Shown piece after piece: positions 1-64,000 of a DNA stretch of 64,000 nt. Position numbers and translations under genes: made by a program. The number at the start of each line of letters is the position of its first letter. Within the stretch, counting starts at the first letter, position 1. The stretch comes from Phosphitispora fastidiosa (GTDB lineage: Bacteria > Bacillota > Thermincolia > Thermincolales > UBA2595). Location of the stretch: NCBI RefSeq assembly GCF_019008365.1, contig NZ_JAHHUL010000010.1, positions 62,001 to 126,000 on the forward strand, read 5' to 3'. The notes under the pieces were generated by a model. It had not been told where the DNA came from. It was given only the letters and a program-made list of their open reading frames with translations, and ran no database searches.

Positions 1-1
1 C

Positions 2-490
2 CTGGCGGTAAGTGAGCTTTACTTTACCAGGTTTGCCCTGGACAGTGCGGCATATTTCGCCTTCAGCAAGGCGCCAGCCGACCTGTTGGCCAGGACGGTT
101 TATTCCCTCATCATGGGAGCCCTTGAAGCTGCGGCAGATACATATAAGCTCTTAATTGCACAGGAAAGTGTCCCGGTTGCTTCCATGTTCCCTGATAATC
201 CGCTGGAAAGAACCCCGCCGCTGAGCTATAAGGACCACCTGAGGCTGTTTATGCTGCTGCATTCCGCTGAAGAGGCAAAGCTGGGCCGAATCGACGAACT
301 CGTCAGGGAAAGGTCCGGTATTGATACCGGGGCACTGCCGACCCTGGCTGATGGCTATATAACGGTCTCGGTGAAAATGTGGTTTCTGCCCCTGGCGGGG
401 TTCGGCAATCTGAAGGCAGGGCCGTTTGATACTGAGATCAGGGAGGGCAGGTGTTATATCACCAAAGAGGTTGAGTTTGGATACCAGTAG
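2..490 (+). CDS. DUF5702-like protein, C-terminal part (5' end outside window)
   Basis: The reading frame is open from the left edge to TAG at 488-490, so this is the C-terminal ~162 residues of a larger protein. An internal TTG at 86 is not a credible start because coding continues upstream. Visible traits are a LYFTRFALD-type start, a helical middle and the segment SYKDHLRLFMLLH followed by a basic KLGRIDEL stretch. These resemble DUF5702 proteins, which Firmicutes encode next to TadE-like pseudopilins. The next genes (TadE-like, A24 peptidase, FHA, kinase) fit a Tad/Flp-type locus. A role in the pilus or secretion apparatus at the cell envelope is inferred from context. The stop codon touches a palindromic repeat element. 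The family call is by eye and moderate. Confidence 0.6.
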   Translation: MAVSELYFTRFALDSAAYFAFSKAPADLLARTVYSLIMGALEAAADTYKLLIAQESVPVASMFPDNPLERTPPLSYKDHLRLFMLLHSAEEAKLGRIDELVRERSGIDTGALPTLADGYITVSVKMWFLPLAGFGNLKAGPFDTEIREGRCYITKEVEFGYQ

Positions 491-752
491 GCTTTCGGAA
501 ATGACCGGGAATGGAATATGGTGAGCTGTTGTACTGATTTTCCGCAGCGCCGCCGGAGAATTCTAACCTTGTTCCTGGTGAAGCCACGGACTAAACCGCC
601 AATTCGCCATCCGTGGCTCAGTGGCGGCTCCGCCATCCATGGCTCCGGTCCGTGGCTTCACTTAGCGGAACTGCGGTAACCTTTCTCACGGCGGCACTGC
701 AAGGAAAATCTTATACAACAGCTCACCACATACCACGGTCATTTCCGAAGCC
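490..752 (+). repeat. Nested palindromic repeat element, copy A (core type 1)
   Basis: This fills the 311-bp gap between the DUF5702-like and TadE-like genes. The ends are inverted repeats: GGCTTTCGGAAATGACCG at 490-507 and its complement CGGTCATTTCCGAAGCC at 736-752. Inside are TGGTGAGCTGTTGTAC and its counterpart TACAACAGCTCACCA, then GCAGCGCCGCC against GGCGGCACTGC. The core contains GAAGCCACGGA (580-590) facing TCCGTGGCTTC (649-659), so the whole element can fold into one long interrupted hairpin. The core matches copy E near 16 kb. The first G of the element is the last base of the upstream TAG stop codon. No open reading frame with coding character lies inside. Confidence 0.85.
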
Positions 753-801
753 ACCTGGAGGGAAAACACAAAGAGATTTAAGTGACAGGAGCAGAGAAAA
801 A

Positions 802-1419
802 GTGAAACTGAGAAGATGTTTCGGGGATTCCAGGGGCAGTCTTACTGTGGAAGCAGCCATAATATTCCCGGTGTTTCTGGCTATGATGATGGCAATTATT
901 AATTTCATTAATGTGGTTATGGTTTACGTGGCCATGGACCACGCTGTCAGTGAGACTGTGAAGCAGATTGCCGCACATGCATACCCTCTGAAGGAATTAA
1001 AAACCGACAGCAAAACACTGAATTTAATCACAGGGGAGAAAATGTCCCAGGCTGGAATTGTGGGTGAAATTTTTAACCGGGTCGCAGCCAAGGGGAGCAG
1101 TCTGGCACTTGAAACAGTTATCAAAGAGATTGCCCGGGAACGGATCAAAGAGATATATCCTCTGGGGGAGCTGAGTGACAATGATTTTCAGATCTCCAGG
1201 GTCTCCGTATATAACCCTAATGGTACGGCAGGCAGCAACAGCCGGATCAATAATGTCTCCCTGAATAATGAAGATGTGGCCATTGTGGCGGAATACCGGG
1301 TCAAGCTCCTGGTCCCCTTTTTCAGCAGAATGATTCCCCTTTCCGCGGCAGCGGTTGAGAGGGCCTGGGCTGACGGCCAGATCCTTCCCAGTGACCCAGG
1401 AGAGGCAGGTGTCCTATGA
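802..1419 (+). CDS. TadE-like pseudopilin family protein
   Basis: Encodes about 205 residues. The N-terminus has RGSLTVEAAIIFPVFLAMMM, the typical TadE-like pattern: a Gly-Ser-leader, a Glu near the start of the hydrophobic helix, and one transmembrane segment (about residues 13-40). The rest is a soluble domain ending in a short acidic tail. TadE-type pseudopilins are processed by an A24 peptidase and help assemble Flp/Tad pili at the membrane; that peptidase gene follows with a 4-bp overlap. I chose GTG 802, which has AGGAG at 787-791 ten bases upstream. The longer in-frame start at 613 would run through the repeat element and is rejected. Function is inferred from the motif and neighbours. 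Confidence 0.75.
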   Translation: MKLRRCFGDSRGSLTVEAAIIFPVFLAMMMAIINFINVVMVYVAMDHAVSETVKQIAAHAYPLKELKTDSKTLNLITGEKMSQAGIVGEIFNRVAAKGSSLALETVIKEIARERIKEIYPLGELSDNDFQISRVSVYNPNGTAGSNSRINNVSLNNEDVAIVAEYRVKLLVPFFSRMIPLSAAAVERAWADGQILPSDPGEAGVL

Positions 1420-1946
1420 CCGCCTTGTTCACGGCAAAGACATTGATATTGGCAGTTACCCTGGCAGCAGCGCTGTTTTTTGATATCAGGTACTGCCGGA
1501 TAAAAAACGCTGTTACTTTTCCGGCAGCGGCTGCCGGTATTCTGGTTAATTTTGCGGAGCGCGGCTTCCCGGGAGCACTGCTGGCTGTAAAAGGCTGGGT
1601 TCTTCCGGTATTGGCGCTGTTTATCCTTTACTACATAAATGTTATGGGAGCTGGGGATATCAAGCTCTTTGCCGCTATAGGGGCGATTATGGGCCTTCCC
1701 TTTGTAATGTACTGTTTTCTTTTTTCTGTATATATCGGAGGTGTCATAGCGTGCTGGCTGTTAATCCGCAGGGGACAGTTTCGGGACAGGATGGGGAGGC
1801 TTTATGGTTATGCGAAAGCCGTATTGTTTTCAGGACGGCTGTTCCCCTACTGTGTGAAGGGGGATAATGAGTCGAAGTTTATTTTTACGGCAGCTATTGT
1901 TCCGGGGACTGTTGTTAACTGGGTTTTGGTGTATGTTTGGCTCTAG
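1416..1946 (+). CDS. A24 family prepilin peptidase (TadV/CpaA-like)
   Basis: A 176-residue polytopic membrane protein of the short type-4 prepilin peptidase class. It shows the two catalytic Asp motifs of the family: FFDIRYCRIKN near residue 23 and the GxGD motif in MGAGDIKLFAAIGA near residues 78-91. Hydrophobic helices surround both. Enzymes of this class cleave the leader of pilins and pseudopilins at the cytoplasmic face. The ATG overlaps the TadE-like stop codon (ATGA), so the two are translationally coupled. The last codons and TAG stop (TGG CTC TAG) coincide with the left end of repeat copy B, so the C-terminus may have been set by that insertion. Confidence 0.85.
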   Translation: MTALFTAKTLILAVTLAAALFFDIRYCRIKNAVTFPAAAAGILVNFAERGFPGALLAVKGWVLPVLALFILYYINVMGAGDIKLFAAIGAIMGLPFVMYCFLFSVYIGGVIACWLLIRRGQFRDRMGRLYGYAKAVLFSGRLFPYCVKGDNESKFIFTAAIVPGTVVNWVLVYVWL

Positions 1947-2030
1947 GAAATGACCGGGCATGACATATGGTGAGCTATTGTATCGATTTTCCGCAGCGCT
2001 GCCAGGAAAATCTTGTACAACACCTCACCA
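1939..2030 (+). repeat. Nested palindromic repeat element, copy B (core-less)
   Basis: A short 92-bp version of the family. The left arm is nearly complete: GGCTCTAGGAAATGACCG, then TGGTGAGCTATTGTA and CCGCAGCGCTGCC. It joins directly to a right arm AGGAAAATCTTGTACAAC followed by ACCTCACCA. The internal core of copies A, C, D and E is absent, and the outermost right terminus (CGGTCATTTCC) is also missing. The left end overlaps the last three codons of the prepilin peptidase gene. The right end supplies a TTG with an AGGA upstream (2013) that could be misread as the start of the next gene. Confidence 0.75.
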
Positions 2031-2060
2031 AAACAAAACCCATTTAGCAAGCCCTGGAAC

Positions 2061-3632
2061 ATGAATAGGATGAAACTTGTGAGAGGTTTAACCGAGAGAC
2101 TTATATATTACCGGGAGGTTGATGCGAAAGTGACAGGTGTACTGTGGGAATTTAGGACAGAGTACAGGGTCGATTCAGGGAAAAGTTATCTCGTTCTCAG
2201 CAGGGAGGGGCTGGAAAGCGGAGATATTCTGGGTTTTCAGGTGGAAATGCTGGCTAACAATAAGATTCCCGGTATTGTGCAGATACAGTTAAGGGAAAAG
2301 AATGGCGAGCTGGAAATTTATTATGACCTGACCGGACTGGTAAGCCTGAGAAATCACCTGAAGAGGCAGTGCATCAGTAAGGTTGAATTTATCCGGCTGC
2401 TGGAGGGCATGGTGGCGATTTTATCTGATGGCAGCAGGTACTATCTGGACAACAGCTCTTTTGTGTTCAATGAGGACTTTATTTACCTGAATCCGGTAAC
2501 GAAAGAGGTCTTTCTGATATATATTCCGGCCGGAATTCCGCAGGACACAGGCCAGTCGTTTAAAACGATGGTGGTCAATACCCTGATCTGCAGCGCCAAT
2601 ATAGATACTGCAGATAATTTCGTCCAGAAGCTGCTGAAGCTTTTTGGCAGTGGCGCTTTTAACCCCGGTGAATTTTGCAGGCGTCTGAAAACTATTGATG
2701 TGGATGATTGCAGCATGGCGAATCAGGAAATCGGCGCAGCATGTATAAGCGGTGAGACGGGTTCGACCGGGATTAACGTGCCGCCCGGCTTAGTGAATAC
2801 AGATAAGGCTGCCGCAGCAGGGGTTTCCTGTGAGCTGCAGCCTTTGGATGGCGCTGCTGCGAGAGCAGGGAAAAACACCAGGACAATAGCGCTGGCAGTA
2901 CTGGCTGTGATTGCAGTTACCGGGGCCATATTATCCAATATATATAGCAGCATAGGAGGCTTTGGTGATATTCTGGCTGATACACAGTTGGCCGGATATC
3001 TGCCTGCAGGGGCAATCGCGCTTCTGGCGGCAGGCGGGGCAGTTGTCTGGCTGGTAAGTTCCGGGAAGAGGACGGGAAGGCCGCCGGTAGAGGAACCGGT
3101 CAGCCGTCATGCCGGTCTGCAGAGATTTGTGGCTGAAATCAACGTGCCTGAACCTGAAAAGAAGCCGGATGCCTATAGTGCGCCGGATGCCTATAATGCG
3201 CCGGAACTGTATAGGGAGCCGAATGCAGTAAATGTGCCGAATGCAGTAAATGTGATGGATGCAGTAAATGTGCCGAATGCAGGAGTGGTGTCAGATGAGG
3301 CTATGCTGACAGAAGAAACAGTGCTGCTGGGAGGAGTGGATTATCCGTTTTTGATGGCTGTTAACGGGGATGAGACAATAGTAATCGACAAACCTGAGTT
3401 TATCATAGGAAGAAATGAGAGCGCCTGTGATTATGCTATCAGGGACAGGAGCATCGGAAGGGCCCATGCCAGGATAAAAGCAGTTGATAATGTCTATTAC
3501 ATCCTGGACATGGATTCTAAAAACGGCACCTTAATAAATAATACCAGGATTATGAGCAGCCAGCAGTATGAGTTGAAGCATAATGACCGGGTCGCTTTTG
3601 CGAATGTGGAATATTGTTTTCGGGTTAAGTAG
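2061..3632 (+). CDS. DUF6382-FHA domain protein of the Tad locus
   Basis: About 523 residues. The N-terminal ~170 residues resemble DUF6382, with ELEIYYDLTGLVSLRNHL as the recognisable stretch. Two hydrophobic segments follow near the middle (IALAVLAVIAVTGAIL and GAIALLAAGGAVVWLV), then a low-complexity linker made of 18-bp DNA repeats. The C-terminus is a forkhead-associated domain with FIIGRNESACDYAI, the SIGRAHARI core and DSKNGTLINN. FHA domains bind phosphothreonine, and a Ser/Thr kinase gene lies next downstream, so it is plausibly a phospho-dependent partner at the membrane. The start is uncertain: ATG 2061, ATG 2070 and a TTG at 2013 inside repeat B are all in frame. I prefer ATG 2061 because 2013 lies within mobile-type sequence. 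Confidence 0.8.
   Translation: MNRMKLVRGLTERLIYYREVDAKVTGVLWEFRTEYRVDSGKSYLVLSREGLESGDILGFQVEMLANNKIPGIVQIQLREKNGELEIYYDLTGLVSLRNHLKRQCISKVEFIRLLEGMVAILSDGSRYYLDNSSFVFNEDFIYLNPVTKEVFLIYIPAGIPQDTGQSFKTMVVNTLICSANIDTADNFVQKLLKLFGSGAFNPGEFCRRLKTIDVDDCSMANQEIGAACISGETGSTGINVPPGLVNTDKAAAAGVSCELQPLDGAAARAGKNTRTIALAVLAVIAVTGAILSNIYSSIGGFGDILADTQLAGYLPAGAIALLAAGGAVVWLVSSGKRTGRPPVEEPVSRHAGLQRFVAEINVPEPEKKPDAYSAPDAYNAPELYREPNAVNVPNAVNVMDAVNVPNAGVVSDEAMLTEETVLLGGVDYPFLMAVNGDETIVIDKPEFIIGRNESACDYAIRDRSIGRAHARIKAVDNVYYILDMDSKNGTLINNTRIMSSQQYELKHNDRVAFANVEYCFRVK
3219..3290 (+). repeat. In-frame 18-bp tandem repeat (4 units) in the FHA protein linker
   Basis: Four consecutive 18-bp units. Units 1 and 2 are identical (CCGAATGCAGTAAATGTG), unit 3 begins ATGGATGC and unit 4 ends GGAGTGGTG. 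They encode a PNAVNV-type hexapeptide repeat in the linker before the FHA domain. A preceding PDAY(S/N)A pair suggests an earlier duplication. The unit is a multiple of three, so copy number can change without a frameshift. Confidence 0.85.
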
Positions 3633-3947
3633 GGTTTTGAAATGGCTGGTGAAGAGATGTGGTGAGGCATTGTAACGGTTTTCCGCACCGCTGCCTATGA
3701 GTCTAACCTGCAAATCCCCAGGCAGCAAGGCAGCGTCCCCGAACTCGATGGCTCATTAAGCTGTATTTAATGGATGGCCGCCTCCCGTTTTGGCGAGCCA
3801 AAACTTCCCGGCGGCCTTCGCCATCTTCGGACATGCGGGGACTCTCTGCCTTGCTGCCAGTGTTTTGCAGCCAGACTCATAACGGCAGCAGTGCAAGGAA
3901 AACCTTATACAACACCTCACCACATCTCACGGCCATTTCAAAGGCCC
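3632..3947 (+). repeat. Nested palindromic repeat element, copy C (core type 2)
   Basis: A 316-bp element between the FHA and kinase genes. Its ends are a diverged pair: GGGTTTTGAAATGGC at the left, starting on the G of the TAG stop codon, and GCCATTTCAAAGGCCC at the right. Arms GTGGTGAGGCATTGTA and TTATACAACACCTCACCAC face each other. The core has nested pairs GGCAGCAAGGCAGCG / CTCTGCCTTGCTGCC and GATGGCCGCC / GGCGGCCTTCGCCATC around a GTTTTGGCGAGCCAAAAC hairpin. The core matches copy D (9.2-9.5 kb) and is unrelated to copies A and E. The rest of this gene-free stretch, 3954-4030, is an A/G-rich tract. Confidence 0.85.
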
Positions 3948-3953
3948 ATCTTA

Positions 3954-4030
3954 AGTAAAACAAAAGAGAAAACAAAAGAAAAAAACAAAAGAGAAAATGA
4001 AAAGAGAAAAAAATCCTTGAAGAGAAAATG
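3954..4030 (+). repeat. A/G-rich low-complexity tract (AAAAGAGAAAA type)
   Basis: Directly downstream of repeat copy C the + strand is almost pure A and G with scattered C: AAAACAAAAGAGAAAA-like units recur up to the ribosome-binding site of the kinase gene. A similar but longer tract follows copy D before pheS. I see no promoter or coding sequence in it. A + strand transcript here would be unstructured and purine-rich. Confidence 0.6.
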
Positions 4031-4046
4031 AAGCAGGAGGTGTAGT

Positions 4047-5690
4047 ATGCTTAGTGCCGGGGATGTACTGGAAGGGAAATACCGTATTATCAGGCTGCTG
4101 GGTCAGGGGGGATGGGGCCATGTTTACCTTGCCGAGAACCTTAAGGTGGGCAACCGGTGGGCCGTTAAGGAGATAGAAACAGCCCGGGAATTCCGGGTTA
4201 ATTTCCTGGCTGAGCCGGAGATACTGAAAAAACTGAATCACAGCAGTTTGCCGAGAATTATCGATATTTTCCGCAGCGGGAATTTCCTCTATATAATAGA
4301 AGACTATTTCGAAGGCATCGGCTTGAAGGAGGTAATCGGGACCAGGGAAATGTGCACTGAAGAAAATGCTGTGTACTGGGCAAAACAGTTGTGTGAGATA
4401 TTGATATATCTCCACAGTCTGGAGCCTAACCCGATTATCTACAGGGACATGAAGCCAGGCAATATAATAATTGACAAGGAGAATCAGGTCAGGCTGATTG
4501 ATTTCGGCATCGCCCGGGAATTTAAGCGGGGCGGTGCAAGTGATACCACTTTTATCGGGACCCGGGGGTATGCGGCCCCGGAACAGTTTTCGGTTGACGG
4601 CCAGTCTGATGAGAGGACTGATATCTACGGGCTGGGAGCCACCCTTTATCACGTGGTTACCGGGGTAAATCCCGGGCAGCCGCCGTTTCAGATGGTTCCG
4701 GTACGGCAGGTGAATCCGGCCCTTTCTGAAGGCTTGGAGCGCTTTATTTCCCGCTGTGTGCAGGCAGATCCGGGAAAACGATATCAGGGTGCGGGAGAAG
4801 CGCTGGAGGCATTAGAGGCGCTGGAGTCCATGGAACCCGGCGGCAGGAGCGGCAGTAAACTGAAAACCATAATCGGCACGGTTGCCGGCAGTCTGCTGGG
4901 GAGGGAACGGGCAAGTCTGCTGGGGAGTGAACGGGCAAGTCTGCTGGGGAAGGAACGGGCGAGCCTGCAGGGGGAACAGGTGAGCCTGCAAAGAGAACGG
5001 GTGAGTGGCTGGAGGGAGCGGAGCGGTCCCGGGAGCGGCTTAATCGGGACAGTGGTGATAGCGGTTGGCGGCGCTGCCAGGGGAACCGGCTGTACTCATA
5101 CCGCGCTGGCGGCAGCAGCTTTTCTGGCCCGGAAGGGCTTGCAGACAGCCTTACTGGAGCTGAATGAGAACCCCGTATATCAGACAATTCAGGAGGAATA
5201 TCCGGAAGCAGGGCTGCTGGAGGGGTCGTTCCGGCACAGCGGGGTGGACTTTTACAGTCAGGGCCCGGCGGGCAGCAATGATATGCTGATTAAGGTGATC
5301 AGGGCCGGATACCATTACCTGGTGCTGGACCTGGGAGTGGTCTGCAGGACCGGGGCTAAAGGCATCTTTGAGAAATCGCCGGGATTTGATGAGATGGTCC
5401 GGGCTGACCTGACAATACTGGTGGCCGGGGCTGCCGTCTGGCAGTTGAAGGATCTGGCGCCTTATCTCAGGGAACCGGCTGCCGGGAGCTGGCGTTTTGC
5501 CTTCAGGGCCCCCGAAATGTATCTTTTCCACAAAATAAATAAAGAGCTCCCTCAGACCTGTCTGCCAATACCCTTTGCTCCCGCCCCTTTTAGAATAACC
5601 CCGGAAACAGAAGGATTTTACTGCAAAATGCTGGAACCGGTATTGCCTCCGCTGGAGAACAAGAAAAAGTGGTCTGTTTTCTCCAAATAG
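4047..5690 (+). CDS. Ser/Thr protein kinase fused to a TadZ/ParA-like domain
   Basis: 547 residues. Residues ~10-265 are a Hanks-type kinase: glycine loop LLGQGGWGHVYLAE, Lys in WAVKEIE, catalytic loop IIYRDMKPGNIII (YRD for HRD), IDFGIAR for DFG, and GTRGYAAPEQF. Residues ~282-320 are a repeat-encoded linker (ASLLGxER type). The C-terminal ~200 residues begin VVIAVGGAARGTGCTHTAL, which resembles a TadZ/ParA-type P-loop domain lacking the usual Lys pattern. TadZ-like domains localise Tad machines; this one may serve as a scaffold rather than an active ATPase. With the FHA protein upstream it suggests phospho-signalling for the pilus locus. ATG 4047 has GGAGGTG upstream. The kinase call is firm; the role is inferred. 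Confidence 0.88.
   Translation: MLSAGDVLEGKYRIIRLLGQGGWGHVYLAENLKVGNRWAVKEIETAREFRVNFLAEPEILKKLNHSSLPRIIDIFRSGNFLYIIEDYFEGIGLKEVIGTREMCTEENAVYWAKQLCEILIYLHSLEPNPIIYRDMKPGNIIIDKENQVRLIDFGIAREFKRGGASDTTFIGTRGYAAPEQFSVDGQSDERTDIYGLGATLYHVVTGVNPGQPPFQMVPVRQVNPALSEGLERFISRCVQADPGKRYQGAGEALEALEALESMEPGGRSGSKLKTIIGTVAGSLLGRERASLLGSERASLLGKERASLQGEQVSLQRERVSGWRERSGPGSGLIGTVVIAVGGAARGTGCTHTALAAAAFLARKGLQTALLELNENPVYQTIQEEYPEAGLLEGSFRHSGVDFYSQGPAGSNDMLIKVIRAGYHYLVLDLGVVCRTGAKGIFEKSPGFDEMVRADLTILVAGAAVWQLKDLAPYLREPAAGSWRFAFRAPEMYLFHKINKELPQTCLPIPFAPAPFRITPETEGFYCKMLEPVLPPLENKKKWSVFSK
4890..5003 (+). repeat. In-frame 24/21-bp tandem repeat in the kinase linker
   Basis: Three 24-bp units at 4890-4913, 4914-4937 and 4938-4961 (AGTCTGCTGGGGA, one variable base, then GGAACGGGCA-like), followed by two 21-bp derivatives to 5003. 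They encode SLLGxERA-type octapeptides and then shorter SLQxE-type heptapeptides. All lengths are multiples of three. The repeat sits exactly between the kinase and the ParA-like domain, so it likely changes linker length only. Confidence 0.85.
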
Positions 5691-5715
5691 GGTTTATCAA
5701 AAGCAGAAATGAGGT

Positions 5716-5744
5716 TTGCTAAAAGAATGAAATAGTTCTATAAT
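5716..5744 (+). promoter_or_regulatory. Sigma-A-type promoter of the ktrB operon
   Basis: TTGCTA at 5716-5721 and TATAAT at 5739-5744 with a 17-bp spacer. Initiation would fall near 5751. This makes the earliest in-frame ATG (5753) almost leaderless and supports the later ktrB start at 5798. Confidence 0.75.
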
Positions 5745-5797
5745 GGGAATTAATGATTTTGGAGGAAATGATAGGTTTACGTGGAGGCAGACAGGCA

Positions 5798-7147
5798 ATG
5801 AAAACAAAGATAAAAGGCAGCATATTTAACCGGTTTACCCCGTCACAGATACTGGTAACAGGGTTTGCCGGCTTGATTCTGTTTGGCGCTGTTTTACTGT
5901 CACTGCCGCTGTCCAGCGCTGCCGGGGAGCCGACCAACTTTATTGACGCCTTATTTACCGCTACTTCGGCAGTCTGTGTTACCGGGCTGGTGGTGGTGGA
6001 CACGGGAACATATTATTCCACCTTTGGTCAGATTGTCATTCTTCTGCTTATCCAGATCGGCGGCCTGGGCTTTATGACTATGGGTACCCTGTTTGCCCTG
6101 CTGCTGGGTAAGAGGATCAGTCTCCGGGAACGGCTGGTTATGAAGGAGGCCTATAATAAGATGTCTATAGAAGGGGTTGTCAGGCTGGCCAAGGCTGTTC
6201 TGGCAATTACCTTTTTGATTGAGGGAATTGCCGCCCTGATCCTTGGTTTCCGGTTTGCCGGGGAGTTCGGATTGGCGCGGGGGATGTATTACGGGCTGTT
6301 TCACTCGGTATCGGCTTTCAATAATGCCGGTTTTGACCTTTTAGGGGATTTTAGGAGCCTGACAGGTTTTACCTCAGATATTCCGGTAAACCTGGTAATC
6401 TCGGTTTTGGTTATCCTGGGCGGACTAGGTTTCAGTGTAGCTGTAGACATTTTAAGTAAAAGAAAATGGCGGGCTTTTTCCCTGCATACCAAGATTGTTA
6501 TCAGTACTACTGCGATACTGCTGGCTGCCGGCATGGCCGGGGTTTTTCTGCTTGAGTTCAACAATGCGGCCACCATGAAGGGTCTGCCGCTGCAGGCAAA
6601 GCTTATGGCATCATGGTTCCAGGGGATGACTCCCCGGACTGCGGGTTTTAACACTTTGGATATTGCCGGCTTAAGGAATGCTACCCAGTTTTTAATTATT
6701 ATCTTTATGTTTATCGGGGCATCCCCGGGGTCAACGGGCGGCGGGGTGAAGACCTCTACCTTTGCAGCCCTGGTTATGGCTGTAATTGCGATGGTCAGGG
6801 GCAAGGAGGATGTGGAGATGTTTGGCCGCAGACTGCCCCGGGATATTGTGCAGCGTTCCCTGACAATTATAGCCAGCTCTATTGTTTTTGTTATCCTGAT
6901 CACAATGCTTTTGACGATAACGGAACAGGCCGAATTCCTGGCAGTGCTGTTTGAAGCAACCTCTGCTTTTGGCACTGTCGGGCTTAGTATGGGTCTGACA
7001 GCAAAGCTTACCCTCCTGGGGAAACTGGTCATAATTTTTACCATGTATGCGGGACGGCTGGGTCCGCTGACAATTGCTTTTGCGCTGGCCCAGAGAAGCC
7101 GGAAGGCTCTATATCACTTGGCTGAGGAGAAAATAATGGTGGGGTAA
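5798..7147 (+). CDS. ktrB: KtrB/TrkH family potassium uptake subunit
   Basis: A ~449-residue polytopic membrane protein of the TrkH/KtrB superfamily, the ion-conducting subunit of Na+- or H+-coupled K+ uptake. The four pore loops are visible with their conserved glycines: SAVCVTGL, SAFNNAGF, TPRTAGF and SAFGTVGLS. GASPGSTGGGVKTSTF before the last pore repeat is also typical. I chose ATG 5798 (MKTKIKGS), with GGAGG ten bases upstream; ATGs at 5753 and 5768 are in frame but lie too close to the predicted transcription start. The regulatory subunit gene follows after 42 bp. Family assignment is firm; the coupling ion cannot be read from the sequence. Confidence 0.92.
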   Translation: MKTKIKGSIFNRFTPSQILVTGFAGLILFGAVLLSLPLSSAAGEPTNFIDALFTATSAVCVTGLVVVDTGTYYSTFGQIVILLLIQIGGLGFMTMGTLFALLLGKRISLRERLVMKEAYNKMSIEGVVRLAKAVLAITFLIEGIAALILGFRFAGEFGLARGMYYGLFHSVSAFNNAGFDLLGDFRSLTGFTSDIPVNLVISVLVILGGLGFSVAVDILSKRKWRAFSLHTKIVISTTAILLAAGMAGVFLLEFNNAATMKGLPLQAKLMASWFQGMTPRTAGFNTLDIAGLRNATQFLIIIFMFIGASPGSTGGGVKTSTFAALVMAVIAMVRGKEDVEMFGRRLPRDIVQRSLTIIASSIVFVILITMLLTITEQAEFLAVLFEATSAFGTVGLSMGLTAKLTLLGKLVIIFTMYAGRLGPLTIAFALAQRSRKALYHLAEEKIMVG

Positions 7148-7189
7148 CCTGCTAACCGGGAACTTATTGTGGACAGGGGGAATATTTTG

Positions 7190-7837
7190 ATGAAACAGTT
7201 TGCTGTGATCGGTTTGGGCCGGTTTGGTACCGGAGTTGCCAAAACACTGCACACAATGGGATATGAGGTGCTGGTCATTGATGATGACGAGGAGAGAATC
7301 CAGGAAGTTATTAATGATGTTACCCATGCCATCCAGGCTGATGCCAAAGATGAAAAGGCCCTGAAGGCCCTGGGCATCAGAAATTTTGATGTGGTTATTG
7401 TGGCCATCGGCCAGGATATGCAGGCAAGCATCCTGGTCACTGTTCTCCTGAAGGAATTGGGGGTTAAGTGTGTAGTCACCAAAGCACAGACAGAACTGCA
7501 CGGCAAAGTGCTGGCCAAGGTAGGGGCTGACAAGGTCGTTTTCCCGGAACGGGATATGGGGGCACGGCTGGCTCATTCCCTGGTTTCCTCAAATGTGCTG
7601 GACCATATCGAGTTGTCTCCCGACCACAGTATTCTTGAGGTTATTGCCCCTGATAACCTTGTCGGCAAAACCCTGAAGGAATCGGCATTGCGGGCCAAGT
7701 ATAAGATAACCATCATGGCCATCAAAAGAGGTGGGGAGATTATCGTATCCCCATCGCCGGATGACCCCATCAGGGAAAATGATATCCTGGTAGCTATCGG
7801 GGACAATGACAACCTGAGGAGGATTGAACGTGAATAG
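7190..7837 (+). CDS. ktrA: KtrA/TrkA-type RCK regulatory protein
   Basis: About 215 residues. The N-terminal RCK domain shows a Rossmann start, FAVIGLGRFGTGVAKTL, with GxGxxG and an acidic VIDDDEE at the end of the second strand for adenosine ribose binding. The C-terminal ~80 residues form an RCK_C domain. Such proteins make octameric rings on the cytoplasmic face of KtrB and gate K+ uptake in response to ATP/ADP and, in some species, c-di-AMP. I chose ATG 7190 (MKQFAVIG) over the in-frame TTG at 7169 because it matches the normal family start. The 3' end overlaps the following methyltransferase gene by 8 bp. Confidence 0.92.
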   Translation: MKQFAVIGLGRFGTGVAKTLHTMGYEVLVIDDDEERIQEVINDVTHAIQADAKDEKALKALGIRNFDVVIVAIGQDMQASILVTVLLKELGVKCVVTKAQTELHGKVLAKVGADKVVFPERDMGARLAHSLVSSNVLDHIELSPDHSILEVIAPDNLVGKTLKESALRAKYKITIMAIKRGGEIIVSPSPDDPIRENDILVAIGDNDNLRRIERE

Positions 7838-8651
7838 GGTCGAGGTGATTACCAGCAGGCAGAACAGCCTGGTAAAGCTGGTCCGGGGGCTGGGCAGCCG
7901 GCGCGCCAGGGAGGCGGAAGGGGTTTTTGTCATTGAGGGGCCTAAGGTTATCAAGGAAGCCCTTGTCTCAGGGGTCTCTCCCGAGAAAATTATTGTTTCC
8001 CAGCGGGCCTTGGAACACCGGGCGGCGGCGGAGTTGGTGAACGGTGCTGACCTGCATGCTGAAGTCATTATGGTCAGTGATGAGGTTATGGAATACATGA
8101 GTGAGACTGAGACACCGCCGGGGCTGCTCGGCCTGGTCAGGATGCCGGAAGCAGGCCTGGCGGGACTGAGCGCTCTAAAGACAGGGCCCCGGGCGCTGCT
8201 GGTAATAATTGACGGGGTTCAGGACCCCGGCAATGTCGGGACAGTAATCAGGGCCGCAGATGCCTTTGGAGCTGATGCTGTGGTCACGACCGGCGGTTGT
8301 GCCGATATATATAACGGCAAAGTCCTGCGGGCTGCCATGGGCTCGGTTTTTCACCTCCCGGTTGTCCGGGATGCAGAGCCTGCCGAGCTGCAGGAATTTC
8401 TGAAGGACAGGGGGATTACAGTTGCGGCAACCTCGCCCGGCGAAAATGCCATCTCCCTCTCAGAAGCAAGGCTGGCGTGGCCGTTGGCAGTTGTTTTCGG
8501 AAGTGAGGCCAGGGGGGTGTCCCCCGAATTCCGTGAGGCTGCCGGTATCCTGGTAAGAATACCCATGCCTGGCAGGGCGGAATCCCTGAATGTGGCGGTT
8601 GCCGCCGGAATCACCTTATATGAGGCTTGCCGTCAGCGCGGCTGTACGTAA
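7830..8651 (+). CDS. SpoU/TrmH-family RNA 2'-O-methyltransferase
   Basis: 273 residues. An N-terminal SpoU substrate-binding domain (ARxAEGVFVIEGPK) is followed by a SPOUT catalytic domain with the three SpoU motifs: QDPGNVGTVIRAADAFGADA, VFGSEARGVSP, and IPMPGRAESLNVAVAAG. These enzymes form a trefoil-knot fold and transfer methyl from SAM to a ribose 2'-OH of rRNA or tRNA; the exact nucleotide cannot be read from sequence. The start is GTG 7830: AGGAGG at 7817-7822 lies seven bases upstream, whereas the in-frame TTG 7824 is only one base away. It overlaps ktrA, so it is translationally coupled. In Clostridia this gene commonly precedes pheST. Confidence 0.9.
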   Translation: MNRVEVITSRQNSLVKLVRGLGSRRAREAEGVFVIEGPKVIKEALVSGVSPEKIIVSQRALEHRAAAELVNGADLHAEVIMVSDEVMEYMSETETPPGLLGLVRMPEAGLAGLSALKTGPRALLVIIDGVQDPGNVGTVIRAADAFGADAVVTTGGCADIYNGKVLRAAMGSVFHLPVVRDAEPAELQEFLKDRGITVAATSPGENAISLSEARLAWPLAVVFGSEARGVSPEFREAAGILVRIPMPGRAESLNVAVAAGITLYEACRQRGCT

Positions 8652-8658
8652 GTCAAAC

Positions 8659-8687
8659 TTGTAAATAGTGATAGGTTATGTTATAAT
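8659..8687 (+). promoter_or_regulatory. Sigma-A-type promoter for the yqzL-like/pheST leader
   Basis: TTGTAA at 8659-8664 and a perfect TATAAT at 8682-8687 with a 17-bp spacer, just after the methyltransferase stop codon. Transcription would start near 8694, ahead of the small yqzL-like gene and the T-box leader. Confidence 0.75.
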
Positions 8688-8735
8688 CGTTTTCGAAAGG
8701 TCCCCAAAAAAGAGTAGTGAAAGGTAGTGGTCTCA

Positions 8736-8849
8736 ATGTTGTCACCCGCCGAATTTTTTTGGAGGATATTCGAAGCCACCGGTTCTGTAACTGCTTATAT
8801 CAATTACCGGAGAATGGTGGGGCAGTGTAAGAGACTGGCTGTCCATTGA
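8736..8849 (+). CDS. YqzL-like small protein
   Basis: A 37-codon gene, ATG at 8736 and TGA at 8847-8849. The product contains EFFWRIFEATGSVTAYINY, which matches the FFW.xFexTG.xxaYlxY pattern of the YqzL family of small Firmicute proteins. It ends in a basic tail (CKRLAVH). The gene lies 42 bp after a good predicted transcription start, with a weak G-rich ribosome-binding site (GGTAGTGG) at normal distance. YqzL proteins have no established function that I know. The characteristic motif makes coding likely despite the size. It explains the sequence between the promoter and the T-box. Confidence 0.72.
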   Translation: MLSPAEFFWRIFEATGSVTAYINYRRMVGQCKRLAVH

Positions 8850-8887
8850 TGGGACATCAGTATACAATTTCACAGACTACCCAAATG

Positions 8888-9182
8888 TGATGAACGGGAG
8901 AAGTAATCTGGACAATTTTCCATCAGGGATTAAGGGCCGCAGACTGGAAGCCCTTATTGGAAAAGTCAGGTGAAGTTCACCCGGAAGCAGCGGGCTGAAT
9001 TTGTTCCCGGTATCAATCGCTCCGGGCAATAGTAGGTTTGGCCGGAGTTCTCCGCCGTTACAGGGAGGCAGGCAGCAGCGGCAGCTGCGGCTTGGCAGAT
9101 GAGTGGGTTATCTTAACAAAAAGGGTGGTACCGCGGAATACAAGCTTTCGTCCCTTACTGGGTGAAGGCTTTTTTATTTTTA
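8888..9182 (+). promoter_or_regulatory. T-box leader (Phe) controlling pheST
   Basis: The antiterminator T-box core AGGGTGGTACCGCGG is at 9122-9136. A terminator follows: AAGCTTTCGTCCC pairs with GGGTGAAGGCTT, then a T run to ~9182. Upstream, Stem I can be drawn from CGGG (8894-8897) pairing with CCCG after the specifier loop, with CTG/CAG and TTTTCCA/TGGAAAA above and an AAGGGC/GCCCTT apical helix. The specifier is probably TTC (8976-8978, in GAAGTTCA), a Phe codon, matching pheST. TAGGTTTGGCCGG and CTCCGCCGTTAC look like the stem II region. Uncharged tRNA-Phe binding would favour the antiterminator and transcription of pheST. The 5' boundary is approximate. Confidence 0.9.
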
Positions 9183-9200
9183 GATTTTTATTTGGGTGGA

Positions 9201-9514
9201 GGCTTCCGGAAATGACCGTGAGCGAATGTGGTGAGCTGCTGCACCGATTTTCAGCAGCGCCGCCTATGTGTCTAGCTGCCACTCCCCTTCAGCAAGGCAG
9301 CGTCCCCGAACTCGATGGCTCACCGGGAGTTTCTCATAAGATGGCCGCCTCTCGTTTTGGCGAGCCAAAACTTCCCGGCGGCCTTTCGCCATCTTCGGAC
9401 ATGCGGGGACTCTCTGCCTTGCTGCCGGTGATTTGCAGCAAGACTCATAAACGGCGGCGCTGCAAGGAAAATCTTGTGCAGCACCTCACCACATTCTACG
9501 GTCATTTCCTAAGC
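9201..9514 (+). repeat. Nested palindromic repeat element, copy D (core type 2)
   Basis: A 314-bp element between the T-box terminator and pheS. Left end GGCTTCCGGAAATGACCG (9201-9218); right end CGGTCATTTCCTAAGC (9499-9514). Inner arms TGTGGTGAGCTGCTGCAC and GTGCAGCACCTCACCACA pair, then CAGCGCCGCC with GGCGGCGCTG. The core matches copy C, including the GTTTTGGCGAGCCAAAAC hairpin and the GGCAGCG / CTGCC arms. Transcripts that escape the T-box terminator must pass through this long hairpin before pheS. No gene lies within it. Confidence 0.87.
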
Positions 9515-9519
9515 ACATA

Positions 9520-9712
9520 CATAAAAATATAAATAAATAAAAAGAGCGGAATAAACAGAAGACCAAAAGATAAAGAGATAAAAAAGAGAAAAAGATAAAG
9601 AGATAAAGAGATAAAGAGAAAAAGATAAAGAGATAAAGAGAAAAAGATAAAGAGAAAAAGATAAAGAGATAAAGAGATAAAAAAATAAAGATAAAGAGAA
9701 AACAAGCAGAGA
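9520..9712 (+). repeat. Purine-rich tandem array (ATAAAGAG / AAAAAG units)
   Basis: About 190 bp of almost pure A/G/T on the + strand, built from an 8-mer (ATAAAGAG) and a 6-mer (AAAAAG) in irregular alternation, between repeat copy D and the pheS ribosome-binding site. It yields a long spurious reading frame on the - strand rich in Leu, Ser and Phe. I see no promoter in it. With copy D it fills the gene-free stretch between the T-box and pheS. Confidence 0.8.
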
Positions 9713-9775
9713 TGCTTTGTATATAAAGGTAGGAAACAATAATTCCGCGGAAGCGGAGTTTTAAGGAGGAAGGAA

Positions 9776-10798
9776 ATGAAGGACAAGCTTGAGCAGATTA
9801 AGGCAGCTGCCCTTGACAGCATAGCTGCCGCAGCCGACCTGGACCAGATTAATGAAATCAGGGTCAGGTATCTGGGGAAAAAGGGTGAACTGACCACAAT
9901 CCTGAGGGGCATGGGCGCTCTCAGCGCTGAGGAAAGGCCTCTGGCGGGCCAGTTGACCAATGAGGTGCGCCAGAGTATTGAAAGCGAACTGGGCCGGAAA
10001 ACCGAAGCCCTGAAAGAAGAGGAAAAGCTGGGGCGTCTCCAGGAGGAGACTATCGATGTCACCCTGCCCGGGAGGCCTTTTCAGGTGGGCAGGCGCCACC
10101 CGCTGGTAATGGTGCTTGATGAGATCAAGGATATCTTCCTGGGGCTGGGCTTTGAGATTGCCGACGGTCCCGAGGTAGAATTGGATTACTATAATTTTGA
10201 GGCGCTGAATTTTCCTCCCGACCACCCGGCCCGGGATATGCAGGACTCCTTCTATATTGATGAAGGCATTCTGCTGCGGACCCATACATCCCCGGTACAG
10301 CCGCGGGTGATGGAAAAAAGGGCGCCATACATACCTGTGAAGGCTATCGGACCCGGCAAGGTTTACCGGCGGGATGATGATGCCACCCACTCCCCTATGT
10401 TTCACCAGGTGGAAGGGTTTATTATTGATAAGAATATTTCCTTCAGTGACCTTAAGGGCATCCTGCTGATAGTACTCAGGCAAATGTTTGGCGAAGACCG
10501 GGAAATCAGGCTGAGGCCCAGCTTTTTCCCGTTTACGGAGCCCAGCGCAGAAGTGGATGTCTCCTGTATCATGTGCAATGGCAAGGGCTGCCGGGTTTGC
10601 TCCAATACGGGCTGGCTGGAAATACTGGGCGCCGGCATGATCCATCCCAATGTGCTGCAAATGTCCGGCTATGACCCCGAAGAGGTTACCGGCTTTGCCT
10701 TCGGAATTGGTATCGAACGGGTAGCTATGCTCAAATACGGAATTGATGACCTGCGGTTATTATTTGATAATGACAAGCGGTTTTTAGCACAGTTTTAG
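9776..10798 (+). CDS. pheS: Phenylalanyl-tRNA synthetase alpha subunit
   Basis: 340 residues, the normal length for bacterial PheS. The protein has an N-terminal coiled-coil region (residues ~1-90), then the class II catalytic domain. Landmarks are [37 protein letters not shown] (motif 2 region), [18 protein letters not shown] and the C-terminal [18 protein letters not shown] (motif 3). With PheT it forms an alpha2beta2 enzyme that charges tRNA-Phe. AAGGAGGAAGG lies just upstream of ATG 9776. pheT follows after 13 bp. Expression is expected to depend on the Phe T-box ~600 bp upstream; the repeat element and the purine-rich tract between them are unusual. Confidence 0.97.
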
Positions 10799-10811
10799 GA
10801 GGAGGACTAAG

Positions 10812-13229
10812 ATGAGGGTTTCATATAAGTGGCTCAGGGAATATGTTGATATTCCCGTATCGCCTGAGGAATTGGCTGAGCGGATGACAATGGTCGGTGT
10901 GGCCGTAGAGAACATTGAATATCCGGGCAAGGGAATTGAAAAGGTCGTTACCGCAAAAATCGAGAAAATTGAACCACATCCCGATGCCAATAAGCTGGTC
11001 GTCTGCAGGATCAATACCGGTTCGGAAATGCTGCAGGTAGTCACCGGAGCGCCTAATGTCAGGGAAGGGCAGGTTATCCTCCTGGCCCTGGTCGGGGGAG
11101 CAATTCCCGGAATGAAGATAACCAAGGCCAAGCTGAGAGGTGTGGAGTCATTCGGAATGTTATGCTCCGCCAAGGAACTGGGGCTGGACCCGGAGAACTT
11201 TCCCGCGGACCAGAGGGAGGGTATCCTGGAATTTCCGGAAGACACCCGGCTGGGCATGGATGCCCGGGAACTGCTGGGGCTTGATGATGCTGTCCTGGAG
11301 CTTGAGCTTACCCCCAACAGGGCGGACTGTCTCAGCATGACAGGTGTGGCCAGGGAGGTATCCGCCGTGCTGGGGACAGCGCTGCAACTGCCCGAAATAG
11401 GTGTAAAGGAAATCGAGGAGATCATTGACGGCAAGGTGACTGTTGAGATTAACAATCCCGATTTGTGCGGCCGGTATGTGGCCCGCCTGATCAGAAATGT
11501 GAAAATAGGTCCTTCACCGGTGTGGATGCAGCAGAGGCTGCAGGCTGCCGGGGTAAGGCCTATCAGTAATATTGTTGATGTTACCAATTATGTGATGATG
11601 GAAATGGGACAGCCGCTGCATGCCTTTGATTATGACAAGCTGGCCCAACAGGCAATTATCGTGCGCCGGGCCCGGGAGGGGGAGAAAATGTTCTCCCTGG
11701 ATGATGTGGAACGGGAACTCAACCCTGAGATGCTGGTGATTACCGACCCCACAGGGCCGGTGGCCATAGCCGGGGTTATGGGGGGGCTGGATACCGAAAT
11801 TACCGGCGACACCACCTCAGTCCTTATTGAGGCGGCATATTTCAAGCCTGCCAGCATCCACCGGACCTCCAAAAACCTGGCCCTGAGGTCTGAGTCCTCA
11901 GCCAGGTTTGAAAAGGGTATTGATATCAATGGCTGTCTGGCTGCGGCAGCCAGAGCCTGCCAGCTTATTCAGGAGATGGACGGGGGCCGTCCGGTCAAGG
12001 GGGCTGTGGATAATTTCCCCGCTCCGCCGGCGAACCCTGTTATCAGGCTGAGACCGGAAAGAACAGCCCTGATCATGGGAATTACCGTTCCCCGGGAGCA
12101 AATCGGGGATATCATGGCCCGACTGGGCTTTGGGGTGACTGAGGATGGCAATGATTTTATGGTGGAGGTCCCCACCAGGCGCGGGGATATTACCACCGAG
12201 ATTGACCTGATAGAAGAGGTCGCCCGGCTGTTTGGTTACAATAATATACCGACCACCCTTCCGGAAGGGGCCAGTACAGAAGGTCGCAAGAGCGAAGCCC
12301 AGGTCATGGCAGACACAATCAGTGATTTGATGGCAGGGTGCGGTCTGAATGAAATTATTACCCTGAGCTTTATGAACCCTAAAGCCTTTGATATGTTGAA
12401 CCTGCCGCCGGAGCACTCCTTAAGGAAGGCGGTGACTGTGCAGAATCCCCTCAGTGAGGAGCAGCGTGTCCTGAGAACGACGATGCTGCCCGGAATCCTG
12501 GACATTCTGTCCCGCAATACAGCCAGGAAAAACCGTGATCTGGCGTTTTTCGAAATGGGCCGGATATTCATCCCTGTAGAGGGTGAGAAACTGCCTCAGG
12601 AAAAACTGACCCTGGCGGCTGCAGTGATGGGCAAAACCAGGGCCGGCTGGCAGTCAGCAGCTCAGGAAATGGACTTTTACTATCTCAAGGGTGTTCTGGA
12701 GTCACTGCTGGATACCCTGAATATCAAAAAATACAACCTGGTCCCGGAAAACCGGGAGAGTTCGTGCCATCCCGGCAGGACTGCCAGGATTGAACTTGGG
12801 GGCGAAGCCTTCGGGATAATCGGTGAGATTCACCCCAATGTGGCGGAAAATTACCGTCTCAATGAGAGGGTTTATGTGATGCAGCTGGATGTGGAGACAC
12901 TCCTCCGGTCTGCGGGAGGGGTCAAGCAATACAGCCCGCTGCCCAGGTATCCGGCTGTGGAACGGGATATGGCGATAGTTGTGAGTCAGGACATTACGGC
13001 AGGGGAGATTAACCGCGTAATCAGGAAGAGCGCCGGCAATCTCCTGGAAAGGATCAGCCTGTTTGATGTCTACCAGGGTTCTCAGATAAAGGAAGGCTTC
13101 AAGAGTATGGGATTTTCCCTGAGGTTCCAGTCGCCTGAGCGGACCCTGACAGATGAAGAGGTGAATCTGATTCATCAAAAAATACAGCAGGCCTTAAAGG
13201 ATAATTTCCAGGCTGAGCTGAGGGGCTGA
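10812..13229 (+). CDS. pheT: Phenylalanyl-tRNA synthetase beta subunit
   Basis: 805 residues, typical for PheT. Domains in order: an N-terminal fragment with an EMAP/tRNA-binding fold (residues ~40-150, IEPHPDANKLVVCRI), the B3/B4 editing domain (~210-385, including GVMGG and the ALRSESSARFEKGID segment), the B5 domain (~405-475, PTRRGDITTEIDLIEEVARL), the catalytic-like core, and a C-terminal ferredoxin-fold anticodon-binding domain (~710-805, YPAVERDMAIVV). It provides tRNA binding and hydrolysis of mischarged Tyr-tRNA-Phe. GGAGGAGG sits upstream of ATG 10812. It is co-transcribed with pheS. Nothing in the reading frame looks damaged. Confidence 0.97.
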   Translation: MRVSYKWLREYVDIPVSPEELAERMTMVGVAVENIEYPGKGIEKVVTAKIEKIEPHPDANKLVVCRINTGSEMLQVVTGAPNVREGQVILLALVGGAIPGMKITKAKLRGVESFGMLCSAKELGLDPENFPADQREGILEFPEDTRLGMDARELLGLDDAVLELELTPNRADCLSMTGVAREVSAVLGTALQLPEIGVKEIEEIIDGKVTVEINNPDLCGRYVARLIRNVKIGPSPVWMQQRLQAAGVRPISNIVDVTNYVMMEMGQPLHAFDYDKLAQQAIIVRRAREGEKMFSLDDVERELNPEMLVITDPTGPVAIAGVMGGLDTEITGDTTSVLIEAAYFKPASIHRTSKNLALRSESSARFEKGIDINGCLAAAARACQLIQEMDGGRPVKGAVDNFPAPPANPVIRLRPERTALIMGITVPREQIGDIMARLGFGVTEDGNDFMVEVPTRRGDITTEIDLIEEVARLFGYNNIPTTLPEGASTEGRKSEAQVMADTISDLMAGCGLNEIITLSFMNPKAFDMLNLPPEHSLRKAVTVQNPLSEEQRVLRTTMLPGILDILSRNTARKNRDLAFFEMGRIFIPVEGEKLPQEKLTLAAAVMGKTRAGWQSAAQEMDFYYLKGVLESLLDTLNIKKYNLVPENRESSCHPGRTARIELGGEAFGIIGEIHPNVAENYRLNERVYVMQLDVETLLRSAGGVKQYSPLPRYPAVERDMAIVVSQDITAGEINRVIRKSAGNLLERISLFDVYQGSQIKEGFKSMGFSLRFQSPERTLTDEEVNLIHQKIQQALKDNFQAELRG

Positions 13230-13346
13230 ACAGAAGAGAACCCTAAAAACATACCGGCAGCCTTTCGAAATCCCCGGCAGGAATTTGCCGATATATGGCG
13301 AATATTGAAAAAGATGAATATAAATGAAGGCAATGGGAGGATCGGT

Positions 13347-13730
13347 ATGGAAGATAAGGGCAGGGCGACGGTACAGATTTATGGTGAGGAATATACGGTA
13401 AAAGGCGAGGCTTCACCCGAATACCTGAGAATGCTCGCCGCCTATATCGATAAGATGATGAGACAGGTTGCCGCACGCCAGCCAAGGCTGACAACAGCCA
13501 GGGTGGCGGTGCTGACAGCGCTCAACATAGCTGATGAGATGAGCAAGCTTCAGGAGGACTATGATACCCTGGTGAAGCTGATGGACACTGAAAAGAGAAA
13601 ACCTGACGGGGAGCAGAAGAGGCCTGACGAGAACAAGAACAGGTCTGACCAGAATAAGAACAGGCCTGACCAGGATAAGAACAGGTCTGACCAGGATAGG
13701 AAAAAAGAATTTCAGAAAAAGAAGGCATAA
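13347..13730 (+). CDS. zapA: Cell division protein ZapA
   Basis: 127 residues. The first ~90 match ZapA: VQIYGEEYTVKGEASPEYL, then YIDKMMRQVA and a LTALNIADEMSKLQEDY coiled coil. ZapA binds FtsZ and promotes bundling of protofilaments at the division site. The C-terminal ~35 residues are an unusual hydrophilic tail of NKNRxDQ-type repeats encoded by 21-bp DNA units. ATG 13347 is preferred because GGGAGG lies eight bases upstream; in-frame starts at 13305 and 13317 lack this. Position after pheT is common in Clostridia. The family call is firm; the tail is probably a slippage product. Confidence 0.88.
   Translation: MEDKGRATVQIYGEEYTVKGEASPEYLRMLAAYIDKMMRQVAARQPRLTTARVAVLTALNIADEMSKLQEDYDTLVKLMDTEKRKPDGEQKRPDENKNRSDQNKNRPDQDKNRSDQDRKKEFQKKKA
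13626..13700 (+). repeat. In-frame 21-bp tandem repeat at the zapA 3' end
   Basis: Three full units (13626-13646, 13647-13667, 13668-13688) and a partial fourth, each like GACCAGGATAAGAACAGGTCT. They encode a DQ(D/N)KNR(S/P) heptapeptide repeat. Both the unit length and the ZapA C-terminal location make copy-number change tolerable. Confidence 0.85.
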
Positions 13731-13736
13731 ACAAAA

Positions 13737-13760
13737 AGGACGTCTCATGAGAGGCGTCCT
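13737..13760 (+). terminator. Hairpin after zapA (possible terminator)
   Basis: AGGACG (13737-13742) pairs with CGTCCT (13755-13760), and the inner TCTCATGAGA is itself palindromic. There is no T run directly after it, so termination is uncertain. The right arm is shared with the left end of the second palindromic element. Confidence 0.45.
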
Positions 13761-14048
13761 CAGATTATTGACAAACCTTGGGTTTTTCGAGTATGAAAAA
13801 GTAATATGGACAGGGGTAGATGAATTCCTCCGGCGGGGCCCCCAATCCGTTACCGAAGCCCCGGCTTTTTAGAAAAGCCGGGGCTTCGACGGATCGGGGG
13901 GACCCCCAGACATCTCCGCCGGCAACAGCTCCCGCTTCGCGGGTCGCTGGCCGGTCGGACGACAGACTCCGCCATCCGGAACACATCTACCCCTGTCTTA
14001 TAACATTTAAAACTCAAAATTACTGGCTTTGTCAGCAGCCTGAGGACG
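13755..14048. repeat. Second nested palindromic element (unrelated to the first family)
   Basis: A 294-bp gene-free stretch that is one large interrupted palindrome. Nested pairs are CGTCCTCAG (13755-13763) / CTGAGGACG (14040-14048), TTGACAAACC / GGCTTTGTCA (14025-14034), and GACAGGGGTAGATG (13809-13822) / CATCTACCCCTGTC (13984-13997). The inner pair is CGAAGCCCCGGCTTTT (13854-13869) / AAAAGCCGGGGCTTCG (13873-13888). The inner pair with its T run could act as a terminator in either direction. The size and architecture resemble a MITE or foldback element. Only one copy is in this window and no coding sequence is visible. Confidence 0.75.
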
Positions 14049-14150
14049 TTTAGCAGGATAAGAAAAAAATGTATAAAAAGCAAGAAAAAAGAGAGGAATC
14101 TGTCATAAAATGGCGAATCAAACAACTAACTGAGTAGGTGGGTTAAATAA

Positions 14151-14451
14151 ATGAAAATATACGGGTCTGAGGCACAGACGCTCAACGACCTGGGATTGTA
14201 TAATGGTGTCAGCACAACAACTTTTGACCCCGATCTGGGATCGGCCCTGAACCGGGAAACAGGGGTTGTGATGCTGCTGAGGATATTCGGGTTGGAGGCT
14301 GACTGTCACGGCGACAGTATATGCTGATACAGCAGGTTATTCGCCATACAGTATCCATCTTTTTATTGAAGAAGGCATGGACAGTCTCATCCAGTTTAAA
14401 GGACAGGCGGTGACCGATTCGGACGGAGAAGTAACCATTAATATCGGTTAA
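14151..14451 (+). pseudogene. Remnant of an SLH-domain surface protein
   Basis: ATG 14151 opens a 58-codon frame whose product carries YGSEAQTLNDLGLYNG and FDPDLGSALNRETGVVMLL. Both are characteristic of S-layer-homology-type domains in this bacterial group, which attach proteins to cell-wall polymers. The frame breaks at TGA 14325-14327. From ~14299 a second frame (VTATVYADTAGY onward, ending GEVTINIG) continues to TAA 14449-14451 and looks like the tail of the same kind of surface protein. I read this as an internally deleted and frameshifted relic. A weak GGTGGG precedes the ATG, so a short peptide could still be made. Confidence 0.6.
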
Positions 14452-14526
14452 GGGAAGATTACATAAATAGGTGCAGGGTACGATAAAGTAAATATGCCTA
14501 GACAAAAATAGAAAAATTATGTAAAA

Positions 14527-14558
14527 TTAATGCATGGAAAAAAATCCTTTGTTATAAT
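14527..14558 (+). promoter_or_regulatory. Probable promoter of the polysaccharide locus
   Basis: A perfect TATAAT at 14553-14558 lies in AT-rich sequence 62 bp before the wzz-like start. The best -35 candidate, TTAATG at 14527-14532, is weak and 20 bp away, so the -10 carries the call. Confidence 0.5.
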
Positions 14559-14619
14559 TTGGCATTTTGTTGGTTTTGTTTATTGCCAAGTGTAAAAATG
14601 ATGTAAGTGAGGCATGTTT

Positions 14620-15990
14620 ATGAGTGAGGGAAAAAGATTATCCGCTGATGAAATTGACTTAAGAGACGTATTCAGGATATTGAAGAGACGCTACAAGATA
14701 ATTGTTTTGATTACCCTGGCCGCATTTCTAATCAGCCTGGGGGCAAACAGTTTTATGTTAACCCCAATTTATTCGACCAAGGCTGTCATGATGGTCAGCC
14801 AGGTAGTTCCTGAAGGGGCGACCAACCGGATGAACAACGGGGTAGGCCTGGAGGGGCTGGTAAACAGCATTGCCATAATTCCCCCCCAGACAATGAACTC
14901 TTATGTCGGGCAGCTGGGAAGCAATGCCGTCATGGAAAGGGTCATCAAAAAACTCAAGCTTGACAGGGAGGGATACACTCCCGGCAGTCTGGCCGGCCTG
15001 ATTAAGGTTACTCCCGTCCCGGAAACCAATCTGATCAATATTTATGTCAATCATACCAATCCCTTTACAGCACAAAAGATCGCCAATGCCATCAGCAGTG
15101 AGTTTCTGGTCTATGTCACTGAATCCAATCAGGAGCAGCTGACCAGGTCTGTGGATTTCCTGGAGCAGCAGGCTAAAACAACCGGCGCGGAGCTTGATGC
15201 GGCAGTGGAAAAACTGAATGAGGTGGAGGCGGCACAGGGCGGAGTCAGCATTCTGAATCAACTGCTCACCGCCAAAATACAGGAGCTTACCCAGGTAAGC
15301 TCGCAGCTAACGCAGGCCAGGGCGGAATCCAGGCAGTTGGAGGCCGAGGTAGACCAGGTCTGGGAACAGTTAAGTTCAACATCACCTACCGTTCAAGTCA
15401 CCACGGGTACTGATGCTGCAGGTGAGCCGGTGGTTGTTGAAGAACCAAACCCAACCTACAATACCCTGAACAATATGGCTGTCCAGGGGACTGTTGATGC
15501 CGCCGGGATGAATGCCCGGGTTGCAGAACTCAGTGCCATGGAAAAGCGGGTCTATTCCGAACTGCTGGATATGGAGGTTGAGCTGAACCAGAAAAGCAAT
15601 ATCAAAGGTGCTGCCGAAACCGAGGTCAACCGCCTTCAGGAGACTTATACCCTACTCAGAGCCAAAATCAACGAGGCTAAAATCGCCAAGGCGCTGAAGC
15701 TTGGTGAAACAGGGCTGACGGTAGTATCTGAGGCGCCCATTCCGGAGTATCCCGTAAAACCAAACAAGACGCTGAATATGATGATAGCAGTTGTCCTGGG
15801 GCTGATGATTTCAGTCGCTTTGGCCCTGCTGCTCAATTATATGGATAATACCATTAAAACCGCCCAGGAAGCAGAGGATCTCCTGGGGCTGCCCGTACTG
15901 GGCCAGATACCGGTGTACAAGCCGTTTAAGGGAAGCCGATCGGGTGCGGTAACTGTGTCTGATAATGCAGGACGTCCCCTGGATATGTAG
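14620..15990 (+). CDS. Wzz/Wzc-type chain-length determinant (CapA-like BY-kinase activator)
   Basis: 456 residues. Two membrane helices frame the protein: residues ~32-52 (IIVLITLAAFLISLGANSF) and ~387-410 (MMIAVVLGLMISVALALLL). Between them is a large extracytoplasmic domain with long coiled-coil stretches around residues 165-250 and 310-355. The PxxP-type PEYPVKPNK motif precedes the second helix, as in Wzz/Wzc proteins. The short cytoplasmic tail has no kinase domain, so this is the Gram-positive split arrangement in which the membrane adaptor activates a separate kinase (the cpsD-like gene next downstream). ATG 14620 is preferred over ATG 14614 because GAGG is nine bases upstream. Its TAG stop is shared with repeat copy E. 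Confidence 0.88.
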   Translation: MSEGKRLSADEIDLRDVFRILKRRYKIIVLITLAAFLISLGANSFMLTPIYSTKAVMMVSQVVPEGATNRMNNGVGLEGLVNSIAIIPPQTMNSYVGQLGSNAVMERVIKKLKLDREGYTPGSLAGLIKVTPVPETNLINIYVNHTNPFTAQKIANAISSEFLVYVTESNQEQLTRSVDFLEQQAKTTGAELDAAVEKLNEVEAAQGGVSILNQLLTAKIQELTQVSSQLTQARAESRQLEAEVDQVWEQLSSTSPTVQVTTGTDAAGEPVVVEEPNPTYNTLNNMAVQGTVDAAGMNARVAELSAMEKRVYSELLDMEVELNQKSNIKGAAETEVNRLQETYTLLRAKINEAKIAKALKLGETGLTVVSEAPIPEYPVKPNKTLNMMIAVVLGLMISVALALLLNYMDNTIKTAQEAEDLLGLPVLGQIPVYKPFKGSRSGAVTVSDNAGRPLDM

Positions 15991-16307
15991 GCTCCCGGAA
16001 ATGACCGGGAATACACATGGTGAGTTGTTGTACTGATTTTCAACGCTGCCACCGGAGAAATCTAACCTTGTTCCTGGCGAAGCCACGGACTAAACCGCCA
16101 ATTCGGCTCTACCCGCAGGGGGCACGCCGGATCCGTAAAGGCACTGAAGCGCCTACGGCTCCGCTGCTGCCTCAGTGGCGCCTTCGCCATCCATGGCTTC
16201 GGTCCGTGGCTTCGCTTAGCGGGAACTGCGGTAATATTTCTCACGGTGGCAGCGCAAGGAAAATCTTGCACAACACCTCACCATATGCCACGGTCATTTC
16301 CGGAGCC
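15990..16307 (+). repeat. Nested palindromic repeat element, copy E (core type 1)
   Basis: A 318-bp element separating the chain-length gene from its kinase. The termini are the best preserved of the family: GGCTCCCGGAAATGACCG at 15990-16007 and CGGTCATTTCCGGAGCC at 16291-16307. Arms CATGGTGAGTTGTTGTAC and TTGCACAACACCTCACCAT face each other. The core pair is GAAGCCACGGA (16079-16089) / TCCGTGGCTTC (16203-16213), as in copy A, plus an extra internal segment around 16105-16170 that copy A lacks. The first G is the last base of the TAG stop codon. The 384-bp gap between the genes is mostly this element. Confidence 0.87.
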
Positions 16308-16374
16308 AGACATAGGGGGAAAGTCCGGGAATATTCATAAAGGACTTTACCTTAGTTTAGAGAGGTAGGTACAG

Positions 16375-17007
16375 ATGGAAATGCTGAAGAAAAAGGTAAT
16401 TGCTGAGATAGATACCGGGTCACCGGTGGCGGAGGCATTTCGCCTGATCAGGACAAACCTGAAGTTTGTATCAGTTGACAAGCCATTTAAATCTGTTTTG
16501 ATTACCAGCTCCAGCCCCATGGAGGGAAAATCGGAAACGGCAGCCAACCTGGGTGTGGTCATGGCCCAGTCCGGGGTCAGGGTGATTATTGCCGACTGTG
16601 ACCTGAGGATGGCCGAACAGCACACCATATTCGGGCTGGGAAATCACAAGGGAATTACTGATTTTTTGACAGGTGAAGCCACTCTCGATCAAATCGTGAA
16701 TCAGACCCGGATACCTAAGCTGAGCGTGGTTACCGCAGGCAAGCTGCCGCCCAACCCGTCTGAACTGCTGCAGTCTGAGAAGACCAGGGAGCTGCTGAGC
16801 CAGTTGATGGAAATGTGTGATATGCTGATTATAGATTCTCCGCCGCTCTTAATCCGGGCTGATGCTGTTGTCCTGTCAGCTATGGCCGGCGGGGTGATCA
16901 TGATGTTAAGAACAGGCAGGACCAAGATTGAGGCAGTTCAGGAAGCCAAGGACCGGCTGGAGAAAGCCGGGGCCAGGATCTTAGGGGTTGTCATGAATGA
17001 CGGGTAA
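16375..17007 (+). CDS. CpsD/CapB-type bacterial tyrosine kinase
   Basis: 210 residues. BY-kinase nucleotide-binding motifs are visible: Walker A-like SSSPMEGKSETAANLG (residues ~43-58, with Met and Glu where Gly and Thr are usual), Walker A' VIIADCDLRM, and Walker B MLIIDSPP. Such kinases work with a Wzz-like membrane adaptor to control capsule polymerisation and export. The protein ends at GVVMNDG and lacks the Tyr-rich C-terminal tail that is normally autophosphorylated, so the substrate may lie elsewhere or the protein may act mainly as an ATP-dependent switch. The 3' end overlaps the aminotransferase gene by 11 bp. Function within capsule assembly is inferred from context. Confidence 0.85.
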   Translation: MEMLKKKVIAEIDTGSPVAEAFRLIRTNLKFVSVDKPFKSVLITSSSPMEGKSETAANLGVVMAQSGVRVIIADCDLRMAEQHTIFGLGNHKGITDFLTGEATLDQIVNQTRIPKLSVVTAGKLPPNPSELLQSEKTRELLSQLMEMCDMLIIDSPPLLIRADAVVLSAMAGGVIMMLRTGRTKIEAVQEAKDRLEKAGARILGVVMNDG

Positions 17008-18127
17008 AAGAATATATCTTTCTTCACCACATATGAGTGATGAAGGCTATGAACAGTTTTATGTAAAGGAAGCATTTGATACCAACTGGGTGGCCCCTGT
17101 AGGGGAAAATGTAAATCAATTTGAGAAGGAAATGGCAGATAAGGTCGGGGTCAATGCAGCTGCTGCCTTAGCCTCAGGGACGGCTGCCATCCATCTGGCG
17201 CTGAAGGCTGCCGGAGTGGGGAGCGGGGATATTGTCTTTTGCCAGAGTCTCACTTTTTCCGCTACCGCAAATCCGATTATATATCAAAATGCGATTCCGG
17301 TTTTTATTGACAGTGACCGGGAAACCTGGAACATGAGTCCGGCGGCTCTGGAAAGGGCCTTTGAGAAATATAAACCAAAAGCAGTGTTGGTTGTTCACCT
17401 GTATGGCCTGGCGGCTGATATGGATAAGATTGTTGAGCTGTGTAAGGAACACGAGGTATCACTGATTGAGGATGCCGCCGAATCATTGGGGACCTTGTAC
17501 AAAGGGTGTTACACCGGCACTATGGGCGATTATGGTGTTTTTTCATTTAATGGCAACAAAATCATCACCACCTCAAGTGGCGGGATGCTTGTCAGCAATA
17601 ATGAAGCGAAAATTGCCAAGGCCCGATTCTGGGCCACCCAGGCCAGAGACCCGGCAAGGCACTACCAGCACAGTGAACTGGGCTATAACTACAGGATGAG
17701 CAATATTGTGGCCGGGATTGGCCGGGGGCAGCTCCGGGTTTTAGAGAAGCGAGTTGAGAAGAAAAGGCAGATATTTGAGTTTTACCGGCAGGAGTTGGGA
17801 GAATTAGCAGGTGTCACCATGATGCCGGTGAATGAGTGGAATGAGCCTAACTTCTGGCTGAGCTGTATGACCCTGAGCGGTCCGGTGAGGCCCCTGGATA
17901 TTATGGAGGCCCTGGAGGCTGAGAATATCGAATCCAGGCCCATCTGGAAGCCGATGCACCGGCAGCCGTTTTTTGCGGAGTATGATTTTGTGGGTGACGG
18001 TGTATCTGAGGAGATATTTGAGGATGGGATCTGCCTGCCGAGTGATACCAAGATGACAGGTGAGGATTTGGAGAGGATTGCAGAGATAATCAAAGGTTTG
18101 TGGAGTAAACAAGGGGTTGTGGAGTAA
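16997..18127 (+). CDS. DegT/DnrJ/EryC1-family sugar aminotransferase
   Basis: 376 residues, the usual size for this PLP-dependent family. Key features are the start KRIYLSSPHMSDEGYE, ASGTAAIHLALKA, the VHLYGLAADM and IEDAAESLG motifs, and the PLP lysine within FSFNGNKIITTSSGG (Lys ~188). These enzymes add an amino group, usually from Glu, to a 4-keto nucleotide sugar. The close resemblance to PglE-type enzymes and the CapD/PglF-type dehydratase at 32-34 kb suggest they act in sequence to make an amino-deoxysugar for the repeat unit. That pathway link is inferred. The 3' end lies in a 19-bp tandem duplication. Confidence 0.9.
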   Translation: MTGKRIYLSSPHMSDEGYEQFYVKEAFDTNWVAPVGENVNQFEKEMADKVGVNAAAALASGTAAIHLALKAAGVGSGDIVFCQSLTFSATANPIIYQNAIPVFIDSDRETWNMSPAALERAFEKYKPKAVLVVHLYGLAADMDKIVELCKEHEVSLIEDAAESLGTLYKGCYTGTMGDYGVFSFNGNKIITTSSGGMLVSNNEAKIAKARFWATQARDPARHYQHSELGYNYRMSNIVAGIGRGQLRVLEKRVEKKRQIFEFYRQELGELAGVTMMPVNEWNEPNFWLSCMTLSGPVRPLDIMEALEAENIESRPIWKPMHRQPFFAEYDFVGDGVSEEIFEDGICLPSDTKMTGEDLERIAEIIKGLWSKQGVVE

Positions 18128-18142
18128 ATAAGGGGTTGTGGA
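18098..18142 (+). repeat. 19-bp tandem duplication at the aminotransferase 3' end
   Basis: TTGTGGAGTAAACAAGGGG at 18098-18116 is repeated with one change at 18117-18135, and a third partial copy TTGTGGA follows. Each copy carries a GTGGAGTAA string, so the stop codon region of the aminotransferase is duplicated. The second copy lies directly ahead of the next gene. Confidence 0.8.
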
Positions 18143-18148
18143 TATAGA

Positions 18149-18910
18149 GTGCAAACCGAGGTTAGGCCAGGTACAGAGCTGCCTGTGCGGCATCATGGCA
18201 CTGGCGGTGTATATAGAAAATATCTGAAGAGGCCGATGGATTTTGTGTTATCCTTAGGTGCGATTATTGGATTAGCGCCGGTTTTGCTTACAGTAGCCGT
18301 GTTAGTGAGGGTTAAGCTGGGGAGTCCGGTACTGTTTAAGCAGAAACGACCGGGGCTGAATGAGAAGATTTTTACGATGTATAAATTCAGGACCATGACT
18401 GATGAGAAAGATGAGCATGGTGAGCTGCTGCCTGATGAGATAAGGCTGACGAAGTTTGGGAAGTTTCTGCGGTCAACATCACTTGATGAGCTGCCGGAGT
18501 TGTTTAATATATTAAAGGGAGATATGAGTGTAGTCGGGCCACGGCCACAGCTCATAAGGGATATGGTGTTCATGACACCGGAGCAGAGGCAGAGGCACAG
18601 TGTTTTGCCGGGATTATCCGGCCTGGCACAGATAAACGGGCGCAACTGCATCTTGTGGGAAGATAAATTTAGATATGACCTGAAGTATATTGAAAAGATT
18701 ACGTTTTTGGGTGACTGGAAGATTATATTTCAGACAGTTGCAAAAGCTTTTAAACGGGAAGGCGTTGCTGCTGAAGGAATGGAGACTGCAGAGGATTATG
18801 GGGATTATCTGCTGCGGGTAGGCAGTATTGATGATGATGCATATAAGGTGGGTGTGGAAGAGAGTAAACAGATTAGTATGGTTGGTTTAGAATTATTTAA
18901 GAAAAAGTAG
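18149..18910 (+). CDS. Initiating bacterial sugar transferase (WcaJ/PglC family)
   Basis: 253 residues. One N-terminal hydrophobic helix (residues ~32-52, FVLSLGAIIGLAPVLLTVAV) is followed by the phosphoglycosyl transferase core: LFKQKRPGLNEKIFTMYKFR, LRSTSLDELPELFNILKGDM, VGPRP and LPGLSGLAQINGR. Such enzymes move a sugar-1-phosphate from a UDP-sugar to undecaprenyl phosphate at the inner membrane face, starting repeat-unit synthesis. The C-terminal ~50 residues are a family-variable extension. The start is GTG 18149. It is the last gene before the strongly AT-rich block; its own base composition is intermediate. Confidence 0.9.
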   Translation: MQTEVRPGTELPVRHHGTGGVYRKYLKRPMDFVLSLGAIIGLAPVLLTVAVLVRVKLGSPVLFKQKRPGLNEKIFTMYKFRTMTDEKDEHGELLPDEIRLTKFGKFLRSTSLDELPELFNILKGDMSVVGPRPQLIRDMVFMTPEQRQRHSVLPGLSGLAQINGRNCILWEDKFRYDLKYIEKITFLGDWKIIFQTVAKAFKREGVAAEGMETAEDYGDYLLRVGSIDDDAYKVGVEESKQISMVGLELFKKK

Positions 18911-18920
18911 AGGAAGGTAA

Positions 18921-19658
18921 ATGGATGAATTAGTTTCAATCATTACACCGGTTTATAATTCTGAAAAATATATAGGTGAGACAATTAAAAGTGTCCTTTC
19001 TCAGACTCATCAAAACTGGGAGATGCTGATAACGGATGATTGTTCTAAAGATAATACTGCAGAGGTGATTAAGCAAATTATTGACCCTCGTATTAAGTAT
19101 TTTAAATTAGAGAAAAACTCCGGTGCTGCTATTGCGAGAAATCGAGCTTTAGAAAAAGCCCAGGGCAGATATATTGCATTTTTAGACGCAGATGATATGT
19201 GGAAATCCGAGAAACTGGAAAAACAACTAGCTTTTATGGTTAAGAATAGTATCGGGTTTTCATTTTCAGGTTATGAAATATTACGGGACGGTGGGAACAA
19301 GGTCATAAGTGTTCCAAACTCCCTCAATTACAGCCAGTTTATGAAAAATACAATTATCGGCACTTTAACGGTGATGATTAACACGGATGTTGTTGGAGAA
19401 GTTAGGTTAGTTAATGTTAAGAAAGACCATGATTCAATGACATGGGCGAAGCTTCTCAGAGAAGGAAATGTAGCCTATGGCTTGAACGAGAGTCTTGCTT
19501 ATTACAGAAAAGTAGTTGGTTCTATTTCAAACGATAAATTGCTAGCAGCGAAGAGTCACTGGAATAACTGCAGGGAGATTGAAAGGCTATCAATACCAAG
19601 ATGTATGTATTATTTCTTTTTTTACATTTTAAATGCATTGAAGAAACATTATTTATAG
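18921..19658 (+). CDS. Family 2 glycosyltransferase
   Basis: 245 residues with a GT-A fold: VSIITPVYNSEKYIGETIKS at the N-terminus, LITDDCSKDNTAEVI, and the metal-binding ARNRALEKAQGRYIAFLDADD region (DADD near residue 91). It probably adds one sugar to the lipid-linked repeat unit in the cytoplasm. Donor and acceptor cannot be told. GAGGAAGG precedes ATG 18921. This is the first clearly AT-rich gene of the acquired-looking block. Confidence 0.88.
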   Translation: MDELVSIITPVYNSEKYIGETIKSVLSQTHQNWEMLITDDCSKDNTAEVIKQIIDPRIKYFKLEKNSGAAIARNRALEKAQGRYIAFLDADDMWKSEKLEKQLAFMVKNSIGFSFSGYEILRDGGNKVISVPNSLNYSQFMKNTIIGTLTVMINTDVVGEVRLVNVKKDHDSMTWAKLLREGNVAYGLNESLAYYRKVVGSISNDKLLAAKSHWNNCREIERLSIPRCMYYFFFYILNALKKHYL

Positions 19659-19718
19659 AAAATAATTCTTTAGCATTGTATTAGTAGCCGTTTTTAAGAA
19701 TCTAAGGAGTGATATGTA

Positions 19719-21074
19719 CTGAAAAACTACCTTTCTAGAATATACCTTAATTCACCTTTTATCGTGAAAAGAGTTCTTGCAAACATCGAAGCTATGAGAA
19801 GAGACAGGTATCGTAGATTCGGAGAATTTTATGAAGTGAAGGACCAAGTTGATTTTGAAAGAAACATGATTAATGGCAATTGTGATTTTAACTTCTATAA
19901 GATGAATGCCTTTCTTAAGGAAATATCGAACAATGTTAATTATTATAATCTTTTAAAGGGGTATGAAATTCATGCCATTAAAGATTTTGAACGGGTTCCT
20001 CTATTAACAAAAAAAATGATAAAAGAAAACAGGGAGAAGTTAATCTCGACAAAGATAGTAAATAAAAAGGAATTATGGAATGGTTCTTCAAGCGGGTCAA
20101 CAGGATCACCGTTGAAATTCTATAGAGATAAAAACAGTATAAGAATTGAGCGATATAATTATGATAGCTACTATAAATACTGTGGGTGTGATTTAAACGA
20201 AAAGCGTATCAGGATTTCTGGTGTAAAAATTGTACCATTTAACCGAGAAAGGCCACCATACTGGTTATATATAGACAAGTATAAACAACTGCAATGTAGC
20301 GTTTATCATATTTCTAAAAACACCTTTAACCATTACCTTTATGCATTTAAAAGATCAGGTGCTGATTTTGCGACAGGATTCCCGTCGGGTTGGTCTGCGT
20401 TAGCGGAGTTAATGATAGAGCATGGATTAACTTTTTCAAAATTTAAAGCTATTGTGACAGATAGTGAAGGGCTGTCAAGCGAACAGCAGAAAAAGATTGA
20501 ACAAGCTTTTGAGTGCCCGGTTTACCAAACTTACGGGTTGGGAGAAGTAGGAATGTGTGCTGTTCAATGTAACAAAGGCAATTATCATATATTGTCAAGT
20601 CATTATGTGGAAGTTGTTGACAAAGATGGGAAAAGTGTTATTGATGGCGAAGAAGGGGAAATTGTAGTAACAGATTTTAACAGTACTAACTATCCCTTTA
20701 TAAGATACGCAACTGGAGATTTAGGCGTAATGTACCATAATGATTGTGGATGTGAAATTAAGACCCCTTACTTATCGAGTATCACAGGGAGGATAGAAGA
20801 TTATATTGTCGCCAAGGATGGTAGGAAAATTAAAAGACTAACTTTAATTATGAAACCTGCTGTAGGAGTAAAAGAAAGCCAGATTATTCAGGTGGCACGA
20901 GATAAGATTGTTATTAATGTAGTTCCAGATCAGAACTTTGTCGAAGGATCCATGAAACTAGTTTTAGAAAATGCCAGAGAATTTATTGGAGATATGAAAT
21001 TAACGTGGAATAAAGTTGAACAACTTGAGAGGATGCCTAGCGGAAAACTGAAGTTTTTGGTAAGGAAGATATAG
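19719..21074 (+). CDS. PaaK/CapK-type adenylate-forming protein of the glycan locus
   Basis: About 451 residues. It resembles phenylacetate-CoA ligase-like CapK proteins found in polysaccharide clusters: WNGSSSGSTGSPLKFYRD (the P-loop-like AMP-binding motif), ATGFPSGWSAL, QTYGLGEVG, and the C-terminal ATGDLG and GRIEDYIV motifs. These proteins activate a carboxylic acid as the adenylate; in glycan loci the substrate is unknown. The start is odd. GTG 19764 is the first conventional start, but the in-frame sequence upstream (KNYLSRIYLNSPFIVKR) looks like the true N-terminus. The only credible initiator is CTG 19719, with AGGAG nine bases upstream. An out-of-frame ATG at 19714 makes just two codons, so a 1-base change is another explanation. 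Confidence 0.72.
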   Translation: MKNYLSRIYLNSPFIVKRVLANIEAMRRDRYRRFGEFYEVKDQVDFERNMINGNCDFNFYKMNAFLKEISNNVNYYNLLKGYEIHAIKDFERVPLLTKKMIKENREKLISTKIVNKKELWNGSSSGSTGSPLKFYRDKNSIRIERYNYDSYYKYCGCDLNEKRIRISGVKIVPFNRERPPYWLYIDKYKQLQCSVYHISKNTFNHYLYAFKRSGADFATGFPSGWSALAELMIEHGLTFSKFKAIVTDSEGLSSEQQKKIEQAFECPVYQTYGLGEVGMCAVQCNKGNYHILSSHYVEVVDKDGKSVIDGEEGEIVVTDFNSTNYPFIRYATGDLGVMYHNDCGCEIKTPYLSSITGRIEDYIVAKDGRKIKRLTLIMKPAVGVKESQIIQVARDKIVINVVPDQNFVEGSMKLVLENAREFIGDMKLTWNKVEQLERMPSGKLKFLVRKI

Positions 21075-21147
21075 GCTAAGAGTTTATCAATTATGAGGAC
21101 ATTGAAAAATGTCAAAATCCAATATTATTAGTTAATTCGGAGGAATA

Positions 21148-22194
21148 ATGTATAAAGTTGCTATGATAGGTCATTTTGGTGGAGATAAAAACTTTTCAGA
21201 TGGACAGACTGTGAAAACAAAAGAATTGTATAGCACTATTATCAGTGAATATACATCGGAAGTTTTTGTTCTAGATACCTATCAGATTACCAAAAACATA
21301 TTTAAACTTATTAGTCTCGTTAATAATGTCTTAAAAAATAGTGAAAAGATTATTCTTATAGTTTCTTCACGGGGCTACAAAGTTCTGTTGCCAATTTTGA
21401 TTATATTAAATCACGTATATAAAAGGGATATTTTTGATTTTGTTATAGGAGGATTTAGACAAAACCATCTAAAGAAAAGCTGGGCCTTACGTTTGTTGTC
21501 CAGGCGCTGCAAGAAGATTTATTTGGAATCATACAAACTTGTTGATGAATATTTAAGTTTAGAAATAGTGAATTGTAATTATCTACCCAATTTTAAACAA
21601 TTAAATATTGTTTCTTTAGAAGAATTAAATATAGAGGTGAAAAAACCTTTTAAGGTTTGTACATTCTCTAGAATATGCAAAGAAAAGGGTATTGAAGATG
21701 CTATTGATGCTGTAAAATTAGCAAATGCTAAACTTGGGGAAGTAGTATATAAGTTAGATATATTTGGATTGCCAGATAATAGTTATAAAGAGCGATTTGA
21801 GTCTTTACAGAAACAGTTCCCCTCATTTATTAGATATGGCGGAATGGTTGACTATAATAAGAGTACCCAGGTTTTAAAAGACTATTTCCTGTTGCTATTT
21901 CCTACTTATCATAACGGAGAAGGATTTCCAGGAACTTTGATAGATGCATTTGCTTCTGGTTTGCCGATTATTGCTTCTGAGTGGAATTGTAATGCTGAAA
22001 TTATTAAGGATTATAGAACGGGACGAATAATTCCCGCAAAAAATTTGACGGTATTAAGTGAAATACTTCTATACTATGCACAGAATCCTTCAGAGATACT
22101 TGATATGAGAAAACAGTGTGTTGATGAAGCCTATAAATATATACCTAAATATGCGTTAAAGTCATTTATAGATGAACTAAAGAATGATTCCTAA
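21148..22194 (+). CDS. Family 4-type glycosyltransferase
   Basis: 348 residues with a GT-B fold. The C-terminal domain carries FKVCTFSRICKEKGIEDAID and the LFPTYHNGEGFPGTLIDAFA donor-binding region with the ExFxxxxxE-like pattern. The N-terminal acceptor domain is variable. It probably extends the repeat unit on the cytoplasmic side. GGAGGAATA precedes ATG 21148. It lies in the AT-rich block. Sugar specificity is unknown. Confidence 0.85.
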   Translation: MYKVAMIGHFGGDKNFSDGQTVKTKELYSTIISEYTSEVFVLDTYQITKNIFKLISLVNNVLKNSEKIILIVSSRGYKVLLPILIILNHVYKRDIFDFVIGGFRQNHLKKSWALRLLSRRCKKIYLESYKLVDEYLSLEIVNCNYLPNFKQLNIVSLEELNIEVKKPFKVCTFSRICKEKGIEDAIDAVKLANAKLGEVVYKLDIFGLPDNSYKERFESLQKQFPSFIRYGGMVDYNKSTQVLKDYFLLLFPTYHNGEGFPGTLIDAFASGLPIIASEWNCNAEIIKDYRTGRIIPAKNLTVLSEILLYYAQNPSEILDMRKQCVDEAYKYIPKYALKSFIDELKNDS

Positions 22195-22223
22195 TATTAA
22201 TGCGTATAAATAGTACATGAAAT

Positions 22224-22343
22224 ATTCCTGCTATCGCTGTTGGTATTGATATTGTTGGTAATCCGTTTCATGTAAAGCGGAGCAAGGAATTCGATGATAA
22301 TAATCCAACCAAGATTTGTGAAAAATCTAAGGTATATGAGTAA
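22224..22343 (+). pseudogene. Possible 3' remnant of a lost gene
   Basis: In the 170-bp gap between two glycosyltransferase genes one frame reads from ~22224 to TAA 22341-22343. It includes IPAIAVGIDIVGNPFHVKR and then a polar tail. AVG...VGNPxxV is reminiscent of the end of hexapeptide-repeat acyltransferases, which are common in such loci. There is no start codon with a ribosome-binding site, and a TGA lies just upstream in frame. I treat it as a decayed tail; the acyltransferase idea is weak. Confidence 0.3.
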
Positions 22344-22364
22344 CTTAGCTAAAAAAGAAGCATT

Positions 22365-23393
22365 ATGGGGGAGTTAAAAACTGGAATGGTTTGGATTGTA
22401 GGATGTAATAATTCGATAGTAACTGATTTTTATCTAAATATCATCGAATCAGCTATTAAAATAATAACTACTACAAACGTCTTAAAAGCGGATAGTATTG
22501 ACAGCATAAAAAACAGTAATAAAAACGATTACTATATTGTTGCTAGGATAATTGACGCAGTTAAGTTATATTTAAAAGGGCGGCAAAACATTATATTTTG
22601 GGTTCAAGGAGTTGAGCCAGAAGAAAGTTATATGCGGCATAAAAATGTATTTAAGAAGGTTGTTTTAGAAATATTGGAAAGATTTATATTAACACGTGCG
22701 AAGTTTGTATTCTTCGTATCTAATACTATGAAGAAACACTATGAGATAAAATATGGTATCAACTTTAATGAAAGACATTATATAATGCCTTGTTTTAATA
22801 CCAATATTCATAAACCAGCTTTTTTCAAAAAAGGAAAGTACAAAAACAATGTTTTTGTCTATATAGGATCTCTGAGTGTATGGCAACGTTTTGACAAGGT
22901 TGTTGCATTTTATAAATGTATTGAAGAATTTGGAATATTCAATAGTAAGCTGTTAGTTTTAACTTCAGAACGTCAAAAAGCAACAGATATTTTGAAAAAA
23001 TCGGGAATACGAAATTATGAAGTCAGTTTTGTGAATAACGATGAATTACCCAATATCCTATCAGATGCAAAGTATGGATTTATAATTCGTGATGATGTGA
23101 TAGTAAACCATGTGGCTACACCAACTAAAATATCTACTTATTTATCTTGCGGAGTTATCCCAATATATAGTTCATGCCTTAAAGACTTTCATAGAGTTTC
23201 AGAGGGAATGCGGTATAAAATATTATATGACACAGATAGTATTCAAAACGTCTTGTCTGGCCTTTTAAGAGAAGAGATAAACAGTATGGAGATTTATGAA
23301 GAGTACAAGAATGTGTTTTCAACTTATTATAATGTTGATTACCATATAAAGAATATTATTCCCTGTGTTAAGGGCTTGCTGAAACCAGAGTGA
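22365..23393 (+). CDS. Probable glycosyltransferase (GT-B type)
   Basis: 342 residues. Support comes from IIFWVQGVEPEESYM, FVFFVSNTMKKHYE, NVFVYIGSLSVWQRFDKV and the C-terminal VATPTKISTYLSCGVIPIYS, which follow the order seen in GT4-like enzymes (acceptor domain, hinge, donor-binding domain). The usual Glu-rich donor motif is weak, so this is a diverged member. The start is unsure: ATG 22365 lacks a good ribosome-binding site, while ATG 22386 has GGGGGAG about 12 bases upstream. It lies in the AT-rich block and presumably adds one sugar to the repeat unit. Confidence 0.7.
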   Translation: MGELKTGMVWIVGCNNSIVTDFYLNIIESAIKIITTTNVLKADSIDSIKNSNKNDYYIVARIIDAVKLYLKGRQNIIFWVQGVEPEESYMRHKNVFKKVVLEILERFILTRAKFVFFVSNTMKKHYEIKYGINFNERHYIMPCFNTNIHKPAFFKKGKYKNNVFVYIGSLSVWQRFDKVVAFYKCIEEFGIFNSKLLVLTSERQKATDILKKSGIRNYEVSFVNNDELPNILSDAKYGFIIRDDVIVNHVATPTKISTYLSCGVIPIYSSCLKDFHRVSEGMRYKILYDTDSIQNVLSGLLREEINSMEIYEEYKNVFSTYYNVDYHIKNIIPCVKGLLKPE

Positions 23394-23437
23394 AAGTGGA
23401 TTTGAGTCAAAAAAGTTACATATAAGGAGCTACTTCA

Positions 23438-24520
23438 GTGAAAGTGAAAAAAATATATTTCTTGACGGGTAATTTAGGATACGGTGGAGCCACAAAGATT
23501 TTAATCCAGTTAGCGAATTATTTGTCAAATAATAATCAGATTGTCAAAATCATTAATTTTGGTACAAAGGATAGCTTTTATTGGATTAATTCAGAAATTA
23601 AAATCATTAACATAATTGGGGGATTTACCAATATTCGAAAGTTGAGAAGATTATTTCAACTGATATATTTAAGAGGAATCATAAAACGAGATAAGCCAGA
23701 TGTCTTAATAGCTTTTGAAAACATGGCAAAATTACTGGCAGTAAGCGCAACTGCTCTTTCCAAGACGAAAGTAATAGTGTCAGAACGAAAGGATCCTTAT
23801 AATTATAATAGGAAAAAAAAGCGATATATGCATTTACGGTATATATTTGCAGATGGGTGTGTATTTCAAACCTCTGGGGCATCTAGATATTTCCCGAAGT
23901 CAGTACGAAGAAAAGGCACGGTTATTCCAAATTTCATCAATATAGAAAAGCCGAACCTCCATCCTATAGAATTAAGGAAGAATGAAATAGCTTTTGTAGC
24001 GCGTTTTGAGTTAGCACAGAAACGTCAAGATATCATGATTAAAGCGTTTAAACTTGTTATTAAAAAGCATCCTAAGGTAAAGTTAGTCTTTTATGGTGAT
24101 GGGCCAGACATTGATACAGTTAAAACTATGGTTTCTGAATATGATCTCTCTGATAGTATTGTTTTTGCTGGCGTTATTTCAAATATGGACAATGTATACA
24201 GGCATTCAAGATTGTTTGTTCTTACATCAGAATATGAAGGGATACCAAATGTTTTGATTGAGGCAATGGCATATGGACTCCCCGTTATTTCAACAGACTG
24301 TAGTCCGGGAGGAGCGCGCCTGCTAATCGATAGTGGAGTTAATGGCATTATTGTGCCTGTAAATGATTTTAAAAAGTTGGCTGAGGCAATTATTTACCTT
24401 TTAGATAACCCTAAAATAGCTGAAGGTTACGGGGCAAAAGCACAAGAAGTTGTTGATAGGTTTAAACCTGCCAAAATACTGCCAATGTGGCAAGAATACA
24501 TTAATGCAATAATTTTCTAA
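23438..24520 (+). CDS. Family 4 glycosyltransferase
   Basis: 360 residues with clear GT4 features: FLTGNLGYGGATKILIQLA near the N-terminus, IAFVARFELAQKRQDIMIKA at the start of the donor domain, and FVLTSEYEGIPNVLIEAMAY with the E...xx...E donor motif, followed by GLPVISTDCSPGGARLL. It should transfer a sugar from a nucleotide donor to the lipid-linked oligosaccharide. The start is GTG 23438, with AAGGAG upstream. Its end is 11 bp before the polymerase gene. Confidence 0.9.
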   Translation: MKVKKIYFLTGNLGYGGATKILIQLANYLSNNNQIVKIINFGTKDSFYWINSEIKIINIIGGFTNIRKLRRLFQLIYLRGIIKRDKPDVLIAFENMAKLLAVSATALSKTKVIVSERKDPYNYNRKKKRYMHLRYIFADGCVFQTSGASRYFPKSVRRKGTVIPNFINIEKPNLHPIELRKNEIAFVARFELAQKRQDIMIKAFKLVIKKHPKVKLVFYGDGPDIDTVKTMVSEYDLSDSIVFAGVISNMDNVYRHSRLFVLTSEYEGIPNVLIEAMAYGLPVISTDCSPGGARLLIDSGVNGIIVPVNDFKKLAEAIIYLLDNPKIAEGYGAKAQEVVDRFKPAKILPMWQEYINAIIF

Positions 24521-24531
24521 AGGAATGGAAT

Positions 24532-25776
24532 ATGGATAAAAAAGCTAATGTTTTTTCAATAAAGTTTAAAAAAGATAGTCTTTATATGTTTGTTTTATTT
24601 ATATATATTTTTTTAGCCTATGCAACTAGTTATTTCAGTTTGCCAGAAATTTATCTACAATGTAGCTTATATATTTTTTTTCTTTTTTCTTTTATCAGAC
24701 TGTTACTTAAGAAGGCGAAAATTCCAATTACATTTATTTCATGGTACGCAGGTTTCCTTTTAATTTGTACAGTTTCATTGCTTTATGCAAGTTCATTGGA
24801 ATTGTCTATAAATATGAGTTCAAATTTACTAATGGCATTTTTCTTTGGTATATCGATGTCAGTTTTTTTGCAGATAGAAAACGGCTCAGAAAAACTCATG
24901 AAAATATTCATTATAACAGGGCTCATTGTTGGAACATTTCTAGCTTTGACCTTTAGCCCGGAACATTCTTGGAGCAGACTAGGCGAAGACTTTGGAGTCA
25001 ATGAAAACTTGGTGGGTCTTATGTATCTAATACCTTTGTGCTTTGCTTTTGTTAACTTATATAGAAAAAGCTTTGTTACTTTAAGTGCTTTAGCTGCTAT
25101 AGTGTGTGGATATAATGTATTAATATCCGGTTCTAAAAAGGCTGTTCTTGGCTTCTTGGTTTTTGTTTTGGTGTATTTGATATCAGAAAAAAAAGTGTCT
25201 AAAAAAATTCGGAACACTATACTGATTATATTTATGGTTATGTTTGTCTCCATAATGATTATGAACACACCAAGTTTATATAATGTCGTTGGTTACCGAT
25301 TTGAAATGATGTACCAAAATTTAATTAATGATAGCGGCACAAATTCATCCACTACTATCCGAATAAATATGATTCAATACGGATTACATTTGTTTGCTGA
25401 AAGTCCAATATGGGGATATGGAATTAACAATTTTGCACATTATTGGAGTATGTTTTCTGGAAAACAAACTTATTCTCATAACAACTACATTGAGTTATTA
25501 GTTGATTTAGGGATTTTAGGATTTATAATATACTATAGTGTTCACTTTTATTTGGCGAAAAAACTACTAAAGACAAGAAAATGCAATGTGCCAAATAGAG
25601 CAATATATTTTGCGCTTCTTGCATTGATTCTTTTTTATGATTTTGGCATGGTATCATATTATGATACAAGGATAATTACGTTAATAGTATTTGTTATATA
25701 TGGCACAGTTATAAATGTAAAGAGAAAACAAGGAGAAATAGCTCATGAAGCAATTGTTAATTCTAAAAGATTATAG
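24532..25776 (+). CDS. O-antigen ligase/polymerase-type membrane protein (Wzy-like)
   Basis: 414 residues with about ten to twelve hydrophobic helices. The large periplasmic-type loop carries IWGYGINNFAHYWSMF and TYSHNNYIELLVDLGILGF, the signature of the Wzy_C/O-antigen ligase family. In a Wzx/Wzy pathway this protein polymerises repeat units on the outer face of the membrane. No lipopolysaccharide exists in a Gram-positive cell, so polymerase is the better reading than ligase. ATG 24532 follows GGAATGGAAT. The 3' end overlaps the ATP-grasp gene by 32 bp. Confidence 0.85.
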   Translation: MDKKANVFSIKFKKDSLYMFVLFIYIFLAYATSYFSLPEIYLQCSLYIFFLFSFIRLLLKKAKIPITFISWYAGFLLICTVSLLYASSLELSINMSSNLLMAFFFGISMSVFLQIENGSEKLMKIFIITGLIVGTFLALTFSPEHSWSRLGEDFGVNENLVGLMYLIPLCFAFVNLYRKSFVTLSALAAIVCGYNVLISGSKKAVLGFLVFVLVYLISEKKVSKKIRNTILIIFMVMFVSIMIMNTPSLYNVVGYRFEMMYQNLINDSGTNSSTTIRINMIQYGLHLFAESPIWGYGINNFAHYWSMFSGKQTYSHNNYIELLVDLGILGFIIYYSVHFYLAKKLLKTRKCNVPNRAIYFALLALILFYDFGMVSYYDTRIITLIVFVIYGTVINVKRKQGEIAHEAIVNSKRL

Positions 25777-26794
25777 AGATATGTTCTGGGTGTCAGTGGA
25801 AAACCTTAAAGACTATAAATCAATGAATGTAGAGCAAATATCCAACTACTTTTCGAACCGAGGATACAAAATATCTGTACTCAAATACTCGGAAATTGAT
25901 TTTGATGAGGACTATCAAGGAGTGTATGTACTATACCAAACATCAGAAGACATAGGTACATTTTACAAAGATTATATTGAAGACATTATTTTGTTTTTAC
26001 AATATAAGGGAGCAATATTATTGCCGAATTTGTATTATTTTAGGGCACATCACAATAAAAACTATATGGAATTGCTACGTAATACTTTTAATAATGATGA
26101 GCTGAAATCGATTATGAGTAAATTGTATGGTAATGGTATTGAAGCAATCGGTGATGTTGAAGAATACCCCGTTGTTATAAAAGCTGCAGAAGGTGCTGGA
26201 AGTCAGAATGTCAGTTTAGCGAATAGTCCAAAAGAATTAAAAAAAGTCCTAAATTTGTTGAGTGCGGTTTTTATGGTGAACAGTTTTAAATCAGTAAAAG
26301 ATTTTTTGATATATTATATATGTCGAAAGCTAATTGGTAAAGTTCAATCGCCATATAGAAACTACACTTTCTATCGTAAGAAATTTGTAATTCAAAACTT
26401 TGTCCCAAATTTAACCGGAGACTATAAAGTATTATTTTTTGGAGGAAAATACTATACACTTTATAGAAAAAACCGAGAGAATGATTTTCGAGCTAGTGGA
26501 GGGGGGCGTCTCTTTCCGGTTTCAGATGAAGATAACTTAGGCCTTTTAGATTTTGCGAGTAACGTTGTTTCGGAAATAGACTTCCCTATCATTGGAATGG
26601 ATGTAGGTTTTGATGGTTCCAGATATCATCTGATTGAATTTCAGATGATCCATATAGGGCCTTATGCATTGCATGCATCAGATTGTTGGTATGAGTATAA
26701 TGACAGTCACTGGGTACGGAAAAATGGTAAATCAAACTTGGAAGAGGAATTCTCTAGGAGCATATATGAGTTCATAGAAAAAATTGCACAATAA
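25745..26794 (+). CDS. ATP-grasp-like protein of the glycan locus
   Basis: 349 residues. The middle carries YPVVIKAAEGAGSQNVSLA, matching the Lys and glycine-rich loop of ATP-grasp enzymes. The C-terminal half has FVIQNFVPNLTGDYKVLFF and FPIIGMDVGFDGSRYHLIEF, resembling the metal-binding strand pairs of the fold. Enzymes of this class join a carboxylate to an amine or thiol through an acyl phosphate. In polysaccharide loci they may add amino acids to sugars, but the substrate is unknown here. AAGGAG sits ahead of ATG 25745. The overlap with the polymerase gene implies coupled translation. Confidence 0.7.
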   Translation: MKQLLILKDYRDMFWVSVENLKDYKSMNVEQISNYFSNRGYKISVLKYSEIDFDEDYQGVYVLYQTSEDIGTFYKDYIEDIILFLQYKGAILLPNLYYFRAHHNKNYMELLRNTFNNDELKSIMSKLYGNGIEAIGDVEEYPVVIKAAEGAGSQNVSLANSPKELKKVLNLLSAVFMVNSFKSVKDFLIYYICRKLIGKVQSPYRNYTFYRKKFVIQNFVPNLTGDYKVLFFGGKYYTLYRKNRENDFRASGGGRLFPVSDEDNLGLLDFASNVVSEIDFPIIGMDVGFDGSRYHLIEFQMIHIGPYALHASDCWYEYNDSHWVRKNGKSNLEEEFSRSIYEFIEKIAQ

Positions 26795-26873
26795 CCAAAC
26801 AATGGAAAGTGAGTTCAGGTTCTGATTAATTAATTTTTTTATATATATCAGATATTGTATGAGAGGATAAATT

Positions 26874-27989
26874 ATGAAGAGTTTATCGATATTGTTGCAC
26901 GGGTCATATAATGGCTCGAATTATGGAGATATTTTATTAGCATGGCTAATAAAGAATATCATTGAAGAAGAAGGAGTCAATTGCATTCTAAATAATGCTA
27001 GTTCATATTTTCATAGAATACTGGGTAAATCAGGGGAGCATCCTTTGCGACATAATTTGAAGGGTGTTGACGGTGTTATTTTTGGTGGGGGAGGTTACTT
27101 AACAACAAAAAAAATTGGTATTAGAGGTTATAAATTATTACTTTTAACACATCTTGTACCAATGTTAGAAGCTAAACGCAGAAATATTCCCTATGCGATA
27201 GTTGGGGTAGGTTCAGGTCCGATTCATGACCCAATACTACAAAGAATTTCAAAGTATGCTTTAAATAATGCAAAGTTAATAATACTTAGAAACCAAGAGT
27301 CTAGAGACTATCTGCGAAAGTATAATGTTACAAATGGAATAAAGGTTACGGCAGATTTGGCATTAGCATATACCCCGAACATGATAAAGATTGAAGATGA
27401 TATTCAAGCCGAAAGATTACTTGCAACGCTTCCAAAGGGTCTTAGAGTATTTCTTCATGTAAATCTCTATAACCCTCATGGTGGAATAAGTGACATCGAA
27501 AGAGGTTGTGAAATTTTAGTAAAAGAGTTAATTAAATATGCTCATGATGATGAAAACATAGTTTTTATTATTGGCTCAGATTATGAATCGAAGCAATGTA
27601 ATGAAATTAATAGAACTTTACATAATATGTTACCGAGTAAACGATCAATCGTTATTCAAGATTATAATCCTTGGACACTATCTGCAATAATAAATCGGTG
27701 TGATGTAATTATTACAACAAAATTACACGTAGGAATTATCGCAACTTCGTTCGGAAAGACTGTATTGTCTTTTTCAGGGGATCAAAAAATTAAACGGTTT
27801 TATGAGCAAATAAATGCTGGTGAACGATGTATTGAGTTAAAGTCTTTAGAACGAGGGGATGCCTATAAACAACTTAAGAATTTTATTTATGCCGAACCAA
27901 TTAATATCGAGGCTCAACGTGAATTAGCATATGAAAGTTTGAGATTTATTAAGGAGTTTATCAAGAAACTTCAAAAGGAACCAAAATAG
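26874..27989 (+). CDS. Polysaccharide pyruvyl transferase family protein
   Basis: 371 residues. Typical family features are HGSYNGSNYGDILLAWLIKN near the N-terminus, GVIFGGGGYL, YAIVGVGSGP, and the C-terminal CDVIITTKLHVGIIATSFGK. Members move pyruvate from phosphoenolpyruvate to form a ketal on a sugar, giving the polymer a negative charge, though the family also has CsaB-like and other roles. It ends one base before the flippase gene. Function in this locus is inferred from family and context. Confidence 0.85.
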   Translation: MKSLSILLHGSYNGSNYGDILLAWLIKNIIEEEGVNCILNNASSYFHRILGKSGEHPLRHNLKGVDGVIFGGGGYLTTKKIGIRGYKLLLLTHLVPMLEAKRRNIPYAIVGVGSGPIHDPILQRISKYALNNAKLIILRNQESRDYLRKYNVTNGIKVTADLALAYTPNMIKIEDDIQAERLLATLPKGLRVFLHVNLYNPHGGISDIERGCEILVKELIKYAHDDENIVFIIGSDYESKQCNEINRTLHNMLPSKRSIVIQDYNPWTLSAIINRCDVIITTKLHVGIIATSFGKTVLSFSGDQKIKRFYEQINAGERCIELKSLERGDAYKQLKNFIYAEPINIEAQRELAYESLRFIKEFIKKLQKEPK

Positions 27990-27990
27990 A

Positions 27991-29535
27991 ATGGCTGAAT
28001 ATACGAAGCAAATTAAAATTGGAGCAATTCTTGCCTATGTATTTATTGGACTTCAATTAATAAGTGGTTTGGTGTTTACTCCCTTCTTATTAAAGTCTTT
28101 GGGACAGGAAGAATACGGTCTTTACTCTCTTATTGGTGCGTTTGTTGCATACTTGTCAATTATGGACTTTGGGATTGGTTCAACCATAACTAGGTACGTT
28201 GCAAAATATCGTGCAGAGGAAGATGAGGAGAGTCAAAACGGATTTCTAGCAACTTGTATTGTCTTATATCTAGTTATAGGATTTCTAGTTACATTAGTTG
28301 GGATATTTATTTATATCAATATTGAAACTATTTTTAGCAATTCGGTTAAAGAATCACAGTTACCCTTAGCAAAGACTATGCTGCAAATATTGTTATGTAA
28401 TATTATTATTTCTCTAGTTGGATACGCATATCCAGCTATTATTACAGCCTATGAAAAACATATTTTCAACAAAATAACAGACATCGGGCGACTTGTTTTA
28501 CGTGTCGGGGTACTAGTCCTGTTATTATCATTAGGTTTCAAATCTTTAGCAATTGTAATAGTCGATACATGTCTTAACATTTTAATCCTGTTCATAAAGA
28601 TAATCTATGTTCAATTAGTTTTGAAGACTAGAATTAAATTAAAATTATTCAGTATTAGCATAGTAAAAGACATTTTTTCGTTTTCTATTTTTGTATTTCT
28701 AGCAAACCTTATTAACCAGGTAAATTTAAAGCTTAATCTTTTAGTACTAGGTATAGTCTCTGATGTTGTTCAGATTTCAATTTGCTCGGTTGCAATGATG
28801 TTAGTAACTTATTTCACTCAATTTTCTCAAGCTGTTTCTGGGATGTTTTTGCCTGCCTTAACAAGACTTACGGCAAGCAATACCTCAATGTGGAGTGTAG
28901 AGAATTACGCAATTAGAATTAGTAGAATACAAATAAAATTGTTAACACTAATACTTGTGAGTTTTGCAACACTAGGTTCTCAATTTGTAATTCTGTGGGT
29001 TGGTAGAGAATACTCAAGGGCATACAATGTGGCATTATTAATGATGATTGCTTATTATATGCCTTTCACACAGACTTCATTAAATGCCTTGTGTTTAGCT
29101 TTAAATAGACATAAAGTTAGAAACAGTATTTATGGGATTTGTAGTATTGCAACATTATTACTAATGATACCGCTTTCCAAAAAATATGGAGCGACTGGTT
29201 CAGCGATAGCAACCTTAATTTCTATGGGAGTCGGGTACGGTATTTTTATTCAGGGTTATTACCACAAAAAGATTGGTATTAATATGTTTAGGTTTATAAA
29301 AGAATCATATTTGGATACATTTATTCCTGCAGTGATTAGCTTTTTAGTTGGGGTTGCTTTAACTAAAATATTTATTGTATCCTGGGGTATGTTTTGTCTT
29401 CAAGCCTTTGTAGTTTTCTTTACATATATCATTCCCTTATGGTTTATAGGTATGAATAAATTCGAAAGAGATTTGATTATGGAGCCGATTCGAAAGGTAT
29501 TGTATGTTAAACATAAAACTAGGGGTATTGGTTGA
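27991..29535 (+). CDS. Wzx-type polysaccharide flippase
   Basis: 514 residues with about twelve to fourteen hydrophobic helices, a size and pattern of the MOP/PST exporter family. The N-terminal region FTPFLLKSLGQEEYGLYSLI and a following IMDFGIGSTITRYVAKYRAE are typical of Wzx proteins. It should flip lipid-linked repeat units across the membrane for the Wzy-like polymerase. ATG 27991 lies one base after the previous stop, so it is translationally coupled. It is the last gene of the AT-rich block. Confidence 0.88.
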   Translation: MAEYTKQIKIGAILAYVFIGLQLISGLVFTPFLLKSLGQEEYGLYSLIGAFVAYLSIMDFGIGSTITRYVAKYRAEEDEESQNGFLATCIVLYLVIGFLVTLVGIFIYINIETIFSNSVKESQLPLAKTMLQILLCNIIISLVGYAYPAIITAYEKHIFNKITDIGRLVLRVGVLVLLLSLGFKSLAIVIVDTCLNILILFIKIIYVQLVLKTRIKLKLFSISIVKDIFSFSIFVFLANLINQVNLKLNLLVLGIVSDVVQISICSVAMMLVTYFTQFSQAVSGMFLPALTRLTASNTSMWSVENYAIRISRIQIKLLTLILVSFATLGSQFVILWVGREYSRAYNVALLMMIAYYMPFTQTSLNALCLALNRHKVRNSIYGICSIATLLLMIPLSKKYGATGSAIATLISMGVGYGIFIQGYYHKKIGINMFRFIKESYLDTFIPAVISFLVGVALTKIFIVSWGMFCLQAFVVFFTYIIPLWFIGMNKFERDLIMEPIRKVLYVKHKTRGIG

Positions 29536-29599
29536 AAAACGAAATGTTAGAATTAGAAAATAAAATTTGATTTGAATCATTGAAAGGAGAAACTGACTT

Positions 29600-30955
29600 G
29601 TGAAAATATCCGTAGCAGGGACAGGCTATGTTGGCCTGGTGTCAGGTGTCTGCCTGGCCGAAGTTGGCCACCAGGTTACCTGTGTTGATGTTGACGAAAG
29701 CAAAATAAACTTTATGAAACAGGGTATTTCTCCTATCTATGAGCAGGACCTGGAAGAACTGATGCAAAAGAACTACTCCGCCGGTCGGCTTGATTATACC
29801 ACTGACTACAAATCAGCCTATCGGGATGCAGATGCCATATTCATCGGTGTGGGAACCCCGGAGCAGCCTGACGGTTCTGCAGACCTGTCATACATAGCTA
29901 CAGTTGCCCGGCAGATTGCCGAGACTATTGAGCGGGACTGCCTTGTTGTGGTCAAGTCCACAGTTCCTGTGGGAACAAATGATAAGGTGGAGCAGTTTAT
30001 TCACGATTTCCTGCCCCATGACGGGGAAAAACATACCGGTAACGGAGTCGGTGCCGGTCACAAGATCAGGGTGGAAGTGGCCTCCAACCCGGAGTTTCTG
30101 GCCCAGGGGACAGCGGTTCGCGATACCCTCCGGGCAGCCAGGATTATCATCGGAACAGAGAGCAGATGGGCTGAGGAAATGCTCATGAAGATATATGAAC
30201 CCTTCAACCTGCCCATCGTTTCTGTCAGTAGAAGGTCTGCCGAGATGATTAAATATGCTTCCAATGACTTCCTGGCCCTGAAAATCTCCTACATGAACGA
30301 TATAGCCAACCTCTGTGAACTGGCTGGCGCTGATATCCAGGATGTGGCCAGGGGTATGGGCTTTGATGAACGTATTGGCAGCAGGTTCCTCAATGCCGGC
30401 GTTGGCTATGGCGGTTCCTGTTTCCCTAAGGATACCAAGGCATTGGAGTATTTAGCCCGGCAGCACGGCTATGAGCTGCGGACTGTTAAGGCTGCCATAG
30501 ATGTCAATTCCGATCAGAAGACTATGCTGTATAAGAAGGCCTGTAAAAGGCTGATTACCTTTAACGGCCTGAAGGCAGCCGTGCTGGGGCTGACCTTTAA
30601 GCCTGACACGGATGATTTGAGAGAGGCTCCATCCCTTTCCAATGTTCCTTTGTTATTGGCCCAGGGTGCCAATATCTATGCATATGACCCTGTTGGCATG
30701 GACAATTTTAAGCGGAAGTATCCCGAGGGGGAAAATGGCAGGGGAAGTATCAAGTATGTAGATAACATCGAGGATGCTTTGCAAGACGCTAATGTCTGCT
30801 TTATCTTTACTGAGTGGGGCGAGATCAGGGCAGTGCCGCCGGAAACCTATAAGAAGTTGATGCGGACTCCTTTGGTTTATGACGGCAGGAATATATATGA
30901 AGTGCAGGAGATGCGCGAAGCAGGTGTGGAATACTACTCCATAGGGAGGCAGTAA
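29600..30955 (+). CDS. ugd: UDP-glucose 6-dehydrogenase
   Basis: 451 residues. The N-terminal NAD domain starts ISVAGTGYVGLVSGVCLAEV. Conserved GVGTPEQPDGSADLSYI, TVPVGTNDKVE, SNPEFLAQGTAVRD and the catalytic Cys motif GVGYGGSCFPKDTKAL are all present. The C-terminal UDP-binding domain has GLTFKPDTDDLREAPS. It oxidises UDP-glucose to UDP-glucuronate in the cytoplasm, giving the uronic acid donor that the next gene may epimerise. The start is GTG 29600 with AAAGGAGAAA upstream. Base composition returns to the genome norm here, marking the edge of the AT-rich block. Confidence 0.95.
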   Translation: MKISVAGTGYVGLVSGVCLAEVGHQVTCVDVDESKINFMKQGISPIYEQDLEELMQKNYSAGRLDYTTDYKSAYRDADAIFIGVGTPEQPDGSADLSYIATVARQIAETIERDCLVVVKSTVPVGTNDKVEQFIHDFLPHDGEKHTGNGVGAGHKIRVEVASNPEFLAQGTAVRDTLRAARIIIGTESRWAEEMLMKIYEPFNLPIVSVSRRSAEMIKYASNDFLALKISYMNDIANLCELAGADIQDVARGMGFDERIGSRFLNAGVGYGGSCFPKDTKALEYLARQHGYELRTVKAAIDVNSDQKTMLYKKACKRLITFNGLKAAVLGLTFKPDTDDLREAPSLSNVPLLLAQGANIYAYDPVGMDNFKRKYPEGENGRGSIKYVDNIEDALQDANVCFIFTEWGEIRAVPPETYKKLMRTPLVYDGRNIYEVQEMREAGVEYYSIGRQ

Positions 30956-30989
30956 ACACCGACTTCAGGCATTTAAAGGGGGAAACTGA

Positions 30990-32012
30990 TTGAAAACCAT
31001 CGTAGTTACAGGTGGAGCCGGGTTTATCGGTTCACACCTTTGTGAGGCCTTGCTGCATAGTGGGAATAGGGTTATCAACATTGACAGTTTTAATGATTAT
31101 TATGACCCCCGGATCAAGAGGCGCAATGTCAGCGAAACAGAGGCCTTTATCAGCGCCAATAACCTGGATAGGAATTCCTATGTGCCGGCAGAGGGAGATA
31201 TCCGTGATTTGGAATTTTTAAAAACGGTCTTTTCAGAGCATCAGCCTGATGTCATTGTCCACCTGGCAGCATATGCAGGAGTAAGGCCCTCAATCGAAAA
31301 TCCGGTATTATACACCGAGGTCAATGTCAACGGTACCCTGAATCTCCTGGAAATCTGCCGGATTTATGGGATTGATAAGTTTGTTTTCGCTTCCTCCTCT
31401 TCAGTCTATGGAAATAATGATAAAGTACCTTTTGCAGAGGATGATGTGGTGGATTTCCCGATTTCACCTTATGCAGCCACCAAGAAAGCCGGAGAGCTGC
31501 TGTGCCATACTTATCACAGCCTGTATGGCATTAATATGGCCTGTCTGAGGTTTTTTACAGTTTACGGTCCCAGGCAGAGACCTGATTTGGCGATACATAA
31601 GTTTACCGGCTTGATTACAGCCGGACAGGCTGTCCCGTTTTACGGAGATGGCAGTACGGAGCGGGATTACACCCATATTGACGATATTATCGACGGAGTC
31701 ACCAAAGCCATTGCCTGGGTCAGTGAAGGCAGTGGAAAGTATGAGATTTTCAACCTGGGTGAGTCAAATACTGTCAGCCTGAACACGATGCTCACGACTA
31801 TTGAAAATACTTTGAATAAAAAAGCCATATTAGATAAGTTACCCCTGCAGCCTGGGGATGTGAACCGTACCTTTGCTGATATTTCAAAAGCAAAGAGAAT
31901 CCTGGGATATAATCCCCAGACGGATTTTGCAGAGGGAATCAGGAAGTTTGTTGAATGGTTAGGTGGTTATTATGAATTACCAAAAGAGAATACTTCTCCT
32001 AAGCTTTATTGA
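30990..32012 (+). CDS. NAD-dependent epimerase, UDP-glucuronate 4-epimerase-like
   Basis: 340 residues, extended SDR fold. Motifs are VTGGAGFIGSHLCEALL (NAD), the Ser and YxxxK catalytic residues in FASSSSVYGNND and ISPYAATKKAGELL, and RFFTVYGPRQRPDLA, which resembles plant and bacterial UDP-glucuronate 4-epimerases. It follows ugd, so conversion of UDP-glucuronate to UDP-galacturonate is a reasonable inference. The start is TTG 30990 with an AAAGGGGG-type ribosome-binding site. The 3' end overlaps the next gene by 41 bp. Confidence 0.87.
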   Translation: MKTIVVTGGAGFIGSHLCEALLHSGNRVINIDSFNDYYDPRIKRRNVSETEAFISANNLDRNSYVPAEGDIRDLEFLKTVFSEHQPDVIVHLAAYAGVRPSIENPVLYTEVNVNGTLNLLEICRIYGIDKFVFASSSSVYGNNDKVPFAEDDVVDFPISPYAATKKAGELLCHTYHSLYGINMACLRFFTVYGPRQRPDLAIHKFTGLITAGQAVPFYGDGSTERDYTHIDDIIDGVTKAIAWVSEGSGKYEIFNLGESNTVSLNTMLTTIENTLNKKAILDKLPLQPGDVNRTFADISKAKRILGYNPQTDFAEGIRKFVEWLGGYYELPKENTSPKLY

Positions 32013-33885
32013 TGCTGTTATCGTAACAGCGGCAGTCGGTCTGGCCTACCTGATCAGGTTTGATTTCCGGGTTGAGCCCAGGTTTTTTGCCCTGCTGCCA
32101 TATGTCATGGCTGCCCATGTTATTCTGACCCAGATTTCTTTTCAATGGGTTAAGATGTACCGTCGGGTCTGGCAGTATGCCAGCATCGGGGAATTGGTGC
32201 AGGTTGCCAAGGCTGCGGCTTTCTCGGAAGCGGTATTTTTCCTCCTGCACAATATCCTGCGCCTGATTGATCCGGAGCTGGTTGTGCCGCGCTCAATTTA
32301 CCTCCTGGCCTTTGTTCTGATTATCCTGGGGGTGGGCGGGTCGCGCCTGTTCTGGAGGATGGTCCGGGATTCTTACCTGAGCCCCCGACACCGGACCGGG
32401 AATCGCCGTACCCTGATTGTGGGCGCTGGTCAGGCAGGAGTACTGGTGGCCAGGGAATTGAAGCAGTCAGGGGACTCTGACCTGTATCCGGTTGCTTTTG
32501 TGGATGACAACCCCAACAAATGGAATCTGGAGGTCTTGGGGCTTAGTGTTTTGGGCGGCTGTGAGCAGATACCGGAAATTGTCAGGGACCATGATATTGA
32601 GAAGATTATCATTGCCATTCCGTCTGCTTCCAGGTCTGAAACAGCCCGGGTTATTGAAATATGTAAGGACACCGGGGCTCAGATTAAGATGCTGCCAAAG
32701 GTGTCAGACCTGATCAGTAAGCGGTTTTCGGTAAGTATGATCAGAGAAGTCAGTGTTGAGGACCTGCTGGGGAGAGACCCGGTAAAGGTTGATTTAGAGG
32801 GAATCGCCAATTACGTTACCGGTCAGGTGGTTCTGGTTACCGGGGCCGGTGGTTCCATCGGTTCCGAGCTCTGCCGCCAGATTGCCGCGTTTGTCCCGGA
32901 GAGACTGCTTCTCCTGGGTCATGGCGAAAACAGTATTTATGATATTGAGATGGAACTGCATAAAATTTACCCCGACCAGAAGACAGCGGCCCTTATCGCC
33001 GATATCCAGGACCGGCAGCGGCTCAATGAGGTTTTTGCCGCCTACCGTCCTGTAGTGGTATTCCATGCTGCGGCCCATAAGCATGTCCCCCTGATGGAGA
33101 GCAATCCGGTGGAAGCAGTCAAAAACAATGTCCTGGGGACCCGGAATGTTGCGGAATGTGCCCATGAGTATGGAGTTTCCCGTTTTGTGATGGTATCTAC
33201 CGATAAAGCGGTCAACCCTACCAGCATCATGGGGACCACCAAGCGGGTGGCCGAGCTGTTTGTCCAGGGTCTGGGCAGGACAAGCCCGACCAAGTTTGTG
33301 GCCGTAAGGTTTGGCAATGTCCTGGGCAGCCGGGGCAGTGTGATCCCTTTATTTAAGAAACAGATTGCCGCCGGCGGCCCGGTTACCGTCACTGATCCAC
33401 ACATGGTCCGTTATTTCATGACTATTCCTGAGGCCGTCCAGTTGGTTATCCAGGCCGGAGCCTTTGCTGAGGGTGGCGAGATATTTATTCTGGATATGGG
33501 CAAACCGGTCAAAATAAACGATCTGGCCAGGGACCTAATCCGCTTGTCAGGGCTGGAACCGGATCGGGATATTGAAATAAAGTATACCGGCATTCGTCCG
33601 GGAGAAAAGCTCTATGAGGAGATTCTCACCAATGAGGAAGGAATCACTGCTACCAGGCATGACCGTATTTTTGTCGGCCAGCCGGGAGAATATTCCTGGG
33701 AAGAACTGCAGTTCATGCTGCGCAAGCTGGAAAAGGCAGCAGCCAGAAATCAGTCTGCGGAAAAGGCCGGAGAAATCAGGGAACTGCTGCAGCAGATTGT
33801 ACCCTCTTATCATTTGCCGGTTTATGAACGAGCAGCGGTTGATGAAATCCTGCAAAGCCGGAGCGAAACAGCCGCCGGCAAATAA
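31972..33885 (+). CDS. CapD/PglF-type UDP-GlcNAc 4,6-dehydratase (membrane form)
   Basis: 637 residues. Four N-terminal helices lie in residues ~8-125. A CoA-binding-like Rossmann domain follows (TLIVGAGQAGVLVARELK, ~145-165), then an extended SDR domain starting VLVTGAGGSIGSELCRQIA (~285). The SDR active site has the MxxxK version (SIMGTTKRVAELF), typical of FlaA1/PglF enzymes. They make a 4-keto-6-deoxy UDP-sugar, the substrate type for the DegT aminotransferase at 17-18 kb. ATG 31972 is chosen, with GGTGG five bases upstream, over GTG 31963. It overlaps the epimerase gene. Confidence 0.92.
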   Translation: MNYQKRILLLSFIDAVIVTAAVGLAYLIRFDFRVEPRFFALLPYVMAAHVILTQISFQWVKMYRRVWQYASIGELVQVAKAAAFSEAVFFLLHNILRLIDPELVVPRSIYLLAFVLIILGVGGSRLFWRMVRDSYLSPRHRTGNRRTLIVGAGQAGVLVARELKQSGDSDLYPVAFVDDNPNKWNLEVLGLSVLGGCEQIPEIVRDHDIEKIIIAIPSASRSETARVIEICKDTGAQIKMLPKVSDLISKRFSVSMIREVSVEDLLGRDPVKVDLEGIANYVTGQVVLVTGAGGSIGSELCRQIAAFVPERLLLLGHGENSIYDIEMELHKIYPDQKTAALIADIQDRQRLNEVFAAYRPVVVFHAAAHKHVPLMESNPVEAVKNNVLGTRNVAECAHEYGVSRFVMVSTDKAVNPTSIMGTTKRVAELFVQGLGRTSPTKFVAVRFGNVLGSRGSVIPLFKKQIAAGGPVTVTDPHMVRYFMTIPEAVQLVIQAGAFAEGGEIFILDMGKPVKINDLARDLIRLSGLEPDRDIEIKYTGIRPGEKLYEEILTNEEGITATRHDRIFVGQPGEYSWEELQFMLRKLEKAAARNQSAEKAGEIRELLQQIVPSYHLPVYERAAVDEILQSRSETAAGK

Positions 33886-33925
33886 GACCATAAAACACAG
33901 ATGAATTGACTGAAGGAGTATTTTA

Positions 33926-34777
33926 ATGCCAATATTGAAAGCTATCTGGAGGGTAACCAGGTTTATTCTCCAATCTGTACTTACCACGGGATTGATCGTG
34001 GCCCTGCTGGTGTTTTATGCCGCCCAAATTGAGCCGGACTGGGTTCAGGAAAAGGAACAACCTGTCTATATCGAGAGGCTGCCCGAGGCTTTTGAGGGGT
34101 TTAGGATAGTTCAGCTTTCCGACTTACACGGCAAATTGTTCCCGGAAAAGGGGCTGGTAAGCCGGGTTAATGCCCTTAAACCTGATTTGGTGGTAATTAC
34201 CGGTGATGTCTTTGATGAATCAAATGAAACACCCCTGGGATACGCGGAAAATGCCCTGGGCGGCTTGAATGCTCCATATGGGGTGTATTACGTCTATGGC
34301 AATAATGATACCTATCTCGGCTTGAGTAAAATTAAAAGAGCTCTGGAGCAGTTGGATATCAAAACACTCAATGACGAAAAACTGCCCTTGCAGGTCAAAG
34401 GGCAGGCTGTCAGTTTAATTGGCCTTAACTATACCCGTACCTATCAGGATACCGGAGACTTTGCAGACTTACTGCACAACGAAGGGGAAGCAGTTATTGC
34501 GCTGGCCCACCGTCCGGAAATCATTGATGCTGCCGCCAAAGCAGGGGTTGACCTGGTGCTTGCCGGGCACACCCATGGCGGGCAGATTAAGTCACCGTAT
34601 ATGCCCGATTTTTTACATATTGTTAAGAAGGGCTATGAAAAATACATGGCCGGGCTTTTTAAAGTGGGTGAAACCCAGATGTATGTTAACCGGGGGCTGG
34701 GTGTAAATAATATTCCCCTGCGTTTCCTCACCAGGCCGGAGATAACGGTGATTACCCTACATGCGGAAAATCAATGA
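33926..34777 (+). CDS. Membrane-anchored metallophosphoesterase (YaeI/YkuE-like)
   Basis: 283 residues. One N-terminal hydrophobic helix (~10-32) is followed by a calcineurin-like phosphoesterase domain. Metal-binding motifs are VQLSDLHGK, VVITGDVFDE, YGNNDTYLG (GNND where GNHD is usual), IALAHRPE and VLAGHTHGGQI. Homologues act on lipid or nucleotide phosphate esters; a role in recycling lipid carrier or in envelope lipids is a guess. GAAGGAG precedes ATG 33926. Its stop (TGA 34775-34777) is followed by the nucleotidyltransferase gene with no promoter visible, so it links the capsule and RiPP gene sets. Confidence 0.85.
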   Translation: MPILKAIWRVTRFILQSVLTTGLIVALLVFYAAQIEPDWVQEKEQPVYIERLPEAFEGFRIVQLSDLHGKLFPEKGLVSRVNALKPDLVVITGDVFDESNETPLGYAENALGGLNAPYGVYYVYGNNDTYLGLSKIKRALEQLDIKTLNDEKLPLQVKGQAVSLIGLNYTRTYQDTGDFADLLHNEGEAVIALAHRPEIIDAAAKAGVDLVLAGHTHGGQIKSPYMPDFLHIVKKGYEKYMAGLFKVGETQMYVNRGLGVNNIPLRFLTRPEITVITLHAENQ

Positions 34778-34812
34778 TGCCGGAAACAGGGTGGCTGTGG
34801 GAGGATAATGTT

Positions 34813-35925
34813 ATGTGTGAATCAGGCCTGCTCCGGATATTCAAAATCGGTTCGCCGGTGGATGCAGATATTGCGGATTGGAATGCCGTGCTGCAGGAGG
34901 CTGGAAGGCATCAGGTTGCAGAACTGCTGGCCAAAATGGTCAAACAGGCCCCTGAAGGTGCAGTGCCTCCTGAGGTGATGGCCTCTTTAAAAAAAATATA
35001 TTCCTGGACCTTTATGGCTAACGTCTGGCGGGCCAGAGAAACAGAAAACGTCATCCTGCTGCTGCAAAAAGCCGGCATCAGGTGTATCGTCCTCAAAGGA
35101 ATACCCCTGGCTGAAAGACTTTATGGAGATATCGGGGTCAGGAATAGCTGGGATATTGACCTTTTGGTAGAAGAGGACAAACTCTGCCTGGCTGTGGCAA
35201 CACTTAAGCTGGACGGCTATCTACAGCAAAAGTTTAATGTGGAATTATTGCTTGCTGATTTAGAGCACGATATCAGAATGGAAAAGAAAACCCCCCTGGG
35301 ATCCTGCTGGGTGGAACTCCATTATAAATATACCCATCGCAAGAGCCAAAACATTGCAATGGCTGAAGTATGGGAGAGGGCAGGCAGCGGGGTCTTCGGT
35401 GACGGCAAAACGCCGGTCGGGGAGTTGGCGCCGCTAGACCTGGTACTGAGCTTATGCCTTCATTCTGCGGGGCACAATTTCAGCATTTTCAGAAATGTTC
35501 TTGATGTGGTACAGGCCATTGAGGTGGAAGGCAGTCATATTGACTGGAAGGAATTTGCCCGGATTGCCAAAAGATACGGGATTTCCTACCGAGTGTATGC
35601 CTCTCTGTATTATGCTGCCATAATGTTTCAGGCACCGGTGCCTTTATCTGTCCTTGGAGACCTGAAACCACCTGCCTATGTGTGTAATCTGCTGGCAAAG
35701 GAGTGTCTGCCCGATACTCTGCCTCAGGGGCTGAGTCCCTTAACCAGCGGGGTAGTCCGCAATGAAGGAGTTATTGGTTACTTAATGGCATCATGGCGCA
35801 AAATGTTTCCGCCAATTCTAAGAATAAAGAGCTCCTATCACATCAGTACCTTCAGGGCTCTGTTCTTCTATCCGAAGCGCCTGGTATATTTGATTGCCAA
35901 GCCGTTTGGGGTGAGAAAAAAATGA
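34813..35925 (+). CDS. Nucleotidyltransferase-family protein of the lasso locus (NTP_transf_5 type)
   Basis: 370 residues. The core shows IVLKGIPLAERLYGDIGVR followed by SWDIDLLVEE, the DxD metal pair of a pol-beta-type nucleotidyltransferase, and a helical C-terminal half. Proteins of this family are a recurrent accessory gene in Firmicute lasso peptide clusters that also have an HPr-kinase-like gene; their role there is not settled. The start is ATG 34813, with GGGAGG eight bases upstream. An in-frame ATG at 34774 overlapping the previous stop is possible. The stop overlaps the cyclase start (ATGA), so both are co-translated. Confidence 0.82.
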   Translation: MCESGLLRIFKIGSPVDADIADWNAVLQEAGRHQVAELLAKMVKQAPEGAVPPEVMASLKKIYSWTFMANVWRARETENVILLLQKAGIRCIVLKGIPLAERLYGDIGVRNSWDIDLLVEEDKLCLAVATLKLDGYLQQKFNVELLLADLEHDIRMEKKTPLGSCWVELHYKYTHRKSQNIAMAEVWERAGSGVFGDGKTPVGELAPLDLVLSLCLHSAGHNFSIFRNVLDVVQAIEVEGSHIDWKEFARIAKRYGISYRVYASLYYAAIMFQAPVPLSVLGDLKPPAYVCNLLAKECLPDTLPQGLSPLTSGVVRNEGVIGYLMASWRKMFPPILRIKSSYHISTFRALFFYPKRLVYLIAKPFGVRKK

Positions 35926-37874
35926 GCGCTATAGCCGGCATTTTTCACCTGAATGATGAACCAATAACTATTGACCATGGCCTGAAGATGATGCAGGCTT
36001 TACAGCAGTATCCTGCTGATGATGTTCAGGTATGGCATCAGCACAATATATTTCTGGGCTGTCATGCCCAGTGGATCACCCCGGAATCTGTCGGTGAACG
36101 GCTGCCTTACTATGACAGTACCAGACAGTTAGCCATTACGGCTGATGCTATTATAGATAATCGTTATGATTTGTTTGAGGCCTTGCAGGTGGAACCGGCG
36201 CTTAGAAAAGAGATGCCGGACAGTGAGTTGATTTTACTAGCTTACCAAAAGTGGGGCCAAGATGCCCCCAAGCATCTGATAGGTGATTTTGCCTTTATGA
36301 TTTGGGACGGGAAAAAGCGCCTGCTCTTTGGAGCCAGGGACTTTTCCGGAACCCGGACCCTCTATTTTTACCGCAGCCATCAGCGCTTTGCTTTCTGTAC
36401 CATCATGGAGCCTTTGTTTTCTTTACCATATGTCGCGAAAGAAATAAATGAACAGTGGCTGGCTGAATTCCTGGCTATGCCTGACATGTATGAGACTATC
36501 GACCCCTCTTCATCAGTCTTCAAAAATATAGAACAAATACCTCCTGCACATACAATTTCTGTTAGTGGCTCTACAATAAGGTTTTCCCGGTACGTCACCT
36601 TGGCCGGGGGTGAAAAATTAAATTTGAAATCAAACCAGGAATACGAAGAAGCCTTTTGCGAGGTATTCCAAAACGCGGTAACGGCGCGGATACGTACTCA
36701 CCGTCCGGTGGGCGCACATTTAAGCGGGGGCCTGGATTCGGGTTCGGCAGCCGCTTTTGCTGCCAGGGCTTTGCAAATGGAGAATAAGCAGCTGCATACC
36801 TTCAGCTATATCCCTGTAAGTGACTTTACAGATTGGACTCCCAAACACCGGTTGGCGGATGAAAGACCGTTTATGCAGTCAGTTGTCCGGCATGCAGGCA
36901 ATATTCAGGCTAATTACCTGGATTTTGCCGGTAAAAGCCCTTTATCAGAAATTGACGCTATGCTGGAAATGCTGGAGATGCCCTACAAATTTCCGGAAAA
37001 CTCCTATTGGATCAAAGGAATATATGAAGCAGCCCGGCAGGAGGGGATAGGGGTACTGCTGGACGGAGCCAGGGGCAATTTAACCATATCATGGGGCCCG
37101 GCATTGGAATACTACACAAGGCTTTTAAAGAGGCTGCACTGGTTCCGGCTTTACCGTGAAATAAATGAATACAGCAAAAACATTGGTCTTAAGAAATCAC
37201 GCGTAATGTCAGCTTTGAGAAAAAAGCTCCTGCTGTCTGTAAAACAGGGTCTGCGTTCCCGGGGTCAGGGCAATTTCCCCATATACATCAGCCCTGAACT
37301 GGCTAAACGGACTAAGGTCTTTGAAAAACTGCAGGAGCATGGTATTAGTCCTGACGGCTTTTCAAGGCAGAATGCTTATGAGACCAGGGAAACACATTTT
37401 CGGCAGTTATATTCCTGGATGGTAAACGGCACCCTTGGGTCCAAGGCTTCGCTGCATTACTCCTTATGGGAACGTGACCCGACAAATGATATCAGGGTGG
37501 TCAGCTTTTGTCTGTCGGTTCCCAAGGAGCAGCTTGTCCAAAACGGTTTGGACCGCGCACTAATCCGGAGGGCAGCGAAAAACATTCTGCCTGATAAGGT
37601 CAGGTTAAACCAGCGGGTCCGGGGTTTTCAAAGCGCTGACGGGGTACATAGAATGGCCGGTTCCTGGGATGTTTTTATCAGCGAACTGCAGCAGATGGCT
37701 GCGGACCGGACTGCCGCTGAACTGTTTGATACAGCGGTCATTAATAATGCTATTTCGGGGATCAGAGAACCGAAGCCCGAATACATTGTGGATTTTAATT
37801 TTAAGATTCTAATGCGGAGTCTGGTAGTTTACAGATTCGTTAAAAAGATGTCCGGGAAGGAGGTGGTCATATGA
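35922..37874 (+). CDS. Lasso peptide cyclase (asparagine synthetase homologue)
   Basis: 650 residues. The N-terminal ~210 residues are a class II glutamine amidotransferase-like domain starting MSAIAGIF: position 2 is Ser, not the catalytic Cys of true asparagine synthetases. Loss of that Cys is expected for lasso cyclases, which do not need ammonia. The C-terminal ATP-pyrophosphatase domain has the SGGLDSGSAAAFAARAL motif (~268). The enzyme is expected to adenylate the ring Asp side chain of the precursor and close the macrolactam with the new N-terminus. ATG 35922 overlaps the upstream stop; an in-frame extension to 35793 lies inside that gene and is rejected. The stop overlaps the precursor ATG. 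Confidence 0.9.
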   Translation: MSAIAGIFHLNDEPITIDHGLKMMQALQQYPADDVQVWHQHNIFLGCHAQWITPESVGERLPYYDSTRQLAITADAIIDNRYDLFEALQVEPALRKEMPDSELILLAYQKWGQDAPKHLIGDFAFMIWDGKKRLLFGARDFSGTRTLYFYRSHQRFAFCTIMEPLFSLPYVAKEINEQWLAEFLAMPDMYETIDPSSSVFKNIEQIPPAHTISVSGSTIRFSRYVTLAGGEKLNLKSNQEYEEAFCEVFQNAVTARIRTHRPVGAHLSGGLDSGSAAAFAARALQMENKQLHTFSYIPVSDFTDWTPKHRLADERPFMQSVVRHAGNIQANYLDFAGKSPLSEIDAMLEMLEMPYKFPENSYWIKGIYEAARQEGIGVLLDGARGNLTISWGPALEYYTRLLKRLHWFRLYREINEYSKNIGLKKSRVMSALRKKLLLSVKQGLRSRGQGNFPIYISPELAKRTKVFEKLQEHGISPDGFSRQNAYETRETHFRQLYSWMVNGTLGSKASLHYSLWERDPTNDIRVVSFCLSVPKEQLVQNGLDRALIRRAAKNILPDKVRLNQRVRGFQSADGVHRMAGSWDVFISELQQMAADRTAAELFDTAVINNAISGIREPKPEYIVDFNFKILMRSLVVYRFVKKMSGKEVVI

Positions 37875-38002
37875 AAAAGGAATGGCAAAGACCGGTAGTG
37901 GAGACTCTTGATATTGCTGAAACAATGCTCGGAACAGGGATGTCTAATATTGATTTTAGTTATTCAGATGAAGATGAAACAGTTTTTTTGCATAGCTCCT
38001 AA
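37871..38002 (+). CDS. Lasso peptide precursor, paeninodin-like
   Basis: 43 codons, ATG 37871 overlapping the cyclase stop (ATGA), with AAGGAGGTG just upstream. The likely leader is MKKEWQRPVVETLDIAETM, with a WxxP recognition motif and Thr at -2 (T18). It aligns closely with the leader of paeninodin as I recall it. The 24-residue core begins LGTGMSNID, placing Asp at core position 9 and matching the xGxGxSxxD ring of paeninodin. A Leu1-Asp9 macrolactam is therefore predicted. The tail is acidic (YSDEDE) and ends HSS; C-terminal Ser is the phosphorylation site in paeninodin-type peptides, which fits the kinase-like gene downstream. Leader cleavage and topology are predicted, not shown. Confidence 0.88.
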   Translation: MKKEWQRPVVETLDIAETMLGTGMSNIDFSYSDEDETVFLHSS

Positions 38003-38048
38003 CGGTTAATTTGCCAACCAATAATTTTGGTTAAATGTTTATATTTCT

Positions 38049-38084
38049 CCCTTATACGGGTTACCGGTATAAGGGCCCCTTTTT
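38049..38084 (+). terminator. Hairpin terminator after the lasso precursor
   Basis: CCCTTATAC (38049-38057) pairs with GTATAAGGG (38067-38075) and is followed by GCCCC and a run of five T. It lies between the precursor and the maturation genes, so read-through would be partial. That would give more precursor than enzyme transcript. Confidence 0.7.
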
Positions 38085-38117
38085 CAAAACTTGGTCTGTC
38101 CGCCTGGAGTGAGAAAA

Positions 38118-39044
38118 ATGACAACTTCTGCTGCCAAAACGGTCTATAAGGCTTTTGGATTAACTCTTCAGAGTGAAATTCCTTTTCCGGAACTGCATCA
38201 AATCTGTGGAAATGAGAATATGGCTGATGTTGTCATTGAAATTTCCGATTTAACCGGATTATGGTCGGAATATGCCCGGCAGGATGAAAAAATCATCTGC
38301 ACCAAAGAATTTGTCATGTTTCGGCTTCCCCAAGCAGTTGTCTTCTGCATCAGAGAGGGTAAAAAAATCACCGTTTCACCTCTGCGGGATTTTGATGCAG
38401 CTATGGTCAGGGTGTTTATCCTGGGAACCTGTATGGGGGCGCTGCTGCTGCAGAGGAGGGTGCTGCCGCTGCATGGGAGCGCAGTCGCTATAGCCGGCAG
38501 GGCATATGGTTTTATCGGTGATTCGGGAGCGGGGAAATCGACCCTTGCCTCAGCCATGATAAGCAGGGGATACCGGCTTCTCACTGATGATGTCTTAGCA
38601 GTAACTTTTTCTCACGAGGGCATTCCCTTGGTTATCCCGTCTTATCCGCAGCAAAAGCTGTGCCGGGAAAGCCTGAATGAGCTGGGAATGGAAGCAGGCC
38701 TTTATCGTCATATATATGATCGGGAAAACAAATATGGGATACCTGTACCTGAAGAATTTTATGCTGGGCCATTACCGTTGGCCGGCTTATTTGAACTGGT
38801 TACCACAAAAGAAGAAGGGATAGAAATCCGTCCCCTTGCAAGGCTGGAAAGACTTTACTCTCTTTATTACCAAACATACCGTAAATTTCTCATTCCCCGT
38901 CTTAATTTGATGGAATGGCATTTTAAGACCTCAACAAGCATTGCGAGCCGGATTGATTTTTTTCAGCTGCGCAGGCCGGATACCGGGTTTAGCGCTCCTC
39001 ATCTAGTATCATTGATTTTAAAAACCATAAATCAGGAGGGATAG
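38118..39044 (+). CDS. HPr-kinase-like protein 1 (lasso peptide kinase, PadeK/ThcoK type)
   Basis: 308 residues. The Walker A motif GFIGDSGAGKSTLASAM lies near residue 134, preceded by PLHGSAVAI and followed by LLTDDVLAV, the pattern of HPr kinase-like P-loop enzymes. In paeninodin-type clusters such proteins phosphorylate the C-terminal Ser of the precursor; the precursor here ends in Ser-Ser, so the same role is likely. The protein lacks the N-terminal domain of true HPr kinases. ATG 38118 is preferred over 38091 because GGAGTG lies six bases upstream. PqqD-like and B2 genes follow closely, all in one operon. Confidence 0.82.
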   Translation: MTTSAAKTVYKAFGLTLQSEIPFPELHQICGNENMADVVIEISDLTGLWSEYARQDEKIICTKEFVMFRLPQAVVFCIREGKKITVSPLRDFDAAMVRVFILGTCMGALLLQRRVLPLHGSAVAIAGRAYGFIGDSGAGKSTLASAMISRGYRLLTDDVLAVTFSHEGIPLVIPSYPQQKLCRESLNELGMEAGLYRHIYDRENKYGIPVPEEFYAGPLPLAGLFELVTTKEEGIEIRPLARLERLYSLYYQTYRKFLIPRLNLMEWHFKTSTSIASRIDFFQLRRPDTGFSAPHLVSLILKTINQEG

Positions 39045-39047
39045 CGC

Positions 39048-39356
39048 ATGAGCTCATCCACAAATATTCAATCCGGTCACACCGTCGTCCAGAGCAAGGA
39101 AAATATAGCAAGTGATATGGATGGGGAAAAAGTCATCCTCAGTGTCTCTCAGGGAAAGTACTACAATTTGGGTGAAGTCGGGGGCAGAATCTGGGATATT
39201 ATTGAGAGGCCAATTTCTGTTAAAGATTTAACTGCCGCTCTAGTGGCGGAATATGAGGTAGCCCAAGACATATGTGAAGAGCAGATAATTTCTTTTTTGG
39301 ATGATTTGCTAAAGGAAGGCTTAATAATTTCCGATAATATTATAGTGGATGAGTAG
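39048..39356 (+). CDS. PqqD-like recognition protein 1 (lasso B1)
   Basis: 102 residues. GKYYNLGEVGGRIWDII followed by an acidic helix pair is the PqqD/RRE fold pattern. In split lasso systems the B1 protein binds the YxxP leader motif and delivers the precursor to the B2 protease. ATG 39048 has CAGGAGG upstream and lies three bases after the kinase-like gene. The gene order kinase-like, B1, B2 is as in paeninodin-type clusters, which supports this assignment over the other two PqqD paralogues nearby. Confidence 0.87.
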   Translation: MSSSTNIQSGHTVVQSKENIASDMDGEKVILSVSQGKYYNLGEVGGRIWDIIERPISVKDLTAALVAEYEVAQDICEEQIISFLDDLLKEGLIISDNIIVDE

Positions 39357-39364
39357 GAAAACAA

Positions 39365-39820
39365 ATGGGATTTGCAAAAAGGGTAAGGCGATTTATTTAT
39401 TTGCATAGAAAGACTCAGCTCTTATTTGTCGAGGCCTGTATTTATCTGGGCTGGGCGCGTTTTCTGGTATATCTGCCCTTCTCATGGGTTGCTCCCTATC
39501 TGGGGGTGCAGATGCGGGAGACCCCTTCCGGTATGGAGCGGGCGCATACAAATTCTATCAGGAATGTCCATCACGCCATCAGGGTCATCAGCCGTCATAC
39601 CTTCTGGGAAAGCACCTGCCTGGTCAGGGCCATAGCTGCTCTGAAAATGCTGCAGAGAAGAAAAATTGCCGGCACCCTTTACCTGGGAACAGCTAAAGAC
39701 GGAAACGGCAGGCTTATTGCTCATGCCTGGCTCCGCAGCGGCCCATTCTATCTAACAGGAGCAGAAGAAATGGAGAAGTTTACGGTTGTTGGGAAAATTT
39801 CGCCAAAGATAACTATCTGA
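39365..39820 (+). CDS. Lasso peptide leader protease (B2, transglutaminase-like)
   Basis: 151 residues, normal for a stand-alone B2 protein. The catalytic Cys is in WESTCLVRAIAALKML (Cys85), and the His is in IAHAWL (His120). The third catalytic residue of the Cys-His-Asp triad is not obvious in the FYLTGAEE stretch that follows. The enzyme removes the leader after the Thr at -2, freeing the amine that the cyclase uses. ATG 39365 is eight bases after the B1 gene. The assignment is firm from the CLVRA motif and the neighbours. Confidence 0.88.
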   Translation: MGFAKRVRRFIYLHRKTQLLFVEACIYLGWARFLVYLPFSWVAPYLGVQMRETPSGMERAHTNSIRNVHHAIRVISRHTFWESTCLVRAIAALKMLQRRKIAGTLYLGTAKDGNGRLIAHAWLRSGPFYLTGAEEMEKFTVVGKISPKITI

Positions 39821-39841
39821 GACAGAAGGCAGGAGATTGAG

Positions 39842-40108
39842 ATGAGAATAAAAGAAGGCTATCTTGTCAGAGAAATTGCCGATTGTCATATCGTTGTTCC
39901 CATTGGTGACAGGGTCATAGACTTCAAAGGAATTATGACCTTAAATGACACCGGTTATTTTATCTGGAAATGTCTCTCTGAGGATATTGCTTATGCTCAA
40001 TTACTGTCAGCTATTCTTGATGCATATGAGATTGATGAGGCCACAGCCAGGGCCGATCTTGATGAATTTCTGGAGAATGCCAGGCAAAGCGGGGTTCTTG
40101 AGGAATGA
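39842..40108 (+). CDS. PqqD-like recognition protein 2
   Basis: 88 residues with FKGIMTLNDTGYFIWKCL and an acidic, helical C-terminus, the PqqD/RRE pattern. Its stop codon overlaps the start of the radical SAM gene (ATGA), so it probably serves that enzyme by binding the leader of precursor 2 (41363-41536). GCAGGAG precedes ATG 39842. It is distinct in sequence from the lasso B1 protein encoded 500 bp upstream. The pairing with the radical SAM enzyme is inferred from overlap. Confidence 0.83.
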   Translation: MRIKEGYLVREIADCHIVVPIGDRVIDFKGIMTLNDTGYFIWKCLSEDIAYAQLLSAILDAYEIDEATARADLDEFLENARQSGVLEE

Positions 40109-41256
40109 GCGCTGAAATTAAGAAAAATAACAATGAGCTGGCGCAAAAGTGGGAAAAGTCGGAGATTACCCTGGCCGGATATGCGGCACAGAGGCATGTT
40201 CCCTTGGGCGGCACCTTTGAATTAACCCCGCGATGCAACCTGAGCTGCAAGATGTGTTACGTCAGGCTGGATAACCGGCAGATGGAGCAGATAGGCAGAG
40301 AGAGAACGGCAGCTGAATGGATTGCCCTGGCCAAAGAGGCCGTCAAGGCCGGGACGTTGAATTTGCTGGTTACCGGGGGGGAGCCCCTGCTGCGGGAGGA
40401 TTTTGCCGAGATATATACCGCCCTGACGATGATGGGCTTTGTGATTACGTTAAATACCAATGCTACCCTGATAACCCCGGAGATACTCAAGCTATTTAAG
40501 AAATACCCGCCCACGGCAACAAATGTGACCTTATATGGGGCTGGCCCGCAGACGTATCAGTCAGTTTGCGGCAATCCGGAAGCCTTTGACGCCACTGTCA
40601 GAGGTCTGGAAATGCTCACAGAGGTTGCCACGGCGCTGGAAGTCCGCACTACCTTCATCCGTGACAATATGCATGAATTGGATGCCCTGCGTGCCATAGC
40701 CAACAGATACACCAAACGCTTTGGGATTAATGTAACGGTGAATAAGGCTGTGCGCGGAGCATGTTCTGATGTGGAAGGCTGCCGGCTGACACCGGCTCAG
40801 ATGTTTGATCTTGATGAGGCTAATGCGGCATACTACCGGGCGCTTAACAGTGACACGGAAGCTGCACTTGAAAGGAATATGGAGACAGATAACTTTGTGC
40901 AGGTAAAGGAATACGGGTTTGACCTGCCACCCAAAATCATTACCTGCCTGGCGGCAAAATCCATGTACTGGATAACCTGGGATGGCAAAATGCTGCCCTG
41001 TGGTTCATTTGTCACTCCCTTTACCCTGCCATTTGAAGAGGGTTTCCGGCAGGCTTGGGACCGCCTGCCAACCCTGTTTGAAGACATATTACTTCCGGAG
41101 GAATGCCAAAAATGCGAATATGCCAATGGCAGATGTGCCAACTGTCCGGCCATTCTGCAAACGGAAACCGGGTCTTTTCACCGGATTTCTCCATATATTT
41201 GTGAGGTCGCCAAAGAGAGAGCAAAACGGTCTGAGAAATATTCAAGAATTTTGTGA
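40105..41256 (+). CDS. Radical SAM/SPASM peptide maturase
   Basis: 383 residues. The radical SAM cluster motif is CNLSCKMC (Cys44, 48, 51), followed by LLVTGGEPLLRED for SAM binding. The C-terminal SPASM-type region has Cys residues in IITCLAAKSMYWITWDGKML, then PCGSF, CQKCEYANGRCANC and PYIC, enough for auxiliary Fe-S clusters. Enzymes of this class make thioether, C-C or ether links, or epimerise residues, in ribosomal peptides. The adjacent precursor 2 has Cys, Trp and Phe in its C-terminal half, so the bond type cannot be predicted. It is translationally coupled to PqqD-like protein 2. Confidence 0.9.
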   Translation: MSAEIKKNNNELAQKWEKSEITLAGYAAQRHVPLGGTFELTPRCNLSCKMCYVRLDNRQMEQIGRERTAAEWIALAKEAVKAGTLNLLVTGGEPLLREDFAEIYTALTMMGFVITLNTNATLITPEILKLFKKYPPTATNVTLYGAGPQTYQSVCGNPEAFDATVRGLEMLTEVATALEVRTTFIRDNMHELDALRAIANRYTKRFGINVTVNKAVRGACSDVEGCRLTPAQMFDLDEANAAYYRALNSDTEAALERNMETDNFVQVKEYGFDLPPKIITCLAAKSMYWITWDGKMLPCGSFVTPFTLPFEEGFRQAWDRLPTLFEDILLPEECQKCEYANGRCANCPAILQTETGSFHRISPYICEVAKERAKRSEKYSRIL

Positions 41257-41362
41257 AAATTAATGCTGGACAAGATTCATAAAATATGGTAGTTTTATTT
41301 TAAGTAGTATTTATTGCTATTTGGTATTATATGGTATTATTTTGGCAGTGAGGTGATAAATT

Positions 41363-41536
41363 ATGAAAAAAGAATATTGCAAACCTGAGCTTGATGTGAA
41401 AGCCTATGCCCAATTCGAAAATGTTTTCACCAAATGTAATAAAGGTAATGACGGACCACAAAAATGTTCGTTTATTCCCGGTTGGCCACCCAATGATGAA
41501 GAGTGGGCAGCTTTTGGCGCTAATGCAGGTTCATAA
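41363..41536 (+). CDS. Candidate RiPP precursor 2 (Cys-containing, radical SAM-associated)
   Basis: 57 codons, ATG 41363 with GAGGTGAT upstream, TAA at 41534-41536. The leader starts MKKEYCKPELDVKAYAQFE, carrying the same YxKPxL motif as the lasso leader. The C-terminal half has Cys25 and Cys35, then FIPGW, EEWAAFG and a small-residue tail ending NAGS. The gene lies just after the PqqD/radical SAM pair and is followed at once by a terminator, the same layout as the lasso precursor. I do not recognise the core from a characterised product. Sactipeptide, ranthipeptide or aromatic-crosslink chemistry are all possible. Confidence 0.75.
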   Translation: MKKEYCKPELDVKAYAQFENVFTKCNKGNDGPQKCSFIPGWPPNDEEWAAFGANAGS

Positions 41537-41546
41537 TTACAGCCAG

Positions 41547-41574
41547 GCACACAATTGTGTGCTTCTTTTCTTTT
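41547..41574 (+). terminator. Terminator after precursor 2
   Basis: A perfect 16-bp palindrome GCACACAATTGTGTGC (41547-41562) followed by TTCTTTTCTTTT. It lies 10 bp after the precursor stop codon and ahead of the second kinase-like gene. Confidence 0.7.
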
Positions 41575-41600
41575 ACCATAGATAGTTGGGGGAGGACCTC

Positions 41601-42461
41601 TTGACGAAATACTGTATTTCTGATTTGATTCTTGAAATAGCTGCCCCGGAGTGGACTCTGCATGACAACCTTAAGCTCTTTTCGTGCCGGCACGGCGATC
41701 CTGATGTCTGCTGCAGGGTTGAATTTAAAAAACGTCCGCAGAAACCGGCGGCAGGTGTTAAGATAATTGCTGACACTCCGGGAACCATGATATATGAAGA
41801 CAAAGGACATATTCATAATTTAAGCGGTGATGACCATGATATCCCGTCATATACCGTGGCATCAGGGGACTGGTTTTCGTACACGATGTACATTGACCCT
41901 AAATTCAACAATCCTGATGATGATGAAATCGTGCACATAGTAAAAGATGGTATTTTTGCTTCGCTGCGTGGCGTCATGATTGGAAGACTGGCACAGAAAA
42001 ATGGGGTTATCATTCATTCCAGCACAATTTTATGGCAAGACCGGGGAATTATGTTTCCCGCCCCATCCGGAACCGGCAAATCTACCCATGCTCACCTCTG
42101 GCAGCAGCTATATCACACTCCCATCCTGGATGGAGATGCCGCCGCCTGCCGGATTGCAGATGGAACCCCGGTTGTCTATGGCCTTCCCTGGTGCGGCACC
42201 TCAGGAGAATTCCTTAATCAAAGCGCCCCTCTGGGAGCAATTGTCTTTTTGCAGCAGGCTGAAGCCAACAGTATCATCAAACTGGGCTTGCAGGAAAGCA
42301 TCCTCAGACTTGCCGCAAGATGTTTTCTATTGCCATGGAACGAGGGACTGATGCATCAATACCTGGATACGGTACAGGAAATTGCCGCCCGGACTGACTG
42401 TTACCTGCTTAATTGCCTGCCGGATGCTGCGGCGGTGGAGTTGGTGAAAAAGTGTCTCTAA
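41601..42461 (+). CDS. HPr-kinase-like protein 2
   Basis: 286 residues. FPAPSGTGKSTHAHLW is the Walker A motif (~154), followed by ILDGDAAACR and a GLPWCGTSGEFLN segment typical of HPr-kinase/PEPCK-like P-loop proteins in RiPP clusters. A hydrophobic/helical C-terminus follows. The start is TTG 41601, with GGGGGAGG six bases upstream; the in-frame TTG at 41586 precedes that site. Its substrate is unknown. Precursor 2 ends in Ser, so phosphorylation of that residue is one possibility, but a role in peptide handling unrelated to phosphate is not excluded. The 3' end overlaps the S26-type gene. Confidence 0.75.
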   Translation: MTKYCISDLILEIAAPEWTLHDNLKLFSCRHGDPDVCCRVEFKKRPQKPAAGVKIIADTPGTMIYEDKGHIHNLSGDDHDIPSYTVASGDWFSYTMYIDPKFNNPDDDEIVHIVKDGIFASLRGVMIGRLAQKNGVIIHSSTILWQDRGIMFPAPSGTGKSTHAHLWQQLYHTPILDGDAAACRIADGTPVVYGLPWCGTSGEFLNQSAPLGAIVFLQQAEANSIIKLGLQESILRLAARCFLLPWNEGLMHQYLDTVQEIAARTDCYLLNCLPDAAAVELVKKCL

Positions 42462-42961
42462 ATGAATTGAACCCTGGGTCTATTCCCGCAGTCCAATGGT
42501 CTGCAGCGATAATGCCGATTTTGGCTGAAGGTCATACTATGAAAATTCCCTTTGCAGGCTTAAGTATGTATCCTCTGCTGGCAGGGGGCAGAGATGAAGT
42601 GATTATTGCAGCGGTCTCGGGAAGACATCTGAAACGCGGTGATATTGTGCTGTACCAAAGAAAGGACGGCACACATGTCCTGCACCGGATTCATCATATA
42701 AACGACGCGGCGTATTATATGCTTGGGGATGCCCAGACCTGGATTGAAGGCCCTGTCCGGGAAGAAGAAGTCCTGGCAGTGGTTACGGAGATTATCAGAA
42801 AAGAAAAAAGTATCCTTTGCAGTAACTCTGGTTACCGGTTCATCTCGGAATTGTGGCTGCTGCTGCGTCCCATAAGACCACAGCTAATAAGAATTTTCGC
42901 TTACCTGCCGTTTCTGAGGAAGCTTCCGGAATTTTTATTCAGGCGCTGGGGGAATACATGA
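42452..42961 (+). CDS. S26/S24-type peptidase 1
   Basis: About 169 residues. FAGLSMYPLLAGGRDEV contains the nucleophile Ser motif (SMxP) of signal-peptidase-like enzymes. RGDIVLYQR, HVLHRIHHI and YYMLGDAQTW follow, as in SipW-like S26B peptidases where His may replace Lys. A basic, hydrophobic C-terminus (FAYLPFLRKLPEFLF) may anchor it to the membrane. It may remove a leader from one of the peptides during export. The start is probably GTG 42452, overlapping the kinase-like stop; ATG 42512 and 42539 are alternatives. The stop overlaps the ABC exporter start (ATGA). Confidence 0.75.
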   Translation: MSLNELNPGSIPAVQWSAAIMPILAEGHTMKIPFAGLSMYPLLAGGRDEVIIAAVSGRHLKRGDIVLYQRKDGTHVLHRIHHINDAAYYMLGDAQTWIEGPVREEEVLAVVTEIIRKEKSILCSNSGYRFISELWLLLRPIRPQLIRIFAYLPFLRKLPEFLFRRWGNT

Positions 42962-44646
42962 GGGGAATACTAAGAAAAACAAGAAAATTAATATCTTGGA
43001 TTAAGCCGGACCTATTGCCATACCTGCCGGCCCTGGCAGCTATTTTGTTAATTCAGGTTCTGGGGTCACTGATGAATGTGGCTACAGCCTTTGCCTCCAA
43101 AAGCATGATCGATTACGCGGTGGCCAATGAACTGCGCTTAACCGCTATTGCCGCCGGAGTTTTTGTGCTGCTGATTATCAGCAATCTTTTGCTGCAGGTA
43201 GGTGCATCACTGCTTTCGGTGCGGGTCTCCGAGTCCTTTTCCAATTCTATCCGGCAGCGCGTTTTCCGGCAGCTCCTGGGCACAGAATGGCAGTCTCTGA
43301 CTGCTTATCACAGTGGTGACCTGTTAACCCGGATGACCAGTGATGTCAGCGCTGTTACCAATACCATCGTCAATGTGATTCCGGGCATGTTTGCCTTAAC
43401 TGCCCAATTAGCGGCCTCCTTTACCGCCTTGTTATTTTTTGAGCCATATCTGGCTATTTTCGCTTTTGTTCTGGGGCCCTGCTCCGTAATCTTCAGCCGG
43501 ATCTGGGGCCGCACTCTAAAAAAGCTGCAGCTCAAGGTGCAGGAATCAGAGAGCGCTTATCGTTCCCACCTGCAGGAAGCCCTGCAGAATTTTATTGTGA
43601 TTAAGTCTTTCCGGCTGGAGAAGCATAATGAGGATACTTTACAAAGCCTGCATGAAAACAGGATGAAATGGGTTATTCAAAAGAACCGGAAAACACTGGC
43701 AGCCAACAATGTACTCGCTGTAGGCTACTGGTCGGGATATTTACTGGCCTTTGGCTGGGGCGCTTACCGGATCTCCCAGAAGGCCATCAGCTTTGGTACC
43801 ATGACTGCCTTTCTGCAGCTGGTGCAGCAGGTCCAGGGCCCTTTTGTCGGGCTGGCCAGAACGATTTCCCATCTGATTAATATGATTGCATCAATGGAGC
43901 GTTTGATAGAACTGGAGAAGATGGAAAGGGAAAAAATTACTGAGCGTGTTCCGGCAATCCGGGATGTCGGCATTGTCTTTGAGGATGTCAGCTTTGATTA
44001 TTCGCCCGAAAGACCCGTATTGTCCAATGTCACCGCACAAATACTGCCAGGTCAGCTGGTGGCTTTGGTAGGGTCTTCCGGAGAAGGCAAAACGACTCTG
44101 ATCCGGATACTGCTGGCCCTGCTTCGCCCGACTTCTGGTCAGGTATACTTCACAGACGGGAGAGGGACCAGGTATGAGGTATCGGCCGCAACCCGGGACT
44201 GGCTTACCTATGTACCCCAGGAAAACACCTTATTCAGCGGCACGATTGCGGATAATCTGCGCAGCGGCAAAACGGATGCATCAATGGCAGAGATGGAAAA
44301 GGCTTTACAGATGGCTGCCGCAGAGGACTTTATTACCAGGATGCCTGAAGGCCTGGATACGGTCATCGGAGAGCGCGGCCTGAGGCTTTCTGAGGGCCAG
44401 GCCCAAAGGATTGCCATTGCCCGGGCTTTTTTACGGGAAGCGCCGGTGATGATATTTGATGAAGCAACTTCGGCCCTGGATGTGGAAACAGAAAAGCATG
44501 TCCTGCAGGCGATGAAAGATATGGGTGATTCGCGCACCTGTTTGGTTATTACCCACAGGCTGACAGCCCTGAAAATATGTTCCCGGGCGCTTAGAATAGA
44601 AGAGGGCAGATTGGTGGAAGAAGCTTCAGTAATATGTCCTGTATAA
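42958..44646 (+). CDS. ABC exporter, fused membrane and ATPase domains
   Basis: 562 residues. Six N-terminal helices (~20-310) form a type IV exporter membrane domain. The ATPase domain has Walker A VGSSGEGKTT (~373), the Q-loop VPQENTLFSG, signature LSEGQAQR, Walker B VMIFDEAT and ITHRL. There is no N-terminal C39 peptidase domain, so leader cleavage must be done elsewhere, consistent with the B2 and S26-type proteins. It is the only exporter in the RiPP locus and may serve the lasso peptide, precursor 2 product, or both. ATG 42958 is coupled to the S26-type gene; the longer in-frame start at 42853 is rejected. Confidence 0.88.
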   Translation: MRGILRKTRKLISWIKPDLLPYLPALAAILLIQVLGSLMNVATAFASKSMIDYAVANELRLTAIAAGVFVLLIISNLLLQVGASLLSVRVSESFSNSIRQRVFRQLLGTEWQSLTAYHSGDLLTRMTSDVSAVTNTIVNVIPGMFALTAQLAASFTALLFFEPYLAIFAFVLGPCSVIFSRIWGRTLKKLQLKVQESESAYRSHLQEALQNFIVIKSFRLEKHNEDTLQSLHENRMKWVIQKNRKTLAANNVLAVGYWSGYLLAFGWGAYRISQKAISFGTMTAFLQLVQQVQGPFVGLARTISHLINMIASMERLIELEKMEREKITERVPAIRDVGIVFEDVSFDYSPERPVLSNVTAQILPGQLVALVGSSGEGKTTLIRILLALLRPTSGQVYFTDGRGTRYEVSAATRDWLTYVPQENTLFSGTIADNLRSGKTDASMAEMEKALQMAAAEDFITRMPEGLDTVIGERGLRLSEGQAQRIAIARAFLREAPVMIFDEATSALDVETEKHVLQAMKDMGDSRTCLVITHRLTALKICSRALRIEEGRLVEEASVICPV

Positions 44647-44683
44647 TGCCCTACGGAATTGTTTAAATATTTTGAAAAAAGTA

Positions 44684-44713
44684 TTGACCAGGAAATAACT
44701 TGTGTGGTAAAAT
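44684..44713 (+). promoter_or_regulatory. Promoter of the third RiPP module
   Basis: TTGACC at 44684-44689 and TAAAAT at 44708-44713, spacer 18 bp. It is the strongest promoter I see inside the RiPP locus and separates the pqqD3-kinase-precursor 3 module from the upstream operon. Confidence 0.72.
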
Positions 44714-44843
44714 TGAGCATAAATAAAAAATGAACATTTAGTTTCGGATTCAGGGACGAACCGTATATTCCAAAAAGGGATTATCGGCTGACGTCCTTTT
44801 CTTTATCTTAAAGAGTTCTTTGTCTTATAGAGGAGGTGGCTTA
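44714..44843 (+). promoter_or_regulatory. 130-nt leader with possible attenuator
   Basis: Between the promoter and the PqqD-like start lies a leader with AAAAGG (44773-44778) facing CCTTTT (44795-44800), then CTTTATCTT. The stem is short and the T run imperfect. A GGATTCAGGGACGAACC segment precedes it. I do not recognise a known riboswitch class. Confidence 0.35.
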
Positions 44844-45116
44844 ATGACTGAAGCAGCTGATTTTTGCCGGAACAGCGCCATGATTACCAGAGTAATCGAT
44901 GGGGAGGCCGTTATCATGGACCCCCAACAGGGTAAGGTGCTGGCATTAAATGAAGTGGGCTCTTTTATCTGGGAACTGCTTGATGGCGCCCGCAGCAAAG
45001 AAGACATACTTGCTGAGATATGCCGCGAATTTAATGTGGGCCGTGAAGTGGCCGCCGCGGATTTGGAGGAATTTATCGCAGTATTAAAGTCCAAAAGCTT
45101 GGTAGTTACTGCTTAA
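44844..45116 (+). CDS. PqqD-like recognition protein 3
   Basis: 90 residues: GKVLALNEVGSFIWELL and an acidic helical C-terminus, the PqqD/RRE pattern. AGAGGAGGTGG precedes ATG 44844. It heads a separate transcription unit with the third kinase-like gene and precursors 3 and 4. It likely binds their YxKP leaders. No radical SAM or cyclase is encoded in this unit, so it may act with the kinase-like protein or borrow an enzyme from the upstream operon. The fold call is firm; the partner is inferred. Confidence 0.83.
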   Translation: MTEAADFCRNSAMITRVIDGEAVIMDPQQGKVLALNEVGSFIWELLDGARSKEDILAEICREFNVGREVAAADLEEFIAVLKSKSLVVTA

Positions 45117-45151
45117 TTTACGGACAACCTACTAAGAACTGGGGGGTTAAG

Positions 45152-45988
45152 TTGAAGGAAATATTGCTTAATTTTGCTGAGATGCCTTTTGTTATCAAAA
45201 CCCATGATGATGAAATTGCCGCTTGGTTAGCGGAACACTTCTCAGGTGAAGAGGCCGAAAATGCTTCCGGGACTGAGATTGAAATTGATCCTGATTCGAC
45301 ACTGACCGTAGTTGACAGCTATCAATATCTGGGCCAACCGCCGGAAGTAGGTATAAATGGTAATCTCCTGGAATTCCGGCATCCATGCTATAAAGGCGTC
45401 TTGTCCCTTACTGAGAGGAAGGGGAAGGTATGGTTTAGCGGTCGGGAATTTCTGATAAGTTACCTCCGAACTGTGGTCACCGTCACAATTGTGAACTGCG
45501 GCGGGCTGGCTCTGCACTCTTCATGTATCCTGAGAAACGGCAAGACCTATATTTTTACCGGATATTCCGGGGCCGGCAAATCAACAGTGATCAAACTGAC
45601 TGCGGATCCCATAATCTATTCTGATGAACTGACTCTGCTGAAAAAGGACGAAAATGGTATTTTTTCCGTACATCACTCCCCTTTCCGCAGCGAGTTTCAC
45701 ACTGAGTACCTGCCTCCAACTTCAGATATAGCCGGAATATTCTTTATCACACAGGATTCTCAGGTGTTCTTGGAAAAAATGCCGGTCAAACAGGCCTTAT
45801 TCGAAATTTTGCCCATGGTTTTCTTCCCTGTTAATAAGACCCGAATTTTTGAAAGTAAGATATTTGGCCATTGTGCCGATTTGTTAAATCAGGTTCCCGT
45901 TTTCAACCTTCATTTCAGGAAGGATGATACCTTTTGGGAATGTATAGAACAGATTGGGGGCGGAGAAGTCCTAAAGAGGGAGGTGTAA
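45152..45988 (+). CDS. HPr-kinase-like protein 3
   Basis: 278 residues. ALHSSCILRNGKTYIFTGYS leads into the Walker A GYSGAGKST (~137), then IIYSDELTLL, the paired acidic motif of HPr-kinase-like proteins. The start is TTG 45152, 35 bp after the PqqD-like gene with a GGGG-rich upstream. It differs clearly from the two other kinase-like proteins in the locus. Precursor 3 follows four bases after the stop codon. Precursor 3 has Ser22 and Ser39 and precursor 4 has Ser22, so phosphorylation is possible but the substrate is unknown. Confidence 0.75.
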   Translation: MKEILLNFAEMPFVIKTHDDEIAAWLAEHFSGEEAENASGTEIEIDPDSTLTVVDSYQYLGQPPEVGINGNLLEFRHPCYKGVLSLTERKGKVWFSGREFLISYLRTVVTVTIVNCGGLALHSSCILRNGKTYIFTGYSGAGKSTVIKLTADPIIYSDELTLLKKDENGIFSVHHSPFRSEFHTEYLPPTSDIAGIFFITQDSQVFLEKMPVKQALFEILPMVFFPVNKTRIFESKIFGHCADLLNQVPVFNLHFRKDDTFWECIEQIGGGEVLKREV

Positions 45989-45992
45989 AAAA

Positions 45993-46121
45993 ATGAAACA
46001 ATATGTTAAGCCGATGATAATAACGGAGGAAGAAATTCAGTTTGAGACTCTGGTGAGCTGCCCGCTATACAAGCATGAGGGTACTGTCGGAGGCACAGGA
46101 GGCTTTAGTGGAGGAGACTAA
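45993..46121 (+). CDS. Candidate RiPP precursor 3 (Gly-rich tail)
   Basis: 42 codons, ATG 45993 with GAGGGAGGTG upstream, TAA at 46119-46121. The product starts MKQYVKPMIITEEEIQFETL, with a YxKP motif and an acidic EEEIxFET block. VSCP then precedes a tail rich in Gly: TVGGTGGFSGGD. One Cys (Cys23) marks a possible core start. It lies immediately after the kinase-like gene, and the S26-type gene starts inside its last codons. Precursor 4 has the same leader. The coding case rests on the leader, ribosome-binding site and context; the product is unrecognised. Confidence 0.7.
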   Translation: MKQYVKPMIITEEEIQFETLVSCPLYKHEGTVGGTGGFSGGD

Positions 46122-46650
46122 ACACATAGGCTGCCTGAATTCTCAGGTGAATAAGGAGCTGCCATTGGACTATCCGCTGATTTTCTGTGAAGATGTAATT
46201 AAATCAGGTAAAAACGCCTTCATGACTGCCTCAGGTGTCAGCATGTGGCCTGCGATTATCGCCGGGATGAAGGCCGAAATAGCGCCTCTTGATACAGAAC
46301 TTCCCCCAAAGGGAGCCTTGCTTCTGGTAAAAGGGGGTAATGGACTAATGGTACACCGGTATTGGGGGGTTCAATATGAAAAAAGTGTTCCCCTGATATT
46401 GACAAAAGGGGACACCAATATCTGTTTTGACCCTCCGGTTCCCCGTGATTTAGTACTGGGTCAGGTAGTGATGCTGAAACATGATTCATATGGTATCCGG
46501 AACCCGAACCGGGGATTTTGGCTGATGTTTGGCCGCCTGCTGTGTTCATCTCTATCTGTGGCAAGGGTTTGGGCCAAACTATGCCGCGTGGTTCTAAGGG
46601 TCGTCAGACGTATCGAAAACAGGCGAACAATGTCGAAACGTGCCGAATGA
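46108..46650 (+). CDS. S26/S24-type peptidase 2
   Basis: 180 residues. TASGVSMWPAIIAGMKAEIA carries the SMxP-type nucleophile motif. GALLLVKGGNGLMVHRYWG and LILTKGDTNICFDPPV continue the signal-peptidase-like core. A hydrophobic, basic C-terminus (residues ~140-180) may contact the membrane. GTG 46108 is the best start: AGGAGG at 46097-46102 lies five bases upstream, inside the end of precursor 3. An upstream in-frame ATG (46075) is rejected. The overlap means the peptidase is made with precursor 3 and suggests it processes that peptide. Confidence 0.72.
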   Translation: MEETKHIGCLNSQVNKELPLDYPLIFCEDVIKSGKNAFMTASGVSMWPAIIAGMKAEIAPLDTELPPKGALLLVKGGNGLMVHRYWGVQYEKSVPLILTKGDTNICFDPPVPRDLVLGQVVMLKHDSYGIRNPNRGFWLMFGRLLCSSLSVARVWAKLCRVVLRVVRRIENRRTMSKRAE

Positions 46651-46830
46651 AACTTATTGTATTAGTTTGTAAACAAATATAGAATATAAATATATGGAAA
46701 ATTTATTATGGACTTATTCTATTTTATTATTTGCGGAAAAGATGCAGCTATTGTGCAGCTTTTTAATTTTATTAGCAATTATTTTTGTGAAAATTCCTTA
46801 ACTTTTAGCTGATGAAGGGAGGTACGGAAA

Positions 46831-46914
46831 ATGAAAGAGTATTCCAAACCCGAGATAACCCACGAAGAGGAAATTGAGTTTGAGACTCGGATAAGTGGCA
46901 TGTTCTGCCCCTAA
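46831..46914 (+). CDS. Candidate RiPP precursor 4 (short paralogue of precursor 3)
   Basis: 27 codons, ATG 46831 with GAAGGGAGGT upstream, TAA at 46912-46914. MKEYSKPEITHEEEIEFET matches the precursor 3 leader closely, including the YxKP and EEEIxFET blocks. The tail is only RISGMFCP, with a single Cys near the end. It may be a truncated copy or a peptide whose product is very small. The 180-bp region before it is AT-rich with no clear promoter or gene. A TATAAT at 46941-46946 just after the stop may serve the next gene. Confidence 0.6.
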   Translation: MKEYSKPEITHEEEIEFETRISGMFCP

Positions 46915-46980
46915 TGCATCGTAGAAAGATTTAGCGCTTGTATAATAAGGTAATCCTTTTGTGAAGGGAGGTGAAAATTT

Positions 46981-49596
46981 GTGAATAAAAAAGACAATAG
47001 AATACGGGGTATCAGGCCTATTATGTGGCTGTTATTGGTAATAACGATGCTTATCATGTTACCCAGTGCTGCCTTAGCCGATGTGGGAATGGTTGTGGAC
47101 ATTGCAGGGGCCAAAGATGGACACAATTACTGGGAGCCAATGGACATAAGTATATCCAGCGATGATGTAGAAATTGATCAGGGCGAAGCTAAAGATATTT
47201 CATGTGAGGTAACTGCACTACATAAAGTAAATGTAACCGGGCAAATCGAGTTAACAGATGTTGTTGATTCGGTATATGTCGATTCCCTTGAGCTTTACCT
47301 GGAGTATACGGAAGATGCTAAAAACTGGGATGTTTACAGCGATACAACCATCAATATGGGTGGGTTCCATTATACCGGGCCATTTGATTTTGATGCTATG
47401 ATTGATGCGAATGCCTGGGACATGGAACAGATGTACATGTCAGGAACTGACTTCAGGTGGAGATTTGTAATAATTGCTGAAGGAGAAGATGGCACTCCGG
47501 TTGACATAACTCCTTTCGAATATGCCATTACAAAGGGATTTGACGGCTACTGATTTGCTGAACTGGAAGTAAGTTTTACTTCCTCTGATGATATCATCAG
47601 TGGCTATAAATTCCATGACAGTGACGGCAATGGCATATGGGATGAAGATGAAGATGGTATAAAGGACTGGAAAATCCAGATTGTTGCTGAAGATGACACA
47701 GTAGTTGGTCATACATATACAGATAAAGAAGGTTATTATCAATTCAAACTCAGTGACTATAAATATTTCAGTGGTTACAGCGGTAAAATCAAGGTGGTAG
47801 AAGATGAAGAACTCCTGAATGACCCAAATGATTGGGAGCAAACCTTCCCCGCCTCACCGGGATACTACGAAGTAGATGTTGATGGTCTGACATTTGAATG
47901 GTCAGTTGACGGTACAGTATACAGTATAGCTGATACATACACCTATACCAAGCGTTTGATTTGTGGAGGTTCAGCAACTGTAAATGCCAAAGTGTATGGA
48001 GTACGTCCTGGTGAATACTCCCTTAATGCTGATGCAAGTCTGCGCCTGATGCTAAAAAATGGGACTTTCATTGAGGATGGTGACGACTTCTATGAAGATA
48101 CCCCTGACCCCGTTGACACAGAAGCTACTATAACCGTACTCAGTGAAAACGGTGAACCGGTCAGCTACGACTTCGGTAACCGCCCTGAAGGCGACTACCC
48201 TGAAGGCAAGATCAGCGGGCACAAGTTCAAGGATAACAACCGGAACAGCCTCTGGGATACCGGGGAACCCGCATTGTCAAACTGGACCATCAAATTGTAC
48301 TCTGGTGAGGAACAAATTGACGAAACTACAACAAACGCCAGTGGGTATTATGAATTCACCAACCTGGAGTTTGGAGATTACCGGGTCGAAGAAGTACAGC
48401 AGACCGGTTGGACTCAAACAGCTCCCGATACCGAAGAAAACCCAGGATACTTCGATGTAACTCTTGATGAAGCATACAGATTAGTAGGAGACCTGGACTT
48501 CGGCAACTATCGCCCCAGTGGCGGTGGTGATGATTATGGCAGCATCAGTGGACATAAATACAATGACCTCAATGGTAATGGTGAGTGGGATAAAGACGGA
48601 GATAAGCCTGAACCTGCTTTAAGCGGCTGGACCATCAATCTCAGCAATGGGGATACTGATATCACTGATGAGGATGGTTACTACAGCTTCACCAGACTTC
48701 CTTACGGGACTTATACAGTTTCAGAAGTGCAGCAGGAAGGCTGGACCCAGACTGCTCCCGAATCTTTCGATTTTACAGTTGTGATTAACAGGAGCAACGA
48801 AGACCATAAAGACCTCGATTTCGGCAACGAAGAAGATTCCGAAATAATCATTCCGCCAACAGCAGGACCTGAGCCGACTCCGATTGTACCATTGGTAGTA
48901 GAGGTAACCCCGAAGCGCGTTCCCGCCGGTGACCCCACAATTACGGTAACCCCGGGAGCCGACACGGTACAGGTTTATGCCTTGCTGCCTGATGGCCGCA
49001 GGCTGGAGCTGAAGCAGGATAAAAACGGTGACTGGAAAGTATCGTTTTATGTGGCTTTTGAAACTGCTGACGGGCCGTATCCCATCGAGGTATACGCCGT
49101 TGATAAGTTCGGAGCTGCCAGGCAGAGTATTTACACTATCACCATTGACAACAGCCTGCCGGTGATGAAGATGCAAAAGGCTGCCCAGGCTGACGGCAGT
49201 TATGTGCTGGAAATCAAACCTCTGTTTAATGCAGTAGCAATTGATTACAGTGTGGGTGATAAGACCCTGAAGCTGAGCCGGACCCAAAAGGGCTGGTGGT
49301 CGGCAGTTGTACCTGCAGGTGATGGTATCATCAAGGTTATTGATGAGTCAGGTTATGTGGTTAATCAGTCCCTTTCACTGCCTGTAATCCCGATAGCATT
49401 ACAAAGTAAGGTGGCAGGTTCTGACGCTTGGGAAACAATTGCAGCAGTTAAGAGCGCTGTAGTTAACCCGGAAAGCGCCGGAACGGAAGCCGGGACTATC
49501 AATTACAGCCTGTATCTGTGGGCTGCCGCAGTGGTTGCATTGATACTCGCAGCCGCAGCAGCTGTACAGGGTATATTAAGGTCCAAGGTGAAGTAA
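46981..49596 (+). pseudogene. SdrD/Cna-B-type cell-surface protein gene with an in-frame TGA
   Basis: One frame of 872 codons from GTG 46981 (GGGAGGTG upstream) to TAA 49594-49596, interrupted by TGA at codon 191 (47551-47553). The N-terminus is a signal peptide (MWLLLVITMLIMLPSAALAD). After the TGA the same frame continues with SdrD B-like domains: ISGYKFHDSDGNGIWDEDED, ISGHKFKDNNRNSLWDTGEP and ISGHKYNDLNGNGEWD. A C-terminal helix (YLWAAAVVALILAAAAAV) plus SKVK anchors it to the membrane. The sequence on both sides of the TGA reads as one domain (GFDGY then FAELEVSF), and no ribosome-binding site supports restart at GTG 47794. A nonsense change of a Trp codon is simplest; recoding is discussed as a finding. 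Confidence 0.75.
47565..47583 (+). other. Perfect hairpin 11 nt after the in-frame TGA
   Basis: GGAAGTAA (47565-47572) pairs perfectly with TTACTTCC (47576-47583) around a GTT loop. It begins 11 nt after the TGA codon of the surface-protein gene, within coding sequence. No bulged U typical of bacterial SECIS elements is visible. It could be chance or a local RNA structure. Confidence 0.55.
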
Positions 49597-49622
49597 AGAA
49601 ATATCCAGACTAAAAGTTAATT

Positions 49623-49665
49623 GTCCTCTACATTTGCTAAAAAGCAGGGTAGAGGACTTATTTTT
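49623..49665 (+). terminator. Rho-independent terminator after the surface-protein gene
   Basis: GTCCTCTAC (49623-49631) pairs with GTAGAGGAC (49649-49657), followed by TTATTTTT. It separates the surface-protein and RiPP region from the polX gene. Confidence 0.85.
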
Positions 49666-49740
49666 GGGGAAAATATAACTGTGGGCTTTCGAAATTGCCG
49701 GAGCTGGAATATGTATATGGACACATAAGGGAGAGGGCTT

Positions 49741-51477
49741 ATGAGGCGTATTGAGAACATAGAGGTTGCCTGGATAATGAGTGAAATAGCCGACCTCCTG
49801 GAACTTCAGGGGGAAAGCATTTTTAAAATAAGGGCTTACCAAAAGGCGGCTAAGGCCATTGCCACACTGGCCGCTGACCTGTCGGAGATGTCCTTACAGG
49901 GAAAGCTGGAAACTGTTCCCGGCATTGGGAAGGCCATTTCAGGGAAAATCGGGGAATTATTTAAAACCGGAAAAATAGAGTACTATGAAAATTTAAAAGC
50001 AGAAGTGCCGCCAGGGCTCCTGGAGGTGGTTACCGTTCCCGGCATCGGAGCCAGAATGGCCCAGCAGCTATACCGAAAGCTGGGTGTATCATCACTGGAT
50101 GAGCTGGAGGCAGCAGCCCGGGGGAAGAAAATCAGGGGGCTTCCGGGCATGGGGAATAAGACTGAGATGAACATTCTCAGGGGCATTGAGATGTTGAGGA
50201 GCGGTATCGGGCAGGTTACGCTGGGAATTGCCGATGCCATGGCAGAGGCGCTGACCGGTTTCCTGAAGTCACTTCCCGGTGTCGCCGAGGCCGGGGCCGC
50301 CGGCAGCGTTCGCCGCATGAAGGATGCCATTGGGGATATTGATCTGGTTGTGGGCTCATATGAAGCGGAAAGAGTGATCGACATATTTGTCAAACACCCC
50401 CAGGTTAAAAAAGTGCTGGCAAAAGGGGATACCAAGGCCCGGGTGGTGACCCTGGCCGGAATCGGCATTGACCTTTTGGTTGTTGAGCCGGAACAGTATT
50501 GGACGGCCATGCACCATTTTACCGGTTCTAAGGAGCATAATGTCCGGCTCCGGGAGATTGCCCACAAAAAAGGCCTGAAAATAAATGAGTACGGCATCTT
50601 CGGCAGAGATGACGATATCCAACTGCCTGCTGCCGGTGAGGCTGATATTTATGCCCATCTGGGTATGGCCTACATCCCTCCCGAACTCAGGGAGGACCTG
50701 GGTGAGGTCGAGGCGGCCCTTAATGGGACGCTGCCTGATCTGGTGGAAACAGGGGATATCAAAGGGGATCTGCACCTTCACTCTGACTGGAGTGATGGGG
50801 TCAATTCAATAGAAGAGATAGTCGGCCGGGCAGCCGAAATGGGTTATGAATATATTGCCATTACCGACCATTCCCGGTCTCTGGGGATAGCCAGGGGGCT
50901 GTCTGTTGAGCGCCTGGGGGAACAGGAAAGGTATCTCAGGGCCCTCAATGAAAAGACAGCAGGAATCGAAATACTGAGTGGAATAGAGGCTGACATCCTG
51001 TCCAATGGAGACCTGGATTATCCTGATGAAATTCTCGCCGCCAGAGATATTGTGGTGGCCTCGGTGCACTCAGGCTTCAGGCAGGACAGGGAGAAGATTA
51101 CCGGAAGGGTCATTTCAGCCATGAAAAACAGCCATGTTGACATTGTGGCCCATCCGACGGGACGCCTGATTGGCAGAAGGGAGCCTTACGCCATCGATAT
51201 GGAGGAGGTCTTTGCAGCTGCTGTAAAGTATGGAACTGCTTTGGAGATTAACGCATCCCCCGACAGGCTGGATCTCAGTGACAGGTATGTCCGCAGGGCT
51301 GCAGAGCTGGGAATCAGAATAAGTATCAACACAGATGCCCATGATATTAACCGGATGGATGAAATGAAGTACGGTGTGGCCACCGCCCGCCGCGGCTGGC
51401 TGGAAAAGAAGGATGTCCTGAATACCATGGGTAAAGAAGAGCTGCTGGATTACCTAAGTAGAGACAGTTCGGGATAA
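49741..51477 (+). CDS. polX: DNA polymerase X family protein with PHP domain
   Basis: 578 residues. The N-terminal part has helix-hairpin-helix DNA-binding motifs (VPGIGKAISGKIGEL, VPGIGARMAQQLYRKLG). The polymerase X palm carries AGSVRRMKDAIGDIDLVVGS, with the paired Asp of the active site. The C-terminal ~240 residues are a PHP phosphoesterase domain with DLHLHSDWSDG, ITDHSRSLG and HPTGR. In Bacillus, PolX fills gaps and has 3'-5' exonuclease and AP-endonuclease activity from the PHP domain, supporting base excision repair. ATG 49741 follows GAGAGGGCTT. The family is firm; linkage to mutS2 is common in Firmicutes. Confidence 0.95.
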   Translation: MRRIENIEVAWIMSEIADLLELQGESIFKIRAYQKAAKAIATLAADLSEMSLQGKLETVPGIGKAISGKIGELFKTGKIEYYENLKAEVPPGLLEVVTVPGIGARMAQQLYRKLGVSSLDELEAAARGKKIRGLPGMGNKTEMNILRGIEMLRSGIGQVTLGIADAMAEALTGFLKSLPGVAEAGAAGSVRRMKDAIGDIDLVVGSYEAERVIDIFVKHPQVKKVLAKGDTKARVVTLAGIGIDLLVVEPEQYWTAMHHFTGSKEHNVRLREIAHKKGLKINEYGIFGRDDDIQLPAAGEADIYAHLGMAYIPPELREDLGEVEAALNGTLPDLVETGDIKGDLHLHSDWSDGVNSIEEIVGRAAEMGYEYIAITDHSRSLGIARGLSVERLGEQERYLRALNEKTAGIEILSGIEADILSNGDLDYPDEILAARDIVVASVHSGFRQDREKITGRVISAMKNSHVDIVAHPTGRLIGRREPYAIDMEEVFAAAVKYGTALEINASPDRLDLSDRYVRRAAELGIRISINTDAHDINRMDEMKYGVATARRGWLEKKDVLNTMGKEELLDYLSRDSSG

Positions 51478-51612
51478 GCCGCCAAAAAAAACTAATAAAT
51501 ATTAGAATTTTAAAAGGAATTTTCTGTTTGGAATCGAATAAAACTTAATGTTTGCGTAATAAGCAAAAAATGTATCTGGTGGTATTGAATGGGAGAATTG
51601 AGGAGGAGTTCC

Positions 51613-52566
51613 ATGAAACTGAAAGAGCTGTACGAGATGGCGGTAAACAAGGGTCTGGAAAACGATCCCAGAGGCAGGGAGGAGACAGACCGCGTCCTGG
51701 AACGAGCCAGGAAGAAATTTGAGGATTTAAAAGAGGATGAAAAACAGGAGTTTGACCGCGAAAAACTGAATAATCCATATAGTGATACCCGTATTCTTTG
51801 TGGAGACCCGGAAAAGGAAATAAAGACCATCCTGGCCGGCATAGACATAGAGGTCGGAGAGATCCTGATTGCTGACCGGCTGCGGGAAAAAGGCAGGCAG
51901 ATTGACCTGGTGCTGGCCCACCACCCTGAAGGGAAGGCTCTTGTGGGGTTATACGAGGTTATGCATATGCAGTCAGAAATTTTGGAGACTTTCGGTGTTC
52001 CCATAAATGTCGCCCAGGGAATCATGGCTCCCAGGATCAGCGAGGTCAGAAGAGGACTGCTGCCCCTGAATCACAACAAGGCTGTGGATGCGGCCGGGAT
52101 GTTTGAGCTGCCTCTGATGTGTGTACACACCCCGGCTGACAATATGGTGACAGGCTTCCTGCAGCAGACAATTGAGGACAAAAACCCGGAGACTGTCGGT
52201 GACCTTATTGCCATCTTAAAAAAGGTTCCCGAATATGCCGAGGCAGTCAAAATAGGGGCCGGTCCGGTTGCTGTCGTCGGGGACAAGGAGCGCAAGTGCG
52301 GTCGGGTGTTTGTTGATATGACCGGCGGTACCGGCGGCTCAGAGGATGCCTTTGCCAAGCTGTCACAGGCAGGAGTGGGCACGATTGTAGGCATGCATAT
52401 CGGGGAAAAGCACCGTAAAGAAGCTGAAAAGAACCATATAAATGTTATTATTGCAGGACATATGGCCAGTGATTCCCTTGGCATGAACCTTATTATTGAC
52501 GAATTTGCCAAAAATGGCATTGAGATAATCACATGTTCCGGTCTGACCAGGTTTGCCCGGATATAG
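51613..52566 (+). CDS. NIF3-like family protein
   Basis: 317 residues. An N-terminal helical region rich in charge precedes a NIF3-like core: IDLVLAHHPEGKALVGLYEV with His residues that bind metal in this family, NVAQGIMAPR, and GTIVGMHIGEKH, then IIAGHMASDSLGMNLIIDEF near the C-terminus. NIF3 proteins are often annotated as GTP cyclohydrolase I type 2 or as metal-binding regulators; the true function is not settled. ATG 51613 has GAGGAGGAG upstream and is preferred over 51589. A terminator follows 33 bp after the stop. Confidence 0.75.
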   Translation: MKLKELYEMAVNKGLENDPRGREETDRVLERARKKFEDLKEDEKQEFDREKLNNPYSDTRILCGDPEKEIKTILAGIDIEVGEILIADRLREKGRQIDLVLAHHPEGKALVGLYEVMHMQSEILETFGVPINVAQGIMAPRISEVRRGLLPLNHNKAVDAAGMFELPLMCVHTPADNMVTGFLQQTIEDKNPETVGDLIAILKKVPEYAEAVKIGAGPVAVVGDKERKCGRVFVDMTGGTGGSEDAFAKLSQAGVGTIVGMHIGEKHRKEAEKNHINVIIAGHMASDSLGMNLIIDEFAKNGIEIITCSGLTRFARI

Positions 52567-52599
52567 TGAGTATCTCAGAGAGAAATACACGTTAAAACC

Positions 52600-52638
52600 A
52601 AGGCCAAATGGTTTCCTGAAAATCATTTGGCCTTTTAC
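52600..52638 (+). terminator. Rho-independent terminator after the NIF3-like gene
   Basis: AAGGCCAAATG (52600-52610) pairs with CATTTGGCCTT (52624-52634), followed by a short T run. It precedes the U32 peptidase gene. Confidence 0.8.
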
Positions 52639-52667
52639 TAAGCTTAGGACGATAATGGAGGTCACAA

Positions 52668-55238
52668 ATGAAAATACCCGAATTACTGGCCCCGGTCGGC
52701 GGCAAAGAAGCCTTCAGGGCCGCTGTGCAAAACGGCGCGGATGCGGTCTATCTTGGCGGGCAGTTGTTCAGCGCCAGACAGTTTGCAGATAATTTTGACC
52801 GGGCTGAAATGAATACCGCAATAGAATATGCACATATCAGGGGTGTTAAGGTTTATGTCACCGTTAACACCCTGGTTGCCGACTCCGAGTTTGGGAAATT
52901 GGTGGATTACCTGAAATTCCTGCATGAGGCCGGAGCTGATGCGATTATCGTCCAGGACCCCGGGATTGCCATGGTGGTTCGGGAACTCCTGCCGGGCCTG
53001 GCGCTTCATGCCAGCACCCAGATGACCATCAACAACAGTTCCGGAGCTGTCAGCCTGAAAAGCCTTGGCTTTGCCAGGGTGGTCCTGGCCAGGGAGGTGT
53101 CTCTCAGGGAAATCACCCAGATCAAGCAGAAAACCGGGATGGAGCTGGAGGTTTTTGTTCATGGGGCGCTTTGTGTCTCCTATTCGGGCCAGTGCCTGAT
53201 GAGCAGTATGATTGGCGGCAGGAGCGGAAACAGAGGCCGGTGTGCCCAACCGTGCCGCATGGAATACACCTTTGTTGATGAAAAAAAAGGTGTCCTGGCT
53301 GACCCGGCAAAAACCGGAAGTCACCTGCTCAGCCCCAGGGACCTGAACATGATTAAATATATCCCGGAACTGGCCCAGGCCGGTGTAGATTCCCTTAAAA
53401 TTGAAGGCCGCATGAAACGCCCGGAATATGTGGCTGCAGTGACCAGGGTTTACCGGGAGGCTCTGGACAGGTATCGGTCTTCACCTGAAGATTACAGTGT
53501 GCCGGAAAAAGACCTCAAAGACCTGACCCAGATTTTTAACCGTGGGTTTACGACCGGATACTTTTTCGGCAAACAGGGCCGTGATATGATGAGCTATAAG
53601 AGGCCCAACAACCGCGGGCTCCGCCTGGGCCGGGTAACCAGGACCGACTGGGCGGCCAAAATGGCTGAGCTTGCTCTGGAGGACAGCCTGCACCAGGGTG
53701 ACGGCATTGAGTTTTGGGTCACTGACGGGGGGCGCGCCGGGGTTGTGGTCAACAGGATTTTGGCGGCCGGCGAACAGGTTACCGGGGCCGGACCGGGGGA
53801 AAAGGTCTGGGTTCCATATACAGGCAAAGTGAAACCGGGTGACCGGGTTTTTAAGACACATGATGCGGAACTCATTTCACAGGCGGAACAGAGCTACAAA
53901 TCGACTAAGGAGATCAAAAAAATACCTCTGGACTTCACTGTCAGGGCAGCGGTTGGCAGGCCGCTGGAAATAACGGCCGGTGATGCCATGGGAAATGTTT
54001 TTACTGCACAGGGGAGTTCTCCGGGGCAGGAAGCCCTGAATAAGCCCTTGACTCCCGATTACCTGCAAAAACAGATGGACAGGCTGGGCAATACTCCTTT
54101 TGAGATAGGTAATCTGCACACCGAAATTCAGGGGAATGTGATGGTACCGGCCAGTGAAATAAACGAAACCCGCCGGATTGCGGTAGAGGGTCTGGCGGAG
54201 CTGAGGGCCCGGAAGATGAAACCAGAGGTTGCTGTGTCCCCCGATTTTGCTGAAAAGGCTCGCCGGATCAAGGAACGCAGTGATAATCAGGACGCTCTCC
54301 GGGAACAGCGGGCAGTCGGTGAACCAGAGCTGATCGTTCATACCGCCAGGTATGAAATTCTGAAAATTGCAGTGGAAAACGGGGTGGACAGTATCTATTT
54401 CCGGGGGTCTGATATCAGAAAGAAAAACGCCGCCCTCAGGGAACTGGAAGCAGCGCTTTCACTGTGTACCCAAAACAATATCAGGCTGGTGATAGCTTCA
54501 CCCCGGATTGTCAGGGAGGAAGAACTTGAATATATCCGGACCCTGACAGGGTTTGCGATTTCCCATGACCTGCCCTTTCTGGCTGCCAACCTGGGGACTC
54601 TGTTCGAGGCTAAAAAAGAGGGCATCAAGGAGATATATGCTGATTACGGCTTAAACATATTTAATTCCCAGACCCTGAGCTTTCTTAAAGAAACTTATGG
54701 CATTACCAGGGCTGCGGTTTCGCCGGAACTGACCCTGAACCAGATTTCCCGGTTGGCAGGACCGCAGCTGGAAGCAATCGTGGAAGGACATCTGCCGTTA
54801 ATGGTTACCGAGTACTGCCCCACCGGGAGCATTTTAGGCGGCCTGACGGGGGATGCGGCATGTGGAAACGTCTGCCGTTCGGGCGGCGCTGCCGGGGGCG
54901 CTGCCGGGGGCGTAAGAGGCCTTAAAGACCGGCTGGGACTGGTCTTCCCGGTGAGCCATGATGAATTCTGCCGGACTTATATCTATAATGCCAAGGAACT
55001 AAGTATGATTGAAGATATTCAGCCATTATATGAGGCAGGAATTACCGGGTTCAGGCTTGAAATGTCTAATGAGGCCCCGGATAGGGCGGCTGTGCTCATA
55101 AAAAACTGGCGTCGGGAGTTGGACAGGTTTATTGCCAATCCTGGGGCATATCAGGTCAGCGCCGGGATCAAAGATAAATTTGCCGGCATGAGCCCAGCGG
55201 GACTGACCAAGGGTCACTATTACAGGGGTGTGGAATAA
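52668..55238 (+). CDS. U32 family peptidase (large, YrrO/RlhA-like)
   Basis: 856 residues, longer than the ~400-650 residues of most U32 proteins. The N-terminal TIM-barrel part has ELLAPVGGKEAFRAAVQNGA and GADAIIVQDPGIAMV. The U32 signature is in EVFVHGALCVSYSGQCLMSS and GRCAQPCRMEY, with Fe-S-type Cys residues. A DUF3656-like middle (~360-520) and a second, shorter barrel-like region (~545 on) follow, with TEYCPTGSILGG and a Cys-rich CGNVC segment. Characterised relatives hydroxylate RNA bases or act in ubiquinone synthesis rather than as proteases; RNA hydroxylation is the best guess. ATG 52668 follows GGAGGTCACA. It lies 17 bp before the next gene. Confidence 0.9.
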   Translation: MKIPELLAPVGGKEAFRAAVQNGADAVYLGGQLFSARQFADNFDRAEMNTAIEYAHIRGVKVYVTVNTLVADSEFGKLVDYLKFLHEAGADAIIVQDPGIAMVVRELLPGLALHASTQMTINNSSGAVSLKSLGFARVVLAREVSLREITQIKQKTGMELEVFVHGALCVSYSGQCLMSSMIGGRSGNRGRCAQPCRMEYTFVDEKKGVLADPAKTGSHLLSPRDLNMIKYIPELAQAGVDSLKIEGRMKRPEYVAAVTRVYREALDRYRSSPEDYSVPEKDLKDLTQIFNRGFTTGYFFGKQGRDMMSYKRPNNRGLRLGRVTRTDWAAKMAELALEDSLHQGDGIEFWVTDGGRAGVVVNRILAAGEQVTGAGPGEKVWVPYTGKVKPGDRVFKTHDAELISQAEQSYKSTKEIKKIPLDFTVRAAVGRPLEITAGDAMGNVFTAQGSSPGQEALNKPLTPDYLQKQMDRLGNTPFEIGNLHTEIQGNVMVPASEINETRRIAVEGLAELRARKMKPEVAVSPDFAEKARRIKERSDNQDALREQRAVGEPELIVHTARYEILKIAVENGVDSIYFRGSDIRKKNAALRELEAALSLCTQNNIRLVIASPRIVREEELEYIRTLTGFAISHDLPFLAANLGTLFEAKKEGIKEIYADYGLNIFNSQTLSFLKETYGITRAAVSPELTLNQISRLAGPQLEAIVEGHLPLMVTEYCPTGSILGGLTGDAACGNVCRSGGAAGGAAGGVRGLKDRLGLVFPVSHDEFCRTYIYNAKELSMIEDIQPLYEAGITGFRLEMSNEAPDRAAVLIKNWRRELDRFIANPGAYQVSAGIKDKFAGMSPAGLTKGHYYRGVE

Positions 55239-55261
55239 CTACACATAAGGAAGGTTTGTCT

Positions 55262-57640
55262 ATGGAACAGCGGAATCTGAACAGGCTGGAGTATCACAAA
55301 ATTATCGCAAGACTACAGAACTGCGCCACTTTTGCCGTCAGCAAAGAGATGGCCGGGAGCCTGACACCCGGGACCGACCGGGACGCGATTTTGGAAAAGC
55401 TTCGGGAAACTACGGAAGCCAGGGAAATTTTACGGCTGGAACCGGACCTGCCTATGGGAGGGCTGCGGGATATCAGGAATCTGCTGCGCAAGGCGGCCAT
55501 TGGCGGAGTGCTGGAACCCTCGGAGCTGATGCAGACGGGGGACATGCTTTACGCATTAAGGCGGCTGAAAAATTTTTTCCGGGACAAGGGAGAGGCTTAT
55601 CCTGTAGTCTCCGCGCTTGCGGCTGAGCTTTGTTCGCTGAGAGACCTGGAGGATCGCATCAGGGAGAGCATTGACCCCGGCGGGGAGGTGGCCGACAAGG
55701 CCTCTCCGGAACTGCGCCGGCTGCGGAGCAGGATACGTGATTTACAGGTCCAGGTTAAGGAAAAGATGGATTCCATTATGCGGTCAGCGGAATACCAGAA
55801 ATTCTTCCAGGATCCGATTGTGACCAAACGGGGCGACAGGTATGTTGTTCCGGTGAAACAGGAATACCGGAGCCGGTTCCCGGGAGTTATCCATGACCAG
55901 TCAGCCAGCGGCGCCACCCTGTTTATTGAGCCGATGGCGGTAGTGGAAAAAAATAATGAGCTGCGCCGGGCGGCTGCTGAAGAGAAACAGGAAATAATCA
56001 GAATCCTGACAAAACTGAGCGCCCAGGTTAATGTATATACGGATGAGATAAGCTCCAGTGTGGTCATTAGCGGCCAGATAGACTTTATTATTGCCAAAGG
56101 CAAGCTGAGTCAGGAAATGGATGCCGGCACAGTCAGGATCAATGATGACAATTATATTAATATTATTGGGGCCAGGCATCCTTTGCTGCAGGTGAAGGCG
56201 GTACCCATTACAGTACAGCTGGGCAGGGATTTCCGTATTCTGGTGATTACCGGGCCAAATACCGGCGGGAAGACGGTGGCCCTGAAGACAGTAGGCCTGC
56301 TGGCTCTGATGGTACAGTCGGGCTTACATATACCGGTGGAACCGGGGTCGGAGACAGGAATTTTTTCGACTGTTTTCGCCGATATTGGTGATGAGCAGTC
56401 AATTGAGCAGTCACTGAGTACCTTTTCCTCTCATATGACCAATATTATCGGTATCCTGAACCATGTCAGACCGGATACACTGGTGCTTTTTGATGAGCTG
56501 GGGGCCGGCACCGACCCTACTGAGGGAGCTGCCCTGGCAATGGCGATCCTGGATTACCTGGATGCCAAAAGGGTCAGGGTGATTGCGACAACCCACTACA
56601 GTGAGCTGAAGGCTTTTGCCTTTAACAGGCCGGGCATAGAAAATGCCTCGGTAGAGTTTGACATCAAAACACTACAGCCCACTTACAGGCTTAATATCGG
56701 GCAGCCTGGGAGCAGCAGCGCCTTTGAAATAGCCCGCCGCCTGGGGCTGCAAGAGGATATTATCAGCGCCGCCCGGGAATCACTTTCAGGGGAAGATATT
56801 CAGGTGAATGAGCTTATCCGGGGACTTGAAGAAAACCGGAAAACCAGTGCAGATGACAGGCGGGAGACGGAGCGGCTGAAAAAGGAAGTGCAGCGGCTGA
56901 AGGAAGAATATGAACGGAAGCTGGCTGATGTGTCCCGGAAGCGTGCCGAAATCATGGCCAAGGTCAGGCTGGAAGCTGATGAGGACCTGCGTAAGGCCAG
57001 AATGGAAGCTGACGGACTGCTCCAGGAAATCAAGGATGCAGCCGCCGCTGCTGCCAGGGGCGCCGGGCCGCATGAACTTGCCAGAGCCCAGCATGCCAGG
57101 ACCAGGCTGAAACGGCTGCGGGCTGCCGAGGATGTGGAGCATCATGAGGCTTCCGGGGAAGCGCCTGAAATGGTTAAAAAAGGGCAGGAAGTTTTTCTGC
57201 CCAGATATAACCAGCAGGGGACAGTGATTACTGAACCGGATGCTAACGGGACTGTCGGGGTGCAGGTGGGGATAATGAAGCTGGCCCTGCCTCTGGCGGA
57301 GTTAAGGCCGGTGGCAGACAAAAGCAAAGGCGCCAATGCCGGGAAAATCTTAGTTGAAATAGGGGGGCCCAAAGTAATGGCAGGCAAGGCCAGGGATATC
57401 TCGCCTGAGATTGACCTGAGAGGGATGACTGTTGACGAGGCCGTGGAGGCAGTCGAAAAATACCTGGATGACGCTTACCTGGCAGGTCTTCCTAAGGCCC
57501 AGATTATTCACGGTAAAGGAACCGGCGCCCTCAGAAAGGCTATCACCGATTTGCTGGCAAAACACCGTTTTGTCAAGGAATACCGTCTGGGCCAGTACGG
57601 TGAAGGCGGCGCCGGGGTTACCGTAGTAGAATTGAAATAG
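55262..57640 (+). CDS. mutS2: MutS2 family protein
   Basis: 792 residues. The core and lever regions come first (residues ~1-300), then the MutS ATPase with Walker A ITGPNTGGKTVALKTVG, FADIGDEQSIEQSLSTFSSH, Walker B LVLFDELGAGTDPTEGAALA and TTHYSELKAFA. A coiled-coil clamp (~515-610) follows, then an SH3-like KOW segment and the C-terminal Smr endonuclease domain (DLRGMTVDEAVEAVEKYLDD, IHGKGTGALR). MutS2 acts on branched or R-loop DNA and rescues stalled ribosomes in some Firmicutes, not in mismatch repair. ATG 55262 (MEQRN) has AAGGAAGG upstream. Full length and intact. Confidence 0.95.
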   Translation: MEQRNLNRLEYHKIIARLQNCATFAVSKEMAGSLTPGTDRDAILEKLRETTEAREILRLEPDLPMGGLRDIRNLLRKAAIGGVLEPSELMQTGDMLYALRRLKNFFRDKGEAYPVVSALAAELCSLRDLEDRIRESIDPGGEVADKASPELRRLRSRIRDLQVQVKEKMDSIMRSAEYQKFFQDPIVTKRGDRYVVPVKQEYRSRFPGVIHDQSASGATLFIEPMAVVEKNNELRRAAAEEKQEIIRILTKLSAQVNVYTDEISSSVVISGQIDFIIAKGKLSQEMDAGTVRINDDNYINIIGARHPLLQVKAVPITVQLGRDFRILVITGPNTGGKTVALKTVGLLALMVQSGLHIPVEPGSETGIFSTVFADIGDEQSIEQSLSTFSSHMTNIIGILNHVRPDTLVLFDELGAGTDPTEGAALAMAILDYLDAKRVRVIATTHYSELKAFAFNRPGIENASVEFDIKTLQPTYRLNIGQPGSSSAFEIARRLGLQEDIISAARESLSGEDIQVNELIRGLEENRKTSADDRRETERLKKEVQRLKEEYERKLADVSRKRAEIMAKVRLEADEDLRKARMEADGLLQEIKDAAAAAARGAGPHELARAQHARTRLKRLRAAEDVEHHEASGEAPEMVKKGQEVFLPRYNQQGTVITEPDANGTVGVQVGIMKLALPLAELRPVADKSKGANAGKILVEIGGPKVMAGKARDISPEIDLRGMTVDEAVEAVEKYLDDAYLAGLPKAQIIHGKGTGALRKAITDLLAKHRFVKEYRLGQYGEGGAGVTVVELK

Positions 57641-57658
57641 GATACCAATTTTCGACAA

Positions 57659-57740
57659 ATTGTAGCTATTGAAAAAAGATTAATAAAAAGCTACAATAAA
57701 ATTGTGGCTAAAATGGTTATATTAAAATTAAAGCTGCAAT
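57659..57740. promoter_or_regulatory. Four-part operator-like repeat upstream of fic
   Basis: Two inverted pairs of one half-site: ATTGTAGCT (57659-57667) with AGCTACAAT (57689-57697), and ATTGTGGCT (57701-57709) with AGCTGCAAT (57732-57740). Same-direction half-sites are 42-43 bp apart, about four helical turns. The second pair ends 15 bp before the fic start codon and spans an AT-rich TATATT that could be a -10 box. It reads as a binding site for a dimeric regulator; the first pair could also act as a hairpin after mutS2. Confidence 0.6.
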
Positions 57741-57755
57741 TTGGAGGAAGGCATT

Positions 57756-58763
57756 ATGAATAGAGGCAGACCTAACTTAAAAAAACTACTGGAGAAGGTT
57801 AACAGCGAAATAAGCGTATTTCATAAAGAAACGGGTGGGTTCCCATCAAGTCTGGAAGCAAACGAAATCTGGAAAGATATTTGGCTAGAAGAAACACATC
57901 ATTCTACAGCTCTTGAGGGCAATACATTAAATTCCCGGGAAATATATAAGCTGGTTGAGCAAGAAATTGTGAGTGGCAACAAAGAAATTCGACATTACCT
58001 AGAAGTTCAAGGTTATTCTAATGCAGCGCGATGGGTTTATGAGCAAGCCGTGGAATCCTTTAAACAGCAAGATAGAATAGTAACCGTTCAGCATATAAGC
58101 CATATTCATAATTTACTTATGGGACCGGTCTGGACATCTTACCCGCCGGCCACAGGAGACAAGCCTGGCCAATTTCGTACAGGAGCTGCGCCAAGAATTA
58201 AGGGAAGCTCTCTTAAACTTCCTCCTTCCGGAGATGTACCTGACTTAATCAATGAATTGGTTGTTCGAATTAATTCCGATTCTGTTAACTTCTATGTTTG
58301 CGAGTGGGCAGCTGTAATACATGCCGAATTTGAAAAGATTCATCCGTTCAATGATGGAAACGGCAGAACCGGACGCCTGTTAATGAACTATATCTTGATA
58401 GTCAATGGATATCCCCCGGCAATTATTTTAAAAAGCCAACGCCCCAAATATCTTCGGGCGCTTGAACGGGCGCAGGGCAAAAATTTCGATTACACAATGC
58501 TTGCCGAGCTTGTTGGAAGGGCTGTAAGGGATAATTTAAATAAACTTATGCTGCCGAAACTCTCAGGTGAAGAAGACTTGGTTCCGCTAAGTACGTTAGC
58601 TGAAAGTATCCCATACCAATCAAGCTACCTGCGCCGTTTGGCCCAGGAAGGGAAACTGAAGGCCGTTAAAGAGGGAAACCTTTGGTTATCTTCAAGAAGA
58701 TGGCTGCAGGACTACATCGATTCCCGCAGTTCCCGAGGAAGAAGAATAGATAAGGCCAAATAA
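57756..58763 (+). CDS. Fic-domain AMP-transferase with internal inhibitory motif and C-terminal wHTH
   Basis: 335 residues. The Fic catalytic motif HPFNDGNGRTGR is at ~198. The N-terminal STALEGN motif (~48) matches the class II inhibitory helix (S/T)xxxE(G/N), which blocks ATP binding in the resting enzyme. A C-terminal winged-helix-like segment (SYLRRLAQEGKLKAVKEGNL, ~290-310) may bind DNA or a partner. Fic enzymes transfer AMP or other groups to hydroxyl side chains of target proteins. The target is unknown. ATG 57756 has TTGGAGGAAGG upstream; the in-frame 57741 start precedes that. Four operator-like half-sites lie before the gene, hinting at autoregulation. Confidence 0.9.
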   Translation: MNRGRPNLKKLLEKVNSEISVFHKETGGFPSSLEANEIWKDIWLEETHHSTALEGNTLNSREIYKLVEQEIVSGNKEIRHYLEVQGYSNAARWVYEQAVESFKQQDRIVTVQHISHIHNLLMGPVWTSYPPATGDKPGQFRTGAAPRIKGSSLKLPPSGDVPDLINELVVRINSDSVNFYVCEWAAVIHAEFEKIHPFNDGNGRTGRLLMNYILIVNGYPPAIILKSQRPKYLRALERAQGKNFDYTMLAELVGRAVRDNLNKLMLPKLSGEEDLVPLSTLAESIPYQSSYLRRLAQEGKLKAVKEGNLWLSSRRWLQDYIDSRSSRGRRIDKAK

Positions 58764-58792
58764 AATAAGTCTTAAAACAAGGAGGAGTTCAA

Positions 58793-59344
58793 ATGATTAT
58801 CAGGGGAGAACAGGCTGAAGAAAAGGCGCTGCTGCAGGTCGCTGAGCTGATGTGTGCCGCGGCAAGAACAGCTCCCAAGGGTCGGGGACTGGATACTTTG
58901 GAAACATTTATTGCTACCGGTGACGATCTGCGCCGATTGGCAGATGAGATGAGGAAGTGGGGGGAGGCAAAAGGGGCCGGGTTCTGCATCAGGGATGCAG
59001 GTAACCTGGAAAATACCAAGGCTGCCGTGATTTTTGGGACCCCAGTCAAGCCTCTTGGTCTTCCGGGCTGCGGTTACTGTGGGTTTGCCGACTGTGAAGC
59101 AATGCAGCAGGCAGGGGGCATCTGTGCCTTTAATGCCGGGGACCTTGGCATTGCCATAGGTTCGGCCGCTGAAGTGGCTGCAGCCCACCATGTGGATAAC
59201 AGAGTCATGTTTTCCATCGGGAGGGCTGCAATAAATTTGAAGCTATTCCGTACAGATGTCAGGATTGCATATGGGATACCCTTATCAATTACCGGGAAAA
59301 ATCCCTTCTTTGACCGTAAGCCTCACAATCCTGCACCCAAGTAA
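58793..59344 (+). CDS. DUF2148 ferredoxin-like protein
   Basis: 183 residues. The Cys-rich stretch GLPGCGYCGFADCEAMQQAG followed by GGIC gives four Cys suited to an Fe-S cluster, the mark of DUF2148 proteins common in anaerobic Firmicutes and archaea. IIRGEQAEEKALLQVAELMC and AARTAPKGRGLDTLET are typical of the N-terminus. The function is unknown, presumably an electron-transfer or redox-sensing role in the cytoplasm. ATG 58793 has AAGGAGGAG upstream. A 27-bp tandem repeat starts in the last codons. Confidence 0.85.
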   Translation: MIIRGEQAEEKALLQVAELMCAAARTAPKGRGLDTLETFIATGDDLRRLADEMRKWGEAKGAGFCIRDAGNLENTKAAVIFGTPVKPLGLPGCGYCGFADCEAMQQAGGICAFNAGDLGIAIGSAAEVAAAHHVDNRVMFSIGRAAINLKLFRTDVRIAYGIPLSITGKNPFFDRKPHNPAPK

Positions 59345-59420
59345 GTTCAGCATAATTACGTAGCCCTGTAAGTTCGGCATAATCCCGCAGCCCTGTAAGT
59401 TCGGCATAATCCCGCAGCCA
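59341..59420. repeat. 27-bp tandem repeat (3 units) between convergent genes
   Basis: Three units of 27, 27 and 26 bp starting GTAAGTTCAGCATAATTACG in the first and GTAAGTTCGGCATAATCCCG in the next two. The first unit overlaps the DUF2148 stop codon. They fill the gap before the convergent PBP1A gene. I see no clear terminator for either gene here. Confidence 0.85.
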
Positions 59421-59426
59421 AGTGGT

Positions 59427-61811
59427 TTAATCATTGACTGCAGGCGGAGTTGGTGTAACAGCCGGATTTGAGATAACCTGGTGTTCGGGTATCGGGCAAT
59501 ATGTATTTGGCTCCTGGCCTAAAGGAAAATCAAGGTATTGTATCATATTAGGGGGGCATCCGCCCGAATCGTTAGGTCCCGGTATGATTGCCTGGTACAT
59601 GATGCCGCTATGCCTGGGGTCAATACATACCGGTGTGCCGCTGGGCCGCGGCGCTGCCCCTGCGTGAATTGTGCACGTCTCGGTAGGTTCATCGCCCTTA
59701 GTAAAGGAACGAATAACTCTGTCAGGACACCCGGCGGAGGGAAGCTGATTGGTTTCCGCACAAACTTCCATCAGGGTGTGATTATCACAGACTTCTTTGG
59801 GTACGGTGCCTTTGGCAAACAGGTCACTGATTTTGTGTTCCTCCGGGCAATTCTCACCGGGGAGCAGGCCTGATTGGGAGCAGACTGTAGCGCTGACCAG
59901 ACCCTCCGGTTTGGGGAATTTTTTCACCGGTGCGTCCTCAAGGGCATTTTTCATAATGTGTTTCCATATCATGGCTGGGTATTTGCCGCCATAGACGCCG
60001 GACATTTCCTTAGGATTATCATGGCCCATCCAGACCACGGTAACCAGTTCGGGGGTATATCCTGCGAACCAGGCATCCTTATCATCACTGGTGGTCCCTG
60101 TTTTACCGGCTACAGGACGGCTTCCCAGCCTGGCGCTGGAACCTGTGCCGCCGGGAGCGGTGACCACAGATTGCAGCATGCTGGTAACAAGGTAAGCCGT
60201 GGTCTTTTTCATGGCCACTGTTTTTTTGGCTTCGAATTCGTCAATAACATTGCCATCCCTATCGGTAACCCTGGTAATTACAGTAGGCTGGACAAAAACA
60301 CCCTCATTGGCAAAGGCGCCGTATGCGCCTGCCAGCTCCAGGGGTGATACCCCATATGTGATGCCGCCTAGAGCCATGCTGAGGTTTTCGTCATTGCGAC
60401 TGGAGTTATCGGCACTGGTAACCAGGGTGGTTATCCCTACCTTCTGGGCAAACTTGAGCCCTTTCTCAATGCCGGTATCCCTCAAGACCTTGATAGCGGG
60501 AATGTTCTGTGACTTCGTTACTGCAGTACGGTAGGTAACATATCCGGCATATTTCCCATTATAGTTTTTGAAGGTTTTGGAACCGATTTTCAGAGGCTCA
60601 TCCTTGACAACAGTTGCCGGGGCATCACCGTTTTCAATGGCAGGCCCATAATCCGCAATCGGCTTAAAGGTGGAACCGGGCTGCCTGAGAGCATCTGTAG
60701 CCCTGTTAAACTGGCGTTTCTGTTTATGGTCCCGGCCGCCCACAACTGCTTTCACATATCCGGTGTGGGGATCCAGGACAATTGTTGCTGCCTGGGGCTG
60801 AACGACGCCGTTTTCATCATATTTGGCTTTGGGGAAGTTTTTGGGGTCTGCCATTGCTTCCTCAGCCAGAGCCTGTATCTTGGGATCAAGAGTGGTATAT
60901 ACCGCAAGTCCTTCCTTATAAACTTTGTCTTCACCATATTTATCAATGATGAAATCGGTCACATAATCGACAAAGTAGGGGAATTTGTAGTTCTTATTTT
61001 GGGCCGGTTTGCTGCTGCTCAGTTTGAGTTCGGCTGCTTTTGCCGCTTCTGCCTCTGTGGCAGAAACAAGCTCATACCTGAGCATATTATCAATAACCAG
61101 GTTGCGGCGTTTCACAGCGGCTTCGGGATTCTTAAAAGGGTCATAATAACCGGGGGCCCTGGGGAGGCCTGCCAGAAGAGCTGATTCTTCGAGGGACAGG
61201 TCCTTGACCGGTTTGCCGAAAAATACCTGGGAGGCGCTTTGAATGCCATAAGCTCCGCCGCCATAATAGATCTGATTCAGGTACATTTCAAAAATCTGGT
61301 CTTTGGTATATTTGCGTTCCAACTGAATTGCCAGGAATGCTTCCTGAATCTTACGTTCTAATTTCTTTTCCGGGGTCAGAAAGGCTCTTTTGATGAGCTG
61401 CTGGGTGATGGTGCTGGCTCCCTGTTCGGCTCTGCCCGCCTTGATATCAGCAATCAAAGCCCCGCCAATCCGTTTGATGTCAATACCTTTATGCTGATAA
61501 AACCGGATATCTTCAGTTGCCAGAATAGCATCCTTAACCGAAGCGGGGACTTGTTCCAGCTTTACGAGCTCGCGGTTTTCAACATAGATCCGGGCTATTT
61601 CTGTTTTGTCCTTATCATAGATAATTGTGGGCAGATTAAGCTCCAGAGCGGATGGGTCCCATGCCGGCATATCCTTGACGCTGTACAGTACATATCCGCC
61701 GGCAGAACCCGCACCGGCCAGCATCAGGAATAATAAAACTACAAGTGATAATCTGAGGAAATTCAATTTCCTTTTCGATTTTTTTCTCTTTGGTCTCTGT
61801 TGGTCTGACAT
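59427..61811 (-). CDS. Class A penicillin-binding protein 1A
   Basis: 794 residues. A basic cytosolic N-terminus and one helix (~22-42, LSLVVLLFLMLAGAGSAGGY) anchor it. The glycosyltransferase GT51 domain has ATEDIRFYQHKGID and QGASTITQQL(I)KR. The transpeptidase domain has the active-site STFK motif (PGSTFKPIADYGP), the SxN motif KSQNIPAIK and the KTGTT motif. A PASTA-less, Pro/Thr-rich Cys-containing tail (CSQSGLLPGENCP, ending TPPAVND) is typical of Clostridial forms. It polymerises and crosslinks peptidoglycan outside the membrane. ATG 61811 (minus strand) follows GGGAGGGAG. It is the only - strand gene in the window. Confidence 0.95.
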   Translation of the reverse strand: MSDQQRPKRKKSKRKLNFLRLSLVVLLFLMLAGAGSAGGYVLYSVKDMPAWDPSALELNLPTIIYDKDKTEIARIYVENRELVKLEQVPASVKDAILATEDIRFYQHKGIDIKRIGGALIADIKAGRAEQGASTITQQLIKRAFLTPEKKLERKIQEAFLAIQLERKYTKDQIFEMYLNQIYYGGGAYGIQSASQVFFGKPVKDLSLEESALLAGLPRAPGYYDPFKNPEAAVKRRNLVIDNMLRYELVSATEAEAAKAAELKLSSSKPAQNKNYKFPYFVDYVTDFIIDKYGEDKVYKEGLAVYTTLDPKIQALAEEAMADPKNFPKAKYDENGVVQPQAATIVLDPHTGYVKAVVGGRDHKQKRQFNRATDALRQPGSTFKPIADYGPAIENGDAPATVVKDEPLKIGSKTFKNYNGKYAGYVTYRTAVTKSQNIPAIKVLRDTGIEKGLKFAQKVGITTLVTSADNSSRNDENLSMALGGITYGVSPLELAGAYGAFANEGVFVQPTVITRVTDRDGNVIDEFEAKKTVAMKKTTAYLVTSMLQSVVTAPGGTGSSARLGSRPVAGKTGTTSDDKDAWFAGYTPELVTVVWMGHDNPKEMSGVYGGKYPAMIWKHIMKNALEDAPVKKFPKPEGLVSATVCSQSGLLPGENCPEEHKISDLFAKGTVPKEVCDNHTLMEVCAETNQLPSAGCPDRVIRSFTKGDEPTETCTIHAGAAPRPSGTPVCIDPRHSGIMYQAIIPGPNDSGGCPPNMIQYLDFPLGQEPNTYCPIPEHQVISNPAVTPTPPAVND

Positions 61812-61845
61812 TATGTACTCCCTCCCGTGGGATAGCAGTATGGTT

Positions 61846-61889
61846 AATCGACTTAAATCGATTATAACATATCAAAAGCCCAAAGTTAA
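61846..61889 (-). promoter_or_regulatory. PBP1A promoter with overlapping palindrome
   Basis: On the minus strand TTAACT (+ strand 61884-61889) and TATAAT (61861-61866) are 17 bp apart. A palindrome AATCGA...TCGATT (61846-61863) overlaps the -10 and start region and could be a repressor site. Confidence 0.65.
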
Positions 61890-61903
61890 TCTTTTTAGAA
61901 TTG

Positions 61904-61932
61904 TTGCGCAGCAGTGTGGTGTTTGTTATACT
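61904..61932 (+). promoter_or_regulatory. tyrS promoter
   Basis: TTGCGC at 61904-61909 and TATACT at 61927-61932 with a 17-bp spacer, 26 bp before the tyrS start codon. It is back to back with the PBP1A promoter. There is no room for a T-box leader. Confidence 0.6.
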
Positions 61933-61957
61933 TTATAGCAGAATGGTTGGAAGGAGA

Positions 61958-63190
61958 ATGGCAGTGAAAAATGAAGTGAAAAAACAACTTGAAATTATTA
62001 AGAGAGGCGTCGCCGAACTGGTTCCGGAAAATGAACTGGTGGAGAAACTTAAAAAATCCGTAAAAACCGGACAGCCTCTTCATATTAAATTGGGACTTGA
62101 CCCTACAGCCCCTGACATTCATCTCGGGCATACTGTAGTACTTCAAAAATTACGGCAGTTTCAGGAGTTGGGACATAATGTGACCATTATCCTGGGTGAT
62201 TATACGGCCCGCATCGGCGACCCCACCGGGAAATCGGAAACCCGGAAGCAATTGTCTGAGGAAGATGTCAGGGCAAATGCAGCAACTTATCAGGACCAGA
62301 TTTTTAAGATTCTGGACAAGTCCAGGACCAAGGTCGTGTTTAACAGCCAGTGGCTGGCGCCCCTTACCTTTGCCGATGTCATCGGACTGGCGGCCAAATA
62401 TACGGTTGCCAGGATGTTGGAAAGGGATGATTTTAATAAGAGGTTTCACAGTGAACTGCCAATAAGCATTCATGAGTTCTTTTACCCCCTGATGCAGGGT
62501 TATGATTCCGTTGCTCTGAAGGCAGATGTGGAGTTGGGCGGTACCGACCAGAAGTTTAACCTGCTGATGGGGCGGCACTTGCAGAAGGAATATGGTCAGG
62601 AACCCCAGGTGGCCCTGATGCTGCCGATCCTGGAAGGGCTTGACGGGGTCCAGAAGATGAGCAAAAGCCTGGGCAATTACATAGGGATTACCGAAGCGCC
62701 AAGGGAAATGTACGGTAAGACCATGTCTATAGCTGATGAGCTGATGATTCGTTATTTTGAGCTGGTGACTCCTGTGGAAATGGACGAAATCAGCCGGATC
62801 CGGACCGGGCTCGAAGACGGCGCTCTCCATCCGCGGGATGTCAAGATGCGCCTGGCCAGGGAGATTGTCACCATTTACCATGGAGAAGAAGCCGCAGCCA
62901 AGGCTGAGGAGGAGTTTAAAAATATTTTTCAGAAGAAGGAGCTTCCTGATGAGGTGCCGGATTATGTGCTTGACTCCAGCGAACTGGAAGACGGGTTAAT
63001 CTGGCTTCCCAAACTGCTTTCGCTGGCAGGCCTGGTTTCCGGGACCAGTGAGGGTAAGCGGATGGTAAAGCAGGGAGCGGTCAGGATTAATGATGAACGG
63101 GTCAATGACCCGGACCTGCGTTTTATGCCTGAAGATGGCAGCATCATCAAGGCCGGAAAAAGAAAGTTTGCCAGAATAGTGATTAAGTAG
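61958..63190 (+). CDS. tyrS: Tyrosyl-tRNA synthetase
   Basis: 410 residues. Class I motifs are [13 protein letters not shown] (HIGH-type HLGH) and [11 protein letters not shown] (KMSKS); [14 protein letters not shown] lies between them. The C-terminal ~65 residues form an S4 RNA-binding domain ([19 protein letters not shown]). The KMSKS version and overall layout match the second bacterial TyrRS type (TyrZ-like) rather than the KFGKS type. It charges tRNA-Tyr. ATG 61958 has GGAAGGAGA upstream; the in-frame extension to 61901 overlaps the promoter and is rejected. A terminator follows the stop. Confidence 0.96.
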
Positions 63191-63209
63191 CAGATGATGG
63201 ATAGTCTCA

Positions 63210-63235
63210 GGATGGGTTTTTGGCCCATCCTTTTT
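63210..63235 (+). terminator. Rho-independent terminator after tyrS
   Basis: GGATGGG (63210-63216) pairs with CCCATCC (63224-63230), followed by TTTTT. Confidence 0.85.
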
Positions 63236-63260
63236 GGTGTTAAAAATTTCTATTGAAAAT

Positions 63261-63288
63261 CTGAAGTAATTTTGGATACACTCTCGTC
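63261..63288 (+). promoter_or_regulatory. Possible ECF-type promoter of the sigma-factor gene
   Basis: TGAAGT (63261-63266) and CGTC (63285-63288) are 18 bp apart, resembling the TGAAAC/CGTC pattern of ECF sigma promoters. ECF genes are often autoregulated. The match is imperfect. Confidence 0.35.
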
Positions 63289-63327
63289 ATAAAAGGTGAA
63301 GGCGGAAAGCGGGGTGACAGTGACAGG

Positions 63328-63900
63328 TTGGACGATTTAGATGAATTACTAATCAAAAAAATTATTGCCGGAGATTCCGGCAGCTTTGAAAAACTGGTAT
63401 CCCGCTACCAGAAGAAGATATTTGCCTTTGTTTACCGGATGGTCGAGTCCAGGGAAGATGCCGGAGACCTTACCCAGGAGGTATTTCTCCAGGTGTTTCG
63501 GTCACTGAATACATTCAGAGGAGATGCCAAGCTGAACACATGGTTATACCGGATTGCTTCCAATAAGACTCTTGATTTTTTGCGCAAAAACAAAAAGACC
63601 AGATTAGTTGCTTTTGATTCTGAAGATTATCAGGGAGAACCGAGTTTGACCTGTTCCCCGGAAGCCAACCCGGAACAGATAGTTTTAAAAGAGGAAAAGA
63701 TGCGCCGGCTCAGAAGGCTGATTGCAGGACTGCCGGACAGATATCGCCTGGCGCTGGTCCTTTATCATTACCAGGAACTGACTTACCAACAGATTGCCGA
63801 GACCCTGGATATTCCGGTAAAAACCGTGGCTACAAGACTGTATAGAGCTAAGCTGATTTTAAGGGAAACACTGCGAGGTGATACAGATGCAATGTCGTGA
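63328..63900 (+). CDS. ECF-type RNA polymerase sigma factor
   Basis: 190 residues. Region 2 has FEKLVSRYQKKIFAFVYRMV, DAGDLTQEVFLQVFRSLNTF and TWLYRIASNKTLDFLR. Region 4 has LPDRYRLALVLYHYQELTYQ and IAETLDIPVKTVATRLYRAK, a helix-turn-helix. The length and lack of regions 1 and 3 mark an ECF sigma, SigW-like in general form. The start is TTG 63328, with GGGGTGA ten bases upstream. It overlaps a zinc-finger anti-sigma gene, the usual partner. The stimulus cannot be read from the window. Confidence 0.92.
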   Translation: MDDLDELLIKKIIAGDSGSFEKLVSRYQKKIFAFVYRMVESREDAGDLTQEVFLQVFRSLNTFRGDAKLNTWLYRIASNKTLDFLRKNKKTRLVAFDSEDYQGEPSLTCSPEANPEQIVLKEEKMRRLRRLIAGLPDRYRLALVLYHYQELTYQQIAETLDIPVKTVATRLYRAKLILRETLRGDTDAMS

Positions 63901-64000
63901 ATGGAAAAAGAAAATACCCCATTATCTTGCCGGAGAACTGTCGGAAGATGAGTGCGCGGCCTTTGAAAATCACCTCAATGACTGCCGTTACTGCCGGGAA
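63887..64000 (+). CDS. Zinc-finger anti-sigma factor (5' part only)
   Basis: The first 38 codons of a gene cut by the right edge. ATG 63887 overlaps the sigma-factor stop. The sequence has MQCREWKKKIPHYLAGELSE and FENHLNDCRYC, giving the HxxxCxxC zinc site of zf-HC2 anti-sigma factors. Such proteins hold the ECF sigma inactive, usually at the membrane. Whether this one has a membrane helix lies outside the window. Confidence 0.85.
   Translation, partial: MQCREWKKKIPHYLAGELSEDECAAFENHLNDCRYCRE

Follow-up and report, generated by a model that had tools for sequence, protein, structure and literature searches.

The 64,000-nucleotide stretch of Phosphitispora fastidiosa DNA analyzed here (the window) probably carries three independent RiPP cassettes with YxxP leaders, together with a candidate selenoprotein family. 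All parts of this three-module locus lie on the + strand (Table 1), and every gene that the initial annotation had named at 34,813-46,914 is present, the four precursor genes among them. The three maturation modules that it had placed in series are likewise borne out, their closest relatives being three distinct cassettes in other genomes. In a tree of PqqD proteins, those of the lasso and radical SAM (rSAM) modules each cluster with proteins from the same kind of module in other genomes, which rules out an origin of the three PqqD genes by local duplication: the modules are of independent ancestry. These are the only PqqD genes in the genome, and all fall within 6 kb; this clustering, the recurrence of the cassettes elsewhere and purifying selection on the small ORFs (dN/dS between species of 0.52 for A2, 0.16 for A3 and 0.21 for A4) argue that the locus is more than a chance adjacency. 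Literature searches found no locus of such composition.

A [Y/W]xxP leader motif is present in 4/4 precursors. YxxP is a known RRE recognition motif (PMC12710340), and the leader of each cassette would be read by its own PqqD-type protein. A further motif, F[AE]..[ST]..C, occurs in 13 of 17 rSAM-cassette peptides and in all six module 3 peptides, compared with 4-19% of shuffled sequences.

Table 1. Features of the RiPP locus and its left flank (window positions).
Feature	Position	Strand	Basis
Metallophosphoesterase, left flank; 3' end is left border of lasso block	33926..34777	+	PF00149; borders by blastn vs L014
Lasso block, 5,060 bp, absent from sister genome L014	34762..39821		blastn
Nucleotidyltransferase, NTP_transf_5	34774..35925	+	PF14907 E 4e-44
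Lasso cyclase, Asn-synthase type	35922..37874	+	NF033535 E 2e-125, under curated cut-off
Lasso precursor, paeninodin (PadeA) family	37871..38002	+	NF033524 43.5 bits, cut-off 27
HprK-like kinase K1, PadeK type	38118..39044	+	PF07475 E 3e-7; P-loop and His conserved
Lasso B1, PqqD-type RRE	39048..39356	+	NF033536 126.8 bits, cut-off 80
Lasso B2 protease	39365..39820	+	NF033537 102.8 bits, cut-off 33
PqqD-type RRE D2	39842..40108	+	PF05402
Radical SAM/SPASM maturase	40105..41256	+	PF04055
Precursor A2, YCKP leader, two conserved core Cys	41363..41536	+	Relatives in L014, L015, L016, L032
HprK-like kinase K2	41601..42461	+	Alignment to HprK-like proteins from other cassettes, with invariant P-loop and His
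S26-type peptidase S26a, Ser-His (Sec11-like) motif SMYP ... HRI ... GD	42452..42961	+	TIGR02228 E 1.5e-8
ABC exporter of rSAM cassette	42958..44646	+	PF00664/PF00005
PqqD-type RRE D3	44844..45116	+	PF05402 E 2e-21
HprK-like kinase K3	45152..45988	+	ScmC-like E 2e-11, under cut-off; P-loop and His conserved
Short peptide A3, YVKP leader, FETLVSC	45993..46121	+	dN/dS 0.16 vs L014
S26-type peptidase S26b	46165..46650	+	TIGR02228 E 3.5e-5, under curated cut-off
Short peptide A4, YSKP leader, FETRISGMFC	46831..46914	+	dN/dS 0.21 vs L014; motif also in L018
Surface protein, single in-frame TGA	46981..49596	+	dN/dS 0.29-0.38 both sides of TGA
In-frame TGA, candidate selenocysteine codon	47551..47553	+	Same codon in L014, two copies in L018
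bSECIS-like hairpin GAAGUA-AGUUU-UACUUC, 12 nt after TGA	47566..47582	+	Geometry as in selenocysteine formate dehydrogenases

The lasso block resembles the paeninodin/pseudomycoidin clusters (PadeK, PsmK/PsmN) in having genes for a putative cyclase (C), a precursor (A), a kinase, B1, B2 and a nucleotidyltransferase, and in the C-terminal Ser and [Y/W]xxP leader of its precursor. NF033535 was the best model for the cyclase (420 bits, under the 525-bit curated cut-off), and along its length the protein shares 59% identity with the cyclase from L019, a lasso cluster of this family that stands alone. The split B1 and B2 proteins both scored over their curated cut-offs, and B1 forms a clade with the L019 B1 in the PqqD tree. 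The product of this paeninodin-type cluster is predicted to be an L1-D9 macrolactam, with a core of LGTGMSNIDFSYSDEDETVFLHSS, a Leu1-Asp9 ring and a C-terminal Ser (ending ...HSS). Residues T(-2), L1, G2, I8 and D9 are common to the precursors of the window and L019, and both of these paeninodin-family precursors have the C-terminal Ser. PadeK requires such a residue in its precursor (PMC9266682); K1, whose PF07475 score is slightly under the gathering score, may phosphorylate the C-terminal Ser of the lasso peptide, which the nucleotidyltransferase would perhaps decorate further in a PsmN-like role. Unlike the paeninodin/pseudomycoidin clusters, the window's block has no ABC exporter within its 5,060 bp, the nearest being of the rSAM-cassette type; it also begins with the nucleotidyltransferase gene, which overlaps the metallophosphoesterase stop, and is followed by two other RiPP cassettes.

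The second module is a cassette of PqqD, radical SAM/SPASM enzyme, Cys-containing precursor, HprK-like kinase, S26-type peptidase and ABC exporter. It recurs in genomes across Clostridia, where exopolysaccharide loci often house it, and no lasso cluster accompanies it in L032-L035, L068, L070, L071 and L074. No description of a cassette combining rSAM, HprK-like, S26 and exporter proteins was found in the literature searched; it is conserved and apparently undescribed. D2 falls in a clade with the D proteins of other rSAM cassettes (support 96/100 in the PqqD tree). The maturase has a CxxxCxxC motif (C44, C48, C51) and seven C-terminal SPASM cysteines, all of them invariant in 7 relatives, and passed none of the curated NCBIfam models of named rSAM RiPP families (best score, 98.5 of 500 bits). 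D2 would present A2 to this enzyme, which would modify the two-Cys core, the foremost guess being thioether chemistry. K2 may phosphorylate a Ser/Thr of A2. Its target is unsure because a C-terminal Ser/Thr, considered as a general kinase target in rSAM cassettes, is not a general feature of their precursors, which also end in E, A, Y, F, K or P. The membrane S26-type peptidase, S26a, which scored under the curated cut-off for TIGR02228, may then remove the A2 leader, and the ABC protein would export the product. This exporter is 60-66% identical to those of the stand-alone rSAM cassettes L033, L068, L070 and L071 and 27% identical to that of the stand-alone lasso cluster L019, and so belongs to the rSAM cassette.

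Several known systems share parts of these modules. The SynChlorMet cassette (ScmC, ScmD, ScmE, ScmF) also joins HprK-like, PqqD-like and rSAM/SPASM proteins, but it has two rSAM proteins where the window has one, and the window adds an S26 peptidase, an exporter and YxKP precursors; scores for ScmC (44 of 125 bits), ScmD (45 of 100) and ScmE (79 of 400) were far under the cut-offs. HPr-rel-A kinase/PqqD systems likewise pair an HprK-like kinase with a PqqD-like protein, yet here too the window's scores are far under the cut-offs. Sactipeptide systems with a discrete RRE (such as StsB/StsC) are similar in their SPASM rSAM enzyme, W/YxxP-type leader and Cys core, whereas the window adds a kinase and an S26 peptidase, and the StsB model matched weakly. 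A sactipeptide or ranthipeptide would carry thioether crosslinks from its core cysteines; A2 has two conserved core cysteines that might form them.

Modules 2 and 3 also occur together in a sister Thermincola genome, L014, the kind of co-occurrence elsewhere that the initial annotation had proposed to look for. By blastn, L014 4560-9717 corresponds to window 29603-34761 and L014 9718-19533 to window 39822-49713, so that the window's gene order is kept with a clean 5,060-bp gap at the lasso cassette (window 34,762-39,821), and the rSAM module and exporter stand directly behind the metallophosphoesterase gene. With the same order and a clean gap exactly there, the movable piece is the lasso module. 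The initial annotation had suggested the opposite event, a possible insertion of the rSAM module into a lasso operon, after which both would share one exporter. The arrangement on one strand, with the rSAM genes flanked by lasso B2 and the sole ABC exporter, would fit such an insertion, but a sister genome that has the rSAM cassette and exporter with clean borders and no lasso block, and an exporter of the rSAM-cassette type, make it highly improbable. How the lasso module came to differ between genomes is more evenly poised. It is about as likely as not that the lasso cassette is ancestral at the site and was lost from G002 and most of G001, and was not gained by the window's lineage. Remnants persist in G001 in the order seen in the window, among them 57 nucleotidyltransferase residues (79% identical to the window's) just before D2, and in most of module 2 the window resembles G002 more closely than G001. 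Against loss, the G001 assembly, a MAG, is patchy and has several deletions, and its stretch from the nucleotidyltransferase fragment to D2 resembles the metallophosphoesterase end of L014, so other histories also fit.

The third module, found only in Thermincolaceae, consists of a PqqD protein, a kinase, an S26 peptidase and two FETxxS..C peptides, with no maturase. A candidate promoter, TTGACC-18-TAAAAT, precedes it at 44684. The initial annotation correctly described it as having neither cyclase nor rSAM enzyme; its end, placed at 46914, has to be moved, as the module runs on into the surface-protein gene. S26b probably starts at the TTG at 46165, after AAGGAG, within a longest ORF that begins at 46075; it has relatives only in G002 and G003 and matched no solved structure, and searches of solved structures with the kinase profile gave weak matches to HPr kinases. 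D3, K3 and S26b would act on the tiny peptides A3 and A4, most likely by phosphorylation of the conserved Ser and clipping of the leader. L018 has module 3 without the other two modules, and the module does not need the neighboring rSAM enzyme, as the L018 genome has no relative of this rSAM at 1e-30. The absence of cyclase, B2 and rSAM might suggest a decayed lasso or rSAM cluster with no function of its own. This is quite unlikely, however, given that all five genes, both peptides included, are under purifying selection and that the set recurs without the rSAM cassette in another genus (L018).

Module 3 is accompanied by a surface-protein gene in which a TGA would have to be read through, selenocysteine being the most likely reading. 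This frame (46981-49596), interrupted by one in-frame TGA at codon 191, had been overlooked in the initial annotation. It encodes a signal peptide, an N-terminal beta domain, the TGA residue, SdrD_B domains and a C-terminal membrane segment; a structure model of the N-terminal part, with a mean pLDDT of 58, shows a first domain of beta type whose last strand begins with the TGA residue. Foldseek with the N-terminal domain gave nothing below E 0.001, and an Rfam scan of the region gave no matches. S26b and the TGA protein are found in only three genomes. As in known bacterial selenoproteins, the in-frame UGA is accompanied by a hairpin that fits the bSECIS model and by SelB and tRNA-Sec(UCA) in the genome, which also encodes selenocysteine formate dehydrogenases. 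All four copies of the hairpin have 18 nt to the loop, a 6-bp stem and a 5-nt loop, xGUxU, a geometry that matches the published bSECIS model (PMC13188914). The two sets of hairpins were compared by fixed offset, because a joint MAFFT alignment misplaced them; spacing, stem and loop length equal those of the formate dehydrogenases of the same genomes. Local hairpin energies are -8.4, -8.4, -8.3 and -7.3 kcal/mol, relative to a bSECIS minimum free energy criterion of -7.5 kcal/mol or lower, and the 60-nt stretches range from -10.7 to -15.4 kcal/mol. Covariation amounts to only one compensated pair between genera.

Should the TGA be an ordinary stop, the frame would represent two proteins, a pseudogene or nonspecific read-through. 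Selenocysteine would be unusual in an adhesin-like protein, and no homologue without the TGA, including any with Cys at its position, was found among 398 genomes, which also sets this protein apart from known bacterial selenoproteins. Even so, an ordinary stop is unlikely: the same TGA is kept in 4/4 copies from two genera, with constraint on both sides; no signal peptide lies downstream; no shared in-frame start does either, which rules out reinitiation; and the hairpin geometry is identical to that of the selenocysteine formate dehydrogenases. Reading of the TGA as selenocysteine is most likely.

These results define a portable cassette of rSAM enzyme, HprK-like kinase, S26 peptidase and exporter across Clostridia, which suggests a peptide chemistry that combines a kinase with thioethers, and a leader protease of the signal-peptidase type. 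In the surface protein, TGA read-through conceals the gene from normal annotation, which presents it as two fragments. The inventory of 119 bacterial selenoprotein families contains no adhesin/SdrD-type family (PMC13188914), and the protein is a candidate for a selenoprotein family of an unusual type, adhesin-like and linked genetically to short peptides that carry RRE-type leaders. A bolder and rather unlikely reading takes module 3 as a RiPP pathway lacking a maturase (RRE, HprK-like kinase and a membrane protease resembling signal peptidase) whose tiny Ser/Cys peptides act on, or attach to, the co-encoded selenocysteine surface protein. If that were true, both the selenoprotein family and the peptide-to-surface-protein system would be new.

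On the + strand between 34.8 and 46.9 kb, the window encodes a lasso cyclase, B1 (PqqD-type RRE), B2 (protease) and a paeninodin-family precursor. Counted over the whole region there are four short precursor genes, three proteins of PqqD type, three HprK-like kinases, two peptidases of S26 type, and a single radical SAM/SPASM enzyme (rSAM) and ABC exporter. The initial annotation listed these genes correctly, and the doubt as to whether the small ORFs were real is answered by purifying selection between the window and its sister genome, which acts on modules 2 and 3, small genes included. The compound locus is real, and its three PqqD genes are the only ones in the whole genome.

Sequence comparisons point to three separate ancestries for the lasso, rSAM and third modules. 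Another genus of the family (L019) has a lasso cluster that stands alone and carries its own exporter, and module 3 is present without modules 1 and 2 in a third genus (L018). The full order D-rSAM-A-K-S26-ABC recurs in other Clostridia (L033, L068, L070, L071 and L074), and partial or rearranged rSAM cassettes occur at L015, L032, L034 and L035. In the PqqD tree, rSAM-cassette proteins form one clade (96/100) and lasso B1 proteins a separate one (99/100); the three module 3 proteins group with the lasso side at a fork that the tree leaves open. By similarity the exporter in the window is of the rSAM-cassette type (60-66%, versus 27% for the lasso type). Many rSAM cassettes, including that of the window, adjoin Wzc/Wzz, UDP-glucose dehydrogenase, GalU or sugar epimerase genes, as read from translations. 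A low-GC island directly upstream (window 18000-30000; 31-39% versus about 50%) occupies the position of polysaccharide genes in relatives.

The variable piece of the locus, judging from sequence alignment, is the lasso block. The genome to which the window belongs is Thermincola-like. The closest named relative, a Thermincola ferriacetica MAG (L014, same contig as genome G002), matches window 29603-34761 and then 39822-49713, lacking the intervening 5,060 bp from the nucleotidyltransferase to B2; its order is metallophosphoesterase, rSAM cassette with exporter, module 3 and surface protein. The earlier proposal that the rSAM module was inserted into a lasso operon is therefore unsupported, because the lasso block is what L014 misses. 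Genome G001, a patchy MAG, keeps a nucleotidyltransferase fragment at the corresponding place amid several deletions, which leans tentatively towards loss of the block in the other genomes rather than its gain in the window's lineage. In G001, L016:9021-11865 is a copy of the locus that is either decaying or misassembled: it retains short co-linear fragments of the window's epimerase, nucleotidyltransferase, D2 (PqqD-type), rSAM, A2 precursor, K2 kinase and surface protein, with several deletions where they meet.

Module 1 is a newly seen lasso cluster of an established kind, and its assignments are made by analogy with known families. In the lasso precursor (MKKEWQRPVVETLDIAETM-LGTGMSNIDFSYSDEDETVFLHSS), Thr occupies position -2 and the core shares Leu1, Gly2, Ile8 and Asp9 with L019; a nine-residue Leu1-Asp9 ring is therefore predicted. 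As in the PadeK and PsmN systems it ends in Ser, the residue phosphorylated by PadeK; PsmN either attaches hexoses to this Ser once phosphorylated or makes their attachment possible (PMC9266682). Directly 3' of precursor genes A1 (38030-38085) and A2 (41545-41564), a hairpin is followed by T-rich sequence, as for transcript attenuation, which would hold precursor levels high. A possible lasso-like precursor, with no match to NF033524, is encoded by a short gene at L015:154-297, behind Wzz/Wzc-like genes and 1.7 kb upstream of an rSAM cassette; its leader (MKKEWINP...) is YxxP-like.

Just past module 3, the surface-protein frame is interrupted by a single stop, a TGA, preceded by a signal peptide and N-terminal beta domain and followed by SdrD_B domains and a membrane segment. 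The TGA holds the identical aligned position in L014 and two L018 paralogues, and selective constraint (dN/dS 0.32) acts on the 73 aligned codons from it to the window's first in-frame start. All four copies carry a hairpin that starts 12 nt 3' of the TGA and has 6 bp in the stem and 5 nt in the loop (xGUxU), one stem pair being compensated between genera. Loop, stem and spacing fit the published bSECIS model, with local hairpin energies between -8.4 and -7.3 kcal/mol where the model sets a limit of -7.5 (PMC13188914). An in-frame TGA is also present in formate dehydrogenases of these genomes, with hairpins of matching offset, stem and loop length (loop GGUCU in most). Given the conserved TGA, the constraint, the bSECIS-like hairpin and the presence of SelB and tRNA-Sec in the genome, residue 191 is likely selenocysteine. 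The frame is a candidate new selenoprotein family, none of this kind being among the 119 in a 2026 inventory (PMC13188914). The link between this protein and module 3 comes from L018, where a short peptide gene precedes each of the two surface proteins. A dispersed repeat (~110-260 bp, ~80% identical) occurs 3' of the surface-protein gene in L014 (L014:19501-19763) and at window 487-752 and 15998-16307.

Coordinates of the nucleotidyltransferase and surface-protein frames
Feature	Position	Strand	Remark
Nucleotidyltransferase	34774-35925	+	part of lasso block
Surface-protein frame	46981-49596	+	only stop: TGA at 47551-47553
Surface-protein frame, L014	L014:16809-19400		
Surface-protein frame, L018	L018:3071-5581		
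Surface-protein frame, L018	L018:5743-7281		

Of the three parts of the locus, the third module, together with the candidate selenoprotein, stands out as the most unusual. Six module 3 peptides, from two genera, combine an MKxYxKP-like leader with a core FETxxS..C and little other conservation. Relatives of the peptidase S26b occur in 3/398 genomes of the phylum, all in this family; strong relatives of the kinase K3 occur in the same three genomes and weak ones in four more. Because the set comprises only an RRE (D3), a kinase and a peptidase, the simplest product would be a peptide phosphorylated on the conserved Ser and clipped of its leader. The rSAM cassette, common to other genomes, is apparently undescribed. 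Its precursors begin MKxYxKP, followed by F[AE]..[ST]..C in 13/17 (shuffles 4-19%); the enzyme keeps three SAM-cluster and seven SPASM cysteines in seven relatives and reached no cut-off of the curated family models. From family and conserved position, the rSAM would form thioethers in the A2 core, K2 would phosphorylate and S26a would cleave the leader. Signal peptidases, S26 and S24 all go unmentioned in a review of leader proteases (PMC10885120), so leader cleavage by an S26-type peptidase, if true, would be a new role for S26.
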